This document shows positions 1 through 64,000 of a DNA stretch of 64,000 bases, piece after piece. The stretch covers positions 372,001 to 436,000 of the forward strand of contig SCRD01000024.1 of the NCBI GenBank assembly GCA_004298155.1. The letters are read 5' to 3'. The stretch's first letter is position 1; each line of letters starts with the position of its first letter. Made by a program: the position numbers and the translations under genes. Origin of the DNA: Acidobacteriota bacterium (lineage in GTDB: Bacteria; Acidobacteriota; Terriglobia; UBA7540). Under the pieces are notes generated by a model that was not told where the DNA came from, searched no databases, and worked only from the letters and a program-made list of their open reading frames with translations.

Positions 1-480
1 ATTTTCTGATGGAAAGGTCACACTAAGAGTGGGAGTGTCCGCCGAAAGTGAATTTCCGGGTAAAATCGCGGTCGCCATGTTTAGTTGACGTTCTGAGCGG
101 ATTTCATAGCCCTCGAGTTGGTGGTCACATCAACCCCATTGATCCTGACGTAGGTAAAAAGACAGGTTGAGGCGAGGTTGCGAGTTGCAGTCCAGCAACA
201 GGAACGTCAAAGGACATTTTCCATTATTCCCGCGCACTTTAAAACGTAGAAATCTAAACGGAAAGCCGGTAGGAGAGTACATCAGCATCATCGCCGCAGG
301 TGCGTTCGGGAACCGCAAGATTTGGTAGGATGAGTGCGCAGAGGCGTATAAAGCGGATTCCCGGTTGTTGGCGCAACCGGGGTTTTCATTGGTGGCCTCG
401 ATCAAAACCGAGAACCTCCAACCCAAACAGCGAGTCAAAGTCCGTCTCAGTAACACCCATGCACTTACGAGAACTCCCGA
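1..480. other. No supported gene at the left edge
   Basis: I see no convincing gene here. The longest open frame is on the minus strand (130-456, 108 codons). It has no recognisable motif, no clear ribosome binding site and no repeat of its pattern elsewhere in the window. Confidence 0.5.
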
Positions 481-729
481 CTAGTCATTGTACAAGCGCA
501 GATCGTCGGCTGTGTACGTATGAGTCGCTCGACAACTCGGATTTTCGCAAGTCAACGTCTCCCGCCACGGTCCAACCCCAGAGTTCACGACCATCTCCAC
601 AACCGGTTTGGAGAAATGTCCGTAGAGACTTGCTGCAGTTTCTGCACCGCAGATTCCCGGAAGATAAACTTCATCGATTTCTATCCCCCTTCCGCAACTC
701 TTGCAATGCACACCAAGCTTATTAGCCAT
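481..729 (-). CDS. Small zinc-ribbon-like protein (82 aa)
   Basis: I do not recognise the family. The product has a CxxC pair at Cys9/Cys12 (motif HCKSCG), a lone Cys27 and a second pair at Cys61/Cys66 (motif CENPSC). This spacing fits a small structural zinc ribbon. The acidic C-terminus (TADDLRLYND) and the absence of a signal peptide or membrane segment suggest a soluble cytosolic protein. I chose the ATG at 729; a GTG two codons upstream is possible, and neither has a strong Shine-Dalgarno sequence. It is divergent from the methyltransferase at 822. Function is unknown; an adaptor or nucleic-acid-binding role is only inference from the zinc ribbon. Confidence 0.6.
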   Translation of the reverse strand: MANKLGVHCKSCGRGIEIDEVYLPGICGAETAASLYGHFSKPVVEMVVNSGVGPWRETLTCENPSCRATHTYTADDLRLYND

Positions 730-821
730 CGCCACATTTTACATCCGCCTGCGGTATTCCCCGCAGCTATATCCCCGCTCCGTTGCCATGCTCCTGCCAT
801 GGTGAGATACTGAAAAGCATC

Positions 822-1718
822 ATGACACTTGACGATGCCCGTCAGTTCTACGCGGATGAAGTCAGAATCGCGGCCAACGTACGGTCAGCGGCGTTAGTTG
901 CGGCTTACGCTCGTGTCCCACGAGAGAACTTTATGGGTATGCCGCCCTGGCAGATTATCTCGCAGGATACGATCGCGATGGCGTTCATGGGGCTGGCGGG
1001 AATGGCATACCTCGCGACGGAGAATCCCCTCGACCTATATCACAATGTCCTGGTTGCGCTTGACCCTGCCCGCTATATTAACAACGGCCAGCCGAGTGCG
1101 TTGGGGCGGTGGATCGACGAACTTGATCTCGCGCCGGGCGACCGCGTTTACCACCTGGGTTGCGGTGTCGGTTATTACACCGCGATTATGGCCGAAGTGG
1201 TGGGGAGCTCAGGGCAGGTGGTAGCCAGTGAAGTGGATCCCGCATTGGCGGCTCGGGCTCAAGAGAATCTCACCAGTTTCACGAACGTTTTGGTGCACGC
1301 GGGAGATGGTACCGCATTTGATCCGGGCCCGTGTGACGCAATATTTATCAATGCTGGCGTCACCCATCCGCTCCCGCTTTGGCTCGAGCGTCTCTCCGCC
1401 CACGGCCGCCTAGTTTTGCCCCTCACCGCCACCATGGACTCCACGAACCTCGCCGGCACCGGCATCATTGCAAGAATCACCCGCCAAGAGAACGGCTTCG
1501 CCTGCCGCCCTGTCACCACTGCTGGAATCTTTTCGTGCACAAGCGGGCGGGACCCTGAAATGAATGCGGCACTTGCAAAGGCTTGGGCAAGTAAGGCCCT
1601 CTTGAAGCTTAAGTCGGTGAGAATAGATCCGCACGAACAAGACGAAACCTGCCTCGCCCACCGCCCCGACGTCTGCCTAAGCACCGCCAACCTACTGGCG
1701 AGAGCCATCCTTCCATGA
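822..1718 (+). CDS. PCMT-like SAM-dependent methyltransferase (298 aa)
   Basis: The protein resembles the protein-L-isoaspartate O-methyltransferase (PCMT) superfamily. A helical N-terminal part (about 1-85) is followed by the NNGQPSA segment, which matches the substrate-side loop of PCMT proteins. The SAM-binding motif I is VYHLGCGVGYYTA (about 109-121) and an acidic motif II (VASEVD) follows about 20 residues later. The last 90 residues extend beyond a minimal Rossmann methyltransferase, so the substrate may not be isoaspartate. The ATG at 822 is preferred over one at 783 because the upstream residues (PCSCHGEILKSI) look non-conserved. It stands alone, convergent with the CHAT gene. Confidence 0.75.
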   Translation: MTLDDARQFYADEVRIAANVRSAALVAAYARVPRENFMGMPPWQIISQDTIAMAFMGLAGMAYLATENPLDLYHNVLVALDPARYINNGQPSALGRWIDELDLAPGDRVYHLGCGVGYYTAIMAEVVGSSGQVVASEVDPALAARAQENLTSFTNVLVHAGDGTAFDPGPCDAIFINAGVTHPLPLWLERLSAHGRLVLPLTATMDSTNLAGTGIIARITRQENGFACRPVTTAGIFSCTSGRDPEMNAALAKAWASKALLKLKSVRIDPHEQDETCLAHRPDVCLSTANLLARAILP

Positions 1719-1857
1719 TCGGCGCCGCGAGTGGCGCATCTTGCCTTAAGAAAGAAAAGTAATGCTCAGGCCCTTCTAGAATTCCTGATTGGATGTGTGT
1801 CTTTATGGTAGCTACCTCGATAAGCGCAATTGGTTTCAACAGTCTCCGGTGCTGAAC

Positions 1858-4500
1858 TTATCGGGAGTGTAGCGCCATAAAAGAGTCGCCCACAAGAGTA
1901 AGTCCGGCCCAATAAAATGGCACTGCCTGGCCCTTGAATTGTTTGAGCAGATCGAGCTTGGCATGGCGCAAAGCTTCACCCTCATCCTGGCCGGCTCGAA
2001 GGTTGCGGTAGAAGCGGTCCATCAGGTCGGTTGTGTAAACGTCCGAAGCCGCCCACAGGCTGGCAAGCACGGATTTCGCTCCCGCGTACAGGAAGGCCCG
2101 TTCGATATTCTCGATTCCCTCTTCGCCATCAAGCCTCCCGATTCCGGTGTCGCACGCTGACAGAGTTACCAGATCGGCATCGAGATGAAGCTCTCGGATC
2201 TCCCGCGCCTGCAACAATCCGTCGTCGCGGTGTGCGGGGTCTGGTCCCAGCACAAGCGCGGCTCGGTCAGGATATCTCGGGTTGGCGATTCCGTGGGCTG
2301 CGATATGGATAATCATGAAGCGGCTGAGCGGTTCCGCTTTGAATGCTGCTTCTGTGGCTTCTGTACCCACCAGGAGCACGCTTGAACTGCCGAAAATCTT
2401 TCCGGCCGAATTCACTTCGTCGGCGCTGTGTGGCAAATCCGGGAGGGGATGCGCTTTCAGTCCAAAGGGGTCTGACAACGCCGTTGTGCTTTGAGAATTT
2501 GAAGTAAGGCCTTCGGCGGTATTGATCGCCTGGTATTGTACCCCTCCCAGACCGAGAAAGATAATCGGCGCCGGATTCTTCCCCCGGCTGTTCTCGATCA
2601 GGTTCAGTACGGCAGCTGATGGCGCGTAACTGACCACATGGGTGGCAAGGACGTACCGCCCTTCGTTATCTGTGAGCGCATCAAAAGGAATCAGGTTCAA
2701 CTGGCCGTCGGGAACAACAATCAACGATGGCTTGAGTGCATATGGCGGCAATGGATTGACAAGGGCGGAATAAAGCTCACGCGAAGCCGGGATGTCATTC
2801 GTTCTGGTGAGTACTTGCCGGCGGTAATCGGCGACGAGCCTATCGATTTCTTCGCGACCGGCTGGCAGCGTGGCCACCCCTGCACGGTGGCGCGTGATGT
2901 AAAGGCAGAAGGATTGGGGGGTGTCCAGCACGTATTCAAGAATGGCCTCCCTTGAATTCAGCGAACGCTGAATATCTCTGAGGTCCACCGGCGTTCCGCG
3001 AAGGGACGCCATCTGCATGGGCGTCTCCGTTTCACCTTCGGGACCCAGCATCTGATCAGCTCTAAAAAGTCGCTCCAAAAGACTGCGCCTCTCACGGGGT
3101 AGCGTGGCGTGAAGCAATTGAATTTGCAGTTGGCTTATTTCCTTTTGTGCGGCTTCGGTTTCTTGGTTCCTCGGCCGCTCGATAGGCTTGCCGCTGCGAA
3201 GCTGGTCCGCGATGGCCCGCCCGCGCGCGCTTTCCAGGATGTCGAAAGCCTTAGAAACATTCTTCAGTTCTAGCGCCGCAAGCTGGAAGTGGCCCAGATA
3301 GACATTGCTCAGGGTCGCGATCAAAGAGCTTTCCACCTGGCGGCTCGGCAAGGAAACCAGCAAGCCCTGCGTTACGTCCTCTGCCCGGCTGTAAAGGCGA
3401 TCTGCCTTCCTGGCTTGGTCTGCCTTGGCCGCAAGGCCCGCCATCAGCGCAAAGTCCTCCGGCAGGTGGTATTTGTCTTCAAGGGTCTCCGTCCTGCGCT
3501 CCGCCAGCGCCGCAAATCGGGCTCCATCGGCAAGATTACCTTCGTCCTTGTAGGCCGTTGCCAGCTCAAACGTGGCCCATGCCAACACGTGTTCAAAGCC
3601 GTGCTGGCTGCAGAAGTCGGTCGTGTGCTGTAGCTCCTGGATGGCTCTCGTTCGGTTGGCCGCGATGTCTTCTTCTCCCTGTACAACAAGTAGCTGGGCT
3701 TCGGCAGCGAACGAATTTTCTGCTTGCGCTTTGCGGATGGCTTCGGTCAAGACCTGCTTCGCTTCTTTCTCTTGGTGTAATGCAATCAGGCCGCGCGCTT
3801 CCCCTTCATAGGCCATGAATGGGAACCCCATGTCTTTGCTTGCGTATGCGGTCTTGATGGCAATTTGGCAATATTTAATCCCTGTGCGGGGCTGGCCGGC
3901 CTCAACAAATCCATTGCCTACAATCGAGGTGTAATAAGCAGCTCCCCCCAGGTCCAAATGCATGAACATCGAAGTGACGGCGCTTTTCAGGTCTTGATTT
4001 GCTGCGGCAACGTCGCCGTCCAGGAACTCAATAATCCCAAGCTCGGCCTGCGCCCGCCTTTGCCAGCGGTGATTTCCCAGTTTCGTTGCAAGCTCTTGAA
4101 CTTTTTCCCACGTGGCGCGCGAAGAATTCTCATTGACCTCCTCTTCGAGTGCAGCTTTTGCCAACAGGCAGCGAAGCATCAGCCCGGCGTTGGCCTGGAC
4201 CATTGGGTTGCGGAGGTCTTTCCCAACTTCATGGGTCAGAGCCGTGGATGGGTTCTGATAAGCTTCCGCCCGAATCCAGCCGAGCCTGGCTTCCAGTTCT
4301 CCGTCTTTACTGTGCGTGGCGCGGAATTTATTTCCCGCTTCAACATAGAGCGGAATCGCCCGCGGCCAATTGTAAAGTATTGCCAGGTGGTCAGCTCGCG
4401 CGAGGAGAGCCTTCGGGCTATTCGAGTGTTTTTTCGCCAGTACGAGGTAGACAAGCAGAGAAGCGATGGCGATGGCAATTGCGAAGCGAGTTCTGTTCAC
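1858..4500 (-). CDS. Membrane-anchored TPR-CHAT caspase-like protease (880 aa)
   Basis: Residues 5-22 form one hydrophobic segment (IAIAIASLLVYLVLA) followed by KK, so the protein is probably anchored with its body on one side of the membrane. Residues about 30-430 are alanine-rich helical repeats of tetratricopeptide type. The C-terminal 300 residues are a CHAT domain, the caspase-related peptidase fold. The likely dyad is His736 in IIHIAAHG and Cys783 in VTLSACDTG, and both are present. CHAT proteases are established as suicide or effector proteases in several bacterial immune systems, but many TPR-CHAT proteins in multicellular or soil bacteria have no known role. No obvious substrate or partner lies next door, and the gene appears monocistronic. 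Confidence 0.85.
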   Translation of the reverse strand: MNRTRFAIAIAIASLLVYLVLAKKHSNSPKALLARADHLAILYNWPRAIPLYVEAGNKFRATHSKDGELEARLGWIRAEAYQNPSTALTHEVGKDLRNPMVQANAGLMLRCLLAKAALEEEVNENSSRATWEKVQELATKLGNHRWQRRAQAELGIIEFLDGDVAAANQDLKSAVTSMFMHLDLGGAAYYTSIVGNGFVEAGQPRTGIKYCQIAIKTAYASKDMGFPFMAYEGEARGLIALHQEKEAKQVLTEAIRKAQAENSFAAEAQLLVVQGEEDIAANRTRAIQELQHTTDFCSQHGFEHVLAWATFELATAYKDEGNLADGARFAALAERRTETLEDKYHLPEDFALMAGLAAKADQARKADRLYSRAEDVTQGLLVSLPSRQVESSLIATLSNVYLGHFQLAALELKNVSKAFDILESARGRAIADQLRSGKPIERPRNQETEAAQKEISQLQIQLLHATLPRERRSLLERLFRADQMLGPEGETETPMQMASLRGTPVDLRDIQRSLNSREAILEYVLDTPQSFCLYITRHRAGVATLPAGREEIDRLVADYRRQVLTRTNDIPASRELYSALVNPLPPYALKPSLIVVPDGQLNLIPFDALTDNEGRYVLATHVVSYAPSAAVLNLIENSRGKNPAPIIFLGLGGVQYQAINTAEGLTSNSQSTTALSDPFGLKAHPLPDLPHSADEVNSAGKIFGSSSVLLVGTEATEAAFKAEPLSRFMIIHIAAHGIANPRYPDRAALVLGPDPAHRDDGLLQAREIRELHLDADLVTLSACDTGIGRLDGEEGIENIERAFLYAGAKSVLASLWAASDVYTTDLMDRFYRNLRAGQDEGEALRHAKLDLLKQFKGQAVPFYWAGLTLVGDSFMALHSR

Positions 4501-4611
4501 TGCCTTCCTCCGCCTCTGAAAACGTCACGGAGTCTGCTGCACTTCCGAGGGGCGAAGAAGAGGCGCGAACCTTTCACGATCAAGATCGCGTTTTGAAGTG
4601 AAAGAGGAAGC

Positions 4612-5391
4612 TCAGTGCCCCACAGAGCCTTTCAATACTGTAAAGCAGTTCGACTGAAGGATCAGTCTTACAGCCGGAGTCAGGCGGCCCATCGCACGTT
4701 TATTTGCCCCAATTAGTCGCAAAGTCTTGAGCGGCGATCGCAGAGCGATTCCGAGTGCCTTCCGACCGTTCAGCCCTCCGTTTGCATCGAGCGCCGGATT
4801 GAAGTCAGGCATTTGTGCATCCAGTGAATCGGAGACAACTCGTAAGACTGCCGCTGGCACTTCAGCGCGGGCAGCAGCGGAAAGAATTTCATAACTTTCC
4901 ATATCTACTACGCTTGCTCCAGACTTCGCAAGCTGCTTTTTTTCGTCCTTGCCAGACGCAATGTGCGGAGAAGTGATCCCGGTAACCCGATCACAAGGGA
5001 TGCCGCTCGTTTGAAGAGTTTCGGCGATAGCGTTGGTCAGCGTCGGCGAACAACGAAGTCGAGGTTGGTTGCAGGCTGAGAGGCAATCCATGTATGCAAC
5101 GATGCGCTCTTCATGCATCGCTACCGTAAGGCCTCCACACAGACCGATTACCAGAATCGCTTCGGGTTTATCAGCCGTTGGCGGCCCACCACCCGAGCCA
5201 GCGCCGGTTAACCCCAACGCAGCTTCAGCTTTAGCCTTGGAGTTTCGCATCCCCATTCCGGTAATAATTGCCGCAACCTGCTTTCCGTTGTGCTCAACTA
5301 TGAAGGGCGTTTGCTTGCTGTGCTCATGCTTCTGCGCCAGCCCCAGCACAGGTTGTGCTTCCATCTTCGACGACGCAAACACGTAAACCAT
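4612..5391 (-). CDS. Phosphorylase-superfamily nucleosidase (MTA/SAH nucleosidase-like, 259 aa)
   Basis: The N-terminus starts VYVFASSKMEAQPVL. The central glycine-rich strand VIGLCGGLT and the C-terminal VVDMESYEI (Met-Glu that contacts the ribose in PNP/UDP family enzymes) place this in the nucleoside phosphorylase/MTAN superfamily. Such enzymes cleave N-glycosidic bonds of nucleosides such as methylthioadenosine or S-adenosylhomocysteine. Relatives also act in hopanoid biosynthesis, so the substrate is open. A partial second copy of its first 20 codons lies 160 bp upstream (see 5486-5620). The upstream sequence has AAAAGGG before the ATG. There are no membrane segments. Confidence 0.75.
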   Translation of the reverse strand: MVYVFASSKMEAQPVLGLAQKHEHSKQTPFIVEHNGKQVAAIITGMGMRNSKAKAEAALGLTGAGSGGGPPTADKPEAILVIGLCGGLTVAMHEERIVAYMDCLSACNQPRLRCSPTLTNAIAETLQTSGIPCDRVTGITSPHIASGKDEKKQLAKSGASVVDMESYEILSAAARAEVPAAVLRVVSDSLDAQMPDFNPALDANGGLNGRKALGIALRSPLKTLRLIGANKRAMGRLTPAVRLILQSNCFTVLKGSVGH

Positions 5392-5485
5392 AATTACCCT
5401 TTTAAGGCGAGTACTAGGTGTGGGTCAAGGTCAATTTGGTGCTCGCGTTAAGACGCAAAGGAAATTGGAAGCATCCCGCCGAGAG

Positions 5486-5620
5486 TCAAGACAAATTTGC
5501 TTGGGTCTGGTCGTAAGGGCTGGGGCGGGTGGGAGATTTATCGGCGCCGGTCCCGGCGAGTTCCAGGACCGGCTGCTCTTCCATCTTGGATGCCACGAAG
5601 ATGTAAACCGAGCTTATCAT
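5486..5620 (-). pseudogene. Truncated duplicate of the nucleosidase N-terminus
   Basis: The first codons read VYIFVASKMEEQPVLELA, nearly matching VYVFASSKMEAQPVLGLA of the intact nucleosidase just downstream. After about 20 codons the similarity stops and the frame ends in a stop at 5486. It is therefore a remnant of a tandem gene duplication or of a replaced paralogue, not a working enzyme. Confidence 0.6.
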
Positions 5621-5664
5621 CAACTGAGTACATATCGAAGAAAGATGTAATGCTCCTCGGGCGA

Positions 5665-6687
5665 TCAAAGCCGCACGGGGATATCGGAGCCTTGCACCCG
5701 GACATTAGAAAACCCATTCCTATGGAGTAGCATGGTAATCACCATGCTAGCGGTGGCCTTCTCAAGCGTGGGGCCTGATCGAACAGATACAATTGGTAGC
5801 TTCTTCGCGGGGTCGGTAGGAATAAGCTTGACATAAGGAACCAAGCCTCCTTCTAATGACCGGAAGTAGACCGGGATTGGCGTTCTTCCGCCGTCGTCGG
5901 AGCCTTGCTTCAGCAATTCCCGGCGACGAACAACAACACGCCATTCCTTTTCAACTTCAAAGGCTCGATTCTTGAAGCCGATGATTTCTTCGAACAGCAT
6001 GTCCCTTATCACACCCAAAATCTTGGAGTACCCGACTAAGGGGTGGTCCATCACCGTCGTAACTGCACGCGCTACATCTGGATTATCAAACGCCGTGAGG
6101 ACCGGTTCTAATACGGCATTACATTTCTTGACCTGTTCGCTTCTGTCGTACTCTACCTTCACCCATTTCGAAGTATAAATATTTGGCTCGGGCTTGAATC
6201 CTTGACCCGTTGTCAGGTCGGGAGCCGGGACTGCGAACCCAAGCGAATAACCACCCGATTGGCCATAATTTCTCCACTGACTTAATAGATTGTCATCCTC
6301 GCAGAAGCAAGCTAAGTAAATTGGCTCAATAACCTTTCCTTTTAGGAGGTCTTCTCCGAACCGCTGCCTCAACTGCTGCGCAAAATCCAATGCGAGCGAT
6401 GTTTCAGGACCTGGATTCTTGAGAATCCAGTTGTCCAAGACCTCTGTAACAAGTCCACACCCGTAGGTGATCTCCGTCCAATCGTTGAGGAAATATGCAG
6501 ATGATGCCCAGAGCTCGTTTTTCTCGATAATTCCTTTGAGGCCATCCGCCGTGCTGTAATGATAGAGCGCACCGTTGGGCGGAGCCTGCTTTGGTCCAAA
6601 TTCTCGCTGGATGTTGAACGCCAGCACCTTATTCAGAGCCTTGTTTGCGAGGTCCACCGCCGACTTGTCAAATTCGCTTAGCAACAT
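5665..6687 (-). CDS. DUF2971 family protein (340 aa)
   Basis: The sequence matches DUF2971 well. ALYHYSTADGLKGIIEKNEL near residue 40 is followed by LNDWTE, then CFCEDDNLLSQWRNYGQSGG around 125-150 and YSLGFAV. DUF2971 proteins have no established activity, but they are often found in defence islands and some have been classed with abortive-infection genes. The conserved Asn-Asp, Cys/Glu-Asp-Asp and Ser-Gln-Trp residues are typical of the family and hint at an enzymatic or nucleotide-binding site. The start overlaps the end of a 44-codon ORF by 20 bp, so it may be the last gene of the ParA operon. Confidence 0.75.
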   Translation of the reverse strand: MLLSEFDKSAVDLANKALNKVLAFNIQREFGPKQAPPNGALYHYSTADGLKGIIEKNELWASSAYFLNDWTEITYGCGLVTEVLDNWILKNPGPETSLALDFAQQLRQRFGEDLLKGKVIEPIYLACFCEDDNLLSQWRNYGQSGGYSLGFAVPAPDLTTGQGFKPEPNIYTSKWVKVEYDRSEQVKKCNAVLEPVLTAFDNPDVARAVTTVMDHPLVGYSKILGVIRDMLFEEIIGFKNRAFEVEKEWRVVVRRRELLKQGSDDGGRTPIPVYFRSLEGGLVPYVKLIPTDPAKKLPIVSVRSGPTLEKATASMVITMLLHRNGFSNVRVQGSDIPVRL

Positions 6688-6802
6688 ATCGGTTGAATCC
6701 TAGCGGAAACGCGGACCTCAGAGCATCGATGAGCACCAACATCTCCGGCTTCCTGTCCTCTCTTTCCGTGAAAAGCTCGTCAAGCCGCTGTGTGCGTGTC
6801 AT
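6668..6802 (-). CDS. Short ORF coupled to the ParA operon (44 aa)
   Basis: The start ATG shares its A with the TGA stop of the 128-aa gene upstream (TGATG), which suggests translational coupling. The product begins MTRTQRLDELFTERED and is charged at first, then mixed (LVLIDALRS). Its end overlaps the start of the DUF2971 gene by 20 bp. I recognise no family. Support rests on the tight overlap and reasonable composition only. Confidence 0.4.
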   Translation of the reverse strand: MTRTQRLDELFTEREDRKPEMLVLIDALRSAFPLGFNRYVAKRI

Positions 6803-7188
6803 CAAGCTCTGAACGCGTCACCCTTCCTGGATCGCGTTTGTACTGTGTTAACGATATGGTCTAGAATGCGGTCCTTCTTTTTCCACTTGAGAACTAGGGC
6901 GGACTGGTCCATTCCGTATTCGGCCACGATATCCTTGAGGGCCTCCACGTCAAGCTCACCGAGCCGCGCACGAAGTGTCCCTTCGCCTTCTTCATAGACT
7001 GAATATGGGTCAAGCGCAGCAGGCTCTCGCCGGTTCCTAGGCGCTCTGGTGCGCGGTGAAGGGGATGGTTTGGCGGGAGTACTGCCGCTGTCCAGCACCC
7101 GGTCAATTTCAGCAGCCAGAGTAGGGTCGCTCCTCACGGCCTCGACGAGCAGGACGAAAACACGCTTGAGTTTATCTTCCGTTTTCAT
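6802..7188 (-). CDS. Conserved hypothetical protein in the ParA operon (128 aa)
   Basis: It has three parts: an N-terminal helix (KLKRVFVLLVEAVRSD), a basic proline/arginine linker at about 40-60, and a C-terminal helical module with DPYSVYEEGEGTLRARL and DIVAEYGMD. The module is followed by a KWKKKDRILDHIV segment. I recall this C-terminal module beside ParA-like genes in mobile elements, but I know no function for it. The start codon overlaps the ParA stop (ATGA), so the two are co-translated. The C-terminal helix-turn-helix-like spacing is reminiscent of SAP domains, which is inference. A DNA-binding accessory to partition is the simplest guess. Confidence 0.65.
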   Translation of the reverse strand: MKTEDKLKRVFVLLVEAVRSDPTLAAEIDRVLDSGSTPAKPSPSPRTRAPRNRREPAALDPYSVYEEGEGTLRARLGELDVEALKDIVAEYGMDQSALVLKWKKKDRILDHIVNTVQTRSRKGDAFRA

Positions 7189-8216
7189 GCAACTGCCTTC
7201 AGTATTTCTCGGGTGAGTGCCTTGTAGGTGTCGAATTGTCCTTGGTATCCGTACTTCTGGCGCAAGGTGTTCAGCTTCGTGAATTCGGCAGCCTCTGCAA
7301 TGTGCCCGCTCTCTGGAATCACCGTGTCGAAGACTGGCGCGTCACCGTTGTTGCGTAGTCGGCGCAAGGTGTTCGTATGCAGCCTCAGTTGGGAGCGGTA
7401 TTTGGAGATGATGATTCCGTAGGGTTCCAAGGACTCGCCAATCTCTTTGGCAAAATCTTTAACCCGCTTAACAATCTGAGGAATGCCATACGTTGACAGA
7501 ATATCAGGAATGGTTGGGATGATGTAGCCGTGGGCCATCCGAAGGCCATTCAAGGTGATAATCCCCAAGTTTGGAGGGCAATCGATGAGCACGAAGTCGT
7601 ACTCGTCAATGATTGAACGCGTAGCTTTCTTCAAGATATCCACTGGGTTTGCGGCATAGAACTTACCCGAGGGCATCGAAGCCAGTCGATCCTGCACGTC
7701 GATCAGGTCCAGGCTGGAGGGCAACAGGCTTAAACCACGGACTTCGGCCACGTTGGACACTCTTCGTTGGAGCGTATTGTCTAAATCGAACTTCCGGTCC
7801 TCTGGCTCAACCAGGGCATCCTTGAATAGCCGTGCCAGCGTACGCTCATTGTCATTGAGTTCCTTCCACTTATCTTCTCCAATGAGCATAACAGTCGCGT
7901 TGGTCTGCGGATCCAAGTCAATGACAAGGACCTTCTTGCCGAACTCAGCGGAAAGCATTTCACCGACAGCAATGGTAGTCGTGGTCTTTGTGACGCCGCC
8001 CTTCAGGTTGATCATAGCGATCACTGTACACATACTCTTCTTCCTCCTCTTCAGCCATGCTCGAACCTCTGCTTTCAGAAATACCGGCCCTGACTTTAGC
8101 TCAGCAATGGGCTTCGGAAAATCAGGACTGCGCTTGCGCCAGTTCGCTACAGCCGGTGGACTTACGCCCGCGAATTCGGCGATTTCAAAAAGACCGATCA
8201 AATCTAGTTCTCGCAT
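7185..8216 (-). CDS. parA: ParA-family partition ATPase with N-terminal HTH (343 aa)
   Basis: Residues 1-55 form a MerR/AlpA-like helix-turn-helix (LFEIAEFAGVSPPAVANWRK). A deviant Walker A motif follows (KGGVTKTTTT, about 72-81), then VLIDLDPQTNAT and VLIDCPPNLG, all hallmarks of ParA/Soj ATPases. ParA moves ParB-bound DNA over the nucleoid to segregate plasmids or integrative elements. An N-terminal HTH on ParA (as in P1/P7 ParA) usually means it represses its own promoter. The ATG at 8216 is preferred over a GTG at 8234 because that GTG lies inside a palindromic repeat just upstream. It is followed by coupled genes at 7188 and 6802. Confidence 0.9.
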   Translation of the reverse strand: MRELDLIGLFEIAEFAGVSPPAVANWRKRSPDFPKPIAELKSGPVFLKAEVRAWLKRRKKSMCTVIAMINLKGGVTKTTTTIAVGEMLSAEFGKKVLVIDLDPQTNATVMLIGEDKWKELNDNERTLARLFKDALVEPEDRKFDLDNTLQRRVSNVAEVRGLSLLPSSLDLIDVQDRLASMPSGKFYAANPVDILKKATRSIIDEYDFVLIDCPPNLGIITLNGLRMAHGYIIPTIPDILSTYGIPQIVKRVKDFAKEIGESLEPYGIIISKYRSQLRLHTNTLRRLRNNGDAPVFDTVIPESGHIAEAAEFTKLNTLRQKYGYQGQFDTYKALTREILKAVA

Positions 8217-8218
8217 GT

Positions 8219-8257
8219 TGTGAACTCTATTCACAGACAGTGTGAACGATATTCACA
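8219..8257. promoter_or_regulatory. Tandem 17-bp palindromes upstream of parA (operator or centromere)
   Basis: Two near-identical inverted repeats, TGTGAACTCTATTCACA (8219-8235) and TGTGAACGATATTCACA (8241-8257), lie 22 bp apart centre to centre, two helical turns. They end 3 bp before the parA start codon. Both have TGTGAA/TTCACA arms. This fits an operator for the HTH domain of ParA, or a parS-type site for ParB. Confidence 0.7.
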
Positions 8258-8462
8258 TAGGTGTCAAGCGGAACATTTGATCTGGAAAGCTGCCGCTGGA
8301 ACCGTCTTTTCGCGACGGGCCCGCCTGATTCTGACCTGCTCGCCAAGAGAACCCACCACAAGAGATCATGGCCTGCAGGTACGATTGGATGGCCCCTCGT
8401 AGTGGGGCACCAGTCACCAATTCGATGGACGGGAAATAGTTCTCCGTGCCTTAGCGGAGGGT

Positions 8463-8490
8463 GGGTAGAGCGAGTTGTCTCGCTCTACCC
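8463..8490 (-). terminator. Perfect 12-bp hairpin after parB
   Basis: GGGTAGAGCGAG, a TTGT loop and CTCGCTCTACCC form a perfect 12-bp stem 10 bp beyond the parB stop. No U-rich tract follows on the minus strand, so it may be a factor-assisted terminator, an mRNA-stabilising hairpin or a protein-binding site. Confidence 0.5.
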
Positions 8491-8499
8491 CCGCCGATT

Positions 8500-10137
8500 C
8501 TATTTTGTTTTTCCCTTTCTATTCGGTTTTGCAGTCGCCTGTAATGTGGAATCGGATTTCGCCTTCGGTGGTTTCGGTGCAATTTTCTCCCTGACCTCGC
8601 GGAGAACACGGTCACAATTGACCTTGTAGTGCGCAGCTTCCCTGGTCAGCTTCGTGTCTTTGGAGGATGCGCTGCCGTAGTACGTCGGGAAACACAATTC
8701 GGAGGCCAGGGCGCAAGCCATAAGGAATTTGCCGATTTCCGCCGTGGTCATTTTGTCGAGCTTGGCTGCTGTCAGTTTCGGATAGTCCGTGTACCCACTG
8801 TTAACTGCTTTGGTCTTGGCCTCGTCCCATCCGAAGAATTTGAACAAGCGGTGCTGGCTGTCGTGGCCTAATTGCTGGAAGTAGCTTGACGCAATCAAGT
8901 CAAGCTCGTGTCGGCCAAGCTCGTTCGGAACGCGGTTTTGAACTTCGGCCAGAAGGCGCTTTCTGAATTCCTGCTGAATGCGTAGCTCCTGCGCCTGCTT
9001 CTTTCGTGCTTCCTTTTCTTCTGGGCTGAGGCCGACTGAACGGGCCGAGTGGGTTTTGCATTTCGGGTTGGTACAAACGTACAGCTTTGTTCCGGCCCGC
9101 CGGCCTTCAACGACAACGGCAGGAACGGTTGTGGGGCAGTCGCCCGCCGTCGCTTCGTTGAAGTCGGGCCGATAGAGGACGCCGGGCGCGGGCTTCTGGC
9201 CGTAATAGATAAAGGAATCGGAAACCTTCACCGGCTTTTCGCCTGCCGTTTCGATTTCCTTGATGCGAATCTGCACCAGCGCGTCCCGCTTCTGCTGGAA
9301 GCATTCCCTATCGGTACAAATGTCGGCGCGTTTGATGGAGTCGGCGAAAAGCAACGGGTTCGACCCCGACCGCTTGGGGCAAGTTGAGCAAGGCCCGGCG
9401 GCGGGCGAAAGGTTCGGGTCGTTCGCGTCGAATGGTGCGTTCGCAAGGGTCAAGTGGATTTCGCGCTGAATCCAATCGCGCAATTCACGGACGCTGACGG
9501 GGCGCGGGTCTTTGTCCCGGAGAACCGCCTTCGGCGTGCGATGCCCTGGGAAGCATTCCTCGAAGGCGCGCTCCTGGTCGCGCGGTTGCAACCGCGCAAT
9601 CTCAACAGCGTGACCGGCTGTGAGCTTGCCCGCGTAAAACGCCGCCTGGACGTTGGGTGTGAGTTCGGCGAGTCTAAGGCGCTGGTATACGTAACTGACA
9701 CTGCGGCCAACTTTCAGGGCAATATTCTCCACGGTGTAAAGTTCGGGATTCTGCTTGATAAGCGCCTTGTAGCCCAAAGCCTCGTCAAGCTCGTGGACGT
9801 TTTCCCGCTGCAAATTCTCGATGACGGCAAGCTCCAAGGCTTCGCCGTCCGTGAGGTTCACGATGCGGACGGGAATCGTTTCCTTGCCTGCGGCTTTTGA
9901 AGCTTTCCATCGTCTCTCCCCGCAGACAATTTCGTACCCGTTTGAATTCACAGGGCGGATGAGGATAGATTGCAAGACGCCGTGCGTCTTGATGTTTTCG
10001 GCCAACTCTCTGAGGGCTGCTTCATCCAAACGGCGGCGTGGGTTGGCTTTGGAGGGCTTGATTCGGTCGAGGCTAATTTCCTGAATCAGAGGGTTTGCGA
10101 CTTCCTTCGGCGTTGCGATTGCAATTGCAGTACTCAT
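8500..10137 (-). CDS. parB: ParB/RepB/Spo0J-family partition protein (545 aa)
   Basis: The N-terminal ParB CTPase/nuclease-like domain is clear: SLDRIKPSKANPRRRLD, then GVLQSILIRP and the CTP-binding box GERRWKAS, with ENLQREN about 30 residues on. An HTH region follows (ENIALKVGRSVSYVYQRLRL, AGHAVEIARL). The protein is longer than chromosomal ParB (about 300 aa). The extra C-terminal half carries a cysteine pattern (CSTCPKR, then CTDRECF, later CTNPKCKTH) that could bind zinc. Large ParB proteins of this kind are typical of plasmids and integrative elements. AAGGAG lies 9 bp before the ATG. It lies upstream of parA on the same strand and downstream of ardC. Confidence 0.9.
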   Translation of the reverse strand: MSTAIAIATPKEVANPLIQEISLDRIKPSKANPRRRLDEAALRELAENIKTHGVLQSILIRPVNSNGYEIVCGERRWKASKAAGKETIPVRIVNLTDGEALELAVIENLQRENVHELDEALGYKALIKQNPELYTVENIALKVGRSVSYVYQRLRLAELTPNVQAAFYAGKLTAGHAVEIARLQPRDQERAFEECFPGHRTPKAVLRDKDPRPVSVRELRDWIQREIHLTLANAPFDANDPNLSPAAGPCSTCPKRSGSNPLLFADSIKRADICTDRECFQQKRDALVQIRIKEIETAGEKPVKVSDSFIYYGQKPAPGVLYRPDFNEATAGDCPTTVPAVVVEGRRAGTKLYVCTNPKCKTHSARSVGLSPEEKEARKKQAQELRIQQEFRKRLLAEVQNRVPNELGRHELDLIASSYFQQLGHDSQHRLFKFFGWDEAKTKAVNSGYTDYPKLTAAKLDKMTTAEIGKFLMACALASELCFPTYYGSASSKDTKLTREAAHYKVNCDRVLREVREKIAPKPPKAKSDSTLQATAKPNRKGKTK

Positions 10138-10201
10138 CTTTTTGTCTCCTTTTAGATTTGGATTTTGTCTTGCTCGAAAAAATCGGTTGTCGTTGCTGAC
10201 A

Positions 10202-10223
10202 GACGCGCCGGTTAAGGCGCGTC
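10202..10223 (-). terminator. Hairpin spanning the ardC stop codon
   Basis: GACGCGCC and GGCGCGTC (8 bp, perfect) flank a six-base loop that contains the ardC stop codon. There is no U-tract, so it could attenuate read-through into parB or protect the ardC message. Confidence 0.4.
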
Positions 10224-11135
10224 CGTAGCATTTGCGGTTGGCCGTCCCGCGCGAAGAATCAGGTCAGCGGCGCGGAAGATTCGCTGCGCGGAGCGTTCGT
10301 TGATGCCCTGGCCTTGGTTCCAGTGCTGGATGTATCCGCGACTAAAGTCAGAGCCTGGCATTCCAAGCGATTCGCAGCAAAGTAGCGCCACGGCCTCGGC
10401 CTCTACTTCCCGGAGTTCGCGCGGCGTGTTCTCGGTGTCCGAAAGGTCTTGCTCGGCGCAATGGCCAAGGACAACGTGCGCGGCCTCATGGAAGAAGGTT
10501 TTGTGCGGCAGCGCCGCAATCGGGCTGACGGCGATTTTGCGGCCTCGCCGGGCGTAACCCTGCGCGTTGCCGTCGAGGTTCGTAAACTCGATACGCTCGA
10601 TCTTGAGCGTCTCAAGCGCCTTCTGTTCGCTCCATCCGGGAATCGGCGAGGGCTTCAGTTCCTCACCTTCCGTCTGCGCGAGCACAAACCAATGGGCCTT
10701 GTAAGTGAAATGCGTGTAGGTGAATTCTTCGCCCTGCTCACTGCCGTCCTGTTTGGTCACAGTGCGAGTGCGCTTGCAGTTGACCGGCATGCAGAGCGTC
10801 AACGCCTTCTCGCCCTTTTTCACGTACCGGCCTTGCTCCTTCCACTTTGGCCACGTGGCGAGCGGCCCCGGCTGGACGCCGCGCTCCATGCACTGAAACA
10901 AAGCCAAAAGCTGGTTGCCCAGGCTGTAGTTGTGGAAGCGGGTGTAAGCCTCGTGAATGAAGCCCGGCTTCTTCACGGCCTCTTCGAGCAACGCCGCCCA
11001 TGAAATCAGCGGTTTTCTCTCAGGCCGTCCATTGACGGACGCCCCGCCTGTGTTCGCCGTCGCCTGCGCGACGCTTGCGCCCGCCGGCTTACGGCTTGCT
11101 TCTGATGTCTGACTGGTTTTGATTTCCTCGGTCAC
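10212..11135 (-). CDS. ardC: ArdC-type antirestriction protein / zincin-like metallopeptidase (307 aa)
   Basis: An N-terminal ssDNA-binding domain of ArdC type is seen at about 45-150 (FHNYSLGNQLLALFQ, ATWPKWKEQGRYVKKGEKAL). The C-terminal zincin-like domain has the zinc motif HEAAHVVLGH (about 216-225) and a downstream ELREVEAEAVALL helix supplying the third ligand. ArdC proteins protect incoming single-stranded conjugative DNA from host restriction. The start is taken as GTG at 11135: it has AAGGAG eight bases upstream and gives the same VTEEIKT opening as the gene at 20629. The leader in front (11136-11404) is repeated before two other genes. It precedes parB in the same orientation. Confidence 0.85.
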   Translation of the reverse strand: MTEEIKTSQTSEASRKPAGASVAQATANTGGASVNGRPERKPLISWAALLEEAVKKPGFIHEAYTRFHNYSLGNQLLALFQCMERGVQPGPLATWPKWKEQGRYVKKGEKALTLCMPVNCKRTRTVTKQDGSEQGEEFTYTHFTYKAHWFVLAQTEGEELKPSPIPGWSEQKALETLKIERIEFTNLDGNAQGYARRGRKIAVSPIAALPHKTFFHEAAHVVLGHCAEQDLSDTENTPRELREVEAEAVALLCCESLGMPGSDFSRGYIQHWNQGQGINERSAQRIFRAADLILRAGRPTANATDAP

Positions 11136-11404
11136 GATGTTTTCTCCTTTTCTGCCCCGCTTCTCGCGGGGCACCCAAGGGCAGGTGGCGCGTGCTCCTG
11201 CGGTGGCTTTTGCGGGGGAGCCGAAAAAATCTCGCCAGATTGGAATGGAAAAAACTCGCCTGATTTTTTTGGAGGGACCGCAACCCGAAGGGCCGGGATT
11301 AGATGGAAGCCAAGCCTGCGACCGCTAGGCGCACGGGTATCCGCCCACCTGCCGTGCCCGCGAGAACAAGGGACGCTAGAAAAGGAGTGTGACCGGGGAA
11401 ATCA
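11136..11404 (-). promoter_or_regulatory. Structured leader, copy A (before ardC)
   Basis: This non-coding element is shared with 20630-20881 and 25763-25998. In + coordinates, GGGGCAC (11168-11174) pairs with GTGCCC (11354-11359), and GGCAGGTGG (11180-11188) pairs with CCACCTGCC (11345-11353), closing a roughly 190-nt domain. A second hairpin, TGCCCCGC (11153-11160) with GCGGGGCA (11166-11173), sits just before the Shine-Dalgarno and reuses the same bases, so the two folds exclude each other. It could be a regulatory RNA leader or a single-stranded-DNA promoter. Confidence 0.75.
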
Positions 11405-11731
11405 AGGCGTGGGAAGAATCTGAGGCCGCAACCGCGGCTTGGATGCTAGTCGGCAGATGGTCCGTTATTGCGACTACTTGCCAATAGCCAACGGTCCGCC
11501 AGATTAGTTCTTGCCCACCAAGGCGTTTATCGGTACCGATGTCAAAAGCCAATGTGGAAAACAGTGCGCCCCATCTCGGAGAGGTGTAGAATCGATGCGG
11601 TTCGCCATTGCTTAGTCATTGATTTATGTGCAAACCTTCTGAAGCTCTGCTGGATATTCGTTTGGGACTCCCCCTCCGTTCGACCAGAGCTTCCGATTTA
11701 TGATGTGTTCAAATTACGACATGCGACGGAA
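11405..11731. other. Intergenic region between leader A and the ABC-3C cassette
   Basis: About 330 bp of divergent intergenic DNA. The plus-strand frame runs open into the effector gene from 11468, but residues upstream of 11732 look non-coding. I see no clear promoter or repeat. Confidence 0.4.
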
Positions 11732-12694
11732 ATGAAATACGCTTACGAAAACCTGGGGGACGAGCAATTCGAGACGCTGATCATCTTTCTTTGCCAAAGA
11801 CTTCTCGGAATCGGCGTGCAGGGCTTCTCAAAAGGGAAAGATGGCGGACGCGACGCGAAGTTCGTCGGAACAGCCGAACTCCACCCCAGCAAAGCCTCTC
11901 CGTGGAGCGGCACCACGATCATCCAGGCGAAGCACACCAATGGGTACAACAAGAGCTTCTCAGAGACGGACTTCCACAATCCGAAGCCGGACACGACCAG
12001 CGTTCTCGCCGAGGAGATTCCCCGCATCAAACAGCTCCATGACGGAAAGGAGCTCGACAATTACATGCTTTTGGCCAATCGGCGCCTCGCCGGAAACGCC
12101 GAAAGCATGATCGTCGGTTACATTTCCGACAAAACCGGGGTTCCTAAGCCATCCATTTATCTTTGTGGGCTAGAACAACTGGAAATTTGGCTGAAGAAGT
12201 TTCCGGACGTCGCCACCGATGCCAAACTGGACTTGGTGGACTCACCTTTGATCGTCAGTCCCGACGAGCTGGCCGAGGTCGTGCAGGCATTCGCTGACCA
12301 CAAAGCAACGATTACTGCTGTTCTCGATAATCCGCCAACAGATCGCGTCAGCTACGCCAAAAAGAACGCCACCAACAACATGACGAAGGATTATGCAGAC
12401 GCACTGCTGAAGTATTACCTGAAGGAAACGCCGCAAATTCAGAGTTTTCTGGCGGCGCCCGAGAATCTCGAATTGCTTCGCCGGTACGAAACCACCATCG
12501 AGGAATTTCAGCTCAAGATCATCGCCAAGCGCAAGGATTACCAGAGCTTCGACGAGGTCATGAATTACTTGATAGACTTATTGTTCGAGAGGGACCCAAT
12601 CCTGAGAAGGCACAAGCGTCTGACGCGGACGCTTCTCTTTTACATGTACTGGCATTGCGACATCGGAGAATCAGTTGATATTACGGCCAACTAA
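11732..12694 (+). CDS. ABC-3C system effector with restriction-endonuclease-like domain (320 aa)
   Basis: The N-terminal 90 residues resemble PD-(D/E)xK nuclease-like domains: QFETLIIFLCQRLLGIGVQG, then KGKDGGRDAKF with Asp41, and IIQAKH with Gln65-Ala-Lys67. A helical C-terminal region typical of ABC-3C effectors follows, ending near RRHKRLTRTLLFYMYWHCDI. ABC-three-component systems are predicted anti-invader modules in which the ATPase senses foreign nucleic acid and the middle component links it to a toxic effector. The start at 11732 is chosen because similarity begins at KYAYENLGDEQFETL; only a weak ACGGA precedes it. It overlaps the next gene by 20 bp. Confidence 0.75.
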   Translation: MKYAYENLGDEQFETLIIFLCQRLLGIGVQGFSKGKDGGRDAKFVGTAELHPSKASPWSGTTIIQAKHTNGYNKSFSETDFHNPKPDTTSVLAEEIPRIKQLHDGKELDNYMLLANRRLAGNAESMIVGYISDKTGVPKPSIYLCGLEQLEIWLKKFPDVATDAKLDLVDSPLIVSPDELAEVVQAFADHKATITAVLDNPPTDRVSYAKKNATNNMTKDYADALLKYYLKETPQIQSFLAAPENLELLRRYETTIEEFQLKIIAKRKDYQSFDEVMNYLIDLLFERDPILRRHKRLTRTLLFYMYWHCDIGESVDITAN

Positions 12695-12917
12695 ACATGC
12701 CCATCCGGATCGCACGGTAATCAGCCTGTCTATTTTCCTCCTCGCTCGCCTCAAAGTGCGTCGACTGGAGGACTATGACAGCCTTCGCAAATTCGCCAAG
12801 CGGAGCGTGAAGGGCGGCGACGTCCTGTTTTTCCCGGCACTGAATTTTCTTTTCCTGATGGGACTGATCGAGTACCGCCCCAAAACTGACTCAGTGGAAT
12901 ATCTCGGACCCCAATGA
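12675..12917 (+). CDS. ABC-3C middle component (80 aa)
   Basis: The opening LRPTKHAHPDRTVISLSIFL matches the usual start of ABC-3C middle components (a Pro-x-Lys-His-x-x-Pro-Asp pattern), followed by a winged-helix-like body ending LFLMGLIEYRPKTDSVEYL. The family links the ATPase and the effector. It starts with TTG inside the end of the effector gene, and its stop overlaps the ATPase start (ATGA), so all three genes are translationally coupled in a standard ABC-3C order. The short length fits the family. Confidence 0.75.
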   Translation: MILRPTKHAHPDRTVISLSIFLLARLKVRRLEDYDSLRKFAKRSVKGGDVLFFPALNFLFLMGLIEYRPKTDSVEYLGPQ

Positions 12918-14710
12918 AGCTATCGAAGCTTTACTGCAATAAACCCGAAATATTCGGGCCGATTGACTTCGTCGCTGGCCTGAACACGGTTATCGCCGAA
13001 ATCCGGCTTCCCGAGAACAAAGCGAAGGATACCCACAACCTGGGAAAGACCACACTGGGCAAACTTCTCGACTTTTGCTTTCTGCTAGGTAAGGATCCAA
13101 ACTTTTTCATCTTCAAGCACCTTGACCGGTTTCAGGAATTCGTCTTCTACCTTGAAATAGAGCTTGCCGACTCCTCATTCCTAACAGTCCGCCGCGGTGT
13201 TGAAGAGGCCACCAGGATTAGCTTCAAAAAGCACGAAGCGGGTCATCAAGATTTTTCAGCACTGCCCGAAAGCAGTTGGGATCATTTCGGATTACCATTC
13301 GAGCGCGCAAAGGAAATGCTGGATAGTCTTATGGATTGGCGTGCCCTGAACCCGTGGTCCTACCGTAAGATTATCGGGTATCTCCTACGCTCGCAGGAGG
13401 ATTACGGCGATGTATTCCAGCTCAAAAAATTCGCTGCGGCTCATGCCGACTGGAAGCCGTTCCTGGCCCACATTCTGGGATTTAACGCCAAACTGATCGA
13501 AGATCACTATAAGAAGGAAGAGGACCTGCAAAAAAAACAGGCCACCGTGAACACGATCATGAACGAGCTGGGCGGTTCGGTCGAAGATCTCAGCAAGATC
13601 GAGGGTTTACTGCTACTGAAGCAGAAGGAAGCTGAGAAAAGACAAAGACTTCTTGACGCGTTTGATTTTCGCAGTCAGGACAAGGACCGGACGAAGCAGA
13701 TCGTCGGTGAGACGGACACGAAGATTGCGGAATTGAATGCTGAACGCTATTCGCTCAATCAAAATCGCAAGAAGATACTCACCTCGCTCGAAGAGGACCA
13801 GATTTTGTTCAATCCCGAAGAAGCTGAGGAGCTTTTTAGGGAAGCCGGCGTTCTTTTCAAAGACCAGATCAAAAGAGACTTCGAGCAACTTATATCGTTC
13901 AATCGAGCTATCACGAACGAACGTCGCGGCTATCTTCAGGAAGAACTTGCCGAGATCGAGGCGCGTCTCAAGACCATCAATTCAGAATTGACCGCGCTTG
14001 GTAAGCGCCGCTCCGACATACTCTCCTTCCTCAGCTCAACCGATGTTTTTCTCAAGTACAAACAAGTTTCCGATGACCTTGTTACGCTTCGGGCAGACAT
14101 TGCGTCGCTCGAACGGCAGCGTGGCTTTCTGAGCAGGTTGCAACAGCTCCGCGCGGAGATCCGAGCCATCAATGAAGAACGCCAGCATCTCCAGACACAA
14201 ATCGAAGACGACGTAGAAATGCAAAACTCTGATGCCAAGAGCCTCTTTTCTGCCATCCGCGTATTCTTCAACGACATTGTTGAAGACGTTATCGACCGCA
14301 AGGCTCTACTTAGCGTCTCGCCCAATACGGAAGGCCACCTCGAGTTCAAAGTTGAAATCCTCGACGAGTCCGGAAGGACAACCAGCGCGGATAAAGGCCA
14401 CACGTACCGCAAACTTCTCTGCATCGCCTTCGACATGGCGCTTATCCGGGCGCACCTCGACCAAAGATTCCCAAGGTTCGTATACCACGATGGCGTCTTC
14501 GAATCTCTGGATGACCGAAAGAAGGAAAACCTTCTTGCCGTAATCCGGTCGTATGCTGATATAGGGATTCAGTCGGTGGTTACGCTGATTGATTCCGACT
14601 TACCGCCGAGGAGAGACGAAGAGGGTCCAGTTTTCACAAACGAGGAAGTTATCCTCACGCTACATGACGAGAACGAACAGGGCAGGTTATTCCGCTCAAA
14701 GCCGTGGTGA
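12914..14710 (+). CDS. ABC-3C ATPase, DUF2326-type SMC-like protein (598 aa)
   Basis: The Walker A motif is NLGKTTLGKLLDF (about 42-54). A long coiled coil spans about 200-450 (LQKKQATVNTIM, KQKEAEKRQRLLD, RLQQLRAEIRAINEERQHL). The C-terminal ATPase half ends with FVYHDGVFESLDDRKKENLL, the ABC-type Walker B and D-loop region. This is the SMC/RecN-like DUF2326 ATPase of ABC-3C systems, thought to sense DNA or invader structures. No transmembrane segment is seen. It is the last gene of the cassette and is convergent with DUF72. Confidence 0.8.
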   Translation: MKLSKLYCNKPEIFGPIDFVAGLNTVIAEIRLPENKAKDTHNLGKTTLGKLLDFCFLLGKDPNFFIFKHLDRFQEFVFYLEIELADSSFLTVRRGVEEATRISFKKHEAGHQDFSALPESSWDHFGLPFERAKEMLDSLMDWRALNPWSYRKIIGYLLRSQEDYGDVFQLKKFAAAHADWKPFLAHILGFNAKLIEDHYKKEEDLQKKQATVNTIMNELGGSVEDLSKIEGLLLLKQKEAEKRQRLLDAFDFRSQDKDRTKQIVGETDTKIAELNAERYSLNQNRKKILTSLEEDQILFNPEEAEELFREAGVLFKDQIKRDFEQLISFNRAITNERRGYLQEELAEIEARLKTINSELTALGKRRSDILSFLSSTDVFLKYKQVSDDLVTLRADIASLERQRGFLSRLQQLRAEIRAINEERQHLQTQIEDDVEMQNSDAKSLFSAIRVFFNDIVEDVIDRKALLSVSPNTEGHLEFKVEILDESGRTTSADKGHTYRKLLCIAFDMALIRAHLDQRFPRFVYHDGVFESLDDRKKENLLAVIRSYADIGIQSVVTLIDSDLPPRRDEEGPVFTNEEVILTLHDENEQGRLFRSKPW

Positions 14711-14797
14711 TCGTGGTAGTCCTGATCGCCATGAAACCCTTCTTGGTAGATGATCTGTAAATATCAGTGCCTTGCGGTCATGTTGAAATATGTCGCG

Positions 14798-15667
14798 TCA
14801 AAACAGCATGGTCTGCCGAGGAGAGTCCGAAGATGGCCGGGCAGTTTCTGCGTTGTACCTGCCGATGGTTCGGACCAACATCTCGCTGAGCAATCTCGCC
14901 GACTCGAAGGCCGCACCACCGTAATGATTATTCTGGTAGGCGTAGATTGTGAGGCGGAGCTTCAGCAATTTCTGCATCGCGGGCAGCCATTCTTCCATTT
15001 CCTCGGTGCGATCAATCACGAGTTTGTTCCAGACCGTCGTGATCTCTTCGATCCGCTTGCGGTCGCCGAGAAAGCGAATGTAAGTAAAGTCGGCGGTGAC
15101 CGGATCGCCCGTCTCGAACAGCTCGCGGGGCCGAGGCATCCAGGCGTGATCCACTAGGGCGAGCGCGACGCCATGCCTTCGGAGGACTGAATAGAGCTTT
15201 TCCGAAAGCCAATTCTTGTTCCTGACTTCCACAACCCACTTGTGATCTTTCGGCAGTTGCTTCAGGAACGGCTCAAGCCTTTCGAGGAAAAATCCCACGC
15301 CGCGAAATTTCTGCTTGTTGAAGTAAGGAAATTGAAGCAGCAGCGGGCCAAGCTTGTCGCCCAAGAGGTCCATCACCTTTTCGAACGCCTTGAGGTCGTC
15401 CTCGGCATCGAGGAGCATCTTCGCGTGCGTAATTTGCTGAGGCACCTTGGCCGTGAAGGTGAAACCCTGGGGCGTGCGCTCGCGCCACTGCTCGACGGTC
15501 TTGGCCGAAGGCACGCGATAAAACGTACTGTCAATTTCCACCGTGTCGAACTCGCGCGAATATATCTGCAAAAAGTCTTGCGGCTTGGTGTTGGTGGGAT
15601 AAAAACTGCCAATCCAGCCCTCACCGGTCCAGCTCGATGTCCCCAGCCGAATCCGCCCGTCACTCAT
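14798..15667 (-). CDS. DUF72 family TIM-barrel protein (289 aa)
   Basis: The opening IRLGTSSWTGEGWIGSFYP and the segments FDTVEIDSTFYRVPS, FTFTAKVPQQITH and LGPLLLQFPYF are diagnostic of DUF72 (YecE-like). These soluble proteins have a TIM-barrel fold with an unknown, possibly nuclease-like, activity. The ATG at 15667 is preferred; the upstream extension to 15751 shows no conservation. It is convergent with the ABC-3C ATPase gene and has no obvious functional partner here. Confidence 0.85.
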   Translation of the reverse strand: MSDGRIRLGTSSWTGEGWIGSFYPTNTKPQDFLQIYSREFDTVEIDSTFYRVPSAKTVEQWRERTPQGFTFTAKVPQQITHAKMLLDAEDDLKAFEKVMDLLGDKLGPLLLQFPYFNKQKFRGVGFFLERLEPFLKQLPKDHKWVVEVRNKNWLSEKLYSVLRRHGVALALVDHAWMPRPRELFETGDPVTADFTYIRFLGDRKRIEEITTVWNKLVIDRTEEMEEWLPAMQKLLKLRLTIYAYQNNHYGGAAFESARLLSEMLVRTIGRYNAETARPSSDSPRQTMLF

Positions 15668-15759
15668 AATTGGAATTCTAACACTCCAAAAGCAAGTGGC
15701 ATGGGGAAGTCGGTTCCGAAACCAAGTGACGGGGGAATTGCATTGAGCCAATCAATCGT

Positions 15760-15987
15760 TTACCCGTCCTTCTTTCGGCGCGGCTTTGACTTACGCTTGT
15801 TTGGGACCCGTTTCACAATTTCGATTGGCCCTATTTTTATCCGCAGAAGCTCCGAGCAATTGAACTCCTCCACGATACGGCGCAGGGGGCGATAAAAAGG
15901 TATGAGGAAAACCAGCACGGAGATAGTCCAGACGAGCGGCCAGACGAGAGATATGATTTTAACCCACCTGATCAGCTCCGCGCTCAT
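15760..15987 (-). CDS. Small single-span membrane protein (75 aa)
   Basis: One long hydrophobic stretch (IISLVWPLVWTISVLVFLIPFY cannot be shown in full; about residues 11-32) is followed by a soluble tail with IKIGPIEIV and a very basic end (KRKSKPRRKK). This is typical of a small inner-membrane protein with a cytosolic basic tail. I recognise no family. It lies alone between DUF72 and a hypothetical gene. Confidence 0.5.
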   Translation of the reverse strand: MSAELIRWVKIISLVWPLVWTISVLVFLIPFYRPLRRIVEEFNCSELLRIKIGPIEIVKRVPNKRKSKPRRKKDG

Positions 15988-16224
15988 ACATCCTCCTAGC
16001 TCAGTGACGCCGTAATTATTTTCGAGCCTACGCTAAATGAGTACTAAGCTTCGGGTGCATGGATCAAGGAGCGAATTTCGGAGGTGGGGTAGGGGGGATG
16101 GTCAGGATTCTGTCCCAGGACAAATTCACGGTCCAGGGGACGGGGGGCCGCTATCATTTTTGTTATGAGTAGGAGTCTACCTCGGGTCCGCCGGTGCCTT
16201 CGGGTGGCGCGTACGGCGGTTTTA

Positions 16225-17124
16225 TTAGACAGGATTCATGGCTGGAGGACGGATGTACCATTCGCTTGTCAGAAAGTTCTCAATTAACGCGTCCATTATC
16301 CTCACTCGCTCGGCATCTTGCTTGAAACGAGATATTTCGCGCGCGACAGAACTGCCGTCGTCGGATACGTTAGCTCGAAGGAACCTATTTTCGAAAAAGG
16401 CGATTCGCCTGAGGGTGTCTGCGACGTTCATGCGCGGCGAAGAATGCTCTTCGAAGAGGCATCGAAAAACATAGGCCGTGGATGGTCGTTCGAAGGGCCA
16501 GCCGATGTCAAGAACCGCCTTCATTGTCATTTTGGAGTCCGCAACAGTGAAAGTTTTCGCGGACTGCTCCAGTTTTTCCAAACTGGTAATTGCGCTGTCA
16601 AAAGCCTCTCCTAGATCTCGCCGTAGAAGTGCCTCCCGAAGTCCGCTGTACTCCCCCTTCAGTCGGCTCAGTTTGTCGCGCATGGGTTTCACGATTTCTC
16701 GCGTTTTTGCGAGCAGGTGGCTGTGGTCGGCTTCAATAGCCCGTCCGGCAGGGTAAGAATCGTGTTTTGCAGCTTCGCGCCTGAACATCTCTTCACAAAA
16801 CTTGCAGACGGTCATCATGGGCTTGCCTTGTAGCTCTTTAAGGAAACCCGAGAGAAAAAGATCAGGGTTGACCATCTGTCGAATGAAAACACGCGGAATC
16901 GGAGCGCACAGCACAACACCTTTTTGTGAGACAAATGCGGGGGTCATGTACCGTGGATCACTCCATGGGTCTTCGCCTGCGGGCGGCATTTCATCCTCAT
17001 CTAACGTAATTCCAACTTCCGCGAAAATGGACGGATCAATTTCAGGGAGTCCAGCCGCACGCCGCTTTGCGTTTAGCGAGTCCAATTCATCTTGCGAAGG
17101 TATATTTTGACGAAGCGATTTCAT
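16225..17124 (-). CDS. Hypothetical protein with CxxC and HxH residues (299 aa)
   Basis: I do not recognise this protein. The N-terminal 60 residues look disordered and acidic (TLDEDEMPPAGEDPWSD). A CKFCEEMF motif with Cys107/Cys110 and DHSH with His134/His136 could form one zinc site. From about 140 to 200 the sequence is strongly helical (KPMRDKLSRLKGEYSGLREA) and may form a coiled coil. A mostly helical C-terminus follows. It lies between a small membrane-protein gene and the SIR2 gene, and looks independent. Confidence 0.55.
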   Translation of the reverse strand: MKSLRQNIPSQDELDSLNAKRRAAGLPEIDPSIFAEVGITLDEDEMPPAGEDPWSDPRYMTPAFVSQKGVVLCAPIPRVFIRQMVNPDLFLSGFLKELQGKPMMTVCKFCEEMFRREAAKHDSYPAGRAIEADHSHLLAKTREIVKPMRDKLSRLKGEYSGLREALLRRDLGEAFDSAITSLEKLEQSAKTFTVADSKMTMKAVLDIGWPFERPSTAYVFRCLFEEHSSPRMNVADTLRRIAFFENRFLRANVSDDGSSVAREISRFKQDAERVRIMDALIENFLTSEWYIRPPAMNPV

Positions 17125-17304
17125 TTGGCACCTGGTTATTCTTCCTGGCTCCGACGAGTCAGAGGCGAGTGACAGTAGGAACGATGTATAGACGGGCCTA
17201 CTGGGGCTTGTGACATGTGCGTATCGGCCGGGTCCGCAGAATGTGGCCTTCGTTGTACTACAAAAATCCTCTTCCTTAGCTCAGTGGTGCAGGACCGTTG
17301 TCGA

Positions 17305-18588
17305 TCAATATAAGTCGCGCAAAGACTTAATAGCACCAGCATTCAAGCCTTCCAAGAAGGCACTCTTTCCAATCTTAATGCTTCGCCCGAAAAAACGTTG
17401 GTAGTTTCGATACGTTGAGGTCTCTTGTGGGGGCTCATCTTTTGCTATCATGATGTAATTGGGCGGCGGATTCCGCGACAGTTCCACGCGTTTCAACAAA
17501 TACTTGAACTCGTAGTCGGCAGCGGGAAGCGAGTAGCCGATAAAGACCCATGTCTTAGCCTGCCGAAGCGACCGCTCTGCCTCAGACCATGCCCTCTGAA
17601 ACATGGCGAAGTCCAGCGCCTTCCTGTAACTGAAGGTAGCGATGCGTCCTCCTAGCCGGACACCGTTGCAATAGCAGCATGTCCAATTCGACGCGCGGTG
17701 CGTTTCTGGGGTACCGATTGTGCTACAAATGATTTTCCACTCAGCATCAGTTAATGCCTGGTTTGCGACCTTCATGGCCTCACCCGGAAGAAACCAGAAA
17801 AGGCGCCTGCAATTGTCGCAGTAAAGCCAATTGACGGAACCATGCATCTTCACCAATCGGACTACTTCTCCGTGCGGCCTCCGAAGTTCGATCGGTTCGC
17901 TGTCATTTGAAGTGGTCGGAAAGTCCGCAGGAATCGCACTGCCGCCATAAGTGAAGCGAAGTTCATCCCCGTAGATGGACGTCAACTGGTCTTCGACCAC
18001 AGTGTCCCAATTCATGTTTATGAAGGCGCTCCTTGAGACATTAATCGCTTTGAAGAACCGGACGAGTAGTTGCCACTGAACGGTCCTACGTTCTCGCGAC
18101 TTCTCATACGTACTGTGCAGCATCTTGGCAATTCGCGCAATGAGCGCCCTCCGTGTTGTCCTCAACAAAGAAGGCGGGTATTTGAATCCAAGATGATGTC
18201 CCGTATTCGCAGAGAGGTCTATACAAGTGAAGATATCTTCAAGGGCTGGCCAGTATTCAGCATGTGCTTTCTCGCTGTGGTCGAACGCCTCTCGCACAAA
18301 TCGGCAGAGGAAGTGGACAAGAGTTTTGCTTGGCCCTCGCTTGAGCCCACGTGCCCTTAGCAGCTCGTCCGTAAACTGGCTCTGAAGTGGCAGGCCCGCA
18401 TTTCTGGAGAAGCCAGCGCCGAGGATGTAGGCAACTTCAATCTTCTCGTAGCGAGAGCGCGGAGTGGATTCTGTTGATGCCATTTTAATCGAAAGATTAT
18501 CGTTCAGGGAGGCTGGCAAAGCAAGCGTTGGGTGCAAGCCTCCGCTTGTAAGACGGTCGAGGGCATGGTGCTGGTCAATTTTCATCAT
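17305..18588 (-). CDS. SIR2-like domain protein, candidate defence NADase (427 aa)
   Basis: The NAD-binding Rossmann start is YILGAGFSRNAGLPL (about 54-68). Further SIR2 marks are the MNWDTVVED segment, KMHGSVNWLYC, a zinc knuckle made by CDNC and CCYC pairs, and FIGYSLPAADYEFK near the C-terminus. SIR2-domain proteins in defence systems often deplete NAD+ on infection, while classical sirtuins deacylate proteins; the sequence alone does not decide. The start overlaps the upstream gene by 14 bp, and it is the last of a four-gene operon begun by leader B. Several cysteines make the zinc module look intact. Confidence 0.8.
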   Translation of the reverse strand: MMKIDQHHALDRLTSGGLHPTLALPASLNDNLSIKMASTESTPRSRYEKIEVAYILGAGFSRNAGLPLQSQFTDELLRARGLKRGPSKTLVHFLCRFVREAFDHSEKAHAEYWPALEDIFTCIDLSANTGHHLGFKYPPSLLRTTRRALIARIAKMLHSTYEKSRERRTVQWQLLVRFFKAINVSRSAFINMNWDTVVEDQLTSIYGDELRFTYGGSAIPADFPTTSNDSEPIELRRPHGEVVRLVKMHGSVNWLYCDNCRRLFWFLPGEAMKVANQALTDAEWKIICSTIGTPETHRASNWTCCYCNGVRLGGRIATFSYRKALDFAMFQRAWSEAERSLRQAKTWVFIGYSLPAADYEFKYLLKRVELSRNPPPNYIMIAKDEPPQETSTYRNYQRFFGRSIKIGKSAFLEGLNAGAIKSLRDLY

Positions 18589-19291
18589 CGCAGACTGCGC
18601 CTGTATGGGTTGAGGAACCCGCTAACAGCCTTCCCCGTACCAATACGAGGTCCAGGAACCAGGTCTGGTCAACTTTGCCTAGATTGATTTCCTGCGAGCG
18701 CGCCTTCATAAAACTCAGGATTTCTTTCTCGCTGAAGCGATGGATATCGTGTCCGTTGCCGTTGGCCTGAAATCGATCACGGAGCCAACCCGCCGCAATC
18801 CACTTCTCAATTTTGTGATGATCTTCACCGAGGCAAAGTTCAAGGTCGCGGATGGTGTAGCCCTCTGTTATGCGTCGTGAATGGCCGAGCGCCTTGATTT
18901 TCATCACCACGGAGGTCTCAGTCCGCTTCAGCCGTTTCGCAATCGTGGCCGCTGAAAGCTTGCCGAGTAGTTTGTCGAGCGTTTCAAGCTCCTGGTCGGT
19001 CCACGGTCGGCGGTCGGCGTGCATGGTTAAACCAAGACGCTGCGCTTGCCGCTTGACGTACCAGCGCGGAAATCCGGTTTGCCGCATCAATTCCCTGATG
19101 ACGCGCCCGCGCTGATGAAGCCCGCCGTGATAGTGAGCGCGCATGTAGGCGTCGTGCTGAGGCAGCCAATTGTATTTGAGCTTCGCCCGCCGTCGCCGCC
19201 CGGCTCGGCATTTGAGGCAGTATTTGGCTTCAATCGGCGCGCGGTCTCGCCTGCCCGCTTCGATTGTGCCGCCGCAGCTAACGCAGGTCAT
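18575..19291 (-). CDS. Zinc-ribbon/HTH DNA-binding protein (238 aa)
   Basis: An N-terminal zinc ribbon (CVSCG near residue 3, CLKCRAGRR near 27) is followed by a Myb/SANT-like or GcrA-like helix set: WLPQHDAYMRAHY and RPWTDQELETLDKLL, then LSAATIAKRLKRTETSVVMK. The third segment, TIRDLELCLGEDHHKIEKWI, looks like another HTH. The C-terminus is unassigned. The ATG at 19291 has AGGAGG six bases upstream. It overlaps both neighbours (14 bp with the upstream gene at 19278-19291, 14 bp with SIR2), so the four genes form one coupled unit. It may regulate the operon. Confidence 0.7.
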   Translation of the reverse strand: MTCVSCGGTIEAGRRDRAPIEAKYCLKCRAGRRRRAKLKYNWLPQHDAYMRAHYHGGLHQRGRVIRELMRQTGFPRWYVKRQAQRLGLTMHADRRPWTDQELETLDKLLGKLSAATIAKRLKRTETSVVMKIKALGHSRRITEGYTIRDLELCLGEDHHKIEKWIAAGWLRDRFQANGNGHDIHRFSEKEILSFMKARSQEINLGKVDQTWFLDLVLVRGRLLAGSSTHTGAVCDDEN

Positions 19292-20168
19292 GGCCGTCCT
19301 CCTGCGTGGCGGGGTCGAAACTCGCAAGCTGCGCGCGAAGCCAATTGACCGTTTCCTGCGCGTTCCGCCAGTCGCGCATCCGCTGGCAGTAACTCAGGCG
19401 CTCTTGCCGGATGTGTTCGGGAGTTCGCCATTCCTGGCTGCGATAGGGCTTCGATTGAAAGGCCGCGCCGTACTGCGGGCAGGCGGCGAGCGAACCCCCG
19501 CCGACGTATTCGTACAGGTGCTTCAGGTATTGGGCTTCGGTCGGCTTCTCCCTGCGGCTTGTGGTGCGAAGCTCGCCGTACTTGGTGACATACAGGCCGG
19601 TGAGATCGGCAAGCGATTCGTAGAGCTTGCGCGGCTGGCGAATGACGGCATCGGGGATGTAGCCGTGAATCAGGCCGTGGGTCGCGGCGAGCTTGCCGAC
19701 GTTCCGGCGCATCGGCTTTTGAGCAACCCACGCCGCCCAATGCTTGCGTTCGTAATCGCTCGCTGCGTCGCCGAATTCGAGCAAAGGGTTATACGGTCGG
19801 CAGACCCGTAGCCTTCGCCCCTTGCGCTCGGCAATGGCAATCTTCTGCAACAGTTCCGATTTTCGTCGCTCATCGCGCGAAAGTTTTGGAGCTTCTCTTT
19901 TCCTCCGCTGCCGCGCCGCCCATGAGCGCAGCATTTTATAGGCGGCGGTGTGCCGCTCCATGTCCAGGCTGTAGAGTGTGTAATGCCGAGCCGGAGTTTG
20001 GATTTCGAGATGCGAGTTCAAGCTGATCCCGCAGTTCTCTAATCCATCAATCAGCCCCGCAAGCCGCGCCCGCTCGACCGCAAAGGGCTTCTCTCCCTGG
20101 TGCGGAATACCGACAACTGGAGCCTTGTTGCCTGCAAGTTTTTGGAGTGCCGTCAGTGTTGTTTCCAT
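19278..20168 (-). CDS. Hypothetical mobile-element protein (296 aa)
   Basis: I recognise no family. Three parts are visible: about 1-90 with ALQKLAGNKAPVVGIPHQ, a highly basic helical stretch (RQRRKREAPKLSRDERRK) near 100-120, and a mixed C-terminal half (LYESLADLTGLYVTKYGEL, QYLKHLYEYVGGGS). The basic helices suggest nucleic-acid contact. Translation starts at an ATG that overlaps the upstream stop (TAATG). It belongs to the operon with the zinc-ribbon gene, the HTH gene and SIR2. Confidence 0.6.
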   Translation of the reverse strand: METTLTALQKLAGNKAPVVGIPHQGEKPFAVERARLAGLIDGLENCGISLNSHLEIQTPARHYTLYSLDMERHTAAYKMLRSWAARQRRKREAPKLSRDERRKSELLQKIAIAERKGRRLRVCRPYNPLLEFGDAASDYERKHWAAWVAQKPMRRNVGKLAATHGLIHGYIPDAVIRQPRKLYESLADLTGLYVTKYGELRTTSRREKPTEAQYLKHLYEYVGGGSLAACPQYGAAFQSKPYRSQEWRTPEHIRQERLSYCQRMRDWRNAQETVNWLRAQLASFDPATQEDGHDLR

Positions 20169-20629
20169 TAGGCGACGCTCCTTTCTGCGGCCAAGGTCAC
20201 GTCGTAATACGCGATTTCGTAGCATGAATCGCAAAGGTCGGAGTCGATGGCTGGCTGGTACGGGCGGTTCTCAAGCTCCGCTCCACAGCCCTTGCACTTC
20301 GACCGCTCGGCGATTGCCACCAACTCGTCAAACTCCGGCTTGAAAGCGTCGAGCAACTGGAGCGCATAGCCCAAGCCTTCCGCCTTGAGCCGCAGTGCGT
20401 GTGCGGCTTCAGGATTCGCCTCGCGAACAGCCTTGCGGTTCCACGCCTCGACTTGTCCCTCGACGTGGCAAACGAGATTTTCGTAAATGAACTTGTTGAA
20501 TTTCGGCCTTGAACTCTCAGTCCCGTTATTGCGGGACGCGCCGCCTGTGATCGCCGTCGCCTGACGGCCTCGTTCGAAGACGCCCTTCGCTTGCGCCGCT
20601 GTCTGCCTGGTTTTGATTTCCTCGGTCAC
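20168..20629 (-). CDS. Zinc-ribbon protein, first gene of the leader-B operon (153 aa)
   Basis: The opening VTEEIKTRQT closely matches the ArdC gene start (VTEEIKTSQT), showing shared ancestry of the 5' ends. The body is helical (FNKFIYENLVCHVEGQVEAW) and ends with a zinc ribbon using Cys112, Cys115, Cys133 and Cys136 (CKGCG, CDSC). The GTG start at 20629 has GGAG upstream in the conserved leader. It lacks the ArdC metallopeptidase motif, so it is not an ArdC. Its stop overlaps the next start. The role is unknown; a small DNA- or RNA-binding anti-defence or regulatory protein is inference from its position. Confidence 0.65.
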   Translation of the reverse strand: MTEEIKTRQTAAQAKGVFERGRQATAITGGASRNNGTESSRPKFNKFIYENLVCHVEGQVEAWNRKAVREANPEAAHALRLKAEGLGYALQLLDAFKPEFDELVAIAERSKCKGCGAELENRPYQPAIDSDLCDSCYEIAYYDVTLAAERSVA

Positions 20630-20881
20630 GGTTTTTCTCCTTTTCTGCCCCGCTTCTCGCGGGGCACCCGAGGGCAGGGGGTGCGTGCTCCTGCGGTGGC
20701 TTTTGCGGGGGAACCGAAAAAATCTCGCTTGCTTCGCCTGATTTTTTTGGAGGTACCGCAACCCGAAGGGCCACGACTAGGCGGAAGCCAAGCCTGCGTC
20801 CGTGAGGTGCACGGGTATTTGCCCACCTGCCGTGCCCGCGAGAGGAAGGGACGTTAGAAAAGGAGTGCGACCGGGGAAATC
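20630..20881 (-). promoter_or_regulatory. Structured leader, copy B (before the SIR2 operon)
   Basis: Second copy of the element described at 11136-11404. The local hairpin TGCCCCGC/GCGGGGCA lies at 20646-20666. The long-range helix uses GGGGCAC (20661-20667) with GTGCCC (20832-20837) and GGCAGG (20673-20678) with CCTGCC (20826-20831). The central GGCCCTTCGGGTTGC block and the stretch of seven A/T near the middle match copy A. Confidence 0.75.
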
Positions 20882-20930
20882 GAGACACGAGGCGGAAGGG
20901 TATGGCGTACGGATTTCGGACGGCTACCTA

Positions 20931-20972
20931 TTGACATTCGATATGAATGCCTGTACTATCGACTATCGATAG
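20931..20972 (+). promoter_or_regulatory. padR promoter with overlapping palindromic operator
   Basis: A -35 box TTGACA (20931-20936) is 17 bases from a -10 box TACTAT (20954-20959). The perfect palindrome CTATCGATAG (20963-20972) follows at the expected transcription start, with a half repeat ACTATCGA just before it. This is a good candidate for PadR autorepression. Confidence 0.7.
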
Positions 20973-20979
20973 GAGGAAA

Positions 20980-21312
20980 ATGGAAACCAAATCAACGGAA
21001 TTGCTCCAGGGCACGTTAGACCTGCTTATCCTGAAGTCTCTCGCTCTGGAGGCACGCCATGGCCTCGGCATTTCGGAGCGCATCGAGCAGATGACTCGAG
21101 GAACATTCCGGGTTGGTCCTGGCTCTCTCTTCCCAGCGCTGCACCGGATGGAAGAACGGGGCTGGCTACTTTCAGAGTGGGGCGCATCAGCGAGCAACCG
21201 CCGGGCCAAGTACTATCGACTAACGCCGGCGGGACGGCGACAGCTGAAGGCGGAAACCGAACGCTGGGAGCGTATTTCCTTGGCAATTTCGAGTGCCCTC
21301 GAAACCAGTTGA
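20980..21312 (+). CDS. PadR-family transcriptional regulator, acidobacterial type (110 aa)
   Basis: The N-terminal winged helix is typical of PadR: LLQGTLDLLILKSLALE, then HGLGISERIEQM, GSLFPALHRMEERGWL and RRAKYYRLTPAGRRQL. The length fits the PadR subfamily that accompanies ADOP permeases. The ATG at 20980 has AGGAGG at the right distance, and a sigma-70 promoter with a palindrome lies just upstream, suggesting autoregulation. It is followed by the ADOP permease in the same direction, which it probably controls. No effector domain is seen beyond the winged helix. Confidence 0.9.
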   Translation: METKSTELLQGTLDLLILKSLALEARHGLGISERIEQMTRGTFRVGPGSLFPALHRMEERGWLLSEWGASASNRRAKYYRLTPAGRRQLKAETERWERISLAISSALETS

Positions 21313-21346
21313 ACGGAGTGTCCCATGATCCGAGAGGCGACAAGCC

Positions 21347-24022
21347 ATGGTCATTAAAGCGCGCATACGAAGTCTGTGGCGGAACGTGGTTCATCGCGAC
21401 CAGGCTGATCAGGAACTAGATGAGGAAGTGCGCACTTATCTTGAGCACCTTGTGATGAAAAAGATCGGCGAAGGGATGAGACCTGAGGAAGCCCAGCGCT
21501 CCGCGAGAATCAGTTTCGGCGGCGTTGAACAGGTAAAAGAGGAAGTTCGCGCCGTGCGGGCCGGGCGCTTTCTGGAAGACTTTGCTAGGGATGTCCGCTA
21601 CGGCCTCCGGCAATTGCTCCGCAATCCCGGATTCAGTGCCACTGCGATTACTATCGCGGCACTAGGTATTGCCGCTACCTGCGTGGTCTTTGCCTTTGCG
21701 GATGCCGCTACCTTCCGTGCGCTTCCGTATCAAAACGCCTCACGCCTTGCTGCCGTTACCATGGCCGATTTGAAAAACAACCCCAACCGGAGCGGAGTTT
21801 CTGTCCCAGTCTTCCTAAACTGGTCCGAGCATGCCGGGAAAATCGGAAGGTTTGCAGCGATATACTCGCCATTGAAGAGCAAATCTCTGGCGGGCGGCAG
21901 AGAGCCGATGCAGGTGTTCGACAAGCAGATTTCGCCGGGGAGTCTCAAGCTGCTTGGAGCTTCGCCGCTATTGGGCCGCGATTTTCTGGCCTCCGACTAC
22001 AGGGCCAGCGGGACTGATGCAGTCATCTTGAGCTACTCGTTATGGCAGCAATTATTCCATAGCAGTCCCGGCGCGGTAGGACGGGCCATCACGCTGGATG
22101 GAGTTGGGTACACCATTGTTGGAATCATGCCGCCCAATTTTCTGCTGCCGGAATCATCGGCGGCCATGGAACCTGCCTGTTGGACGCCCCTCGTCTTTAA
22201 TGCAAAACAGAAGTCCGCGGCGAAGGACCATTCGCTGACAATCTTCACTCGCCTGGGGCCGGGGACGTCCCCAGAACAGGCGGAGGTGGCGCTCAGGGCG
22301 ATAGCTCTCCCGATCCTTAATCCGACGGGCGCCCGGAACCGCTCCGAATGGCGCATCCAGGTGACGCCGCTTATCCGCGAATTGGTTCATCAATGGCGCT
22401 CGATTTTGATCTTTCTCTTTGGCGCCGCGGGCTTTCTGTTGGCCATAGCGTGCGCCAACGTAGCCAATCTGCTGCTGGCCCGAGCCAACGGCCGCCAAAA
22501 CGAAATTGCAGTGCGCGCGGCCATTGGAGCTAGCCGCGGTCGGGTGATCCGGCAATTGCTAACAGAAAGTGCAGCCCTCGGCGGCGTTGCCGGTGCACTG
22601 GGGATCCTGCTAGCCCACTGGGGAATCGAATGGGAACGCTCGGTTCTTCCGCAATGGTTCCAAACGGCCAATTTTGAACAGATGGGTATCGATCCACGAA
22701 TCCTGGCGGCGACCGTGGCCGTATCTTTTGTGGTGGGGATCGTTTTCGGCCTCGCTCCGGCGATTCATGTCACAAGGATTGATCTTGTCGAGTCTCTAAA
22801 ACAATCAAGCACGAGTGTGAGCCTGAGCAAGGGCAGGTGGAACGCCCAGGGTGTGGCCGTTGTTGTAGAGATAGCCTTCTCGCTGGTTTTGCTGACTGGG
22901 GTTGCTTTAATGCTGCGAAGCTTCCTGAAGCTTGAGGCTGTTCATCCAGGCTTTGACCCTGACCAGATGCTGACAATGCGTGTGCTGATGCCCAAGTACC
23001 GGTATCCCAAGCCTGAAGACCAGATTGCCGCATATCAGCAGGTTATTCAAAAGATCAGGGTCTTGCCCGGTGTAACCGACGCCGCATTTGTAACTCCACT
23101 TCCGATGGCCGGTATCAACGGAACCGTGGGGCTGCCCGCTCAACCCGGGATGTCCAATGCCCCAGCAAACAGTAAGCTTGGCATTGGCTTCCATGTTGTG
23201 AGTACCGGATATTTCAATACGATGGGCATCCAGCTATTGCGGGGCCGTCTCTTCACGTTGCAGGATACCCATGATTCGGAACTGGTGGCGATAGTTGACG
23301 AGGCATTTGTCGATCGCTTCTGGCCGGGAGAGGACCCGGTGGGGAAAGTTTTCTACCCCGACTATCCGAAGATGAAGCCAGTTGTACATGTGGTCGGCGA
23401 AGTGGACAGCGTGAGAGATCTGCAGCTGTGGGAGCGGCCGCGCCCGGAATTGTATAACCCTTTCACTCAACATTTCTTTGCCGCATTTGCGGGGTCGCTG
23501 GTGATCAAGACGCGGACTCCGGCGTCTACTGCCGTTGCCGTCCAGCAGGCTATTCACTCCGTTGATCCCGAAGCCCCGGTTTCCCGGATCGAAACCATGC
23601 GCGATGTGCTGAGTTTGAGCCTCGCAGAGAAACGGCTCTACTTGTGGCTCGTGGGCGTTTTTGCCACGCTTGCACTGCTCCTGGCCACTGCCGGCATCGC
23701 TAGCACCGTGTCTTATGCGATCAGCCGGCGAAAGCACGAAATCGGGATTCGGATGGCGTTGGGTGCCCGCAGGTCGAGCGTACTTTTCCTGATGCTCGGC
23801 CAGACTGCGCGGCTGGTGCTGGTGGGCATTGTGCTTGGGGCAGCGGGCTCGCTGCTGCTCACGCGATTCATCTCAAGTCAGCTTTACGGCATAAGCCCCA
23901 CAGACCCGCTCACGTTTGTGAGCGTCGCCCTTTTCCTCGGGCTTGTGAGTCTGTTCGCAAGTATCATTCCTGCAACTCGCGCCGCTTCCGTCGATCCGGC
24001 GGAAACGCTGCGTACCACTTGA
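21347..24022 (+). CDS. ADOP family MacB/FtsX-like permease (891 aa)
   Basis: An N-terminal ADOP-type region (DEEVRTYLEHLVMKKIGEGM, RISFGGVEQVKEE) precedes two MacB/FtsX permease halves. Each half has a membrane segment, a periplasmic MacB_PCD-like domain and a three-helix FtsX block; FtsX blocks are seen near 350-450 (LLAIACANVANLLLARANGR) and at the C-terminus (TVSYAISRRKHEIGIRMALG). The family is named for its expansion in Acidobacteria without a co-encoded ATPase. It probably works with an unlinked ABC ATPase in efflux or envelope traffic; the substrate is unknown. It is transcribed with PadR upstream and overlaps the lipoprotein gene downstream (ATGA). Confidence 0.9.
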   Translation: MVIKARIRSLWRNVVHRDQADQELDEEVRTYLEHLVMKKIGEGMRPEEAQRSARISFGGVEQVKEEVRAVRAGRFLEDFARDVRYGLRQLLRNPGFSATAITIAALGIAATCVVFAFADAATFRALPYQNASRLAAVTMADLKNNPNRSGVSVPVFLNWSEHAGKIGRFAAIYSPLKSKSLAGGREPMQVFDKQISPGSLKLLGASPLLGRDFLASDYRASGTDAVILSYSLWQQLFHSSPGAVGRAITLDGVGYTIVGIMPPNFLLPESSAAMEPACWTPLVFNAKQKSAAKDHSLTIFTRLGPGTSPEQAEVALRAIALPILNPTGARNRSEWRIQVTPLIRELVHQWRSILIFLFGAAGFLLAIACANVANLLLARANGRQNEIAVRAAIGASRGRVIRQLLTESAALGGVAGALGILLAHWGIEWERSVLPQWFQTANFEQMGIDPRILAATVAVSFVVGIVFGLAPAIHVTRIDLVESLKQSSTSVSLSKGRWNAQGVAVVVEIAFSLVLLTGVALMLRSFLKLEAVHPGFDPDQMLTMRVLMPKYRYPKPEDQIAAYQQVIQKIRVLPGVTDAAFVTPLPMAGINGTVGLPAQPGMSNAPANSKLGIGFHVVSTGYFNTMGIQLLRGRLFTLQDTHDSELVAIVDEAFVDRFWPGEDPVGKVFYPDYPKMKPVVHVVGEVDSVRDLQLWERPRPELYNPFTQHFFAAFAGSLVIKTRTPASTAVAVQQAIHSVDPEAPVSRIETMRDVLSLSLAEKRLYLWLVGVFATLALLLATAGIASTVSYAISRRKHEIGIRMALGARRSSVLFLMLGQTARLVLVGIVLGAAGSLLLTRFISSQLYGISPTDPLTFVSVALFLGLVSLFASIIPATRAASVDPAETLRTT

Positions 24023-25218
24023 TGATGTTTCTGCTCCCCCGTTGTCGGTTGCATTCGGTCGTTATTACGTTCCTTCGCGAGTTCCTCTGCGGTGCTGTAC
24101 TGGTCGCAACGGCGATATTTTTTGGCGCCTGCCGCCCGGGAACCTTGGGAACATACCGGTTGGAGAAAATTGGAAAAGAGATGGTGGTTGTTCCGCCGCC
24201 GTACTCGAAGCTCGCACCGGGAAAAACTGTCCGGTTTGAGATTCAGGCGGACAAACGCGCCCACGCGGAGCGGCGCAATGGATGCTCGGCGGCCAGCGGC
24301 CCATTCAAACTGGCCGCCACGCCGCAGGAGTGGAACGCCACGCTGCCGTCCCTGCGGACGTGGTCGCGCGAAACGGAGAGCGGAGTTTTCCACCGGAACT
24401 TTGAGAGCTTTGTGCGTCAGATCAGCGCGCTTGCTGATAAAGGCTGTATCTCCGCTCCCGAGGCGCTGAAGATGGAAACGGGTCTTCGTGAGGCCGTGCC
24501 GATTGCGGTGAGTGACACCATGCTCTACCGGTACGGGTACTCCGCGGGCGAAGGCGTGATTGACCTTGAACCTGGCATGCGGCTGACCATCCAGCGGGCC
24601 GAATACAACCGTTCCGATGAATTTCAGGGGACGGAAACCGTTTATTACCGGATCAGGCGGGATTCGGAAGCCCGGCTTCAGATTCATGTTCTCAAATCCG
24701 AGCATCGCGGCCAGGCCCGCATGCTTCCTGGCGATCTTGATCTGGCTGACCGGATCCGAGGGGACTTCCATGCCCGCTTGTTCTTCTCCGGTAATCTTGT
24801 TCCCCGCAACCTGAGTTATTCGGCGCTGGTGGTTGGCACTCGCGCTCTGCAAAAAATGGATGCGATTGCGAGTGAGCTCCGGAAACATCCGCAAGATGGC
24901 TGCCCGGCTGGGTCAGACGGCGATCCTGGCTGCAGGGCATACTTTGGCATGGTGACTGTTGTTGCCGAACTGGGTGTTAAGGTGAATGGCAGGGAGGTTT
25001 TTGTTGCGCCGGGCGACCACGTACGGGACGCACTGGAAAAAGCCGGTAAAACGGGCTGCATAAAGGATGTCCGCGCACTGCGCATCGAACGCGAGTTCCT
25101 GGGGCATCCTGTCAAAGTGGCATTCGACCCAACATCAGATGCCATTCTGCACATGGAACTTGTCGCAGTTGATCGTATCTCCTGTTCAGCAAGTAGGCAC
25201 TACTCACCGGAGCAGTAA
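24019..25218 (+). CDS. Predicted lipoprotein of unknown function (399 aa)
   Basis: A hydrophobic N-terminus ends in a lipobox (FFGACRPG, Cys at about 38), so the protein is probably lipid-anchored in the envelope. The body is soluble with several cysteines (CSAASG, CISAPEAL, CPAGSDGDPGC, CIKDVRAL) that may form disulfides. The C-terminal 90 residues include VKVNGREVFVAPGDHVRDAL, which resembles a small beta-rich domain of the SLBB type, though I cannot assign it. The start overlaps the ADOP stop by 4 bp, so it is probably a partner of the permease. The function is not recognised. Confidence 0.65.
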   Translation: MMMFLLPRCRLHSVVITFLREFLCGAVLVATAIFFGACRPGTLGTYRLEKIGKEMVVVPPPYSKLAPGKTVRFEIQADKRAHAERRNGCSAASGPFKLAATPQEWNATLPSLRTWSRETESGVFHRNFESFVRQISALADKGCISAPEALKMETGLREAVPIAVSDTMLYRYGYSAGEGVIDLEPGMRLTIQRAEYNRSDEFQGTETVYYRIRRDSEARLQIHVLKSEHRGQARMLPGDLDLADRIRGDFHARLFFSGNLVPRNLSYSALVVGTRALQKMDAIASELRKHPQDGCPAGSDGDPGCRAYFGMVTVVAELGVKVNGREVFVAPGDHVRDALEKAGKTGCIKDVRALRIEREFLGHPVKVAFDPTSDAILHMELVAVDRISCSASRHYSPEQ

Positions 25219-25311
25219 CGTGCCCAGTGAGAGGCTTGTACACTGGCAGTTCGGTGTATTCCGCGGTGACAACCCTATTTCATGATGCTTTGTGTTCGGC
25301 CCGGAGCGGAG

Positions 25312-25348
25312 GGAGAAAAAGAAGGGCCCCGCGCGAAAGCGAGGCCCT
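25312..25348 (-). terminator. Intrinsic terminator downstream of ssb
   Basis: AGGGCC (25323-25328) pairs with GGCCCT (25343-25348); an inner CGC/GCG pair closes a GAAA loop on the + strand. On the minus strand the stem is followed by CTTCTTTTTCTCC, a U-rich tract. It sits just past the ssb stop and is a good rho-independent terminator. Confidence 0.7.
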
Positions 25349-25360
25349 GGAAGGGGGGAT

Positions 25361-25762
25361 TTACGAGGCGGGATCGTCGGCGGGAATATCGGTGGAAGGA
25401 TTTTCTTCAGCGGTGCGATCCAGCTTGGCAATTCGGATGGCACGGACTTCCCAAAGCTGAACCTTCAGCGTGGCGCTGCTCTTCTTGCTCTTGCCGGTGA
25501 CCGGCTTTTCAACTTCGCGGGAGCGCAGGTAGCCGGTGATGTGAACATGCGCGCCTTTCTTCAAGCTGGCTGCGAACTCGGCGAGATTGCCGAAGCAGGT
25601 CACGCGATGCCAGTCGGTGTGGGATTGCCACTCGCCCTGGGCGTCTTTCCAGGACCGCTTGGTGGCGAGCGAAAGGACGGTGAACGGAACGCCGGCCCGA
25701 ATGCTTTTGGTCTCGGCGTCGCTACCGAGGTAGCCCATGATGTCAACGGAATTCTGGTACAT
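25361..25762 (-). CDS. ssb: Single-stranded DNA-binding protein (133 aa)
   Basis: An OB-fold SSB is evident: VDIMGYLGSDAETKSIRAG, VLSLATKRSWKDAQGEWQ, HRVTCFGNLAEFAASLKKG and HVHITGYLRSREVE. The C-terminus ends in an acidic tail (STDIPADDPAS) but lacks the canonical DDDIPF tip, so partner recruitment may differ from chromosomal SSB. The ATG at 25762 has CGGAGG eight bases upstream. It is preceded by leader copy C and followed by an intrinsic terminator, so it is a single-gene unit. SSB genes are common in leading regions of conjugative elements. Confidence 0.9.
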   Translation of the reverse strand: MYQNSVDIMGYLGSDAETKSIRAGVPFTVLSLATKRSWKDAQGEWQSHTDWHRVTCFGNLAEFAASLKKGAHVHITGYLRSREVEKPVTGKSKKSSATLKVQLWEVRAIRIAKLDRTAEENPSTDIPADDPAS

Positions 25763-25998
25763 GTTTGAAACCTCCGATTTATGCTCCCGCTTCGCGCGGG
25801 GCACCCTGAAGCGAGAGGGTCCTGCTCCCAAGGCGGCTTTTGCGGGGGAACCGAAAGAATCTGGCTTATTGGCCATGATTGTTTTGGAGGGACCGCAACC
25901 TACAAGGGCGGCGAAGCCGGATGCCGAGCGTGCGTCCGCCGGGCGCAGGGATGACCCCGAAGCAGTGCCCGCGAGAAAAAGGGATAGAACGGAGGGAT
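25763..25998 (-). promoter_or_regulatory. Structured leader, copy C (before ssb)
   Basis: Third and most divergent copy. The long-range helix is kept with changed bases: GGGGCAC (25798-25804) pairs with GTGCCC (25965-25970), and GGGTC (25817-25821) pairs with GACCC (25953-25957) where copies A and B use GGCAGG/CCTGCC. A local hairpin CCCGC/GCGGG (25786-25800) again overlaps the long-range arm. Compensatory change supports a real structure. Confidence 0.7.
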
Positions 25999-26251
25999 GT
26001 GCCAGGATTCCAGACTCAGGCTACATGTGCGACGTGACGAGACTTACGGTTCCGTGGCTGGCGTCCAAGGGCAGAGTGAGCCTCAGCCACCGGTCGGAGC
26101 CCATCGGCAAGTGGCAGACCGAATGGCAGCATTGACCGCAGCGTGCCGCATGAATCGGCCGGTCGCAAACGTCGCGCAATCCATCACCGGGCCGCATCCC
26201 CATCGGAACCGGTCACCGGCTTGTTCAGCGCCACAGCTGCAATGTGAATAA

Positions 26252-26386
26252 CCCGCGCTGGAGGACTACATCAAACGTATCGCTGCCTTCCACGATCCCG
26301 CCGAGGAACATTGTCGGTCCGCGGCCATTGCTCCAGGCAACGGTGATTACGGTTTAGTCTTCAAATTGGGGAGGGATGCGACGTAG
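26252..26386 (+). pseudogene. Possible coding remnant (about 44 codons, no start)
   Basis: The frame reads LEDYIKRIAAFHDPAEEHC, then IAPGNGDYGLVFKLG and a stop. It looks protein-like, but there is no start codon and a stop lies just upstream. It may be the tail of a gene cut by rearrangement. I recognise no family. The rest of 26,000-26,398 shows nothing I can support. Confidence 0.25.
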
Positions 26387-26398
26387 AGGTTGGGTTCG

Positions 26399-29300
26399 CT
26401 ATTTTTCCTCAAATCCATGCGTCTTGAATTTGAGCGTACGGCAGTTCTCAGAGACAGTTCGCACAACGGTGTCGGGAGCGCCACCGGGAATGTCTGCGTG
26501 AATTTCGAGGTTGACCTCGACCTTGGCATCCACGAGCCCGGCGAGGTGCTGTACAACTTCTTCAGCTATTTTGCCCATGTCACGAGAGAGCCGGTTTGGG
26601 TCAAGGCTGACGGATCCATGGAAGCGTCGTGGTTGCGGAGCGGGAAGTGGTGGAGCAGTGACGGGTCCTGGGTAGGTTTGCCCGCCAGGGTCAGACGTAG
26701 GCGCGACACCATTGGGGAAACTGGGGCTAACGGACGCAGCCTGCGGCGGCTGTGTACCGTTGTCGGCTTCCATTTGTTTGACAGCAACTTCGGGCTTCAC
26801 CAAGACACTTTCGCCTTCTAGTGAGATGGTTCCAATGTGCCCAGCGCGGAGGCCGCGATAACGGCCTTTCGCCTCGTCCCGTGCATCGGCATAGGCGAAG
26901 GTTTCGTGCTGCCATGTCATGAGCGCCAAGCCCTCGCGAATTGCACCGAGCAATACGTCGGAATCTTTCAATCTCGGAAGATAGAGATATTGTGCGAAGT
27001 CGTCAGCGAGTTGTTTCAATGGAACATGGTTCCCGCGCCAAAGCGGAACTCGGTCAAGTTCCAAGCGAAGAAGCGTTCCTGCCCACTGGGTAATCAGCAA
27101 TTCCTGACCCTTCAGTTTCTTTGAGGCACGTACTGCTAGGCGGTCCTGTCCCTGAAGGCGGATTTCATCCCAATCAACATTCCCCTTCGGGTCTCGTTGA
27201 ATAGGCACGAGCAACCATTGATAAGTTTCCGGGATGCGTTGCTCTACTGTCTCCTCGGCTTGTTGTCTTTTCGTCTTTGCTTGGTTCGACTGAAATGCAT
27301 CGAGGTTGAGGCTTTCCCGTTCGTCGTCAATCGATTTCCATGCGAGGTATTGGCGTACGGCTTGTTCTAATTCAGTGAATCGGATCTTATCAGGGGCCAA
27401 GAAGACGAGCATGTTGCGACAATGCCGAGGCGATGTTCCGCGCTGGTCCAATATTTTGGCAGCTTCGGCCCTGGCCGCGCTTTCTGGATTCTTTGGAGTG
27501 TGGGTATGCTCTGGCCCAAGAATTACCAGCCGGGCCTCTGGCTCGTCGGGGACATCGCCGTTTGATGAAGGCGCGGCGTGGACTCGCGTGAAGTCGCCGC
27601 GCGCATGTTGCTCATCTTTCAGTCTAGTTTTGATTTCTTCGAGAACTTTGTCGGAATCCTGCTGGGCCGCGCGATCTTGCGCAAGGCGAGCAACACTGGG
27701 CTGTGTGGAGTACCAGTAGCGACGGCCATCGACATAAAGGTGGGTCGCGTGGTCAGTGAGCCGACGCAGGGCATCTCCGAATGTCGCAACGGCCTCGCCA
27801 GGCTGTGCGCATCCGAGTTTGACTTGGCGGTCTTCAAGGCCCTTCGTGGCTGTATGGAGTGTTGGCGCGGAGCCAAGATAAAGCGTCCGAGCCACGCGGC
27901 GGCAAGCGGAATAACGCCCTAGATTCGGGTTGGCGCGGTCTATCTGAAGTGGCAGCGAATGGGGGCCGTCCACGTCTTTTTCGATCACCGGCACCCACGG
28001 ATCATCCATGTAACGAGTAAGTTCAAACTGGACTGTATGGTCGTCGATAGGTACTGTTGCCGGCAGAATCAAAAGGCTCGAATCGTGCCGCTCCCAAAGC
28101 GTGTGGATAACGGCGGCCATCAGACGTAGTACGCCGCGAGTCCGTTGAAATTTGTCCAAGCTGGACCAATCAATATAGAGACGGTCAAACAGTTCTGGGT
28201 GGATAGGGTAAGCGGCCTTCATGCGTCGCTCGTAGTCTCCCTCGCGACAGGCGGCAGGAAATTCCTGACTCTGGCCATAATAAAGCTCCGCGAAAGCCCG
28301 CACAGCGGCATCACGCGCCGCAAAGAGTTGAGGATCGCTGATGGGCTGGAAAAGTCGCCTGCGAACAATTTCAAACCCTTCCTCTGCGCTTGCCGGTCGC
28401 CAAGTGGACTCGACTCTTCCAAGGACGTTCTTCAGCCTGTCTACGGCCTCCTTCCCGGCGCCGCCTCCAATTTCAATTTCGGATGCAGGGACGCTCACCA
28501 CGATCATCGCGTTAGGTACGCCGCGAGCTGCCTCCGTCATCGCCTGCGCAAATGTAAGGTTCGCATCGAATGACCCAGCGGGCAGGTCGTTCTTATCAAA
28601 AATCTGTCGGAGAAAAGCCACCCACTCGTCAATGAGGACAAGCGTGGGGCCGGCCTTCTGAAAAAGTTCGCGAAGTGTATCAGAACCAGGACTTACACCC
28701 TGCTTATCGGCATCGGCGACCCGGCGGAACCCTTCTTTCCCGAGCAATTGCCACGCGAGGTCGCCCCATAGGGTGTGGACCACCGTCCCATCCGGCTTCT
28801 TATGCGGCTGGCCAGGAGAAATGGCAGTGCCCACCAGCACGGGGCGCTTTGCGAGGGGAGGCCGAGAAACACCGGTTTCTTTGAGAACGGCATCAATACC
28901 GGGAAGATCGGCGGGCGCCACGCCTGAAAACAAGTGATAGAGCGCCAGCATCGAGTGCGTTTTGCCGCCCCCGAAGTTGGTTTGCAATTCGACTACCGGA
29001 TCTCCGCCCTTCCCTGTTAGGCGCAGAACGGCGTTTGAAAGCAGGTGCTTCAAACCATCTGTAAGAAAAGTGCGTCTGAAGAACTCTGTCGGGTGCTTGT
29101 ATTCATCCGCGCCTTCGCCGCGATGAACCAGGCTTAGGTCTGCCATGAACTCTGCGTTTAGGTATCGCCCGGAGGCAACGTCAGGGTGCGGGGTCACGAT
29201 TTCGCGCCAAGGCTTCAGACCGCCGGTGGGCTGGCCTTCAACTGCGGCCGTTGCAGCGCGCTTCTTCTCCTGTCGCGCCTGTTCCTCAAAGCGGACGCGA

Positions 29301-29713
29301 AGGATTTCTTGTTTCTGCTTTTCGACCTCTGTGGCCTCTTCGGCCGAAACTGCCGTCAGCAATCGCGCAATGCTGTCAAGGGCTCGGTAGGTATCGTCGG
29401 TCGAGAACGATTCTTGGTGCGCCCACTTGTTACGGACATCCCGGAGTTCGCTGACGAGGCTTCGTTCGGCCTGGCCGAGAGTTTTCTTGAAAACATCGTT
29501 CCATTGGTCCCACATGACGCCGAGCAAAGCGTGGCTGTCCAGGTTGCGAGAGTTCTGTTTCTTGCCGGGGGCCGGTCTAGTTTCGAGAAGGCCAGCCTTT
29601 GCCAGCCAATCCTTACCGTAGGCCGCTTGAAGTTCCCGTTCGACAAAGGGCTTGAGCCCGGCGTTCAAAAGATCAAGTGCCTTGCCAACTCGTTCATGAT
29701 TGCTGAGTGCCAT
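26399..29713 (-). CDS. DUF499 AAA-like ATPase with N-terminal HEPN-like domain (1104 aa)
   Basis: The first 125 residues resemble a Swt1-type HEPN domain with an Rx4H motif (RNKWAH, Arg94 and His99), a possible RNase site. The DUF499 ATPase core follows with Walker A NFGGGKTHSMLAL (about 246-258) and a Walker B LVLIDEWVAFL roughly 100 residues later. DUF499 (COG1483) ATPases are typically encoded with DUF1156 methylases and SNF2 helicases in predicted defence islands, as here. The C-terminal 100 residues include a proline-rich linker and a small beta domain (VEVNLEIHADIPGG). It is the last gene of the minus-strand group. Confidence 0.85.
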   Translation of the reverse strand: MALSNHERVGKALDLLNAGLKPFVERELQAAYGKDWLAKAGLLETRPAPGKKQNSRNLDSHALLGVMWDQWNDVFKKTLGQAERSLVSELRDVRNKWAHQESFSTDDTYRALDSIARLLTAVSAEEATEVEKQKQEILRVRFEEQARQEKKRAATAAVEGQPTGGLKPWREIVTPHPDVASGRYLNAEFMADLSLVHRGEGADEYKHPTEFFRRTFLTDGLKHLLSNAVLRLTGKGGDPVVELQTNFGGGKTHSMLALYHLFSGVAPADLPGIDAVLKETGVSRPPLAKRPVLVGTAISPGQPHKKPDGTVVHTLWGDLAWQLLGKEGFRRVADADKQGVSPGSDTLRELFQKAGPTLVLIDEWVAFLRQIFDKNDLPAGSFDANLTFAQAMTEAARGVPNAMIVVSVPASEIEIGGGAGKEAVDRLKNVLGRVESTWRPASAEEGFEIVRRRLFQPISDPQLFAARDAAVRAFAELYYGQSQEFPAACREGDYERRMKAAYPIHPELFDRLYIDWSSLDKFQRTRGVLRLMAAVIHTLWERHDSSLLILPATVPIDDHTVQFELTRYMDDPWVPVIEKDVDGPHSLPLQIDRANPNLGRYSACRRVARTLYLGSAPTLHTATKGLEDRQVKLGCAQPGEAVATFGDALRRLTDHATHLYVDGRRYWYSTQPSVARLAQDRAAQQDSDKVLEEIKTRLKDEQHARGDFTRVHAAPSSNGDVPDEPEARLVILGPEHTHTPKNPESAARAEAAKILDQRGTSPRHCRNMLVFLAPDKIRFTELEQAVRQYLAWKSIDDERESLNLDAFQSNQAKTKRQQAEETVEQRIPETYQWLLVPIQRDPKGNVDWDEIRLQGQDRLAVRASKKLKGQELLITQWAGTLLRLELDRVPLWRGNHVPLKQLADDFAQYLYLPRLKDSDVLLGAIREGLALMTWQHETFAYADARDEAKGRYRGLRAGHIGTISLEGESVLVKPEVAVKQMEADNGTQPPQAASVSPSFPNGVAPTSDPGGQTYPGPVTAPPLPAPQPRRFHGSVSLDPNRLSRDMGKIAEEVVQHLAGLVDAKVEVNLEIHADIPGGAPDTVVRTVSENCRTLKFKTHGFEEK

Positions 29714-29752
29714 GACTTATTTCCCCCTCTTGCCCGGATAAACCTAACCTCC

Positions 29753-30115
29753 TTACTTTGCGGGCTGTCGCACCCGTACCTTACGTTCCGTTGCCACCAC
29801 AAAGCATTTGGCCCACCGTTCGACGTTTTCATGCCGAAAGAGAGCTTCCACCCGGTCAATCAGCGCCTGCCGAGAGGGCTCTTGCAGCCGTACCAGCAAT
29901 ATCCCGGCATGGGTTCCCGGCTCAAAATGCCTTATATCAGAAAAGTCGAGGTCCTGGGTGATCAGGAACCTTTTTTCTGCCTGTGCATGCTCCCAGATGC
30001 GCGCATCCTCAGCGCCGGATAGCCCCTCATCCTGAGGCGTGTGGACGTCATGGCCAAGTTTCGCCAGAATCGAAACCAACTGGAAAGGCAGGTTCTCGTC
30101 AAGTTTAATCTTCAT
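29753..30115 (-). CDS. DUF5615 PIN-like protein, probable toxin (120 aa)
   Basis: The opening IKLDENLPFQLVSILAKLGH and the acidic clusters (GAEDARIW, ITQDLDFSD) match DUF5615, a PIN-fold family. The conserved acids would bind metal in a ribonuclease site. It overlaps the upstream DUF433 gene (TAATG), the usual pairing of a DUF433 antitoxin and a DUF5615 toxin. The pair lies inside the DUF1156-DUF499 group, so loss of this operon could be lethal to the cell. Confidence 0.8.
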   Translation of the reverse strand: MKIKLDENLPFQLVSILAKLGHDVHTPQDEGLSGAEDARIWEHAQAEKRFLITQDLDFSDIRHFEPGTHAGILLVRLQEPSRQALIDRVEALFRHENVERWAKCFVVATERKVRVRQPAK

Positions 30116-30360
30116 TAAACACGAGGGAGGGCAGGAGCAGGCAAGTCTTCCTCTGCTGAGGCCGCTGCGAAAGCGATCGCAGCCCGAACGTCCTCAGGAC
30201 TCAGGCTCGGGAAGTCTTTTAGAATTTCCTCCGCCGAATCGCCCGCCGCCAGGCTGGCCAGCACCGTGTGCAGCGTCACTCGCGTCCCCTTAAAAACCGC
30301 CTCGCCGCCGCAAATCTTTGGGTCGCGAACAATCCGTTCAGCTAAATTCGCAACGCTCAT
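30115..30360 (-). CDS. DUF433 antitoxin-like protein (81 aa)
   Basis: IVRDPKICGGEAVFKGTRV, then LASLAAGDSAEEILKDFPSL and LSPEDVRAAIAFAA form the DUF433 HTH-like domain. DUF433 proteins are usually the antitoxin or DNA-binding partner of DUF5615. The ATG at 30360 is preferred over 30381 because AGGAGG lies 10 bases before it. It overlaps the toxin gene by one base and sits between the methylase and DUF499. Confidence 0.8.
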   Translation of the reverse strand: MSVANLAERIVRDPKICGGEAVFKGTRVTLHTVLASLAAGDSAEEILKDFPSLSPEDVRAAIAFAAASAEEDLPAPALPRV

Positions 30361-30429
30361 AGGAAACGTGCCTCCTGCCATGTATCATATCAGGATTTCA
30401 CGGCCAACTTGCAATGTGCCTCAAATACT

Positions 30430-33228
30430 TCACAGTTGCAATGCTGATTGAGATTCGCGAGGCGCCGACCGCGAAAGGCGAACGATTTCGGGCCAAGCGA
30501 CGACGAGCGAATTATAAGGCAGCGCCTCCTGCGCCCACTTCTTTCGCTCGCAGATGCCGTAAAGACGATAGGCGAGGTCGCGGGCCGTCTCACCGAGCGC
30601 GCCGACCTGACGCAGAAGTAACGAAGCCGCGCTCTCCCCTTCGTCCTCAAGCAGCCGAATGAGGTAGTGCGCCACTTCCCAGATCGTCAAGCGGCGTTCA
30701 GTCGCGGGATCCCAGTCCTTCGCAAGGTCTTTCCGGCCAATCAAGCGGACCTTGCCGGCTCTTGATATGAGAATCCCCGCGTCCTTCATTCCGTCAACAG
30801 ACGTATTCTTGGCCTTGCTTAAAGTTTCGGCTACGCCGTAAGGCCCTTCATTGAAGCCATATTGCTCAAACCACGCAAGCGCCCAGCGAGTGTCAGAATC
30901 GAATTCGCCTTCCTGCTCGGCTAGAACCTCATCGAGCGTCTGGTTGATCAGCGCAAGCGCCATGCGAACCGTCATCGGCGAGCCGTCTGCTTCAACAACT
31001 TTTGAATACCGCGAAAAGACGGCCATACCTGGCCCAATTGCCGCCTGCGCCAAGTCTACAGGCGCGATGTTGCCGCGCTGAAGGGTTTTGAGCGCCGCAG
31101 GAAGCTCGGCTTTGAGAGTGTTTAGAAATTCGCGCCGCGTGGTTAGCGGCGCGTCATGTGATCGTGGTCTGCAGGCGAGGACAATGGACGACGCAAGCGC
31201 ATTAGTATCGCGCCCGACATTTCGGCTGGCGAGTTCTGACCGCGCCGGCCAGGTTCCGGTTATTGCGAACCGTGCCTTCAACAGTGCTTCGAGCATAGTT
31301 TCCCAACCTGTCGAAACAGGAGGTGACGTTGCGTCGGTTTCGCCATCGCTTCCCTCGCCCGATTCTGCTTGCTTGAAAGCGTAGTAAACGCTGAATGGGT
31401 AATCCGGATGCTGTTTATCGTGCATCCGATCAAAAGCTTTGCCCAAGCCTTCCTCAAAAAAAACCTCAGCTTTGGACTTGTCGCCGTCGAATCGAAACGG
31501 GGTTGCCACAAGCTCTTGCGACTTCGGGGTGAGCAGTGTGCTGAAGATGTCGGGGTAGATCTTGCCCAACGGGCGTCGTAACCATATGTAAAAGAAGTCT
31601 GAAAGGTCAGCGTATCCGATGTTGTCGTAATAGGGCGGGTCTGTGCAGATCAGCGCGGCGCCGACACCATCGACCGCGGCGGTTGCGTCTAGTTGTTTGG
31701 AAATTCCGGTAACAGGAAAGGTGAGCCCGTCCAACACCTCGCACAAAGAGCCGACACATCTTTGAAAGTCACCCGCAGCGTCCCCGAAGACGCCAGCCTC
31801 CGCGAAGTCCCAAGTCATCGGCAGGGCCTGCCTCCCGAATGTAGCGCGAAGTCTGGGCGGGTCTATTTGCCATGTGCAAAGAGTTGTATTTGTGTCGGTC
31901 ATTTTATCTAAAGAAAATGCAAGGTAAGTGGCTACAGCGTCCGCGTAGGCCGTGGCTCCTGTGCCCCCGTCATTAATGCCCTTGCCGTCGTCATCGACAC
32001 CAGCCCTGCGAGCGTCGGCCAGAACGCACTCCCTCGCCTCCCCAACTGAATCACTAAACGTCGTCAGCGCGACTAGTTGGCGCGGCGTGAAAAGGTCACG
32101 ATGCTTTGTCATGCCGTACCGTTGGACCCGGAACCCTAGTGCCCGCTCGGGCAGGCTTGTATCAGGTGGATCCTTCGGGTTCGCTTTTGCTGCAATTTGT
32201 TCGTGTTCGAGATTCGGAGGCAGGTAGATCCGGCCTCGCGAACCTTCGGCCACAATGGCCATTAATTTGGCGCTCATTCGGCCCGCTTCGCCTTCGTCAC
32301 GAATGTGGTCGAATGGAACAGGAGTGTTACAGACAATGCATGTTGCACCTCGCCGATTCACCGTGCCTTCGGGTGGCGCTCCGCTGCCAGTCTTCACCTC
32401 GAAATGCACCGCCTTGAGTTTCTTGTCTACGAATGGCTCGATCCATACCTTTTTTGCAGCCTTGGTTGACAGCCAAAACGAGCGCACGAGAGGCATCTGT
32501 GCGCCACACGCCGGGTTGGGACATTTCACCGTCCGCGCCCAAAGCCACGCAATGACCGTCGCTTCGCCGCCGCCTTGCTCTTTCGGGAGCTTGACCTTGG
32601 GATAAAGATGCCCAATGCGTTTCTCGGCCTCGTCTCGCATCCACTTGCCGTAATAACGCACGTCTTCGGCGAGCCCTTCTGCGCCTCGCCAAGTCTTTGA
32701 ATAGTCGAGCTTCTTGCGCGCTTCGGGATTAACTGGTGGCAGCCCGGCGAACTTGGGCGGAATCTCAATCAAGGCCTTCGTGATAAGAACTGCCACTGGA
32801 TTGAGGTCGCTGGCGTGCGCTTCTAGCCCCAGCCGTTGCGCCTCAAGAGGTATCGAGCCTCCTCCGCAAAAGGGATCGAGCACCGGCGGCGGATTACCAT
32901 TAGTGGATTTCAGAATCTCAGCTCGGGCCGCGTTTAGGACAGTTTCATTATTCGAGTTCTCCCATTTCACCAATTCCTCGATGATCCGAAAAAGTCTCTG
33001 GCGTTCTTTGTCCTGTGCTTCTTCAGTCGGAAAGTGCTCGGGGTGGCTCGAAGGATCGTCAACAAGAGATGCAAAGAGCACTGCGCGACACGCTGCAAGC
33101 GGCCGCCGCGCCCACCACAAATGCAGCGTCGAGGGATGCCCATGCCGGATAGATTTCTCCCTCGCTGCTTCCTTATTAATCGCCTCCAGCGGCAGCGCCA
33201 CTTCAATCAGCTTCTTGCGATAACTCAT
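30430..33228 (-). CDS. DUF1156 DNA methyltransferase (932 aa)
   Basis: The N-terminal DUF1156 block is clear: YRKKLIEVALPLEAINKEA and HPSTLHLWWARRPLAA. A SAM-binding motif follows as DPFCGGGSIPLEAQRLG (118-134), and the catalytic motif is TDPPYYDNIGY (529-539), as in N6-adenine or N4-cytosine methylases. A zinc ribbon uses Cys236/Cys241 (CPNPAC) and Cys297/Cys300 (CIVC). DUF1156 (COG1743) methylases usually work with a DUF499 ATPase and a SNF2 helicase, likely modifying self DNA in a defence system. It overlaps the membrane-protein gene upstream (ATGA), and a remnant copy of its first 15 codons lies 850 bp upstream. Confidence 0.9.
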   Translation of the reverse strand: MSYRKKLIEVALPLEAINKEAAREKSIRHGHPSTLHLWWARRPLAACRAVLFASLVDDPSSHPEHFPTEEAQDKERQRLFRIIEELVKWENSNNETVLNAARAEILKSTNGNPPPVLDPFCGGGSIPLEAQRLGLEAHASDLNPVAVLITKALIEIPPKFAGLPPVNPEARKKLDYSKTWRGAEGLAEDVRYYGKWMRDEAEKRIGHLYPKVKLPKEQGGGEATVIAWLWARTVKCPNPACGAQMPLVRSFWLSTKAAKKVWIEPFVDKKLKAVHFEVKTGSGAPPEGTVNRRGATCIVCNTPVPFDHIRDEGEAGRMSAKLMAIVAEGSRGRIYLPPNLEHEQIAAKANPKDPPDTSLPERALGFRVQRYGMTKHRDLFTPRQLVALTTFSDSVGEARECVLADARRAGVDDDGKGINDGGTGATAYADAVATYLAFSLDKMTDTNTTLCTWQIDPPRLRATFGRQALPMTWDFAEAGVFGDAAGDFQRCVGSLCEVLDGLTFPVTGISKQLDATAAVDGVGAALICTDPPYYDNIGYADLSDFFYIWLRRPLGKIYPDIFSTLLTPKSQELVATPFRFDGDKSKAEVFFEEGLGKAFDRMHDKQHPDYPFSVYYAFKQAESGEGSDGETDATSPPVSTGWETMLEALLKARFAITGTWPARSELASRNVGRDTNALASSIVLACRPRSHDAPLTTRREFLNTLKAELPAALKTLQRGNIAPVDLAQAAIGPGMAVFSRYSKVVEADGSPMTVRMALALINQTLDEVLAEQEGEFDSDTRWALAWFEQYGFNEGPYGVAETLSKAKNTSVDGMKDAGILISRAGKVRLIGRKDLAKDWDPATERRLTIWEVAHYLIRLLEDEGESAASLLLRQVGALGETARDLAYRLYGICERKKWAQEALPYNSLVVAWPEIVRLSRSAPRESQSALQL

Positions 33229-33653
33229 TTAAGAACTCTCCAAGATAGAAAGACGGACAAAATCCCAAGCGCCAGTCCAATCAACCCGAGAACTACAGAG
33301 AGGACCGCAAGCCGCGCCACGACGAAGTATGACGGGTCTGAAGCGTGCCATGCCCAACAAGTCTGACCCCACAATCCGACAGGCCGCAATTCAAATTCCC
33401 TTTGCTCGCCAGGGGCAACTCCAAGTCGGTTTCGAGTCCGCTCATCAAGCCAGACCGCAGCTTCTGTTTCGTCGCCTTTCCCTCGTAGGAGGACGTGAGC
33501 GGACCTCCCCTCGCAGCTCAGCTTACAGACGCTTCCTTCTTCAATCGTATTTCCTTTTTGGTCCCTTCTGTGGACTTCCGGGACTCGTGCAATATCTCGG
33601 TAAACGTCTGCCTCGGCCGATTTCTTTACAACTAGCTTCGAGAGTTCCCCCAT
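33225..33653 (-). CDS. Small C-terminally membrane-anchored protein (142 aa)
   Basis: A soluble N-terminal part of about 105 residues (VVKKSAEADVYRDIARVPEV, KLSCEGRSAHVLLRGKGD) is followed by one transmembrane segment (LAVLSVVLGLIGLALGILSV). The stop overlaps the methylase start (ATGA), so it is translated with it. I recognise no family. Membrane anchoring next to a DUF1156 methylase is unexpected and suggests a sensor or anchor for the system. Confidence 0.6.
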   Translation of the reverse strand: MGELSKLVVKKSAEADVYRDIARVPEVHRRDQKGNTIEEGSVCKLSCEGRSAHVLLRGKGDETEAAVWLDERTRNRLGVAPGEQREFELRPVGLWGQTCWAWHASDPSYFVVARLAVLSVVLGLIGLALGILSVFLSWRVLK

Positions 33654-33776
33654 GCTGTGGTCCTCGGAGTCTCCGTGTGTCCGATGAGATGGACCGTCGC
33701 CCTAGTACCATTCCTGGTGCCGCGGACGCGTTTTTGCCCGCTCAATGTTGTGCCCAGGTCATTGCGCGGACGGTCA

Positions 33777-33965
33777 TTAATCGTCTTTCTCCTTGGATAA
33801 TTGCACTAGCAGTCGGCCGAGGCGTTTGTGGCCTGCTTTCATGTACCAGTTGGCCCACCACTTGACTACGTCTCTGGCGTTCCACCTATCGATGTTCTGA
33901 AGGAGCTCGTCGTAAGCCTCGCTCGCAGCATCATCCATTTCTCGTAATTCGTCATCGCTCGACAT
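33777..33965 (-). CDS. Small acidic helical protein (62 aa)
   Basis: The product, SSDDELREMDDAASEAYDEL at the start and KWWANWYMKAGHKRLGRLLV later, is charged and helical. I recognise no family. It lies between the helicase and the membrane-protein gene on the same strand, and probably belongs to that operon. No strong ribosome binding site is seen. Confidence 0.45.
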   Translation of the reverse strand: MSSDDELREMDDAASEAYDELLQNIDRWNARDVVKWWANWYMKAGHKRLGRLLVQLSKEKDD

Positions 33966-34035
33966 CTTGTTGCCTCAAGGCAACCCGCCTGCGGGATTGC
34001 CCTATAATCCTCGGAACGCGGATCCACTGAGTTCT

Positions 34036-34079
34036 CCCGGCAGCGCCACTTCAATCAGGTTTTTCCTATACGTCGTCAT
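34036..34079 (-). pseudogene. Remnant duplicate of the DUF1156 methylase start
   Basis: The reading frame from the ATG at 34079 gives TYRKNLIEVALP, matching SYRKKLIEVALP at the methylase start. DNA identity over 21 bp (CTGATTGAAGTGGCGCTGCC plus G) is exact, then similarity ends. It marks an old methylase start or a direct repeat around an insertion. Confidence 0.6.
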
Positions 34080-34146
34080 TGTTTGCCATTACTTGTCTTC
34101 ACTGCTTCGTCCGGCGCGCATTGGTTCGGATTGCGGCGGAATGTGC

Positions 34147-37100
34147 TCATGCCGGGGTCTCACTGCGTTTAATGAGGTCGACCAAATTGTAATTCACGCT
34201 GGTCACACCGAAATCGGGCTCGCGCTGGAAGGGACGACGGACATAGCGGGACGTGGCGCTGTCGCCATCAACTTCGACCAACGCAAGAATGAAATCGTCT
34301 GGCTTATTGAACGAAGTAAGAATCTCATTCTTGGTAATTGTCACGGTGTCGGCGCCCTTGGCGCGCCCCTTGACTTCAATAAAACGAAGCTTACCCGTTC
34401 CAGGTATGCGTGATTCAATATCATATCCGCATTTGTCCGCGCTTACGTCTCGCGGATCAAAACCAAGCTGACGCTCAACGAGAAGTACCGCGTCCATCGC
34501 CAGTTTTTCAACCCTTTCGGTATCGTGAGCGAACTGCGTCGGGCCAGTTTGGGTCGCACCTTTCATCTGGTGGAGCAAGCCCTGGGGAACGATTAGAGCT
34601 CCACCGATTACAACAGGAGGAAGCGGTGAAAGCTGGCGCTCCTTCTCCAATTCCTCCATGCGCTTTTGAAGGCGGGCTTGAAGCTCATCCGCCCTTTGGC
34701 GGGCTTTGCCCGAGTTGATGCGCGCGTTCACCCGCCCGGCCAGTTCCTGGATTTTAAGCTCTTCTGCACGATGGTCCCAGTAATTGATCTCCTTCGTGAG
34801 GCGGTCTTTCACAGCTGCCATCGTCTTGGCCACGAGTTCCTGTTTCCTGCCTTGCACTTCGTCCAAATGCCGCGGAACAAGCTCATTGACAGCAAATTCC
34901 ATGACTCTGGCTTCCAGGTCAGTTCTGAGCCAATCTTGCTCAAGGGACGCGCCTACTTGTGATCGCTCATCGTCAGTAACGGGCCTGTAGTCGAGGTACG
35001 GCGCATAGCCTGCGTTTCGGACGTTTCCAGTGTGGTCAACCTCGACAAACTGCATGCGACGGGAAACAATACGCCTGTTTCCGGCACGGTCAGTCTGGGC
35101 GTCCTGAATGGAGTGCTCCAGGTAGAACAGGACTCGGACCTCGTTGCTCGAATCGTTGGGATCAATCAGTGTGGCGCCACGCTTGAGAAGATCACGGTAG
35201 CGTTCGACAACGAGGTCAATGGTCGCGTCCAGCAGCGGATGTCCCGGACAAAGAAATTCCGCGAGCGGCTTGCCTTGGGTGCTGATCAGGTCTTTCTCAA
35301 ACGTGACGCGCTCATACTTCGAAAGAACAGCCTGGCCGGTGCCAATTTGGCGGTCGCGATTTCGGATGACCGCAGGCACGTGCGTGAGTTCGTAGCGTTT
35401 CGGTTCGCGCTCATAGACCGAGCCCCCAAGAAGGCGAAATGCCTCAAGAAAGAAGCTGGCAATAAAGTGGGGTTGGAGACGTCGGGCTTCCGCGCGTTCC
35501 ATATCCTCTCGAATCTGGCGGACCCTGGCGGCATCCAATGAATCGTGTGCAAGGGCCCGCTCTTCAAGTAATTCCTGGCAGCGTTTCCGGTCGGCAAGGT
35601 TATCAACGGTTTGGAAGAGCCGGGCGCGAACGTCAGGTCTGTCACCGTAACGGATCGCTTCAACCAAGAGATCACGCAGCCGCTGATCGCGAAAGAGCTT
35701 CCCAAGGATATCGAAGACTCCGCCGCCGAGCGCCTTGCGTTGTTCTTCGATCTTCTCGAAGAGGCGCTTGAAAACATCACCTTCGCGCGTTTCATCCGCA
35801 ACAAGGTTCCAGAGGTGACAAACCTCTGTCTGGCCAATACGATGAATGCGCCCAAACCGTTGCTCCAAACGGTTTGGGTTCCAGGGGATGTCATAGTTCA
35901 CCATCAGGTGAGCGCGTTGGAGGTTGATGCCTTCACCAGCGGCGTCAGTCGCAACGAGAATCTCGACGTTCTTATCTTGCGTGAACCCTTCTTGCGCGTT
36001 TCTGCGTTCCTCCCGGCCCATGCCGCCATGAATCGTGACGACAGCTTCAGGCCGGCCAAGCAGCGTCCGGATGCGATCCGTCAAGTAGTTCAGTGTGTCC
36101 CGGTGCTCGGTGAAGATGACCAGTTTCCGCCGGTGCCCGTGGGCATCGAACATTTCGGCCTGGTTCTGCAAGAGTTTGGAAAGCTCATCCCATTTCTTAT
36201 CGATTGTGCTCTGTTTGACCTTCAGAGCTAGGGTTTCCAATCCAATCAAAATTGCGATTTCGGCTTCGAGTTCGACGATGGTGCGCGCCGCGGTTGCCTG
36301 GTCAATGACTTGCTCTTCCGCGTGCTCGACCTCAGCGCTGGGTGCATCTTCAAGGTCATCCAAATCCTCGTCCGAATAGGACGGAAGCTCGGGGGCAGCG
36401 GGGGCGGCGACGTTGCCACCGCGCTTCAAAAGTTGTTCCTCGCGAAGACGTTTCTCGAGTCGTTCGCGTCGTCGCCTGAGCGATTGGTAGATCGCCTCTG
36501 GTGAGGAAGCGAGTCGGCGCTGCAAAATGGTTAGTGCAAAACCGACGGTTCCTTTCCGGCCCTCATTCTCCAAGGCGTCAGCGCGGTTGAATTCCTCGCG
36601 AACGTAGTCCGTTACTTCCTTGTAGAGCCGGGCCTCAAGGTCCGACAAGCTATAGGAGACCGCGTAGGCCAATCGTTCGGGAAAGAGCGGAGTTCCGTCG
36701 AATTTCAGAAGCTGCTCTTTGACTAGTCGGCGCATCAGGTCCGAAGCATCCACGACATGAACACCATCCCGGAAGCGCCCCTCAAAACGGTCGCCGTCCA
36801 ATAAGGCCATGAAAAGCTGGAAGTCCTCTTCCTTTCCATTGTGGGGGGTGGCAGTCATGAGCAAGAAGTGTCGCGTCAGTCGAGAAAGCTGCTGGCCGAG
36901 CCTGTACCGCTTTGTGGTCTTGATCTCGCCGGAGAAGAACGAAGCGGACATCTTGTGGGCTTCGTCCACTACAATCAGATCCCAATCCGTTTGTTCAAGT
37001 TTGGCTTGGACGTTCTCGTCGCGGCTCAATTTATCAAGTCGGCAGATGGCCAGGGGATTCTCCAAAAACCAATTGCCCGTGCGGGCTGATTCAAGTTTGT

Positions 37101-37653
37101 CGTTGGTTAGAATTTCGAATGGAAGGTGAAACTTGAAATGAAGTTCATCTTGCCATTGTTCGGCAAGGACTCCGGGACAGACAATAAGGCAGCGGTGAAG
37201 GTCGCCACGAGTTAGGAGTTCTTTGATAAGGAGGCCTGCCATGATGGTCTTGCCAGCGCCAGGATCGTCTGCAAGAAGAAAACGAAGGGGCTGGCGCGTC
37301 AGCATCTCTCCATAGACGCCTGTAATCTGATGCGGAAGCGGTTCGACGATGGATGTGTGGATTGCGAGCAGCGGGTCGAACAGATACGCCAAACGAATGC
37401 GCTGAGCTTCGGAGACAAGCCTGAGCATCGCGCCATCCCCGTCGAAGCTCCAAGGGCGACCAACAGAAACGATCTCCAGGGTTGGCTCTCGATGGCGATA
37501 TAGCAGTTCGCTGCCGAGACGGCCGGTGGCGTCCTTGTACGTAAGTTCAACGACAGAAGAGCCGTGCCAGGCGACATCAACGACCGTGATAAGGTGGTCT
37601 GGGAGAACTCCTTTTACAGTGGCTCCGCGTGTCAGGTCCTCAAGTCGCGCCAT
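34147..37653 (-). CDS. SNF2/HepA-type helicase with DUF3883 domain (1168 aa)
   Basis: Superfamily 2 motifs are all present: ADDPGAGKTIMAGLL (Walker A, 131-136), VVDEAHKMSA (motif II), LMTATPHNGKEEDF (motif III) and RFGRIHRIGQTE (motif VI). The C-terminal 100 residues form a DUF3883 domain (GFDPRDVSADKCGYDIESR, RFIEVKGRA), which has a nuclease-like fold and often appears in defence helicases. SNF2 helicases of this kind work with DUF1156 methylases and DUF499 ATPases. It heads the minus-strand group after XRE-ImmA. Confidence 0.9.
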   Translation of the reverse strand: MARLEDLTRGATVKGVLPDHLITVVDVAWHGSSVVELTYKDATGRLGSELLYRHREPTLEIVSVGRPWSFDGDGAMLRLVSEAQRIRLAYLFDPLLAIHTSIVEPLPHQITGVYGEMLTRQPLRFLLADDPGAGKTIMAGLLIKELLTRGDLHRCLIVCPGVLAEQWQDELHFKFHLPFEILTNDKLESARTGNWFLENPLAICRLDKLSRDENVQAKLEQTDWDLIVVDEAHKMSASFFSGEIKTTKRYRLGQQLSRLTRHFLLMTATPHNGKEEDFQLFMALLDGDRFEGRFRDGVHVVDASDLMRRLVKEQLLKFDGTPLFPERLAYAVSYSLSDLEARLYKEVTDYVREEFNRADALENEGRKGTVGFALTILQRRLASSPEAIYQSLRRRRERLEKRLREEQLLKRGGNVAAPAAPELPSYSDEDLDDLEDAPSAEVEHAEEQVIDQATAARTIVELEAEIAILIGLETLALKVKQSTIDKKWDELSKLLQNQAEMFDAHGHRRKLVIFTEHRDTLNYLTDRIRTLLGRPEAVVTIHGGMGREERRNAQEGFTQDKNVEILVATDAAGEGINLQRAHLMVNYDIPWNPNRLEQRFGRIHRIGQTEVCHLWNLVADETREGDVFKRLFEKIEEQRKALGGGVFDILGKLFRDQRLRDLLVEAIRYGDRPDVRARLFQTVDNLADRKRCQELLEERALAHDSLDAARVRQIREDMERAEARRLQPHFIASFFLEAFRLLGGSVYEREPKRYELTHVPAVIRNRDRQIGTGQAVLSKYERVTFEKDLISTQGKPLAEFLCPGHPLLDATIDLVVERYRDLLKRGATLIDPNDSSNEVRVLFYLEHSIQDAQTDRAGNRRIVSRRMQFVEVDHTGNVRNAGYAPYLDYRPVTDDERSQVGASLEQDWLRTDLEARVMEFAVNELVPRHLDEVQGRKQELVAKTMAAVKDRLTKEINYWDHRAEELKIQELAGRVNARINSGKARQRADELQARLQKRMEELEKERQLSPLPPVVIGGALIVPQGLLHQMKGATQTGPTQFAHDTERVEKLAMDAVLLVERQLGFDPRDVSADKCGYDIESRIPGTGKLRFIEVKGRAKGADTVTITKNEILTSFNKPDDFILALVEVDGDSATSRYVRRPFQREPDFGVTSVNYNLVDLIKRSETPA

Positions 37654-37804
37654 TTAGCGACTGAACCTCCTCATCCCGTTAAATGCTTAGGAAAAGTATC
37701 TTCGCCGCAGGTTAGCAGCGACAAGATTCTACTCCTTACCAGGATAGTATTGCCAGAAGCATTTGGTGAGTGAGTATTCCCCAAAGGGTTTTCTGTGGGA
37801 GGAT

Positions 37805-38050
37805 TCACGAATGGCCCAGAAAGTCCTTTGGGAGGCGGGAGTCCCCCTCCTCTAGTTCTACTATTTTGATCAAATTGGAGATGACAAGTTCGTTCAATAA
37901 GTCAGAATCTTGGCGAGAGCGAAGGCGACCCCGTTCAAGCTCGCCGGGCACGATGTCCGCAACGCCCAAGCGTTTGATTACTGTTACATTCGGGGCGCGT
38001 TGTTGACGCTGCAGAAGAGCACAGGGGTTGAGGTCAAGATAGAAGGGGCT
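37805..38050 (-). pseudogene. Possible decayed VapC-like PIN toxin
   Basis: The frame contains YLDLNPCALLQRQQRAPNV, then GVADIVPGELERG and DLLNELVISNLIKIVEL. This matches the layout of a VapC PIN domain N-terminal half. It stops at 37805 without the rest of the domain. The overlap of its upstream part with the ImmA gene end makes this uncertain. The rest of 37,654-38,064 has nothing I can support. Confidence 0.3.
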
Positions 38051-38064
38051 GGTACACCAACGTT

Positions 38065-38985
38065 TCAGGATTCGACAGTCACAATCCGCGCGTGCGCGCA
38101 TTTGTAAATTCCGAGCGTGAGGGCTTCGTACTGGTTGAAAAACGTCTCAAAATGAAACACATGCTTAATGCCGTTGTCGTCGGATAAAAGCAGATCGCTT
38201 GCTCCCAACTGGCCGCCACGACGGTTGGCGCAATAAGACCGAACACTCTTGAATAGTTCGTCTTCGCGTACGTTTGCGAAGCGCTCCTGAAATGTTCTAG
38301 AGCCAACGAAGTACCGAAAGGGGTTTTTCGGATCGAATTCTGCCGAAAGGCGACGAGGATGGAAACTGATGCCGCCCACCATTGGCTCTTCACTACGCTC
38401 AACATATCGCCACAAGGTTGTAGTGATGGTGTTTCCGTAACGTTTCTTTAACGTAGTCACAGCATCAATTCCGGGTTGGAGGTCACCAGCATCACGCACG
38501 AAGGCCTTGTGAAGGAAGAGCAATTGACCTGCGGCGAAATTGGCCTCGTTCTCGATTTTCTCGTGGCAAGCAGGGGTGAGCGTTCGCTTATTGTCGCCAA
38601 GCATAGTATCGAGGTGCCATGGAATGATACTGTGGCCGATCTCGTGGCCTTCACTCCACCTCTGTTTCGCATCAGGTAGTTCCTGGTCTATGAGAATCCT
38701 TTTACCGTCGGGCAAAAAAAGTGAGCGGAGATCAAATTTTCTGATTGCTTCAAATAGAAGCATTGGCCGGTCAAGAACCTGTCGGCCAGCGACTTTCAGG
38801 CGGTGTGCGACGTCTCGCAGGACGCCATCTTCGGTTGAGGAGTAATACTGCCGATCAAGTCGCAGCAGTTCTCTGACGGCGTCGAGATTGAGCGGCGGGT
38901 CAGGATGGCCAAGGTCACGAAGAACCTTGTCCACCAAATCGTTGATGTCACCCGCAGTGTAATCGCGAAGGAATACGTTCCTCAA
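38065..38985 (-). CDS. ImmA/IrrE family metallo-endopeptidase (306 aa)
   Basis: The zinc site HEIGH (114-118) and the downstream NEANFAAGQLL helix (Glu ligand) are diagnostic of ImmA/IrrE (COG2856) proteases. An N-terminal helical part (DINDLVDKVLRDLG) precedes the protease, and a C-terminal domain (GASDLLLSDDNGIKHVFHFE) follows. ImmA proteases cleave cognate repressors, releasing mobile-element or stress genes. Here it follows an XRE repressor 18 bp upstream, the classical arrangement. A regulatory role for the defence group is likely. Confidence 0.85.
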   Translation of the reverse strand: MRNVFLRDYTAGDINDLVDKVLRDLGHPDPPLNLDAVRELLRLDRQYYSSTEDGVLRDVAHRLKVAGRQVLDRPMLLFEAIRKFDLRSLFLPDGKRILIDQELPDAKQRWSEGHEIGHSIIPWHLDTMLGDNKRTLTPACHEKIENEANFAAGQLLFLHKAFVRDAGDLQPGIDAVTTLKKRYGNTITTTLWRYVERSEEPMVGGISFHPRRLSAEFDPKNPFRYFVGSRTFQERFANVREDELFKSVRSYCANRRGGQLGASDLLLSDDNGIKHVFHFETFFNQYEALTLGIYKCAHARIVTVES

Positions 38986-39003
38986 ACCAAAGACTCCCGT
39001 TGA

Positions 39004-39495
39004 TTATTTTTCGCTCAAAAATTTCACGAATTCTTCTAGAGCGCGGCTTTCCTCCTTGGACAGCTTTTCGACGGACTCAGAGCGAGCAGCAAATCGCACG
39101 GCCTCCTGTCCCAAGCTGGAGTCACGAACGGTTAGATTTCCCGAAAGCTCCAACATGCGGTCGCTTGGCAGTTGTAACGCGTTGGCCAATTGATAGACGG
39201 TCCTCGGCTCAGGCACGTAGTTCAGGTTTCTCTCAATTTCGATTAGCTCTGTCACGTCTATTCTTGCTGCTTTCGCGAGCGCCTCGATTCGGAGCCCCTT
39301 CTTTCTTCGTCGAAGATTGACCAAAAGTCCAAAGGCGGGGCTCGGATTCTCGTTGACGGCGCCCTGCATCGACACTACGTTCGAAGACCGCGTAGCGGGC
39401 AAGCGATTGAGATCGAGGGTCCCGGCCGACACTTCAGCCTTGTCATCCAGAGCTGCGCGTCGGCGAAACCAATCAACGCTGAGATTCATTTTCAT
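39004..39495 (-). CDS. XRE-family repressor (163 aa)
   Basis: Residues about 55-115 form an XRE HTH (LRIEALAKAARIDVTELIEI, VYQLANALQLPSDRML). A long N-terminal arm of 50 residues precedes it and a helical tail follows. It pairs with ImmA downstream, the normal repressor-protease module. Start at MKMNLSVDW (39495). Confidence 0.8.
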   Translation of the reverse strand: MKMNLSVDWFRRRAALDDKAEVSAGTLDLNRLPATRSSNVVSMQGAVNENPSPAFGLLVNLRRRKKGLRIEALAKAARIDVTELIEIERNLNYVPEPRTVYQLANALQLPSDRMLELSGNLTVRDSSLGQEAVRFAARSESVEKLSKEESRALEEFVKFLSEK

Positions 39496-39499
39496 CGCA

Positions 39500-40123
39500 C
39501 TACCTCTCCTTTAGGAATTCAGACGCCTGCTTTGGCGTCATCTCGAAGTAGCGGAGGTTTTGGACGGATGGGTCGGAACCTAAGTCGGTCATCCCGCATG
39601 AGTCCCTATACCACGCATCCGCTTGCGGAAGAGAGTGCAAACCGATTCGTCCCTGAAATTCTTCTTCTATGCTCAGTTGAATGGCGGCGGCTACCAAGAT
39701 GCTTCCGACAAGGGCATACCGAGGCTCATCCACGATACTTCCTAGGTTCCAAGGCGCGGCGGCAAGGAAGTGGATGTAGACCAAAGGCCTGCCGCGCTGG
39801 GAATCGATTCGTGCATGTTTGCCGGCGGTCAGCACCAGCATCAATCCCTGCATCTGGGAACCGCACTCTATCCCAAACATGCGATACGCCAGGTATAGCT
39901 CGGTTTCTTCCTGCTTCTTTCGCCAGTCCCAATGCGAATGTTGCGGCCAGCGGCTTCTCGGGACGCCCTCAGCCTGCATGCGCTTGAGTTGCTCGTCAAG
40001 AAATGGCCTCCAGAGGCTTTCCGTCCTTTCCACTTCGCTGCGAGTGACACCGTCGATCAACATTGCTTCGACGAACTGGCCGGATTTGCGATCCTTCAAA
40101 TAGACCGCAGTACGCTCGCTCAT
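39500..40123 (-). CDS. GNAT-fold acetyltransferase, possible toxin (207 aa)
   Basis: The C-terminal half carries GNAT-like segments: ALVGSILVAAAIQLSIEEEF followed by GRIGLHSLPQADAWYRD, the usual acetyl-CoA site and C-terminal strand. The N-terminal 80 residues are helical. A GNAT enzyme preceded by a ribbon-helix-helix protein resembles TacAT-type toxin-antitoxin pairs, where the toxin acetylates aminoacyl-tRNA. It is longer than typical TacT (about 170 aa), so a toxin role is only inference. The ATG overlaps the RHH stop (ATGA). Confidence 0.6.
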   Translation of the reverse strand: MSERTAVYLKDRKSGQFVEAMLIDGVTRSEVERTESLWRPFLDEQLKRMQAEGVPRSRWPQHSHWDWRKKQEETELYLAYRMFGIECGSQMQGLMLVLTAGKHARIDSQRGRPLVYIHFLAAAPWNLGSIVDEPRYALVGSILVAAAIQLSIEEEFQGRIGLHSLPQADAWYRDSCGMTDLGSDPSVQNLRYFEMTPKQASEFLKER

Positions 40124-40344
40124 AAGACCATCAGTTCAGCTTTCTGCTTGGTTACATCGTGTTCGAAAAACAGCTTCTCGCCGCGGGCAATTCGAGCCTC
40201 CAACATCTGATAGAGACGCAGTGCTTGGCGCAGCACTGCAGTTTTACTGATCTCCTTCGTAGATGAAAGCTCTTCGAGAGCTTTCATCTCGGCTTCAGTC
40301 AGATTCAGGGTCATTGTCTTCCGCGTCGGCGTGACCTGCTGCAT
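40120..40344 (-). CDS. Ribbon-helix-helix protein, possible antitoxin (74 aa)
   Basis: MTLNLTEAEMKALEELSS and KEISKTAVLRQALRLYQ form an RHH DNA-binding domain of the CopG/antitoxin type. A 20-residue tail (IARGEKLFFEHDVTKQKAEL) could bind the GNAT protein. It has a strong promoter upstream and a palindrome that also spans the ubiquitin-like operon promoter. Confidence 0.7.
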   Translation of the reverse strand: MQQVTPTRKTMTLNLTEAEMKALEELSSTKEISKTAVLRQALRLYQMLEARIARGEKLFFEHDVTKQKAELMVL

Positions 40345-40378
40345 CTTGTCCTCCTCACGCTTCGGTTTCTATGGATTT

Positions 40379-40407
40379 ATAATATTAAAAATGGCAGATA
40401 ATGTCAA
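40379..40407 (-). promoter_or_regulatory. Sigma-70-like promoter of RHH-GNAT
   Basis: On the minus strand TTGACA (40402-40407) is exactly 17 bases from TATTAT (40379-40384). Its -35 lies in one arm of the 40399-40427 palindrome. Confidence 0.75.
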
Positions 40408-40427
40408 GTAAAAACGCATTGACATTA
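40399..40427. promoter_or_regulatory. Palindrome joining two divergent promoters (candidate RHH operator)
   Basis: TAATGTCAA (40399-40407) and TTGACATTA (40419-40427) are perfect 9-bp inverted arms separated by 11 bp. Each arm contains the -35 box of one of the two divergent promoters, so a protein bound here could control both the RHH-GNAT pair and the ubiquitin-like operon. Confidence 0.65.
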
Positions 40428-40446
40428 GCTAAATATCATGTAATTA
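40419..40446 (+). promoter_or_regulatory. Candidate promoter of the ubiquitin-like operon
   Basis: TTGACA (40419-40424) is 16 bases from TAATTA (40441-40446), with AATTAT one base further at 17. About 70 bp later comes the first start codon. Confidence 0.5.
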
Positions 40447-40515
40447 TTGAAGGCTAGTGAGCGGAGTTTACCTCCGGCGGGAAGAGGAGTAGCAAATTGA
40501 GAAGAGGTGAGGAAT

Positions 40516-40809
40516 ATGCCAGAAATCCGACAGGACCAAAGGATGCAGCAAACCAATATCGTAGTCCATAACGAAGACACCGGCGGCAAGCCGATTGACC
40601 TGAAGGGCGAGAGCACGGACACCGTGCAGAGTTTCGTTGATCAGCTCTATCAAGCTCTGCGCACGACGCGCAAGGATGGCGACAGGCTCCGCTGTGGCCC
40701 TTCTGGGGTGAACGTTTTCAGCTTCGTCAAGCTTACCATCGAAGATTTTGAGCGTCAGCAGTGCGCCGCTCACGAGTGGGTATTCGCCGGCGCTACCGGA
40801 GGCGCATAG
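40516..40809 (+). CDS. Ubiquitin-like protein with C-terminal Gly-Gly-Ala (97 aa)
   Basis: The sequence fits a single beta-grasp domain: TNIVVHNEDTGGKPIDLKG (first hairpin), TVQSFVDQLYQAL (helix), then VNVFSFVKLTIEDFERQQC and HEWVFAGATGGA. It ends Gly-Gly-Ala, so removal of one residue would expose the diglycine needed for activation. The ATG at 40516 is preferred to a GTG at 40507, with GAGGTGAGG just upstream. The stop overlaps the next start (TAGTG). The order with E2, JAB and E1 genes resembles Bil operons, whose BilA has two such domains; here there is one. Confidence 0.75.
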   Translation: MPEIRQDQRMQQTNIVVHNEDTGGKPIDLKGESTDTVQSFVDQLYQALRTTRKDGDRLRCGPSGVNVFSFVKLTIEDFERQQCAAHEWVFAGATGGA

Positions 40810-41339
40810 TGCTCCCGTTCCCAATCAAAGTGGACGAAGAGGTCGCCGCAGAGAAGTTCAGACTGGATTTCGAATGGCTTGGGGGCGACCGGGCGCGTCA
40901 ACTGGGACTGCAGATGGAAAAGCAGGATCGCATGTGGGCCGTCGTGAAGATTCACGGGGTCCGTGGCGAAGGACAGCGAGACGATTACTACGTCCGTTTG
41001 GGAGCCGAATATTACGACAAATGGCCACCGACGGCGGCATTTGTAAAGCCAAATACCTGGGAATTGGCGAGTGCAGGGACACGCTGGCTTCCGAGGATCC
41101 AATGCCAGGGTATCAATTGGTTCGGGTTGCACGCACCGTATAACGTGAATTACAACCGGAAGATAATCACCTTGCCGCAGTTGCTGTGCTTCACCTTCAC
41201 CGCCGAGTATTACATGGTGCCTCATTCACCGCCGGAAGAAAGCGTTTGGCGGCAGGGGTATCATACACTGGCAGCGACGCTTTCGCGCCTCGCAGAAGTG
41301 ATGCAGCAGCCGCATTACCGAGGGCCATCAGGATCATGA
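40809..41339 (+). CDS. E2-like ubiquitin-conjugating-fold protein (176 aa)
   Basis: The core follows the E2 (UBC) pattern: a strand with DDYYVRLGAEYYDKWPPTAA (the YP..PP region), a loop, then GINWFGLHAPYN, and a long helix near the end (YHTLAATLSRLAEVMQQP). The canonical HPN box is absent. Only two cysteines exist, Cys99 (RIQCQG) and Cys127 (QLLCFTFTAEYYM); either could be the catalytic residue. The GTG start shares its G with the previous stop codon, and the stop overlaps the JAB start. It would carry the ubiquitin-like protein from the E1 to a target; the target is unknown. Confidence 0.65.
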   Translation: MLPFPIKVDEEVAAEKFRLDFEWLGGDRARQLGLQMEKQDRMWAVVKIHGVRGEGQRDDYYVRLGAEYYDKWPPTAAFVKPNTWELASAGTRWLPRIQCQGINWFGLHAPYNVNYNRKIITLPQLLCFTFTAEYYMVPHSPPEESVWRQGYHTLAATLSRLAEVMQQPHYRGPSGS

Positions 41340-41809
41340 TCGAACTAACGGAACTGATTTGGGAGAAATTGCTGGATGAATTCCGCTGGCCGGACACGCA
41401 TGTCGAGCGGGTTGCTTATATTGATGGTGTCGCTTGCGGTGAGGTCAAGGTCGCGACGACTTTGACACTGCCGCGTGCGGAAATGCACCCGACGTATTTC
41501 ACGGTCTCAGGCGAAGCAATGAGCGAAGCTGGTCGGCACTTTCGCAGATTTGGCATGGAGAGATTCGTACAAGTTCACACGCATCCGGGGAAAGACGTTC
41601 GTCATTCGCGTTTCGATAGTGATAACGCTTATTCGCAGATGGACGGGGCTATTTCTATTGTTTTACCCTACCATGCGCGTCGTCGGCCCAAACTTAGCGA
41701 ATGCGGGGTATATGTGCGCGGCGAATTCGGATGGCGTCGATTGAGAGTAAGGGAAATCGAGCATGTAATTCGCATTCTGCCTGGCTGCCTGGATTTCCGG
41801 AGGAATTGA
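41336..41809 (+). CDS. JAMM/JAB-family peptidase (157 aa)
   Basis: All JAMM residues are visible: Glu36 in CGEVKVA, His81 and His83 in QVHTHPG, Ser91 and Asp94 in HSRFDSD. These bind zinc and water for isopeptide cleavage. Such enzymes process or remove ubiquitin-like proteins; here the obvious job is trimming the terminal Ala of the Gly-Gly-Ala tail, deconjugation or both. The ATG is in the E2 stop (ATGA) and its stop overlaps the E1 start (TGATG). The size fits stand-alone bacterial JAB proteins such as those of Bil or CBASS (Cap3). Confidence 0.85.
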   Translation: MIELTELIWEKLLDEFRWPDTHVERVAYIDGVACGEVKVATTLTLPRAEMHPTYFTVSGEAMSEAGRHFRRFGMERFVQVHTHPGKDVRHSRFDSDNAYSQMDGAISIVLPYHARRRPKLSECGVYVRGEFGWRRLRVREIEHVIRILPGCLDFRRN

Positions 41810-43320
41810 TGAGCGGGATCGGGGATCGGCACGGTGGGACTGCGGGCGGGGCACTGACACTCGGGGGCAAGCCGGTCTCGGTAGAGATTCGGCTGGGACG
41901 CGATGCGTCTTGTGCTGCAGTCCAACACTCGGCTTGGATGCTTTTGAACATCCTTAGGCGCCTGGAAGGTGTGGTAAGCGCAGTGCGCATTAACTGTTCG
42001 TCTGCAATCCACGCCATTCCTAAACTCTCACCGCTAATACCGAATGGTGCGGGGTTGGCCGAGGCTCTGCTGGCTGGTGCGAATGCGATCGGGCCGGTGC
42101 GAGAGGGGTTCGCTATTGTCGAACCAAGTGAAAAACGGCCCTCCGATGTCGTGATTAGTGTTGGATTTGAGTTCTGTCATGACGCGGACTTTTGCGCGTC
42201 GGGCGACGGGCTATGTGGTGGGCTTTTTGGCCGCGAGATTACGCCTCCCAATTCCTTCTCTGAGCTGACGATTGGGCCTTATATAAGCGCCTGTCTCGCG
42301 GCCGGCGAGGTATTCCGAATGGTTCGACTAGAGAGCTACGTTCCCGAACGCCAATTTTTCCTGAATGCACTCGATTATTCACATAGTCCCGATCCACTGT
42401 GGAGCGATTTAGATATAAGCGGAGAGTTGCGGTCGGTATTGCTGGTGGGTGTCGGAGCAGTAGGCTCCGCGTTTCTTCACGCCTTATATCCGTTGCCCCT
42501 GCGCGGCACGATCTTCGCGGCCGACAACGATCCAGAGGGTATTGACGAGACGAATCTTGGGCGGTATCCGCTGTTCGGATGGGTTTCTCTGGGCAAGGCG
42601 AAAGCATCGGAGGCCGCTCGCTTGCTGCGCAGTGCGAGCTTCCAAATCCTGCCGCATGACGGAGGTTTTGAGCATTTTTTTGCCGGCAGGGACAAGCCGA
42701 GCATCGTGCTCTCGGTCGTCGATAAGAATGCCGCCCGGCACGCCCTCCAAGAGCAGTACGCACCTCTAATACTCTCTGCATCGACGAATAACCTCCGCGC
42801 GGAGGTGCTGCGCTGCGGTCCGCCTTCGGTCGGTGCGTGTTTGGCCTGCTTCAATCCGCAGGAGAGTCATCAGCGTACCGAGGACGAGATTCGCACGCTC
42901 TTGATAGAGCGTCCCGAGGTTGTGACCCGCCTATGCGAAAAACTTCGCCTCAACCATGACGACGTAGCCGGGTGGATTCATGATCGCAAGTGCGGCGAGA
43001 CAGGTGACCGGCTGATAGAGGAACTAAGGACTGATGATGGTTCAGTTGCCTCGTTCGCTGTCGGGTTTGTATCGGTGCTATCGGGAACGCTGCTCGCAGC
43101 GGAGCTTCTAAAGGTCATGTCGTCCAACGCTGAACCTCTAAACGAAACTGCGAACCGGGCGCTTTTTCAATTTCAAAATCCGCCGGCTGTCACAAACCGA
43201 GCGCATTTTTATGGGCGAGACGAAAATTGCACTGCTTGTTCACAGCAGAGTGTTGGCACAAAAATATGGCGGCGACGTTACGACGAATTTATTGAAACTC
43301 AAAAGACTATCCGGAGGTGA
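41809..43320 (+). CDS. E1-like adenylating enzyme, ThiF fold (503 aa)
   Basis: Residues about 1-190 form an N-terminal domain without a clear nucleotide site. The adenylation domain starts at VLLVGVGAVGSAF (Gly214-Gly219) with ADNDPEGIDETNLGR (Asp239, Asn249, Arg252) and LGKAKASEAA (Lys263). A zinc site is made by CLAC (344-347) and CTAC (474-477). Cys395 (DRKCGETG) is a candidate thioester cysteine. E1-like enzymes activate the modifier C-terminus with ATP. The layout recalls E1s of bacterial ubiquitin-like systems, with an inactive N-terminal half and an active C-terminal half. The stop codon is part of the next gene's ribosome binding site. Confidence 0.85.
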   Translation: MSGIGDRHGGTAGGALTLGGKPVSVEIRLGRDASCAAVQHSAWMLLNILRRLEGVVSAVRINCSSAIHAIPKLSPLIPNGAGLAEALLAGANAIGPVREGFAIVEPSEKRPSDVVISVGFEFCHDADFCASGDGLCGGLFGREITPPNSFSELTIGPYISACLAAGEVFRMVRLESYVPERQFFLNALDYSHSPDPLWSDLDISGELRSVLLVGVGAVGSAFLHALYPLPLRGTIFAADNDPEGIDETNLGRYPLFGWVSLGKAKASEAARLLRSASFQILPHDGGFEHFFAGRDKPSIVLSVVDKNAARHALQEQYAPLILSASTNNLRAEVLRCGPPSVGACLACFNPQESHQRTEDEIRTLLIERPEVVTRLCEKLRLNHDDVAGWIHDRKCGETGDRLIEELRTDDGSVASFAVGFVSVLSGTLLAAELLKVMSSNAEPLNETANRALFQFQNPPAVTNRAHFYGRDENCTACSQQSVGTKIWRRRYDEFIETQKTIRR

Positions 43321-43327
43321 AAATAAG

Positions 43328-43696
43328 ATGGCAAATCTAAAGGAACATGCTGGGTGGGGCTTTGGCTCGGGAATTGTCACATACGCGGTGATGTGCCGTT
43401 ATTACAAGCGGCCATTTGACTTTGGCGAGATGTTGGTGTGCGCCGTCGTCGCCACAGTGACTGGGCTGGTACCAGACGTTGTTGAGCCTGCGCTGGACCC
43501 GAATCACCGCAGCTTTGCCCACAGCGTTACGGCAGGTTCGGGGATTGTAGGCCTTGCCATGAGTTCATGTGGGGTGGAAAACAAGAATTGGGACGAGTGG
43601 TACAAAATATTAGGGGCGGCTGCGACTGCCGGCTACATCAGTCACTTGGTCCTGGATGGCTGCACACCTCGTGGTTTGCCGCTGCTGAGTAAATGA
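43328..43696 (+). CDS. DUF457 membrane protein (YdjM-like) (122 aa)
   Basis: The sequence has GLVPDVVEPALDPNHRSFAH (His-rich metal-binding region), a membrane segment, and SHLVLDGCTPRGLPLL, matching the DUF457 or YdjM family of predicted membrane-bound metal-dependent hydrolases. The ATG at 43328 has GGAGGTGA upstream, and that sequence overlaps the E1 stop, so it belongs to the same operon. Its presence at the end of the ubiquitin-like operon is unusual and suggests action at or protection of the membrane, which is inference. Confidence 0.75.
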   Translation: MANLKEHAGWGFGSGIVTYAVMCRYYKRPFDFGEMLVCAVVATVTGLVPDVVEPALDPNHRSFAHSVTAGSGIVGLAMSSCGVENKNWDEWYKILGAAATAGYISHLVLDGCTPRGLPLLSK

Positions 43697-45025
43697 AACG
43701 GGCGAATTCTGTGCCGCGCGGACTCGCTGGGAATTGTGCACCCACAGTTTTCGAAGGTGCTCGAGTCGTACGACCATGCCAAGTGTGCCCAAAGATCTTG
43801 TCTCACTGAAGGGGTTCACCCCAAACTGGGGGAACGTTAAGGGAACGATAAGCGCCGAACACCCCTAAAAACCGAGCTTCTGACCGAAGACTAGGCTAAG
43901 CGAGCCAACAAGATAGCATGTTTTGGGTTAGCTGGCAGTCATGAGGTCGAGGGTTCGAACCCCTCCAGGTCCACCAACTATTTTAGGATCAGATAGCAAT
44001 CGTCATAATTAGCCCCTACGATCAATACGATTTAGACCGCAAATTGAGCCAACCAGAAACGAATCTTTACTGAATACAAACGACTTAGCACCAAGAGCGG
44101 GCACATAACGAGGAGTCATGCGTGCTGGTTTCGAGACTCCGGTCGTTGGGAACTAAATTGATGAAGAAGAAAAAGGTGCCGCTCTTAATCTCTTCCGGCG
44201 AGTTTCCCAAATGTGCCAAACTGTGCCAAAACCCCTCCAGCGAAGGCACGAAGCCGGGCAGCACTCTGGACGAGACCCGATCACTGGCACTGGTCCGTTG
44301 CCTGAGGAGATGCTCATTGGGAGAAGACTATTGGGAGTCAGACTTGGCAGTGTGCGACCGAAGCCAAGGTTGTAGTTACTTGCCGGGTCTGTTTTCCTAC
44401 AGGAATTTCTCTGTTCCACCAAGCTCGTTGAAAGAAGACACGTGACGAAGCAGCACAATTCTTCTTTGTCCGATGGCAAACGTGAGGCTTTGCCAGTTTC
44501 AGGTTAGGAACTACAGGTCAAAGGTGGAACCAAGGTAGTCTTCGATTTGCCACCGATACGCCCGGAACCGCCTGCCAGCCAAATCCAAACCGCACACCCG
44601 AACGATTGGTCACGCAATCCACGGGGCAGTCGCCATAACCGCAATACTTGACAATGGTCACTTTCAATAGTTCGGAACGGAGATATATCCCGGCCGCAAT
44701 CATGGATTTGTTCGATGAACGCGCGTGTGTGTCGGCACCAAATCACTAATATGTATCGTCAGCAAGCTGCCCGCATGGCCGGGTGCCCCAATGCTGATGA
44801 CCGTCTTAACAAGAGCATGTGATGCCAGTCACTGTCCCAGGGCCTGAGGACGCACTAATATAGGGATGAGGCAAAGGTAGAGTGCGTGAGGAGGGGAGCG
44901 GTGACGGGGCAAGTGATGAACAGTCGCGCACGTACTTGGGTGCAAGAGCAAGTCAGGAAACCCCTATCCTTCATTCGCCCAACAACACCCGTCTGCATCG
45001 TGTCTCAGCATGACGTGACAAAGGC
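43697..45025. other. Long intergenic region at the island edge
   Basis: No credible gene in 1.3 kb. It contains the tRNA 3' fragment at 43,949-43,976 and two TGTGCCAAA repeats near 44,210-44,230. Open frames here (such as 44,122-44,445) have no family resemblance. It looks like junction DNA between the island and chromosome. Confidence 0.55.
43949..43976 (+). other. tRNA 3' fragment, candidate attachment-site scar
   Basis: GAGGG, a TTCGAAC loop and CCCTC form a perfect T arm. They are followed by CAGGTCC, A and an encoded CCA, an acceptor end. No matching 5' acceptor, D arm or anticodon arm is present upstream, so this is not a complete tRNA. Such a 3' end is what a tRNA-integrating element leaves at its far boundary. 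Confidence 0.65.
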
Positions 45026-46171
45026 ATGCTTGTGTTGAACGGAATTCTCAAGCTTTCGTATAAGCTGTTAGTGAATGACAAGCCGAAGTTCTTGGCTTTA
45101 CTGGTGGGGATCGCATTCGCCGTTTTTCTGATGATGCTTGTCACCTCGACGTTTTACGGCATCCTCACCCATTCTTCAGCAACGGTCATTAACATCGGCG
45201 CTCCAATATGGGTTATGGACCCATCCGTCGAAACTCCTGCGGATGCCATTGGAATGCCAGACCATGTTCTCGACGTTGTTCGAAGCATGCCGGAGGTAAA
45301 GTACGCTGTCCCACTTTACTCCGGAGTCGCCCTCGTCAAATTGCCGGATGGGACTTTTCAGTCTGCAATGGTTATCGGTCTGGACGATACCAGTCTGGTT
45401 GGAAGACCGGAGCTTATCGACGGAAACATCGACAATATCTATGCTGAAAACGGATTTATTGCGGTCGACGACGTCGCCTTCCCTAAGCTCGGGAATCCTC
45501 ATATCGGTTCGGAACTTGAATTGAATGACCACCGTTGCGTTATCGTCGGAATCGCTAAAGTCTCAACCTCCACGCTCTTCGGCCAACCAACTTTATACAC
45601 GACTTATCAAAGGGCCATCCATTACCTTCCCAACCCGCGCTACACCACCTCCTATGTTCTGGTTCAGCCGAAAAGCCCGGCTGATATCGCTGAAATCAAG
45701 CGTCAAGTGAAGGCACTCGGTTACGTGGCACTGACAAAGAATGAGTTTATCGGACGGACCGCCGAGTATTATGTCTATCACACGGGAGTTGGCATGAACA
45801 TGCTAATCATGACGGTGATGAGCTTCATCGTCGGCCTCTCGATCTCCGGGCAAACGTTTTACACATTCATTCTGGAAAACCTCGACAGATTTGGCGCGCT
45901 GAAAGCCATTGGCAGCAAGAGACGGGACCTGATTGGGATGATTTTCTTCCAGGCCGTCCTTACGTCGTTGACGGGCTACGGGCTGGGTATTGGTTCTTGC
46001 ACAGCGCTAATCGCATTCGCGAAATACAAGATCCCTGAGTACTTCGGGATGATCACGTACCTCAATATTATTCTCCCCTTCGTGATGATTCTGATCATCA
46101 CATGCGTCTCCAGCTATTTTGGAGTTCGCAGAGTACTCCAGATTGAACCCTTCGGAATTTTCCGGGGATAA
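45026..46171 (+). CDS. ABC transporter permease, DevC/MacB-type (381 aa)
   Basis: Four membrane segments: FLALLVGIAFAVFLMMLV (about 23-40), then a large periplasmic domain (45-250), and three C-terminal helices from GVGMNMLIMTVMSFIVGLSI. This FtsX-type layout fits DevC permeases of exporters with an HlyD-type adaptor. A conserved cytosolic loop FGALKAIGSKRRDLI contacts the ATPase. AAAGG lies before the ATG. It begins a four-gene operon (permease, ATPase, adaptor, outer-membrane factor). Confidence 0.85.
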   Translation: MLVLNGILKLSYKLLVNDKPKFLALLVGIAFAVFLMMLVTSTFYGILTHSSATVINIGAPIWVMDPSVETPADAIGMPDHVLDVVRSMPEVKYAVPLYSGVALVKLPDGTFQSAMVIGLDDTSLVGRPELIDGNIDNIYAENGFIAVDDVAFPKLGNPHIGSELELNDHRCVIVGIAKVSTSTLFGQPTLYTTYQRAIHYLPNPRYTTSYVLVQPKSPADIAEIKRQVKALGYVALTKNEFIGRTAEYYVYHTGVGMNMLIMTVMSFIVGLSISGQTFYTFILENLDRFGALKAIGSKRRDLIGMIFFQAVLTSLTGYGLGIGSCTALIAFAKYKIPEYFGMITYLNIILPFVMILIITCVSSYFGVRRVLQIEPFGIFRG

Positions 46172-46172
46172 C

Positions 46173-46871
46173 ATGCTTGACCCGGCGATCAAAGCAAAGG
46201 GACTTGTGAAATGGTTCGGTGAGGCGGCAAAGACGGTTGCGCTGAATGGAGTTACTCTTGACGCCTATTTCGGCCAGATGCTTTATGTGATCGGCCCATC
46301 CGGGTGCGGAAAAACAACATTGTTGAGCGTTCTTTCTGGAATTCTTCGACCAAATTCGGGGAAAGTGCTTGTCGAAGGTACAGACATCTGGAAGTTCGAC
46401 ACCGACAATCTTGCTGAATTCCGGCTGAACAGGATCGGATTCGTGTTCCAGGACTTTCATCTTTTCCCTCGGCTTACCACCGCGGAGAACGTGGCAATTC
46501 CCCTGATACTGAAGAAGAAGCCCTGGGAAGAGGCCATGAGTGAAGCGATGAAGTATCTGCACTTCGTGGGGCTGGAGAACCGGGCGGACCTGCATCCGTT
46601 GACGCTCAGCGGGGGAGAGCAGCAGCGGGTGGCGATTGCGCGCGCCATGGTCAGCCAGCCCGACATCCTGATTATGGATGAGCCTACCGCATCTCTGGAT
46701 GGTGACACAGGGCGCACGATTGTGAATTTTGTGCACACCCATCTTCTCAATGAAAATCGCTGCATCGTGATCGTCACGCACGACAACAGAATCTACGAAT
46801 TTGCCGACCGAATCCTGTACATGGAGGACGGCAGGTTAATCGGCATGGAAGCAGACGAACATGAGGCGTAA
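46173..46871 (+). CDS. ABC transporter ATP-binding protein, DevA/LolD-like (232 aa)
   Basis: Walker A is GPSGCGKTTLL, the signature is LSGGEQQRVAIARAM, and Walker B is ILIMDEPTASLD. A Q-loop (VFQDFHLFPRL) and an H-loop (IVTHD) are present. It powers the permease encoded one base upstream and overlaps the HlyD gene by 11 bp. The ATG at 46173 is preferred over 46119, which lies in the permease end. Confidence 0.9.
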   Translation: MLDPAIKAKGLVKWFGEAAKTVALNGVTLDAYFGQMLYVIGPSGCGKTTLLSVLSGILRPNSGKVLVEGTDIWKFDTDNLAEFRLNRIGFVFQDFHLFPRLTTAENVAIPLILKKKPWEEAMSEAMKYLHFVGLENRADLHPLTLSGGEQQRVAIARAMVSQPDILIMDEPTASLDGDTGRTIVNFVHTHLLNENRCIVIVTHDNRIYEFADRILYMEDGRLIGMEADEHEA

Positions 46872-47943
46872 GCTTCTGTTTGCACTCTCGGCTTTGGGCC
46901 TGCTGGCGGGTTTCGTTGCAGCGTACATGTTCAGCCTGCAAAGGCCAGCCCTGCCACCCGTGTTCACACCCGCGACCAGTCCTTACGCGATGGGCATCTA
47001 CGCGGACGGCATTGTGGAAAGCGAACAATCCAACGGGAAAAACATCAATGTTTATCCCGAAGTGGCTGGAACCGTTAAGCGGATCTTCGCGGCAGAAGGG
47101 CAGACTATCCAAGAGGGTATGCCCCTTCTTCTTATTGAGGATTCTGTTCAACGTGCAATCGTCAGCCAGCGGCTGTCGGAAGCGCAGGCCGCCCATACGC
47201 TTCTTCAACAGTTGAAGGCAGAGCCGCGAAAAGAAACACTCGATGTTGCCGACGCTCAGTTGAAGTCGGCACAGGCCAGACTCAAGACCGCGGAAGACAC
47301 GCTTGAAAAACAGAAGGCAGCCTATGAAATCAATCCGAAATCAGTCAGTAAAGATGCTTTTGACAACGCTATGAATTCCGCCGCCGTGGCCCAAGCCAAT
47401 CTTCAAGTGGCAGAAAGGCAATATTACCTGACCAAGGCTGGAGCGTGGTCCTACGACATCCGAAACCAGGAACGCCAGTACAACGCCTTGAACCACTCAT
47501 ATCTTTCCTCACGGGCGTTACTTTCCAAATACACCCTGCGGGCCCCTACCGATAGCATCATTCTATCGATTAATACAGCCGTCGGCAGCTATATTTCTCC
47601 ACAGGGAGCATACGATACGTATACCCAGGGATTTGTTCCGGTTTTGGTTCTGGGAACTCCCCAGTCTTCCCTCCACGTCCGTTGCTATATTGATGAAATA
47701 CTGGTGCCGCGACTTCCGCCCCCTTCCCGGATGAAGGCGCAGATGTCAAGGCGGGGGTCAAATATGCGAGTCCGGCTCGACTATGTAAGAACACAGCCGT
47801 ACGTGTCCCCCAAAATTGAACTCTCCAACCAAAGAATCGAGCGGGTGGATGTCAGGGTGCTGACGATCATATTCAAAGTTCACAAGCCCCAGGACAGCAA
47901 TCTCTATCCAGGTGAGTTGGTCGATGTGCACATTGGCGAGTAG
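46861..47943 (+). CDS. HlyD/DevB-type membrane fusion protein (360 aa)
   Basis: An N-terminal membrane segment (LLFALSALGLLAGFVAAYMF) is followed by a biotinyl-lipoyl half (INVYPEVAGTVKRIFAAEG), a coiled-coil hairpin (about 95-200, LSEAQAAHTLLQQLKAEPRK), and the other half (LLSKYTLRAPTDSIILSIN). It links the inner-membrane ABC transporter to the outer-membrane channel encoded next. The substrate is unknown. Confidence 0.85.
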   Translation: MRRKLLFALSALGLLAGFVAAYMFSLQRPALPPVFTPATSPYAMGIYADGIVESEQSNGKNINVYPEVAGTVKRIFAAEGQTIQEGMPLLLIEDSVQRAIVSQRLSEAQAAHTLLQQLKAEPRKETLDVADAQLKSAQARLKTAEDTLEKQKAAYEINPKSVSKDAFDNAMNSAAVAQANLQVAERQYYLTKAGAWSYDIRNQERQYNALNHSYLSSRALLSKYTLRAPTDSIILSINTAVGSYISPQGAYDTYTQGFVPVLVLGTPQSSLHVRCYIDEILVPRLPPPSRMKAQMSRRGSNMRVRLDYVRTQPYVSPKIELSNQRIERVDVRVLTIIFKVHKPQDSNLYPGELVDVHIGE

Positions 47944-48010
47944 AGAAGACGCTGCGCAATGGATAACCGCCCGGGAGTCTGCCTCCCGGCATCGCCGAGA
48001 CAGCGGCCCG

Positions 48011-49570
48011 ATGGCGCCAAGGATGGAAGTTGGCAAGGCCCTACGAGTGCGCTTCACATGTCCTGCCGCAGCAGTGCTCGCATTTCTCGCACTGCCTCTG
48101 GCCGGATGCCATGTCGCCCCGCCATATGTGAAACCGAAAATCGAGATCCCGCCATCATATAAGGAACTTCGATCTCCGAGTTCTCAGGCTTTGCCTTTGT
48201 GGAAACAATCTGAACCGAAAGACGACGCCGTCCGGACCAGTTGGTGGGAAGTATTCAATGATACTGAACTGAATGAGCTGCAAGAGAAGGTCAACATCTC
48301 AAACCAGAATATCTCAGCCGCGGCAGCAAGTTATCTTGCGGCGCGAGCATCGATCCGCGAAGCGCGCTCACATTACTACCCAACCCTCACCGTGGACAGT
48401 TCAATCATAAACTCGCGCCCCTCACCGGGACAGTTCGGGGGCCTGAGAGCAACAGGCTTATCCAACGCCACTCTGAGTGTTACCTCTTACACAAATTACT
48501 CACTTCCCGCAATGGCATCATGGGAGCCGGATCTCTGGAATCGCGTGCGCCTTTCTACGAGGAAAAGCTACCTTGCAGCCCAGGTGAGTGCAGCGGACCT
48601 TGAGAACGTCCGCCTAGCCACCCACGCCGAGCTCGCTGTTACGTATTACGAGTTGTGTGGGCAGGATGCGCTGAAGGAATTGCTCGACTCCACCGTAGCC
48701 AGCTACCGTGAGGCTCTTGAACTGGTTCGGGCACAAAATCGGGCAGGGGTTTCAAACGAGGAGGCTGTCGCCTCGGCTGAAACCCAGCTTCGGGCCGCTG
48801 AGGCGCAGCGGACAAAGATCGGCGTGCTACGCGCTCAATACGAGCACGCCATCGCGCTTCTGATCGGGAAACCCTCCTCGGAATTTGCGCTGTCGCCCCG
48901 GCTTCTAAAAGCAAACCCTCCACAGACTCCCGTGGGGATTCCTTCGGATCTGCTTGAACGCCGCCCCGACGTGGCCGCAGCCGAACGCGCTGTGGCCCAG
49001 GCGAACGCGCAGATCGGGCTAGCGAGAACAGCCTTTTTCCCCAGCCTGTTCCTGGGTGTTTCAGGCGGCTTCGGCAATCCTTCGATCTCGGACTGGTTTA
49101 CCTGGCCGGCCCGCTTTTGGTCTGTTGGTCCTGCGATGGCGCATACGCTTATTGACGGAGGGGCACGAAGGGCAATCGCCGACCAGGCTCGGGCTGCATA
49201 TGAGCAAGCAGTTGCAAACTATCAACAGATTGTGCTCACGGCTTTCCAGCAGGTGGAGGATGGCCTCTCGGCTTTGAGAATTCTTTCCCTCGCAGTCGAT
49301 CAGCAGGATGCTGCAGTTCGAGCTGCCGAGCGAAACTTCGAAGCAGCGATGATCCGCTATAAGGCAGGGCTCGATCCCTATCTCAATGTCATCAATGCTC
49401 AGATTCTGCTGCTGAATATCCAGCAGAATGCGGTCGCGTTTCGCGCGGAACGGATGGTGGCAAGCGTCCAATTGATCAAAGCCTTGGGGGGAAGTTGGAA
49501 TCGTTCCGAAATTCCCTCCCCGCAGGAACTGAGAGCTAAACCCTCCCGTGATTCAAGTCCCGTCAAATAG
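48011..49570 (+). CDS. TolC/OprM-family outer-membrane efflux lipoprotein (519 aa)
   Basis: The lipobox LPLAGC puts a lipidated Cys at position 33. The body has two repeat halves of outer-membrane efflux proteins; diagnostic strings are ATHAELAVTYYELCGQDAL, LLERRPDVAAAERAVAQAN and AFQQVEDGLSALRIL. It completes a tripartite ABC exporter with the preceding three genes. The start at 48011 is uncertain because no strong ribosome binding site is present; another ATG lies at 48023. Confidence 0.85.
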   Translation: MAPRMEVGKALRVRFTCPAAAVLAFLALPLAGCHVAPPYVKPKIEIPPSYKELRSPSSQALPLWKQSEPKDDAVRTSWWEVFNDTELNELQEKVNISNQNISAAAASYLAARASIREARSHYYPTLTVDSSIINSRPSPGQFGGLRATGLSNATLSVTSYTNYSLPAMASWEPDLWNRVRLSTRKSYLAAQVSAADLENVRLATHAELAVTYYELCGQDALKELLDSTVASYREALELVRAQNRAGVSNEEAVASAETQLRAAEAQRTKIGVLRAQYEHAIALLIGKPSSEFALSPRLLKANPPQTPVGIPSDLLERRPDVAAAERAVAQANAQIGLARTAFFPSLFLGVSGGFGNPSISDWFTWPARFWSVGPAMAHTLIDGGARRAIADQARAAYEQAVANYQQIVLTAFQQVEDGLSALRILSLAVDQQDAAVRAAERNFEAAMIRYKAGLDPYLNVINAQILLLNIQQNAVAFRAERMVASVQLIKALGGSWNRSEIPSPQELRAKPSRDSSPVK

Positions 49571-49872
49571 GGCCGCCTTGACCTGACACAGTGACACGTG
49601 ACAGCAGTGGTTCAATGCCATACCTCAATGCCCTGCTGATAGGAAAGATGAAACGCACCTGCAATCGAACCCACGTGAATCAAGAGTCGTCACGCCTCCG
49701 CGCAGCCGCAGAGGCAGACCCGTCCCGGCTTCTTTGTATCATGTATCCCACGACGATCGGCAAGTAAACTTCCAAGCCAGCAACTTGATCAAAGAGGGGA
49801 CTCTATCCACGCACAGGGAAACGATCTCATCGTCAGGCGATCTTTCCTGGTTTCATGGCCGGCCTATTGACC
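49571..49872. other. Intergenic region, nothing seen
   Basis: Convergent region between the exporter operon and a hydrolase gene. No hairpin or open frame that I can support. Confidence 0.4.
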
Positions 49873-50757
49873 TCACAGCGTTCGGGCTTGTCGCTTGAAC
49901 TCCTCAACCGACAATTCAAGGAGCCGATTGAAGACAGCCGGTGCTTCCAACATCACGAAATGGCCTACCCCCCGTACGATCTTGGCATTGGAGTAAGGTG
50001 GGTAATGCTTGTTAATCTCTTCCGCGGTGGGCTGTAAGTCCGAATTGATAAACACGAGAGGCGCCTCGATCTTCTGGATTGCCCGTATCAGGCAATTGTC
50101 GATATTGCCCCAAAACGCAAGCTCCCCGTCAGCCCCGGTGGCCGCTCCGAGACCGACCTCAGGCGGGCGAGCGGACATATGTGCCACGACCCATTCTACG
50201 AGCTTTGGATCCGATTTTGGGGTGAAGATGGTTCGCACCCAGTTACTCACCGCTTCAGCGAAGTTGACCCGAAAAGGGGCAATGAATTCGTCCATTTCCT
50301 TTTGAGTGTGTGTTTCTTCTAGGTTAAAAAATTGATCAACCGTCACCAGACCAATGACTTGACACAGTATCCTAGGTGCAGCCCTTAAAATGACTGTTCC
50401 TCCCATCGAATGGCCGATGAGAGCAACTTGTTTCAAGCTGAGCTTTGCAGCCAGTGCGGCCACATCGTTTGCGAACGCATCCATCGTCCAAGCTTTTCGG
50501 CTGAGGCCGGACTCGCCGTGGCCCGCAAGGTCAATGGCCACCACCCGATATCCTTTCGCAAAGTAAGGTAGTTGTTCGCGCCAATAGGTCCGGTCACAGC
50601 ACCATCCATGAACAAAAATCAGTGTCGGTTCTCCCTGGCCCATGGACTCGTACCGTATTTGAACACCATCGACGGAGACCGCCGTTCCGACTTCGGGCGC
50701 CGGCTCATCAGTCTCGAGGAAATACTTGCTGATCGCTGATTTGAATTTGCTTGTCAC
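49873..50757 (-). CDS. Alpha/beta-hydrolase fold protein (294 aa)
   Basis: TLIFVHGWCCD is the oxyanion-hole region, Ser117 sits in the nucleophile elbow IGHSMGG, and the terminal GVGHFVMLE supplies the His. It resembles haloperoxidase, esterase and epoxide-hydrolase-like enzymes; the substrate cannot be read from sequence. No signal peptide, so it is cytosolic. The gene upstream at 50826 encodes a related hydrolase in the same direction. Confidence 0.85.
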   Translation of the reverse strand: MTSKFKSAISKYFLETDEPAPEVGTAVSVDGVQIRYESMGQGEPTLIFVHGWCCDRTYWREQLPYFAKGYRVVAIDLAGHGESGLSRKAWTMDAFANDVAALAAKLSLKQVALIGHSMGGTVILRAAPRILCQVIGLVTVDQFFNLEETHTQKEMDEFIAPFRVNFAEAVSNWVRTIFTPKSDPKLVEWVVAHMSARPPEVGLGAATGADGELAFWGNIDNCLIRAIQKIEAPLVFINSDLQPTAEEINKHYPPYSNAKIVRGVGHFVMLEAPAVFNRLLELSVEEFKRQARTL

Positions 50758-50825
50758 CGCAATCCCTCCCCATCCGAGAAAATCGATTTCTTTGCAAACG
50801 CCTTCCTGTAATAGAGGGTCAGTAA

Positions 50826-51788
50826 TTACACCGCTTTAACAAAATCCGCCAAGGCGGCATTAAACTTCTGCGGCTGTTCGTAGAAGAGAATGTGCCCGGC
50901 GTCGTCGAACGGGACGAATGTTCCTTGCGGCACCTGGCTGGAGATGGCTTTGCCCATTGCCATGCCGTCACGAAAAACGCCCGAGTCGGCAGCAAAGACA
51001 ATGACCGGCACCTTAATTGCCGCCAGTGATTTGGCGTAATCGCTCATCAGGAAATCGGAATACACCGCTTCCGCAATCCATGTTGGTGTCTTCATCATTT
51101 CCGCTACCACCCAATCCATATCCGCATCGGACGGGTTTCGCTTAAACATTCTATTGGTGAAGTCGACGGCAAATTTTCTGGGGCTGGCTGTGAGATGCGC
51201 GAACGTTGCATTCATAGCGTCATAGTTATAATTTCTCAGCACGTGGCTGTTCCAGGCCAGCGGGCTGAACGGAAAAGGGGCGGTATCCACGAGTCCCAGA
51301 GCTTTCAGCCGGCTGTCCTCGTAGTACTGTTCGTAATATGAAAGCCCCACTGGCCCGCCCAGGGACCACCCTACGAGTACGATTTCTTTGAGGCCCAGGC
51401 GCTCGATAACCTCTCGCACGTCGCTCGCATACTGTCTTATCGTGTGACCCGTCAGCGCCTTGCAAGAGTTACCATGGCCCCGGAGGTCTATGGCGACGAC
51501 CCTGAACTCGTTGGCCAGGCCGGGGACGTTTTTCTGCCAGAACCTGGACGAGCACAACCACCCGTGGACGAGCAGGATGGGCTGCCCCTCTCCGTGATCT
51601 TCGTAGTAAATCTTGGCCCCATCACTTGTTTCCAAGCAGCCGGCTGCCTCCCTGGATGGCGCATGATGCCCGGCAATCAACGGACGCGCCGCTGTCGTGG
51701 ATTGATCCGGCAGCTTTGAGCCCAGCGTTGCGGCGGCTGCCGCAGTACACGCGCCCCGCAGTAACTCGCGCCGGCTGAAGTTTTTCAC
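50826..51788 (-). CDS. Exported alpha/beta-hydrolase (Tat signal) (320 aa)
   Basis: The N-terminus MKNFSRRELLRG followed by an alanine-rich stretch is a twin-arginine signal, so it folds in the cytosol and is exported. The catalytic set includes LLVHGWLCS, Ser142 in LVGWSLGG and DAGHILFYE. It is like chloroperoxidase or lactonase enzymes. It lies 68 bp upstream of the second hydrolase gene, and the two may be co-transcribed. Confidence 0.85.
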   Translation of the reverse strand: MKNFSRRELLRGACTAAAAATLGSKLPDQSTTAARPLIAGHHAPSREAAGCLETSDGAKIYYEDHGEGQPILLVHGWLCSSRFWQKNVPGLANEFRVVAIDLRGHGNSCKALTGHTIRQYASDVREVIERLGLKEIVLVGWSLGGPVGLSYYEQYYEDSRLKALGLVDTAPFPFSPLAWNSHVLRNYNYDAMNATFAHLTASPRKFAVDFTNRMFKRNPSDADMDWVVAEMMKTPTWIAEAVYSDFLMSDYAKSLAAIKVPVIVFAADSGVFRDGMAMGKAISSQVPQGTFVPFDDAGHILFYEQPQKFNAALADFVKAV

Positions 51789-52479
51789 GCTCCAGTCTCC
51801 TTTTCTCCCAAGCTGGCAAAGATCATAACGCTGCGGAATTTGTATCGGCAGTGACCGCCATCACCAGCCCGCGTTCTACGTCTGAACGACAGTGAAATTC
51901 GCTACCGCGACCAGGGACTAGAGAGAGACTCGCTCACGAGCGCGGCGTACACCGAAGACGCGTAACGCACCGGTCATCATCCATTCGGAAGCCATGGACT
52001 GTGGCGCACAAATTTGCAGGTTAGTCAAAAGGCGCTTTTTGATTCCTTGAAAGCGGCGGCGACGACGGGATAACACAGACCGGCCGGCTATCGGATCCTT
52101 GGAGTGTTTCCGAATGTGCCTTCCATATTCGCGACTGGTTCCCTTGGCGGATTGGTAGTCACAAGGCTTTCCAGATTCCACGGGTCGGCCCGCCAGCACA
52201 ACGGGAGGTGATATAGATCACCGCGCATTTTGGGAGTCTTGAAAAAATACAATCATGGGTGCCATAAGTCGGCGTTCGAAACATAGAGAAAGTCCCGCAG
52301 ATGCTTTTGCCATTGAGGAATCAGTTAAGTACCTGTTAGTGCTGAATCGGCGGCAGGACACCCTGTGAATGGTGCCCCGGGACATGCCCAGGAGTGACTT
52401 GAGAGAAACCCCTTAGCGCCTTACGCCGCACTGAAACGTGATTCGGGCTTTACGCCAAAACGAAACGGAGGAGGATGAA
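51789..52479. other. Intergenic region with a CRP/FNR-type box
   Basis: No gene seen in about 690 bp; a minus-strand frame at 51,918-52,199 has no features of a real protein. It holds the palindrome at 52,207-52,222. Confidence 0.45.
52207..52222. promoter_or_regulatory. CRP/FNR-type palindrome upstream of the GYD gene
   Basis: GGTGATATAGATCACC is a perfect 6-bp inverted repeat with a four-base centre. It fits the GTGA-N6-TCAC pattern of CRP/FNR family sites and nearly matches the box at 55901-55914. Confidence 0.55.
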
Positions 52480-52776
52480 ATGGCCACCTACTTGATGTGG
52501 TTCAGTTTTACCCAACAGGGGATCGAGAAAATTAAGCAGCTCTCCGTTCGTGGTGAGGCTGCTAAGAAGATGATTAGCCAAATGGGGGGAGAAGTTCAAG
52601 CTTATTACATGGTCATGGGGAGTGAATTTGACACCCTGTTCATTCTGAAAGCCCCAAATGAGGAGAAGGTCGCAGAGATGGCGCTTGCCATTGCCAAGCT
52701 GGGCAATGTGCGTACCAGAACCCATCGGCTCTTCAACGAAGAGGAACTCGGCAAGATCACCTCGGCTCTGCCGTGA
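52480..52776 (+). CDS. GYD-domain protein (98 aa)
   Basis: The start MATYLMWFSFTQQGIEKIKQ and GSEFDTLFILKAPNEEKVAE match the GYD family, small ferredoxin-like-fold proteins of unclear function. The ATG at 52480 has GGAGGAGG upstream. It lies in front of two broken dehydrogenase genes and behind a CRP/FNR-type site. Confidence 0.8.
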   Translation: MATYLMWFSFTQQGIEKIKQLSVRGEAAKKMISQMGGEVQAYYMVMGSEFDTLFILKAPNEEKVAEMALAIAKLGNVRTRTHRLFNEEELGKITSALP

Positions 52777-52850
52777 AATTTGAGGTCAGCGACATCGCGC
52801 CGGAAGAACTTGTTCTGGAGAATGGGAAACTTCGTCTGTGATATGTGGCA

Positions 52851-53945
52851 ATGCTGAGAGTGTTCTGTTCGCCAAGCCGTTACACACAGGGAAAGAACGC
52901 AACGCAGTTTCTCGGACAGGAGATATCCGCGCTGGGATTAGAAGGACCAGTATTGGTTCTTGCTGGCAAGTCGGCCATTGCTCCCCTCTGAAACCTGGGC
53001 ACAGGTACTCCCTGATGCCGGATTTCCCTTTCAGGTCGTCCCTTTCGCGGGAGAATGCTCTGTCGCTGAGATTGAGCGTGTGGAGGAGGAGGAGACGCGT
53101 CTGCGGCAAGCCAAAGTTATTGTCGGTGCGGGCGGAGGCAAAGCACTTGATACGGCACGGGCAGCAGCATCGGACCTGAACCTGCCAGTGATGAATTGCC
53201 CTACAGTCGCTTCGAGCGGCGCCCCCTACAGCGCTCTTTCTCCATCGTTAACACCAATGAGGTCGTCTTGCACGAGTTTCGGCTCTTCCGCAGGAATCCT
53301 GATTTAGTCCTGGTTGATACTCAGGTGATTGCCCAGAGCCCTGCCTGCCTGTTGGTTGCCGGAATGGGTGACACTCTTTCCACATGGTTTGAAGCAAAGA
53401 CCTGTGTGGAGGGCGGGGTCCGAAACATGCGAGGCGGAGCCTCAACGCGAAGCGCCCTGGCGCTGGCCCAGTTGTGCTACCGCACCCTTCTCGAGGATGG
53501 AGCAGATGCGCTGGTAGCACTCCGGATCAAGTCCGTCACTGGAGATCTGAAGCGCATCGCGGAAGTCAACACTCTTCTTTCCGGCCTCGGCTTCGAATCG
53601 TCCGCACTGGCGGCGCATGCCGTTCATAACGGGCTGACTGCCGTTCCCGAAACCCGTCCCTACCTGTACGGCGAGAAAGTAGCATTTGGTGTCCTGGTTC
53701 AACTGGTCCTTGATGGCCAGCCTCACTCGATCATTGAAGAAGTACTTCGCTTTTCAACTTTTGTAGGGCTGCCAGTCATCCTGGCCGAAATTGGACTTCA
53801 ACAGATGATGCCGGACATGCTGGAACGCGTTGCCATCCGCAGTACGGTAAAAGGAGAAACAATCAACATCGAGCCTTTTGGAGTGACTCCGGAAATGGTG
53901 GCAGATGCCATCCGCGCGGCGAACGCGATGGATCACGAATGGTGA
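52851..53945 (+). pseudogene. Frameshifted glycerol-dehydrogenase-like gene (GldA family)
   Basis: Three frames add up to a GldA-type iron alcohol dehydrogenase. Frame 1 begins MLRVFCSPSRYTQGKNATQF and reaches AGKSAIAPL, where an in-frame TGA (52989-52991) follows. The next frame gives VIVGAGGGKALDTARAAA and CPTVASSGAPYSAL, the NAD-binding part. The third frame gives NTNEVVLHEFRLF and the metal-binding helical half (AHAVHNGL). Two compensating shifts are needed, so the gene is probably inactive, unless the sequence has errors. Confidence 0.75.
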
Positions 53946-54064
53946 CATAATCATACGCATCCAGGATATGTCGATGAACTCGCCCTCCCAGAGCGGTGAC
54001 ACACAAGTATGAATGGCGGAACCGAACGCGGAAAACACTCTTCAGTCAAGAGGAGGATTTTGTC

Positions 54065-55144
54065 ATGAAAGCAGCCGTAATGACGGAATTGCGCAAGCCT
54101 CTTGAGGTAATGGAACTGCCGGATCCCGGACTGAGCCCTGACGGTGCTCTGGTTCAGATAGAAGCGTGCGGGATTTGTCGCAGTGATTGACACCTCTGGC
54201 AGGGTGACTGGACATGGATGGGCATCCAGCCTCAACTCCCGCATGTGATGGGACTTGAACTAGCAGGCGTAGTGGAGTCTGTGGGCGCCGGTGTCCAGAC
54301 CTTTCAACCCGGCGACCGAGTGACATTGCTCTTCCATATGGCGTGCGGACACTGCGAATACTGTCAGACGGGTCGCTCAAATATATGTCTTGCCCATGGC
54401 GCGATCGGTACACGCTTCAACGGCGGCTATGGCCGGCTGCTCGTCATCCCAGCAGACGATGCGAACCTTGTGCGGTTGCCCGATAGCGTAGATGCGCTGA
54501 CGGCGGCAGCCCTCAAACGCCGTTACATAACCAGCTACTACGCATTGGTCGACAAAGCAAAACTGCAACCCGGCGAGTGGGTGGCGGTATTTGGCGTGGG
54601 CGGAGTTGGGCTATCAGCAGTACAAATCGCCGCAGCCCTGGGCGCGCAAGTCATCGCAGTGGATATTTCGGAAGAAAAGTTACGTCTCGCCAAAGCTGAA
54701 GGCGCCGCACCGGTGATCGACGCTCACGAACAAGGCGCGGCAGAAAGAGTCCGTGAAATCACCAGTGGTGGCGCCGATTTGGCGGCAGATGCTGTGGGGT
54801 CATCCGAAACCGCTCTGCCCGCATTAAGGTCAATTCACAAGGGCGGCAGGCACCTGCAGATCGGTTTGACCAGTGGCAAGGATGGCGGCGCGTTGCCACT
54901 GCCCGTGGATGTGATGCTCGTGCAGGAAATCAGTTTTATTCCCAGCCTGGGTTGTCCTACGAGCAGCTATCGCGGTCCCCTGGCCCTTATTACCAGCGGC
55001 AAGCTAAGCCCTAAAAGGTTGGTTACTCCCTGCCTGCCTGTGGAGCAGGCAAGCAAGGTGCTCGACTCAATGACCAATTATGGCACCTTCCGCTTTAACG
55101 TCATCTCTCAGTGGTGGCTTGCCAAAAGCAGGAGGGCCAACTGA
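54065..55144 (+). pseudogene. Zinc alcohol dehydrogenase interrupted by an in-frame TGA
   Basis: A medium-chain zinc dehydrogenase: CGICRSD (catalytic zinc), structural zinc site CGHCEYCQTGRSNIC, and Rossmann VFGVGGVGLSAVQIA. One TGA at 54188-54190 breaks the frame right after CRSD, where relatives have Trp (CRSD-W-H-x-W). The upstream and downstream parts stay in the same frame, so a single TGG to TGA change explains it. Ribosome binding site AGAGGAGG is intact, so the lesion looks recent. Confidence 0.8.
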
Positions 55145-55205
55145 CATTCTGCGAAATGATTGGACAGTTGCGACCCTCGCCACCTCAGGGCATAAAGACC
55201 ATCGG

Positions 55206-55664
55206 CTAGGTAACGGGCCGTGATTCTGGAACTCCGATATCCTCGTTCCAGAGCTGGGGCTCGGCTGCTATAAATTCTTCCATCAGTTGAATGCAGGCTG
55301 GCTCCTGCAGGACTTCCACTGTTACGCCGCGCGATCGCAGGAGTTCCTCTTCGCCCAGGAACGTTCTGTTCTCACCCACGATCACTTTCGGAATGCCGTA
55401 TAGCAGAATCGCTCCGCTACACATCGAGCACGGAGACAATGTGGTGTACAGTGCCGATTCGTGGTATACGGAAGCCGAGCGCCTGCCGGCATTCTCCAGC
55501 GCATCCATTTCGCCGTGCAGGATGGCACTGCCTTGCTGGACACGCCGGTTATGGCCGCGGCTAATGATCCGGCCACAGTGAACAATCACCGATCCGATCG
55601 GGATTCCGCCTTCTCGCCGCCCTTGCCGGGCTTCTTCGATTGCTACCTCTAAAAACGGATCCAT
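55206..55664 (-). CDS. Cytosine/nucleoside deaminase (152 aa)
   Basis: The zinc site is His50 and Glu52 in ILHGEMDALENAG plus Cys79 and Cys82 in SPCSMCSG, as in the cytidine deaminase superfamily. The short form resembles yeast Fcy1-type cytosine deaminase more than TadA. The ATG at 55664 has AAGGAG eight bases upstream. It is on the opposite strand to the ADH remnant. Confidence 0.85.
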   Translation of the reverse strand: MDPFLEVAIEEARQGRREGGIPIGSVIVHCGRIISRGHNRRVQQGSAILHGEMDALENAGRRSASVYHESALYTTLSPCSMCSGAILLYGIPKVIVGENRTFLGEEELLRSRGVTVEVLQEPACIQLMEEFIAAEPQLWNEDIGVPESRPVT

Positions 55665-55900
55665 TGAGGGACTCCTTTCCTGCAACCATTCTGTGATCCG
55701 GACAAGCTACGGAGCCAACTCGAACACCAGGCTCTTGCCCGCAAACGCTGCAACTTCAGCAGTTTCCGTGGTGCTGCAACCGGACGCCGGTAACCAGTTC
55801 TGCCGGCAGTGTCCAAAACCACAGGCAACATGGCGCCATTCCAAACAGGAATTGCCAAACTCATGAATGACATTGTAGGGACCCAGGGTCACGTCAGTCT

Positions 55901-55914
55901 GTGATATGGATCAT
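55901..55914. promoter_or_regulatory. CRP/FNR-type box upstream of the ABM gene
   Basis: GTGATATGGATCAT matches 12 of 14 positions of the core (GTGATATAGATCAC) of the 52207-52222 box. It lies 71 bp before the ABM start codon, a suitable activator position. Confidence 0.5.
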
Positions 55915-55984
55915 AGGCATATAAGCCTGGCTGATTTAAGCTTAATTGTAGGTATAACCCTGCCCGAAAAAGGAGGGTAATCCC

Positions 55985-56305
55985 ATGTTTTTGAGAATTC
56001 TCCGGATGAAGCTGAAGCCGGATGGCGCCAAGGGCATTGAGCGGACCGTCGACGATGAGGTCGTCCCTGTCGTAAAGAAGTTTGCAGGATTCGCTGGTCA
56101 AGTCACGATGGTGTCAAGCGATCGCAAAGAGGCAATTGGAATAAGTCTTTGGGACCGCAAAGAAAGTGCCGAAACATATAAAAAAGAACAGTCTGCTGCC
56201 GTTCTGAAAGCACTGGGAAAGCACGTCGAGGGAGAACCAGAGCTTCAAACATATGAGGTGACGAATACAACATTCGAGAAACTTTTGGGTCGAAAAGCAG
56301 CTTGA
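55985..56305 (+). CDS. ABM-like ferredoxin-fold protein (106 aa)
   Basis: The body FLRILRMKLKPDGAKGIERT and AIGISLWDRKESAETYKKE look like antibiotic-biosynthesis monooxygenase-type dimeric alpha-beta barrels. No catalytic residues can be named. AGGAGG lies before the ATG. It stands alone after the CRP/FNR-type box. Confidence 0.65.
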   Translation: MFLRILRMKLKPDGAKGIERTVDDEVVPVVKKFAGFAGQVTMVSSDRKEAIGISLWDRKESAETYKKEQSAAVLKALGKHVEGEPELQTYEVTNTTFEKLLGRKAA

Positions 56306-56817
56306 CTCCGCGTTGCCGGATTCGGTAGCAAACTAGCAGCGAGCCTGCCATGTTGAGTGAACCATTAAAGAACGGAACAATCAATTGACTTACCGGTTCA
56401 GGGAGAAACGGGACATTGGGCTCCCGCTCAGCATGGCGGGACCTATCGTGTCTTACTTTTCGCCGTGGGTTCGTGGCGGATTCAAGGGTTGCGACCGTTG
56501 AACAGGTTTTCGCGAACAGTGCCTCTTTGGAGTCTGGAAATTTAGATTCTGAAATCTGTTTCTTTCCAAGTGCCTTAAAAACTGACGGATTGGAGAAAAA
56601 CAGTGCTCTACGATCTGGATGTCCGAATCGCATCTCCATCACTATTCTGCCAGCCAGTTTGGCCCATGTTTTCGGGTCTGAAGATTACAACTTTCAAGAA
56701 ATTTCAAGTGAGGACGATCGAAGGACGACCCGCTGGGCGTGCGAACCAGGAATTGCCCCTCTCTTGTCTTAGATCCGGTAGTAAGGATTAAGCTTGCGGA
56801 ATGTCCCGGGAGGCAGC
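56306..56817. other. Intergenic region, nothing seen
   Basis: About 500 bp without a credible gene. Frames on both strands have no motif. A promoter for the chemosensory operon should lie here, but I cannot point to one. Confidence 0.4.
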
Positions 56818-59031
56818 GTGAGAATCCCGCTAAGAAACAAGATCTATGGGCTTGCGCTCGTGGCAGCGATCCTGCCTGTCCTGGTGCTGCTCCTGCTCTT
56901 GATGCACTTCCGAAGCAGCGTTTCGCATGAAGCTGCCCGGGAAATGGCGTCCCTGGCCGAGGCGAACGTGGACCAGGCGACTAAGGATGCTTACGGCCTT
57001 TGCGAAACGACCAATAACCTCTTGCAGGGTCGAGTGGGCCATAACCTCTCTGTAGCTCGCCGAATTCTGGCCCAGGGGGGCGGCGTTTCGACGAGCACCG
57101 AGATGGTGCATTGGCTGGCCGTGAATCAATTAAGTCAGAGCACAACTCCAATCGCCCTGCCCCGGATGTTAATCGCGGGTGCACCGACCACCCAGAACCG
57201 AAGCTTCAAGGTCACCACTCCATTTGTGGACGAAATCACACGTTTGGTGGGCAGCGAGACCACCATCTTCCAGCGGATGAATGAGGCAGGCGACATGTTG
57301 CGCGTGGCGACCAGCGTGCCGGCGAGTGACGGCAATCGCGGAATCGGCACCTACATCCCCGCCGTGGCGCCCGACGGAACACCTTCGCCCGTAGTAACGG
57401 CTGTCCTGCGTGGAGAGGTATACCGCGGGACGGCTTTTGTTGTGAACGATCGGTATGTGGCGGCGTACGAATCGCTGCTCGACAGGGAAGGGAAAATCAT
57501 CGGAATGCTCTTCGTAGGAGAAAAGATCTCCGAGGTAGGATCTGTCCGCAGCACTTTGCTGAATACCGTCATCGGCCGCACAGGATACATCGTCGTTATC
57601 GGCGCCAAGGGCAATCAGCGTGGACGGTACATTATTTCCAAAGGGGGCATGCGTGATGGGGAGGATCTTTGGGAACAGCGGGATTCCAACGGGACACTGT
57701 TCGTCCAGGAAATGGTTCAGCAAGCGCTTGCGTCCAGTAAAGGCGAGTTGTTCCACCGTTCATACGTCTGGCAGAACCCAGGCGAACCGAAAGCAAGGTT
57801 GAAGCACTCGGCATTGATTTATTTTGGGCCTTGGGATTGGCTGATCGTCGCGGGAGCTTATGAAGACGAGTACATGGGCGCAATTGAGGGAGTGAAATTG
57901 TCCGCAACCCATCTCCTCTGGAGTGTAATTTTCGCGGGCTTTCTCTCACTCCTTGTTGTGCTCGGCATCGCCTTTGTAATGGGCAGACGCCTGACCAGAC
58001 CTGTTGAGCTGGTAACAAGACTTGCTGGAAAGGTCGCCAAAGGTGACTTGCACAGCGCACGGGAGCAATTTTTTAATCTTCCGGCTGCGACAAACGGGCA
58101 CTCCCTCCGCTGGTTTGACTTCCCGGATGAGAGCGTGGACTTGATGTCATCTTTTCAGGAAATGACTCAGACTCTTGGCAGCCTGATCGGGCAGGTTCAG
58201 CGTGCTGGCATCCAGGTGACGGCTTCAACGACCGAGATCACCGCATCTGCCAAGCAGTTGGAACCCACGGTGACGGAGCAGGCGGCCGCGACCCGTGAGG
58301 TCTCAGCCACGAGCTCGCAGATCTCCGCTACCTCACGGGATCTGCTGCGGACAATGTCCGATGCGGGCGAAGCCGCCCTGGATGTTGCCGCACAGGCGGA
58401 AAGCGGCCAATCCAAACTGAATGAAATGGAGTCTGCAATACGGGAACTCGTCAAAGCAACGGGATCGATCTCCTCCCGGCTGGGAATTATCAGTGACCGG
58501 GCTAGCAAGATATCGACCGTCGTGACCACAATCAACAAGATTTCCGACCAGACCGCCCTGCTATCTCTCAACGCTGCAATCGAGGCAGAGAAAGCAGGAG
58601 AATTCGGCAAGGGATTCTCCGTGGTTGCCCGTGAAATCAGTCGCCTGGCGGACCAGACGGCCGTTGCCACCCAAGACATTGATTCGGTTGTGAGGGAGAT
58701 GCAATCATCTGTCTCCAGTGGCGTGATGGAGATGGATAAGTTCTCAGAGGAAGTTCGCCAGCGCGTCGCGGAAGTCAATGGCATTGCTGCGGCTTTGGGA
58801 AAAATGATTGAAAACGTGCAAGCACTCGGCCCTGAGTTTGAAACAGCAAAGCAGGGCATGCAAGGCCAGACACAAGCCGCTGAACAGATCAATGAGGCTA
58901 TGAAGCAATTGGCGCAGACCGCCGACCTGACGAAATCGCTGCTGGGCGAGTTCCAGAAGATCACCGCCCAACTGAACAGTGCTGTGCAAGAACTACAGGG
59001 AGGAGTGTCCCGGTTCCGAACTGCAGCCTAG
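56818..59031 (+). CDS. Methyl-accepting receptor with a Cache-type sensor (737 aa)
   Basis: A first membrane helix (about 8-30, LALVAAILPVLVLLLLL) is followed by a large periplasmic Cache-type domain to about 345 (GEVYRGTAFVVNDRYVAAYE), a second helix (LLWSVIFAGFLSLLVVLGIA), HAMP, and the signalling domain. The hairpin tip has QTALLSLNAAIEAEKAGE and GFSVVAREISRLADQT. No CheR-tethering pentapeptide is at the end. The GTG start at 56818 has GGGAGG upstream; a TTG at 56794 is also open. It opens a Wsp-like cluster. Confidence 0.85.
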   Translation: MRIPLRNKIYGLALVAAILPVLVLLLLLMHFRSSVSHEAAREMASLAEANVDQATKDAYGLCETTNNLLQGRVGHNLSVARRILAQGGGVSTSTEMVHWLAVNQLSQSTTPIALPRMLIAGAPTTQNRSFKVTTPFVDEITRLVGSETTIFQRMNEAGDMLRVATSVPASDGNRGIGTYIPAVAPDGTPSPVVTAVLRGEVYRGTAFVVNDRYVAAYESLLDREGKIIGMLFVGEKISEVGSVRSTLLNTVIGRTGYIVVIGAKGNQRGRYIISKGGMRDGEDLWEQRDSNGTLFVQEMVQQALASSKGELFHRSYVWQNPGEPKARLKHSALIYFGPWDWLIVAGAYEDEYMGAIEGVKLSATHLLWSVIFAGFLSLLVVLGIAFVMGRRLTRPVELVTRLAGKVAKGDLHSAREQFFNLPAATNGHSLRWFDFPDESVDLMSSFQEMTQTLGSLIGQVQRAGIQVTASTTEITASAKQLEPTVTEQAAATREVSATSSQISATSRDLLRTMSDAGEAALDVAAQAESGQSKLNEMESAIRELVKATGSISSRLGIISDRASKISTVVTTINKISDQTALLSLNAAIEAEKAGEFGKGFSVVAREISRLADQTAVATQDIDSVVREMQSSVSSGVMEMDKFSEEVRQRVAEVNGIAAALGKMIENVQALGPEFETAKQGMQGQTQAAEQINEAMKQLAQTADLTKSLLGEFQKITAQLNSAVQELQGGVSRFRTAA

Positions 59032-59043
59032 GAGGGGGACCCC

Positions 59044-61128
59044 TTGGAGCCCATTAATCGGTGGCTGGCACGCTTTAAAATCTCCCACAAGCTGATCCTC
59101 AGCGGTGTGCTCTTTGCATTGCCAATCGCTGTCCTCTTGTATTACGTAATTAGCGAATACAATCGAGGAATCCGTACTTGTGAGAGAGAAGTTGCGGGGA
59201 CAACAACGCTGGAGGTGTGTCCCGGGTTGCTGCGCGACCTCCGAGCACTCGAGGCACAGGAGATTCTGGCCGGCCAAAACGATGTGCCTCGACAACTTGA
59301 CACCGCAAAGATCCGGAAACGCATAAAAAGTGGTATCGGAATCCTGCAGCGTGCACGAGGCACGTCGACAAGAGAGCTGGTGACGCAACTGAGCAGCCTC
59401 TGGAGACAACTCCAGGAGCCCGGTCAGGCGATGCCGGCCCGGGACAGAGCTGCGGTCTACCACCGGATGGTAGAAACAACGTCGCACCTAGTTCCCGTGA
59501 TTCTAGACGACTCTTCCCTGATTCTGGATTCTGAACTTCGCACTTACTACCTGATGAATATTACCGGTCCTCTGCTCCTACAGTCACAGGCAGCCGTGGG
59601 CGATGCAGGAGCGGTAGCCGTGAAGGCGAAGGCAGAAGGCCGCTCTCTCGACCAGCGCGACCTTGTGCAACTTCATGCCCAGAGTGGGGCCCTGCTCAAC
59701 ACCATCATCCCCCGTATGCGATATTCACTGGAGACGGCCATTCGGGAAGACAGACTTCGACACGGAGAGGGTTCCCCTTTTCAGAAGAGCGTCCCACACT
59801 TGTTTGAGGGCTACGTGGAACGGGTGTCAGACCTTTCCATGCCCATCAGCCAGCCGGTACAAGAATCCAATGCCGCTTTGAAACCAGACCTGATCGCAGC
59901 CAAAGCTGCGGCCGCCGAGGATGCCGGTGTTAGCCTGGGGTCGAGTTCTGTCAATGCGTTAAGGGCACTTCTGATAGGTCGCATATCCCAAGATAAGCGT
60001 TCCAGGTCCATTGCCTGGCTCATGAGTTTGTTATGCATTGTTCTGGCGGGAGCAGTGATGGTGTCTGTCGCATTGAACATTACGCGACCGCTTAACTTTG
60101 TTGAAGGCCTGACCAGGGACATCGCCACCGGAAGAATGAGCGAAGCATTTAATCGCCAGCGCAGTGGGGAATTCAGGAAGTTCCTTCCGGAAAATGCTGA
60201 TGGTGGTCCAGTCCGAACGAAGGACGAGATCTGCAAACTGATCAAGTCGGTTTCCGTCATGACGGAGAATCTCAACGTTCTTCTGGTGAAAGTAGCTCAT
60301 GCCGGCGACCAGGTAGCGGGGAGCGCCGGTCGGATGTCAGTTGCCATTCGCCAGGTAGAAGCCGCCGTTTCCGAACAGGCTGCTTCGACCAACCAGGTGA
60401 GCGTCACGAGCAAAGAAATCAGTGTCACCGGAAAGGACCTTGCCCAGAGGATGGCGGGTGTAACGCGCATGGCTGAGGAAGCCTCTGAGACGGCCCGTTT
60501 GGGTGTTAGCAGCCTGGAGGGAATTAGGAGCGCCCTCAACGAGCTGATCCGCGCGAGCACCGCGATGACTCAAACTTTCGACTCCATCAACGATAAAACC
60601 GGAAACATCGGCAAGATTATCACGGCAATCACCAAAGTGGCAAACCGCACCAACCTGCTTTCACTCAATGCCGCCATCGAGGCGGAAAAAGAGGGAGATA
60701 AGGCTGGGGGATTTTCAGTGGTAGCGGTGGAAATGCGGAGGCTTGCCGACCAGACTGCGGTAGCCGCACTGGATATCGAAAAGCAGATCCGGGATGTACA
60801 ACACGCGGTCAGGGAAGGCGTCTCCAGTGTCGAGTCGTATTCCCGACAAACGCAGGCCAAATCCGCATCTGTCAATGAACTGAGTTCCGGGCTTGGGCAG
60901 GTAATCGATGGCACTACCAGGCTGGCTCCAGAGTTTGAGGCTGTCAACAAGGGTGTGCAGATGCAATCACAGAGTGCAGGCCAGATTGCGGACGCCATGC
61001 AACAGTTGCGGGAAGCAGCAGGCCAGACAAAGGATTCGCTTGCAGAGTTCCGGCAAGTGGCTGAGAGCCTGCAAGGTGCTGTCCTCGATTTGCAGGAGGA
61101 GGTTGGTCGCTTCACAACAGCGGCCTGA
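59044..61128 (+). CDS. Methyl-accepting receptor, second of tandem pair (694 aa)
   Basis: One N-terminal helix (ILSGVLFALPIAVLLYYVI, about 19-37), a helical periplasmic domain without a Cache signature, a second helix (SLLCIVLAGAVMVSVAL, about 327-343), HAMP, and a signalling domain with TNLLSLNAAIEAEKEGDKAG. The TTG start at 59044 has GGAGG upstream. It follows the first receptor by 12 bp and is in the same operon. The sensor type differs, so the two receptors may feed one pathway with different inputs. Confidence 0.85.
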   Translation: MEPINRWLARFKISHKLILSGVLFALPIAVLLYYVISEYNRGIRTCEREVAGTTTLEVCPGLLRDLRALEAQEILAGQNDVPRQLDTAKIRKRIKSGIGILQRARGTSTRELVTQLSSLWRQLQEPGQAMPARDRAAVYHRMVETTSHLVPVILDDSSLILDSELRTYYLMNITGPLLLQSQAAVGDAGAVAVKAKAEGRSLDQRDLVQLHAQSGALLNTIIPRMRYSLETAIREDRLRHGEGSPFQKSVPHLFEGYVERVSDLSMPISQPVQESNAALKPDLIAAKAAAAEDAGVSLGSSSVNALRALLIGRISQDKRSRSIAWLMSLLCIVLAGAVMVSVALNITRPLNFVEGLTRDIATGRMSEAFNRQRSGEFRKFLPENADGGPVRTKDEICKLIKSVSVMTENLNVLLVKVAHAGDQVAGSAGRMSVAIRQVEAAVSEQAASTNQVSVTSKEISVTGKDLAQRMAGVTRMAEEASETARLGVSSLEGIRSALNELIRASTAMTQTFDSINDKTGNIGKIITAITKVANRTNLLSLNAAIEAEKEGDKAGGFSVVAVEMRRLADQTAVAALDIEKQIRDVQHAVREGVSSVESYSRQTQAKSASVNELSSGLGQVIDGTTRLAPEFEAVNKGVQMQSQSAGQIADAMQQLREAAGQTKDSLAEFRQVAESLQGAVLDLQEEVGRFTTAA

Positions 61129-61133
61129 ACAAG

Positions 61134-61595
61134 ATGCTGCTCCTTACTTTCGAGGCAGGCGGTCAACCTTATGGGATCGAGGCCCGGAAGATCATCCAGG
61201 TGGCGCCTTATCCTGCGTGCACTCGGCTGCCACACGCTCCCCCCTACATTGCAGGACTCGCCACCTGGCATGGGCAGACTCTGCCTGTGATCGACCTCTC
61301 TGCGCTGCTTGAGGGCACTCCTGCGCGCCCGCTGCTCAGCACGCGGCTCCTGATTGTTGACCATCCATGCTCCAACGGCGGCTCGCAGCCTCTCGGCTTG
61401 TTAGTGGAAAAGGCTGTTGAAACGATCCGACAGGACGAGACCCGTTGCGAGCCACAAAAGGTGACGATTCCTGAGGCGCCTTACCTTAGCGGAACAGCAG
61501 AACACGACGGGCGGCTGATTCAACGGCTGGCAATTGAAGAACTTTTGCCTCCTTCGGTGCGGCAACTTCTCTTTCCTTACCTGGAGGCAGCATGA
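61134..61595 (+). CDS. CheW-type coupling protein (153 aa)
   Basis: A single CheW domain (LLTFEAGGQPYGIEARKIIQ, LPHAPPYIAGLATWHGQTLP, VIDLSALL). It joins receptors to the CheA kinase. The order receptor, CheW, CheR-TPR, CheW, CheA is that of Wsp clusters, where this gene would be WspB. It overlaps the next gene by 4 bp. Confidence 0.85.
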   Translation: MLLLTFEAGGQPYGIEARKIIQVAPYPACTRLPHAPPYIAGLATWHGQTLPVIDLSALLEGTPARPLLSTRLLIVDHPCSNGGSQPLGLLVEKAVETIRQDETRCEPQKVTIPEAPYLSGTAEHDGRLIQRLAIEELLPPSVRQLLFPYLEAA

Positions 61596-62860
61596 ACCTT
61601 GTGGCAACTGCTGCGGAATTACTTTCCAGACGTCTTGGCCTGTTGCCGGACTTGCTTGGCACCGACGTCGTCGAGCGTGCCCTTGGCGTGGTATTCGCAA
61701 AAGCGCGACCCAAGGATCCCGAGCTTATGGCAGCCCGGCTCCTGGAAAATGGGAGCGAAGAATGGCAGATGCTGGTGGATGAAGTCGTTGTTCCCGAAAC
61801 ATGGTTTTTCCGCAATTGCGAATCATTCCAGTTTCTTGCCTCTTACGTTACTGAGAAGTGGAGGCCGGGGCATCCTACTCGAGCATTCCAGGCTTTCTGC
61901 ATTCCCTGTGCTTCGGGTGAAGAACCGTACTCCGTCGCCATGACCCTGCTGGACGCCGGGTTGGAGGGCCACCGCATCCGGATCGATGCGGCTGATATCA
62001 GTGAACGGCTGCTGGCACGGGCCCGATTAGGGCTCTATGCGAATACTTCGTTCCGTGAAAAACCTCAGCCATCCCGGCAGAAATACTTCGTTAGTTGTGA
62101 AGAGGGCTGGCGGGTTCGAGAGGAAGTAACACGTTTAATACGCTTTGAAAAGGCGAACCTCCTCGACACCTCCCTTTTTCGCCAACATGCCCCCTACGAC
62201 GCAATTTTCTGCCGAAATGCACTGATCTATCTCAACCAGCGCGCCCGTCACGAAGTCGTCAGAGAGATGAGCGAGCTTCTTCTCGAAGAAGGGTTGCTGT
62301 TCACGGGGCCCTCCGAACTGACGCATTTTTACGAGGCCGGATATGTGCCGATGGATTACCCGCAAAGTTTTGTTTGTCACAAGAAGAAACCAATGGGCGC
62401 TCTGACGCGGATAAGTTCACCAGCTGCAATCGTGACCGCAAGCACGGCCCGGCATGCAGCAACAACACGGGGACCGCTGGCTCCGGACGCCAACCACCCC
62501 CGGGAGGTCTGCCCGTCTCCATTGCCTCTTTCAAGTATCGAACAGGCGGAACGACTGGCGGATCGTGGTGATGTTGACGGGGCCGCCAGCTTGTGTGAAC
62601 GCATTCTGGAGGGCGGGGTCAAAGACTCCAGAGTTTATTCGCTGCTCGGCGTGATCAATGAGTCCAGAGGAGCACTCCAATCGGCAGAGGAGTTCTTTCG
62701 CAAAGCTCTCTACCTTGCTCCGGGCCATTACGAATCATTGCTGCATATGAGCCTGCTCTGTGAACGGCGCGGGGATGTTGAGAACGCCCGCCTCTACCGC
62801 GCGCGTGCCGGCAGAGCGCTCTCGCGGCAAGAAGGGACACCGGTTCTTAAAGCCTCATGA
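61592..62860 (+). CDS. CheR methyltransferase with C-terminal TPR (422 aa)
   Basis: The N-terminal CheR part has the conserved VVVPETWFFRNCESF and the SAM motif IPCASGEEPYSVAMTLLDAG. The catalytic half has IFCRNALIYLN. Residues about 315-415 form TPR-like helices (AERLADRGDVDGAASLCERI, LLGVINESRGALQSAEEFF). This architecture is that of WspC, which methylates receptors lacking the pentapeptide tether, fitting the receptors upstream. It overlaps genes on both sides (ATGA). Confidence 0.9.
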   Translation: MNLVATAAELLSRRLGLLPDLLGTDVVERALGVVFAKARPKDPELMAARLLENGSEEWQMLVDEVVVPETWFFRNCESFQFLASYVTEKWRPGHPTRAFQAFCIPCASGEEPYSVAMTLLDAGLEGHRIRIDAADISERLLARARLGLYANTSFREKPQPSRQKYFVSCEEGWRVREEVTRLIRFEKANLLDTSLFRQHAPYDAIFCRNALIYLNQRARHEVVREMSELLLEEGLLFTGPSELTHFYEAGYVPMDYPQSFVCHKKKPMGALTRISSPAAIVTASTARHAATTRGPLAPDANHPREVCPSPLPLSSIEQAERLADRGDVDGAASLCERILEGGVKDSRVYSLLGVINESRGALQSAEEFFRKALYLAPGHYESLLHMSLLCERRGDVENARLYRARAGRALSRQEGTPVLKAS

Positions 62861-63522
62861 CGAACACAAAGGCAGACAACGATTACTTGTGTTGGCGTGA
62901 AATTGGGACGGCCGGTGACGGCTCCTGCGATCTGCTGGGCGAATACGTGCACTGCCGCAACTGCCCGCAATACTCGGCCATAGGGCGCACGTTGTTCGAT
63001 CGGGAAATGTCGGCCGACTACCGGCAAGAAGTCTCAGAAGAACTGGCTGCCGCCGCTGCGGTGACCGAGGAGACGGAGTCACTACTAATACTCCGGACTG
63101 GTTCCGAATGGTTTGCGCTCCGAACCCAACGCTTCGAGGGGATTTCGACGTACCAGAAACCCTACGTCGTTCCATTTCGGTCCGGCTCATTGCTGGCAGG
63201 GTTGGTGAACGTCAACGGCGAGTTACTTCTTTGTATTTCATTGGAAGCGGCTTTGGGGTTGCCGCCCGGATCGGGGACAGAAACAGCAGGCCGGCCGCGC
63301 CTTTGTGTGGTGGGAAACGGGAATGAGAGGTTCGCCTTTGGCGTGGACGAGATTCTGGGTGTGCGCCACGTTCCCAGCCGCAAGATGCAGCATGTTCCGG
63401 TAACGCTCGCAAAGTCTCCGTCCGCACAGGTCATCTCCTGCTTTGAGGTCGATGGGCGCAACGTTGGCTTGATCGACGAGCAAAGACTGTTCAACTCATT
63501 GGATAGGAGTCTGCAGTGGTGA
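62857..63522 (+). CDS. CheW-type coupling protein with N-terminal extension (221 aa)
   Basis: A 60-residue N-terminal extension with CDLLGEYVHCRNC (cysteine cluster) precedes a CheW domain (LLILRTGSEWFALRTQRFEG, SLLAGLVNVNGELLLCISLE). In Wsp systems the second coupling protein WspD has an N-terminal extension like this. It overlaps both CheR and CheA genes. Confidence 0.85.
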   Translation: MTNTKADNDYLCWREIGTAGDGSCDLLGEYVHCRNCPQYSAIGRTLFDREMSADYRQEVSEELAAAAAVTEETESLLILRTGSEWFALRTQRFEGISTYQKPYVVPFRSGSLLAGLVNVNGELLLCISLEAALGLPPGSGTETAGRPRLCVVGNGNERFAFGVDEILGVRHVPSRKMQHVPVTLAKSPSAQVISCFEVDGRNVGLIDEQRLFNSLDRSLQW

Positions 63523-64000
63523 GTGGACGGGGCGACACGGTGTCGATGCTCGACCTGTTCCGTTCGGAACTGGAGAGACACTCTTTCGCTCTCGAACAAG
63601 GGCTGGTGAGCGTCGAGGCGTGCGAGGAGCATCTTCAGCAGCTGATGCGTGCTGCACATTCTGTGGGGGGCGCTGCCCGCATTGTCCAACTTGATTGCGC
63701 CGCGCGGCTGGCGCGGGCGATGGAGGATGTCCTGCGGGCAGGGCAGAAAACCGAGTATCGATTGAGTCGTGATGTAGTCGATTCCTTGCGTACAGCAAAC
63801 GAGGTCTTTCGTCAACTGGTACAGAACAACGTGGAGGATATACCGGCAAAGCTTGAAAGCCGCCGCGACGATATCGAACGAATCATACACCAGTTGGTCT
63901 TGCTTACCCCTCAACAGACAGAGTCTCATGCGCCGGCGGAACCTGTCGCCGGACCGCCGCCATCGGCGGCCGTCGATATATCCCTGCTCGAATTGTTCCG
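63519..64000 (+). CDS. CheA histidine kinase, N-terminal part (cut by window end)
   Basis: A GTG start overlaps the CheW stop (GTGA) with AGGAG upstream. The first domain is Hpt: MLDLFRSELERHSFALEQG, the phospho-acceptor His is in RAAHSVGGAARI (about residue 46). The last codons (VDISLLELF) start a second Hpt-like domain. It continues beyond 64,000. By position it is WspE, usually a CheA-receiver hybrid. Confidence 0.85.
   Translation, partial: MSGRGDTVSMLDLFRSELERHSFALEQGLVSVEACEEHLQQLMRAAHSVGGAARIVQLDCAARLARAMEDVLRAGQKTEYRLSRDVVDSLRTANEVFRQLVQNNVEDIPAKLESRRDDIERIIHQLVLLTPQQTESHAPAEPVAGPPPSAAVDISLLELF

Follow-up and report, generated by a model that had tools for sequence, protein, structure and literature searches.

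A divergent Bil-type ubiquitin-like conjugation operon that is probably controlled by a portable, DNA-damage-responsive gene cassette

Known Bil systems conjugate their modifier to phage virion proteins. The BilABCD gene names and gene order used here follow the available part of PMC11354881, where the active-site motif of the E2, BilB, is CEHH and not HPN. Control of neighboring immune operons by CapH and CapP has been published, and CapP has been described as a protease that is activated by single-stranded DNA and cleaves its repressor (both in the accessible sections of PMC13373217). According to the same sections, phage protection has not been demonstrated for Bub operons, which may be immune or stress pathways.

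Open reading frames in the window, that is, the whole 64-kb stretch of DNA analyzed here, include four serially overlapping conjugation genes in the order modifier (Ubl), E2, JAMM peptidase, E1. The G of the Ubl stop TAG (40807-40809) is the first base of the E2 start GTG at 40809 (junction TAGTG), the JAMM gene begins with an ATG at 41336 that runs into the E2 stop TGA (41337-41339; ATGA), and the A of the JAMM stop TGA (41807-41809) doubles as the first base of the E1 start ATG at 41809 (TGATG). The GGAGGTG (43313-43319) of a YdjM/DUF457 gene, whose ATG is at 43328, overlaps the stop of the E1 gene, which ends at 43320. These end-to-end overlaps had been claimed in an earlier, sequence-only reading of this DNA, and every junction is borne out. 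The same reading had equated the order of the first four genes with that of Bil operons, in agreement with the ORFs, Pfam, PADLOC and other loci, the order Ubl, E2, JAMM, E1 being seen also in L023, L069, L087 and others. As read from sequence, the genes and their order support an operon for ubiquitin-like conjugation with the Bil layout, and we conclude that this operon is a divergent Bil-type (BilABCD-order) operon and not a separate new kind. The locus as first delimited, 40516-43696, has the right coordinates but is too narrow: the left arm, 38065-40344, had been overlooked, and the fifth gene probably lies outside.

The E1, in the BilD position (503 aa; 41809..43320, + strand), was placed by PDB and PADLOC matches, by a tree and by its residues. 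BilD is both its best PDB sequence match (8tyz, 7.8e-10) and its PADLOC assignment (1.3e-13), and Pfam reports ThiF (8e-13). The PDB match spans only residues 146-361; the N-terminal ~200 aa, where a Bil E1 would have its inactive adenylation domain, are present and were aligned by MAFFT. The ATP-site residues G214/G216/G219, D239, R252 and K265 are in place, together with CxxC pairs at 344/347 and 474/477, and the catalytic C395 is kept in 10/10 aligned rows and aligns with a Cys of L026 that is itself aligned with C417 of 8tyz. These residues predict an active adenylation domain and a catalytic Cys in the CYS domain. Phylogeny of the E1, which had been proposed as a check, places the protein beside 20 other Bil-like E1s (90/89), away from MoeB/ThiF and Bub, in a tree of 21 Bil-like, 7 ThiF-family and 3 Bub rows that also includes the Cap2-type L172. 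None of the Bub rows falls inside the Bil-like group, and a MoeB/ThiF-like E1 is rejected because all seven ThiF-family rows lie outside it as well. The window E1 forms a clade with the Rhizobium, Devosia and S. fredii loci (98/98), apart from three other supported Bil-like clades. Single-sequence E1 scans of viral and genome contigs returned no relative, and no phage match was found. With a Cap2-type profile, matches came from 110 of 119 genomes and, among those listed, fell nearly always on the ThiF part only.

The JAMM peptidase in the BilC position (157 aa; 41336..41809, +) was recognized from PADLOC, the PDB and its motif. PADLOC assigns it to BilC (1.6e-12), its sole PDB sequence match is BilC (8tyx, 0.0021), and its Pfam match to Prok-JAB (0.0015) is under Pfam's cut-off. 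The motif residues are E24, H81, H83, S91 and D94, and the set (E, HxHP, S, D) is invariant in 7/7 sequences.

The E2 in the BilB position (176 aa, GTG start; 40809..41339, +) was identified as an ORF and by a structure model; it has no Pfam match up to E 10, and PADLOC matched neither the E2 nor the modifier. The model (pLDDT 70.7), built on 5 sequences that include one contributed by a relative of the solved system, finds 8tz0_C as its best match in a structure search (E 4.4e-4), with Z 13.1, rmsd 3.9 and 140 aligned, compared to Z 8.8 for the best eukaryotic E2. Structure prediction, another of the proposed checks, accordingly returned a UBC fold for the E2, and the model supports the solved bacterial E2, BilB, as its nearest relative in structure. 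The predicted active-site motif is C-E-Y-H (C127, E133, Y135, H139), with C127, Y134 and H139 invariant in the 8/8 E2s aligned. The HPN box is indeed missing, as had been pointed out, but its absence is no distinguishing trait, given that BilB itself has CEHH (PMC11354881, available part). Compared to the full CEHH motif, Tyr takes the place of the first His, and the spacing between the Cys and the last His is shorter by one residue; because CEHH is incomplete, the E2 is not placed in the solved CEHH branch. CEHH is not universal in Bil, being absent by eye from the E2s of the PADLOC-type loci L062-L066.

The ubiquitin-like modifier in the BilA position (97 aa; 40516..40809, +), read as an ORF, ends in ATGGA, with a single residue past Gly-Gly, so that a residue beyond the terminal glycine would be available for trimming at this GGA end, the cleavage itself being a prediction. 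The TGGA tail is common to this modifier and those of L023, L161 and L069, and within a small ORF set the L023 Ubl resembles residues 29-97 of the window modifier through its C-terminal part (E 4.7e-5). Pfam gave no match up to E 10, hhalign of the modifier alignment A5 against one single-domain Ubl gave none, and the modifier alone as a query against plasmids had no match at E<=1. The sequence-only reading had described a single beta-grasp domain: the one-domain size holds, but the structure model, built from two sequences, reaches a pLDDT of only 45 and does not establish the fold. One-domain size also fails as a distinguishing trait, because L024-L028 and L087 also have modifier genes of 80-107 aa, and BilA chains in solved structures measure 98-100 aa. 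The suggestion of a distinct branch survives in a weak sense, as an E1 clade of its own (98/98), and not through modifier size or the absent HPN.

The YdjM/DUF457 gene (43328..43696, +), a membrane hydrolase by Pfam (YdjM, 1.6e-9), had been counted as the fifth gene of the operon. Its coupling to the E1 gene stands, but membership in the core is rejected, as it has no relative (no match at E<=1 among gene models) in 16 other Bil-like or ThiF loci. Two weak plasmid matches were found elsewhere, and the genome holds no second copy. The gene is coupled to the E1 gene in this genome but probably accessory.

Head-to-head with the Ubl operon, on the minus strand, lie four conserved genes (38065-40344) in the order RHH - X - HTH - M78. 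They encode a ribbon-helix-helix (CopG-type) DNA-binding protein of 74 aa (40120..40344, −; Pfam RHH_1 2.6e-4), the protein X of 207 aa (39500..40123, −), an HTH repressor in a CapH-like position (39004..39495, −; Pfam HTH_19 9.4e-8) and a CapP-like M78 (ImmA/IrrE) metalloprotease (38065..38985, −; Pfam Peptidase_M78 2.4e-6). The M78 protein has the metal-site residues HEIGH (114-118) and E147, is called capP by PADLOC (1.1e-14) and, as alignment A3 against the PDB, matches IrrE (1.8e-5) and CapP (0.0028). The CapH + CapP arrangement, an HTH gene and an HExxH...E M78 protease beside an immune operon, is present. X has no Pfam match, and its one PDB match is at chance level (E 0.58). Several GenBank records label X a GNAT acetyltransferase, a name that comes solely from these labels; hhalign of X against one GNAT protein gave no match. 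A literature search by title and abstract, with subscription papers and preprints outside its scope, found no description of the four-gene cassette.

The cassette recurs in front of different operons. In Rhizobium (L023), where it faces a related operon, the identities to the window proteins are 61% (RHH), 45% (X), 40% (HTH) and 46% (M78), and X is 38-46% identical to 13 plasmid-borne copies. Among the 80 genome loci with the best X matches, out of 265 relatives, RHH adjoins X in 79, and the cassette faces Bub in 37, type III CBASS in 21, Bil in 3 and other or uncalled systems in 15; the rest comprise three loci at a contig edge and one without a called RHH. These loci were chosen for the closest similarity to the X of the window and hence are not a random sample. 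The cassette is head-to-head with Bub, CBASS or Bil in 61/80 of these loci and in 12/13 plasmid loci read. The profiles covered Bub, CBASS and Bil; three of the 15 uncalled loci were checked, and all are defense-like. Between Acidobacteriaceae RYN_13 and the window, the X and M78 proteins are 72% identical, whereas E1 identity is 20%, the two E1s lying in different clades. Five viral loci match X weakly, without an RHH match.

A consensus scan of the region shared by the two arms detected a promoter-like site for the Ubl operon (40419..40447, +; TTGACA-17-AATTAT with a TG extension) and one for the cassette (40379..40407, −; TTGACA-17-TATTAT, 11/12), two sites compared to a mean of 0.5 in shuffles. 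In the spacer of the + promoter sits an operator-like palindrome, TAGCTA (40426..40431, no strand assigned), which is the cassette intergenic motif and one of two copies in 64 kb. In shared cassette promoter regions, TAGCTA is 140-fold denser than elsewhere and often spaced by 11 bp; the divergent region of the window has a lone copy and no 11-bp array. In nonredundant loci, leaving out three at contig edges, the motif is present in the divergent region in 5/6 Bil, 36/38 Bub, 14/16 CBASS and 12/16 other cases. The occurrence of these sites seems to track RHH/X, not HTH/M78. From the divergent cassette and the TAGCTA inside the operon promoter, we infer that DNA damage probably switches the operon on.

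The surroundings fit a defense setting. PADLOC identifies Hma defense genes adjoining the locus; HmaA, codirectional with the M78 gene, lies ~410 bp downstream of it. A 34-bp copy of the tRNA-Ala(GGC) 3' end (43943..43976, +) is one of four perfect copies on the contig, only the first of which belongs to a complete tRNA-Ala(GGC); the copy at 43943 is probably the right border of a genomic island.

Taken together, the sequence evidence, from the order, kinship and catalytic residues of the operon to the conservation of the divergent cassette and the common operator-like sites, makes it likely that the locus is a divergent Bil-type conjugation operon whose portable controller has four genes and probably responds to DNA damage. 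The low pLDDT of the modifier model, the incomplete CEHH, the lone TAGCTA, the few sequences behind the E2 model and the selected nature of the 80 loci, 15 of them facing uncalled genes, count against this reading. Under this model, RHH would occupy TAGCTA within the operon promoter, X would probably modulate RHH, and the HTH protein would add repression. Phage attack would generate single-stranded DNA that activates the M78 protease, and cleavage of the HTH repressor would then release transcription of the operon. JAMM would remove Ala97 from the modifier and expose Gly96; the E1 would adenylate the modifier, hold it on C395 and pass it to C127 of the E2, with H139 assisting, for joining to lysines of target proteins, a conjugation that JAMM could also undo. 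By analogy to known Bil, the targets would most likely be phage virion proteins. With somewhat more reserve, we favor the view that RHH-X-HTH-M78 is an unrecognized, self-contained, swappable two-layer immune controller, in which an X-tuned RHH on 11-bp-spaced TAGCTA is combined with a CapH/CapP-type protease switch, and that entire defense systems have been traded behind this controller in the course of evolution. These would be Bil, Bub and type III CBASS, with a TIR effector, type I restriction and a NurA/SbcD-type system as probable further cases.

Alternatively, the operon could tag host proteins instead of phage proteins, as a stress-response modifier system that the controller turns into a DNA-damage response. 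The published cases in which this type of controller answers DNA damage, and the possible stress role of Bub, for which phage protection has, according to the accessible sections of PMC13373217, not been demonstrated, lend this explanation some weight, but the Bil kinship of the E1 and JAMM and the adjoining Hma genes render it unlikely. It is more doubtful still that chance alone put the cassette next to the Ubl operon in a defense island, and that it controls Hma or nothing beyond its own genes: islands gather modules, and HmaA follows the M78 gene closely and in the same direction, but the head-to-head layout recurs in most of the best genome and plasmid loci, and TAGCTA sits in the + promoter spacer. 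A sulfur-carrier or cofactor pathway, with a MoaD/ThiS-like modifier, a MoeB/ThiF-like E1 and JAMM as carrier processor, is suggested by the ThiF domain and CxxC pairs of the E1 but is highly improbable given the UBC-fold model of the E2, the position of the E1 among Bil-like E1s, apart from the ThiF-family rows, and the conservation of C395 at the CYS-domain position.

Should the preferred reading of a Bil-type operon under a portable controller be correct, bacterial ubiquitin-like conjugation gains a branch with a one-domain-sized modifier and an altered E2 active site and, more importantly, Bil, Bub and type III CBASS are tied to one common controller and DNA site. The cassette, which is detectable by sequence, would then mark DNA-damage-induced operons and could serve in the search for unknown defense systems, any gene set behind it being a candidate.

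Among the described systems, many Bub operons (multiubiquitin/Prok-E2 + ThiF + DUF6527) have the same cassette and TAGCTA sites as the window. However, the window E1 lies elsewhere in the tree, the Bub E2 is of another type (Prok-E2_E in one scanned), and the seven Bub plasmid loci read have no annotated JAMM gene, which the window has. Bub identity is rejected because the E1 is outside the Bub group and no window ORF was best-matched by the Bub profile above 20 bits, in a comparison against Bil profiles built in part from proteins of the window itself. CBASS Cap2/Cap3 is rejected as well, since the E1 and E2 are separate genes and a CBASS cyclase was never the best match above 20 bits for any window ORF. 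Like the CapH + CapP controllers, the cassette places an HTH repressor and an M78 protease by an immune operon, but here the two are joined with an RHH gene and X as one unit.

Solved BilABCD of the CEHH type (8tyx/8tyz/8tz0) has the gene order Ubl-E2-JAMM-E1 in common with the window, provides the best PDB sequence matches for the E1 and JAMM and the best structural match for the E2, and has a modifier chain similar in size to the 97 aa found here. In contrast, the window E1 is only 24% identical to that of L026, which is related to the solved E1, and belongs to a separate clade, and its E2 has C-E-Y-H where the solved one has C-E-H-H. The Rhizobiales Bil-like operons L023, L161 and L069 belong to the same E1 clade as the window (98/98), and all four have the E2 motif C-x5-E/Q-Y-Y-x3-H and modifiers that end in TGGA. 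The Rhizobiales modifiers are longer, at 237-251 aa, with Multi_ubiq domains in those scanned (L069, L161), whereas the 97-aa window modifier has no Multi_ubiq match. L069 has HTH and M78 without RHH or X, whereas L023 and L161 have the same controller cassette as the window.

The window operon is a variant of Bil (BilABCD: ubiquitin-like modifier, E2, JAMM peptidase and E1), and its controller is its most interesting part. The four core genes (modifier, 40516-40809; E2, 40809-41339; JAMM, 41336-41809; E1, 41809-43320; forward strand) and their end-to-end overlaps agree exactly with the sequence-only reading. In Pfam, the E1 matched ThiF (8e-13), the fifth gene (43328-43696) YdjM and the JAMM protein, below the cut-off, Prok-JAB (0.0015), with no match for the modifier and the E2. 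PADLOC identified the JAMM protein as BilC (1.6e-12) and the E1 as BilD (1.3e-13); the top PDB match of the E1 was BilD of the solved structure 8tyz (7.8e-10), and BilC was the sole PDB match of the JAMM protein (0.0021).

In a tree of 31 E1/ThiF rows (440 columns), one branch (support 90/89) sets apart the 21 Bil-like rows; the seven ThiF-family rows (among them L172, Cap2-like by profile) and the three Bub rows all fall outside. The window E1 lies on the Bil-like side, apart from the ThiF-family enzymes, a separation that the sequence-only reading had left to be checked. Its clade (98/98) also holds L023, from a Rhizobium plasmid, and the Rhizobiales loci L069 and L161; the other Bil-like clades are the CEHH type (99/95), L024/L027/L028/L061/L070 (100/99) and the PADLOC type (100/100), with L029 and L071 loosely placed. 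Residues G214, G216, G219, D239, K265, C395 and C477 are identical in all 10 rows compared, and D241, R252, D305, C344, C347 and C474 in 8 or 9 of them.

The E1 query matched 13 of 396 phylum genomes, the window's own counted; with the PADLOC BilD profile, 113 of the 396 gave a match, in most cases a weak one. The five matches above 440 bits are PADLOC-type Bil, and several at 30-66 bits, including the window, are divergent Bil-like operons on reading. The low score of the window is not peculiar: L026, whose E1 matches the 8tyz BilD at 4e-94, scores only 42 bits with this profile. The nearest operons found belong to Devosia submarina and to plasmids of Rhizobium and S. fredii. A Bil-like four-gene operon (L070, 5261-8023), the E1 of which clades with those of L024 and L028, is carried by a plasmid from the haloarchaeon Natrinema zhouii, and at another Bil-like locus (L061, 8860-9774, reverse strand) modifier and E2 are apparently fused in a single 304-aa gene. 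By eye, the E2s of three PADLOC-type loci (L065, L066, L100) have Tyr (HPYDR) where their sister L062 has Cys (LPCDR); lacking Cys at the presumed catalytic position, they may employ a different chemistry or be inactive.

The divergent left arm (38065-40344, reverse strand) is a cassette of RHH, X (annotated GNAT), HTH and M78 protease genes, which shares more identity with L023 (M78 46%, HTH 40%, X 45%, RHH 61%; BLAST) than the operon genes do (27-30%). Among 51 X-bearing plasmid records, the 13 read, L023 included, face Bub (7), CBASS III (3), Bil (2; L023 and L086) or small unknown genes (1; L085). Scanning genomes with the X alignment yielded 265 relatives; we analyzed the best 80, which were selected by resemblance to the X of the window and are mutually non-independent, sorting neighbours with custom HMMs seeded by the window and plasmid loci and, for Bil, also by L025 and L026. 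These 80 face Bub (37), CBASS III (21), Bil (3; L087, L100, L161) or other genes (15), the remainder being contig edges (3) and an RHH outside the sequence read (1); 69 have RHH-X-HTH-M78, 4 RHH-X-HTH and 6 RHH-X. Pfam resolved three of the 15 others, namely L088 (NurA and SbcD genes), L094 (type I restriction) and L096 (CAP12-type TIR); several of the remaining 12 look empty or degraded by eye. By position, the tie of the cassette to defence operons is strong; its function is predicted. In L088, a NurA-domain gene, a HerA-type-looking ATPase (by eye, no Pfam match) and an SbcD-like nuclease (3678-7698, reverse strand) behind the cassette form a candidate defence system, and in L096 a CAP12/Pycsar-type TIR protein (5803-6705, reverse strand) lies on the divergent side of this cassette.

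Systems behind the cassette have probably been swapped. A quick 80-row tree, built from X joined to M78, requires 9 changes of system label against a minimum of 3. Bil requires 4 changes, and supported branches force at least 3 of these; even so, the labels cluster (shuffled mean, 32.3 changes), with CBASS a single group. The X and M78 proteins of the window and of L087 (Acidobacteriaceae) are 72% identical, whereas their E1s are only 20% identical and belong to different clades.

A blind search for dyads upstream of RHH, which covered 79 nonredundant regions out of 93, recovered AGCTA-N5-TAGCT in 36; in the shuffled controls (5, single-base) no dyad exceeded 2. TAGCTA occurs at 5/6 Bil, 36/38 Bub, 14/16 CBASS and 12/16 other loci (3 edge loci left out), against dinucleotide-shuffle means of 0.28, 2.33, 0.80 and 0.68 loci; the exact site is absent from the Bil locus L086. 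Its density is 6.35 per kb in these regions versus 0.045 elsewhere in the loci, and the spacing of successive copies is 11 bp in 36 cases and 22 bp in 8. TAGCTA is kept in 5 of 6 loci with RHH-X alone detected (all but L093) and in 2 of 4 with RHH-X-HTH, and is absent from L069, which has HTH and M78 without RHH or X; this pattern, with a thin control of one locus, suggests RHH, perhaps together with X, as the binder. The single copy in the cassette-operon region (40426-40431; one other in the 64 kb) lies in the spacer of an operon-facing promoter-like TTGACA-17-AATTAT, opposite in direction to the cassette's own predicted promoter.

One paper describes CapH+CapP controllers, where ssDNA-activated CapP protease cleaves CapH, beside immune operons, and associates 219 of 544 Bub operons with CapW or CapH+CapP (PMC13373217). 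For the M78 protein of the window, PADLOC gave a capP match, and a PDB search with the alignment of its family retrieved IrrE and CapP. Judging from the named families, RHH would be a repressor and X would take part in control, while the modifier would be trimmed and then conjugated to a target. Known Bil systems modify virion proteins.

At E<=0.001 the E1 query matched only one of 38 other family genomes (7e-4), and at E<=1e-20 no match to the M78 gene turned up in 39 further genomes from the order; given this near-absence of relatives, the locus was probably acquired rather than ancestral. An Hma system (HmaA helicase, HmaB methylase, HmaC ATPase; 26399-37653, reverse strand; very strong PADLOC matches) adjoins the cassette, and a 34-bp copy of the tRNA-Ala(GGC) 3' end lies to the right of the locus (43943-43976). 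Four perfect copies occur on the contig (C24: 151304, 348099, 415943, 450091), only the first with the full tRNA, probably marking genomic islands that are stacked in series at a single tRNA. The defence genes sit at the right end of the probable 348-416 kb island; farther left, genes for a DUF2326 protein (12914-14710) and a SIR2-like protein (17305-18588) are possible further defence genes.

Neither feature that the sequence-only reading took to distinguish this operon does so. Genes for a modifier of one-domain size (80-107 aa) are also present in L024, L025, L026, L027, L028 and L087, the L025 length reflecting a chosen start (longest ORF, 138 aa), and the BilA chains of 8tyx/8tyz have 98-100 aa in PDB, although they may not be full-length; on the other side, one review (PMC11354881) gives BilA two domains. 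Because the model of the window modifier is worthless (pLDDT 45), its putative fold is assigned from position, tail and kinship. The missing HPN box is likewise no distinguishing mark: in the same review, BilB itself has CEHH (C138, E144, H146, H151), with C138 and H151 catalytic. For the window E2 model (AlphaFold2, five sequences; pLDDT 70.7, pTM 0.73), the top Foldseek matches were 8tz0_C, 8tz0_D and 8tyz_C (E 4.4e-4 to 1.6e-3), and VIA-align placed 8tz0_C (Z 13.1; 3.9 A, 140 residues) and 8tyz_C (Z 12.4) ahead of eukaryotic E2s (Z <=8.8). Exact CEHH is found in the E2s of L025, L026, L086 and L087, whereas the window E2 has C127-E133-Y135-H139, a pattern shared by the Rhizobiales group, with Q in place of E in L069.
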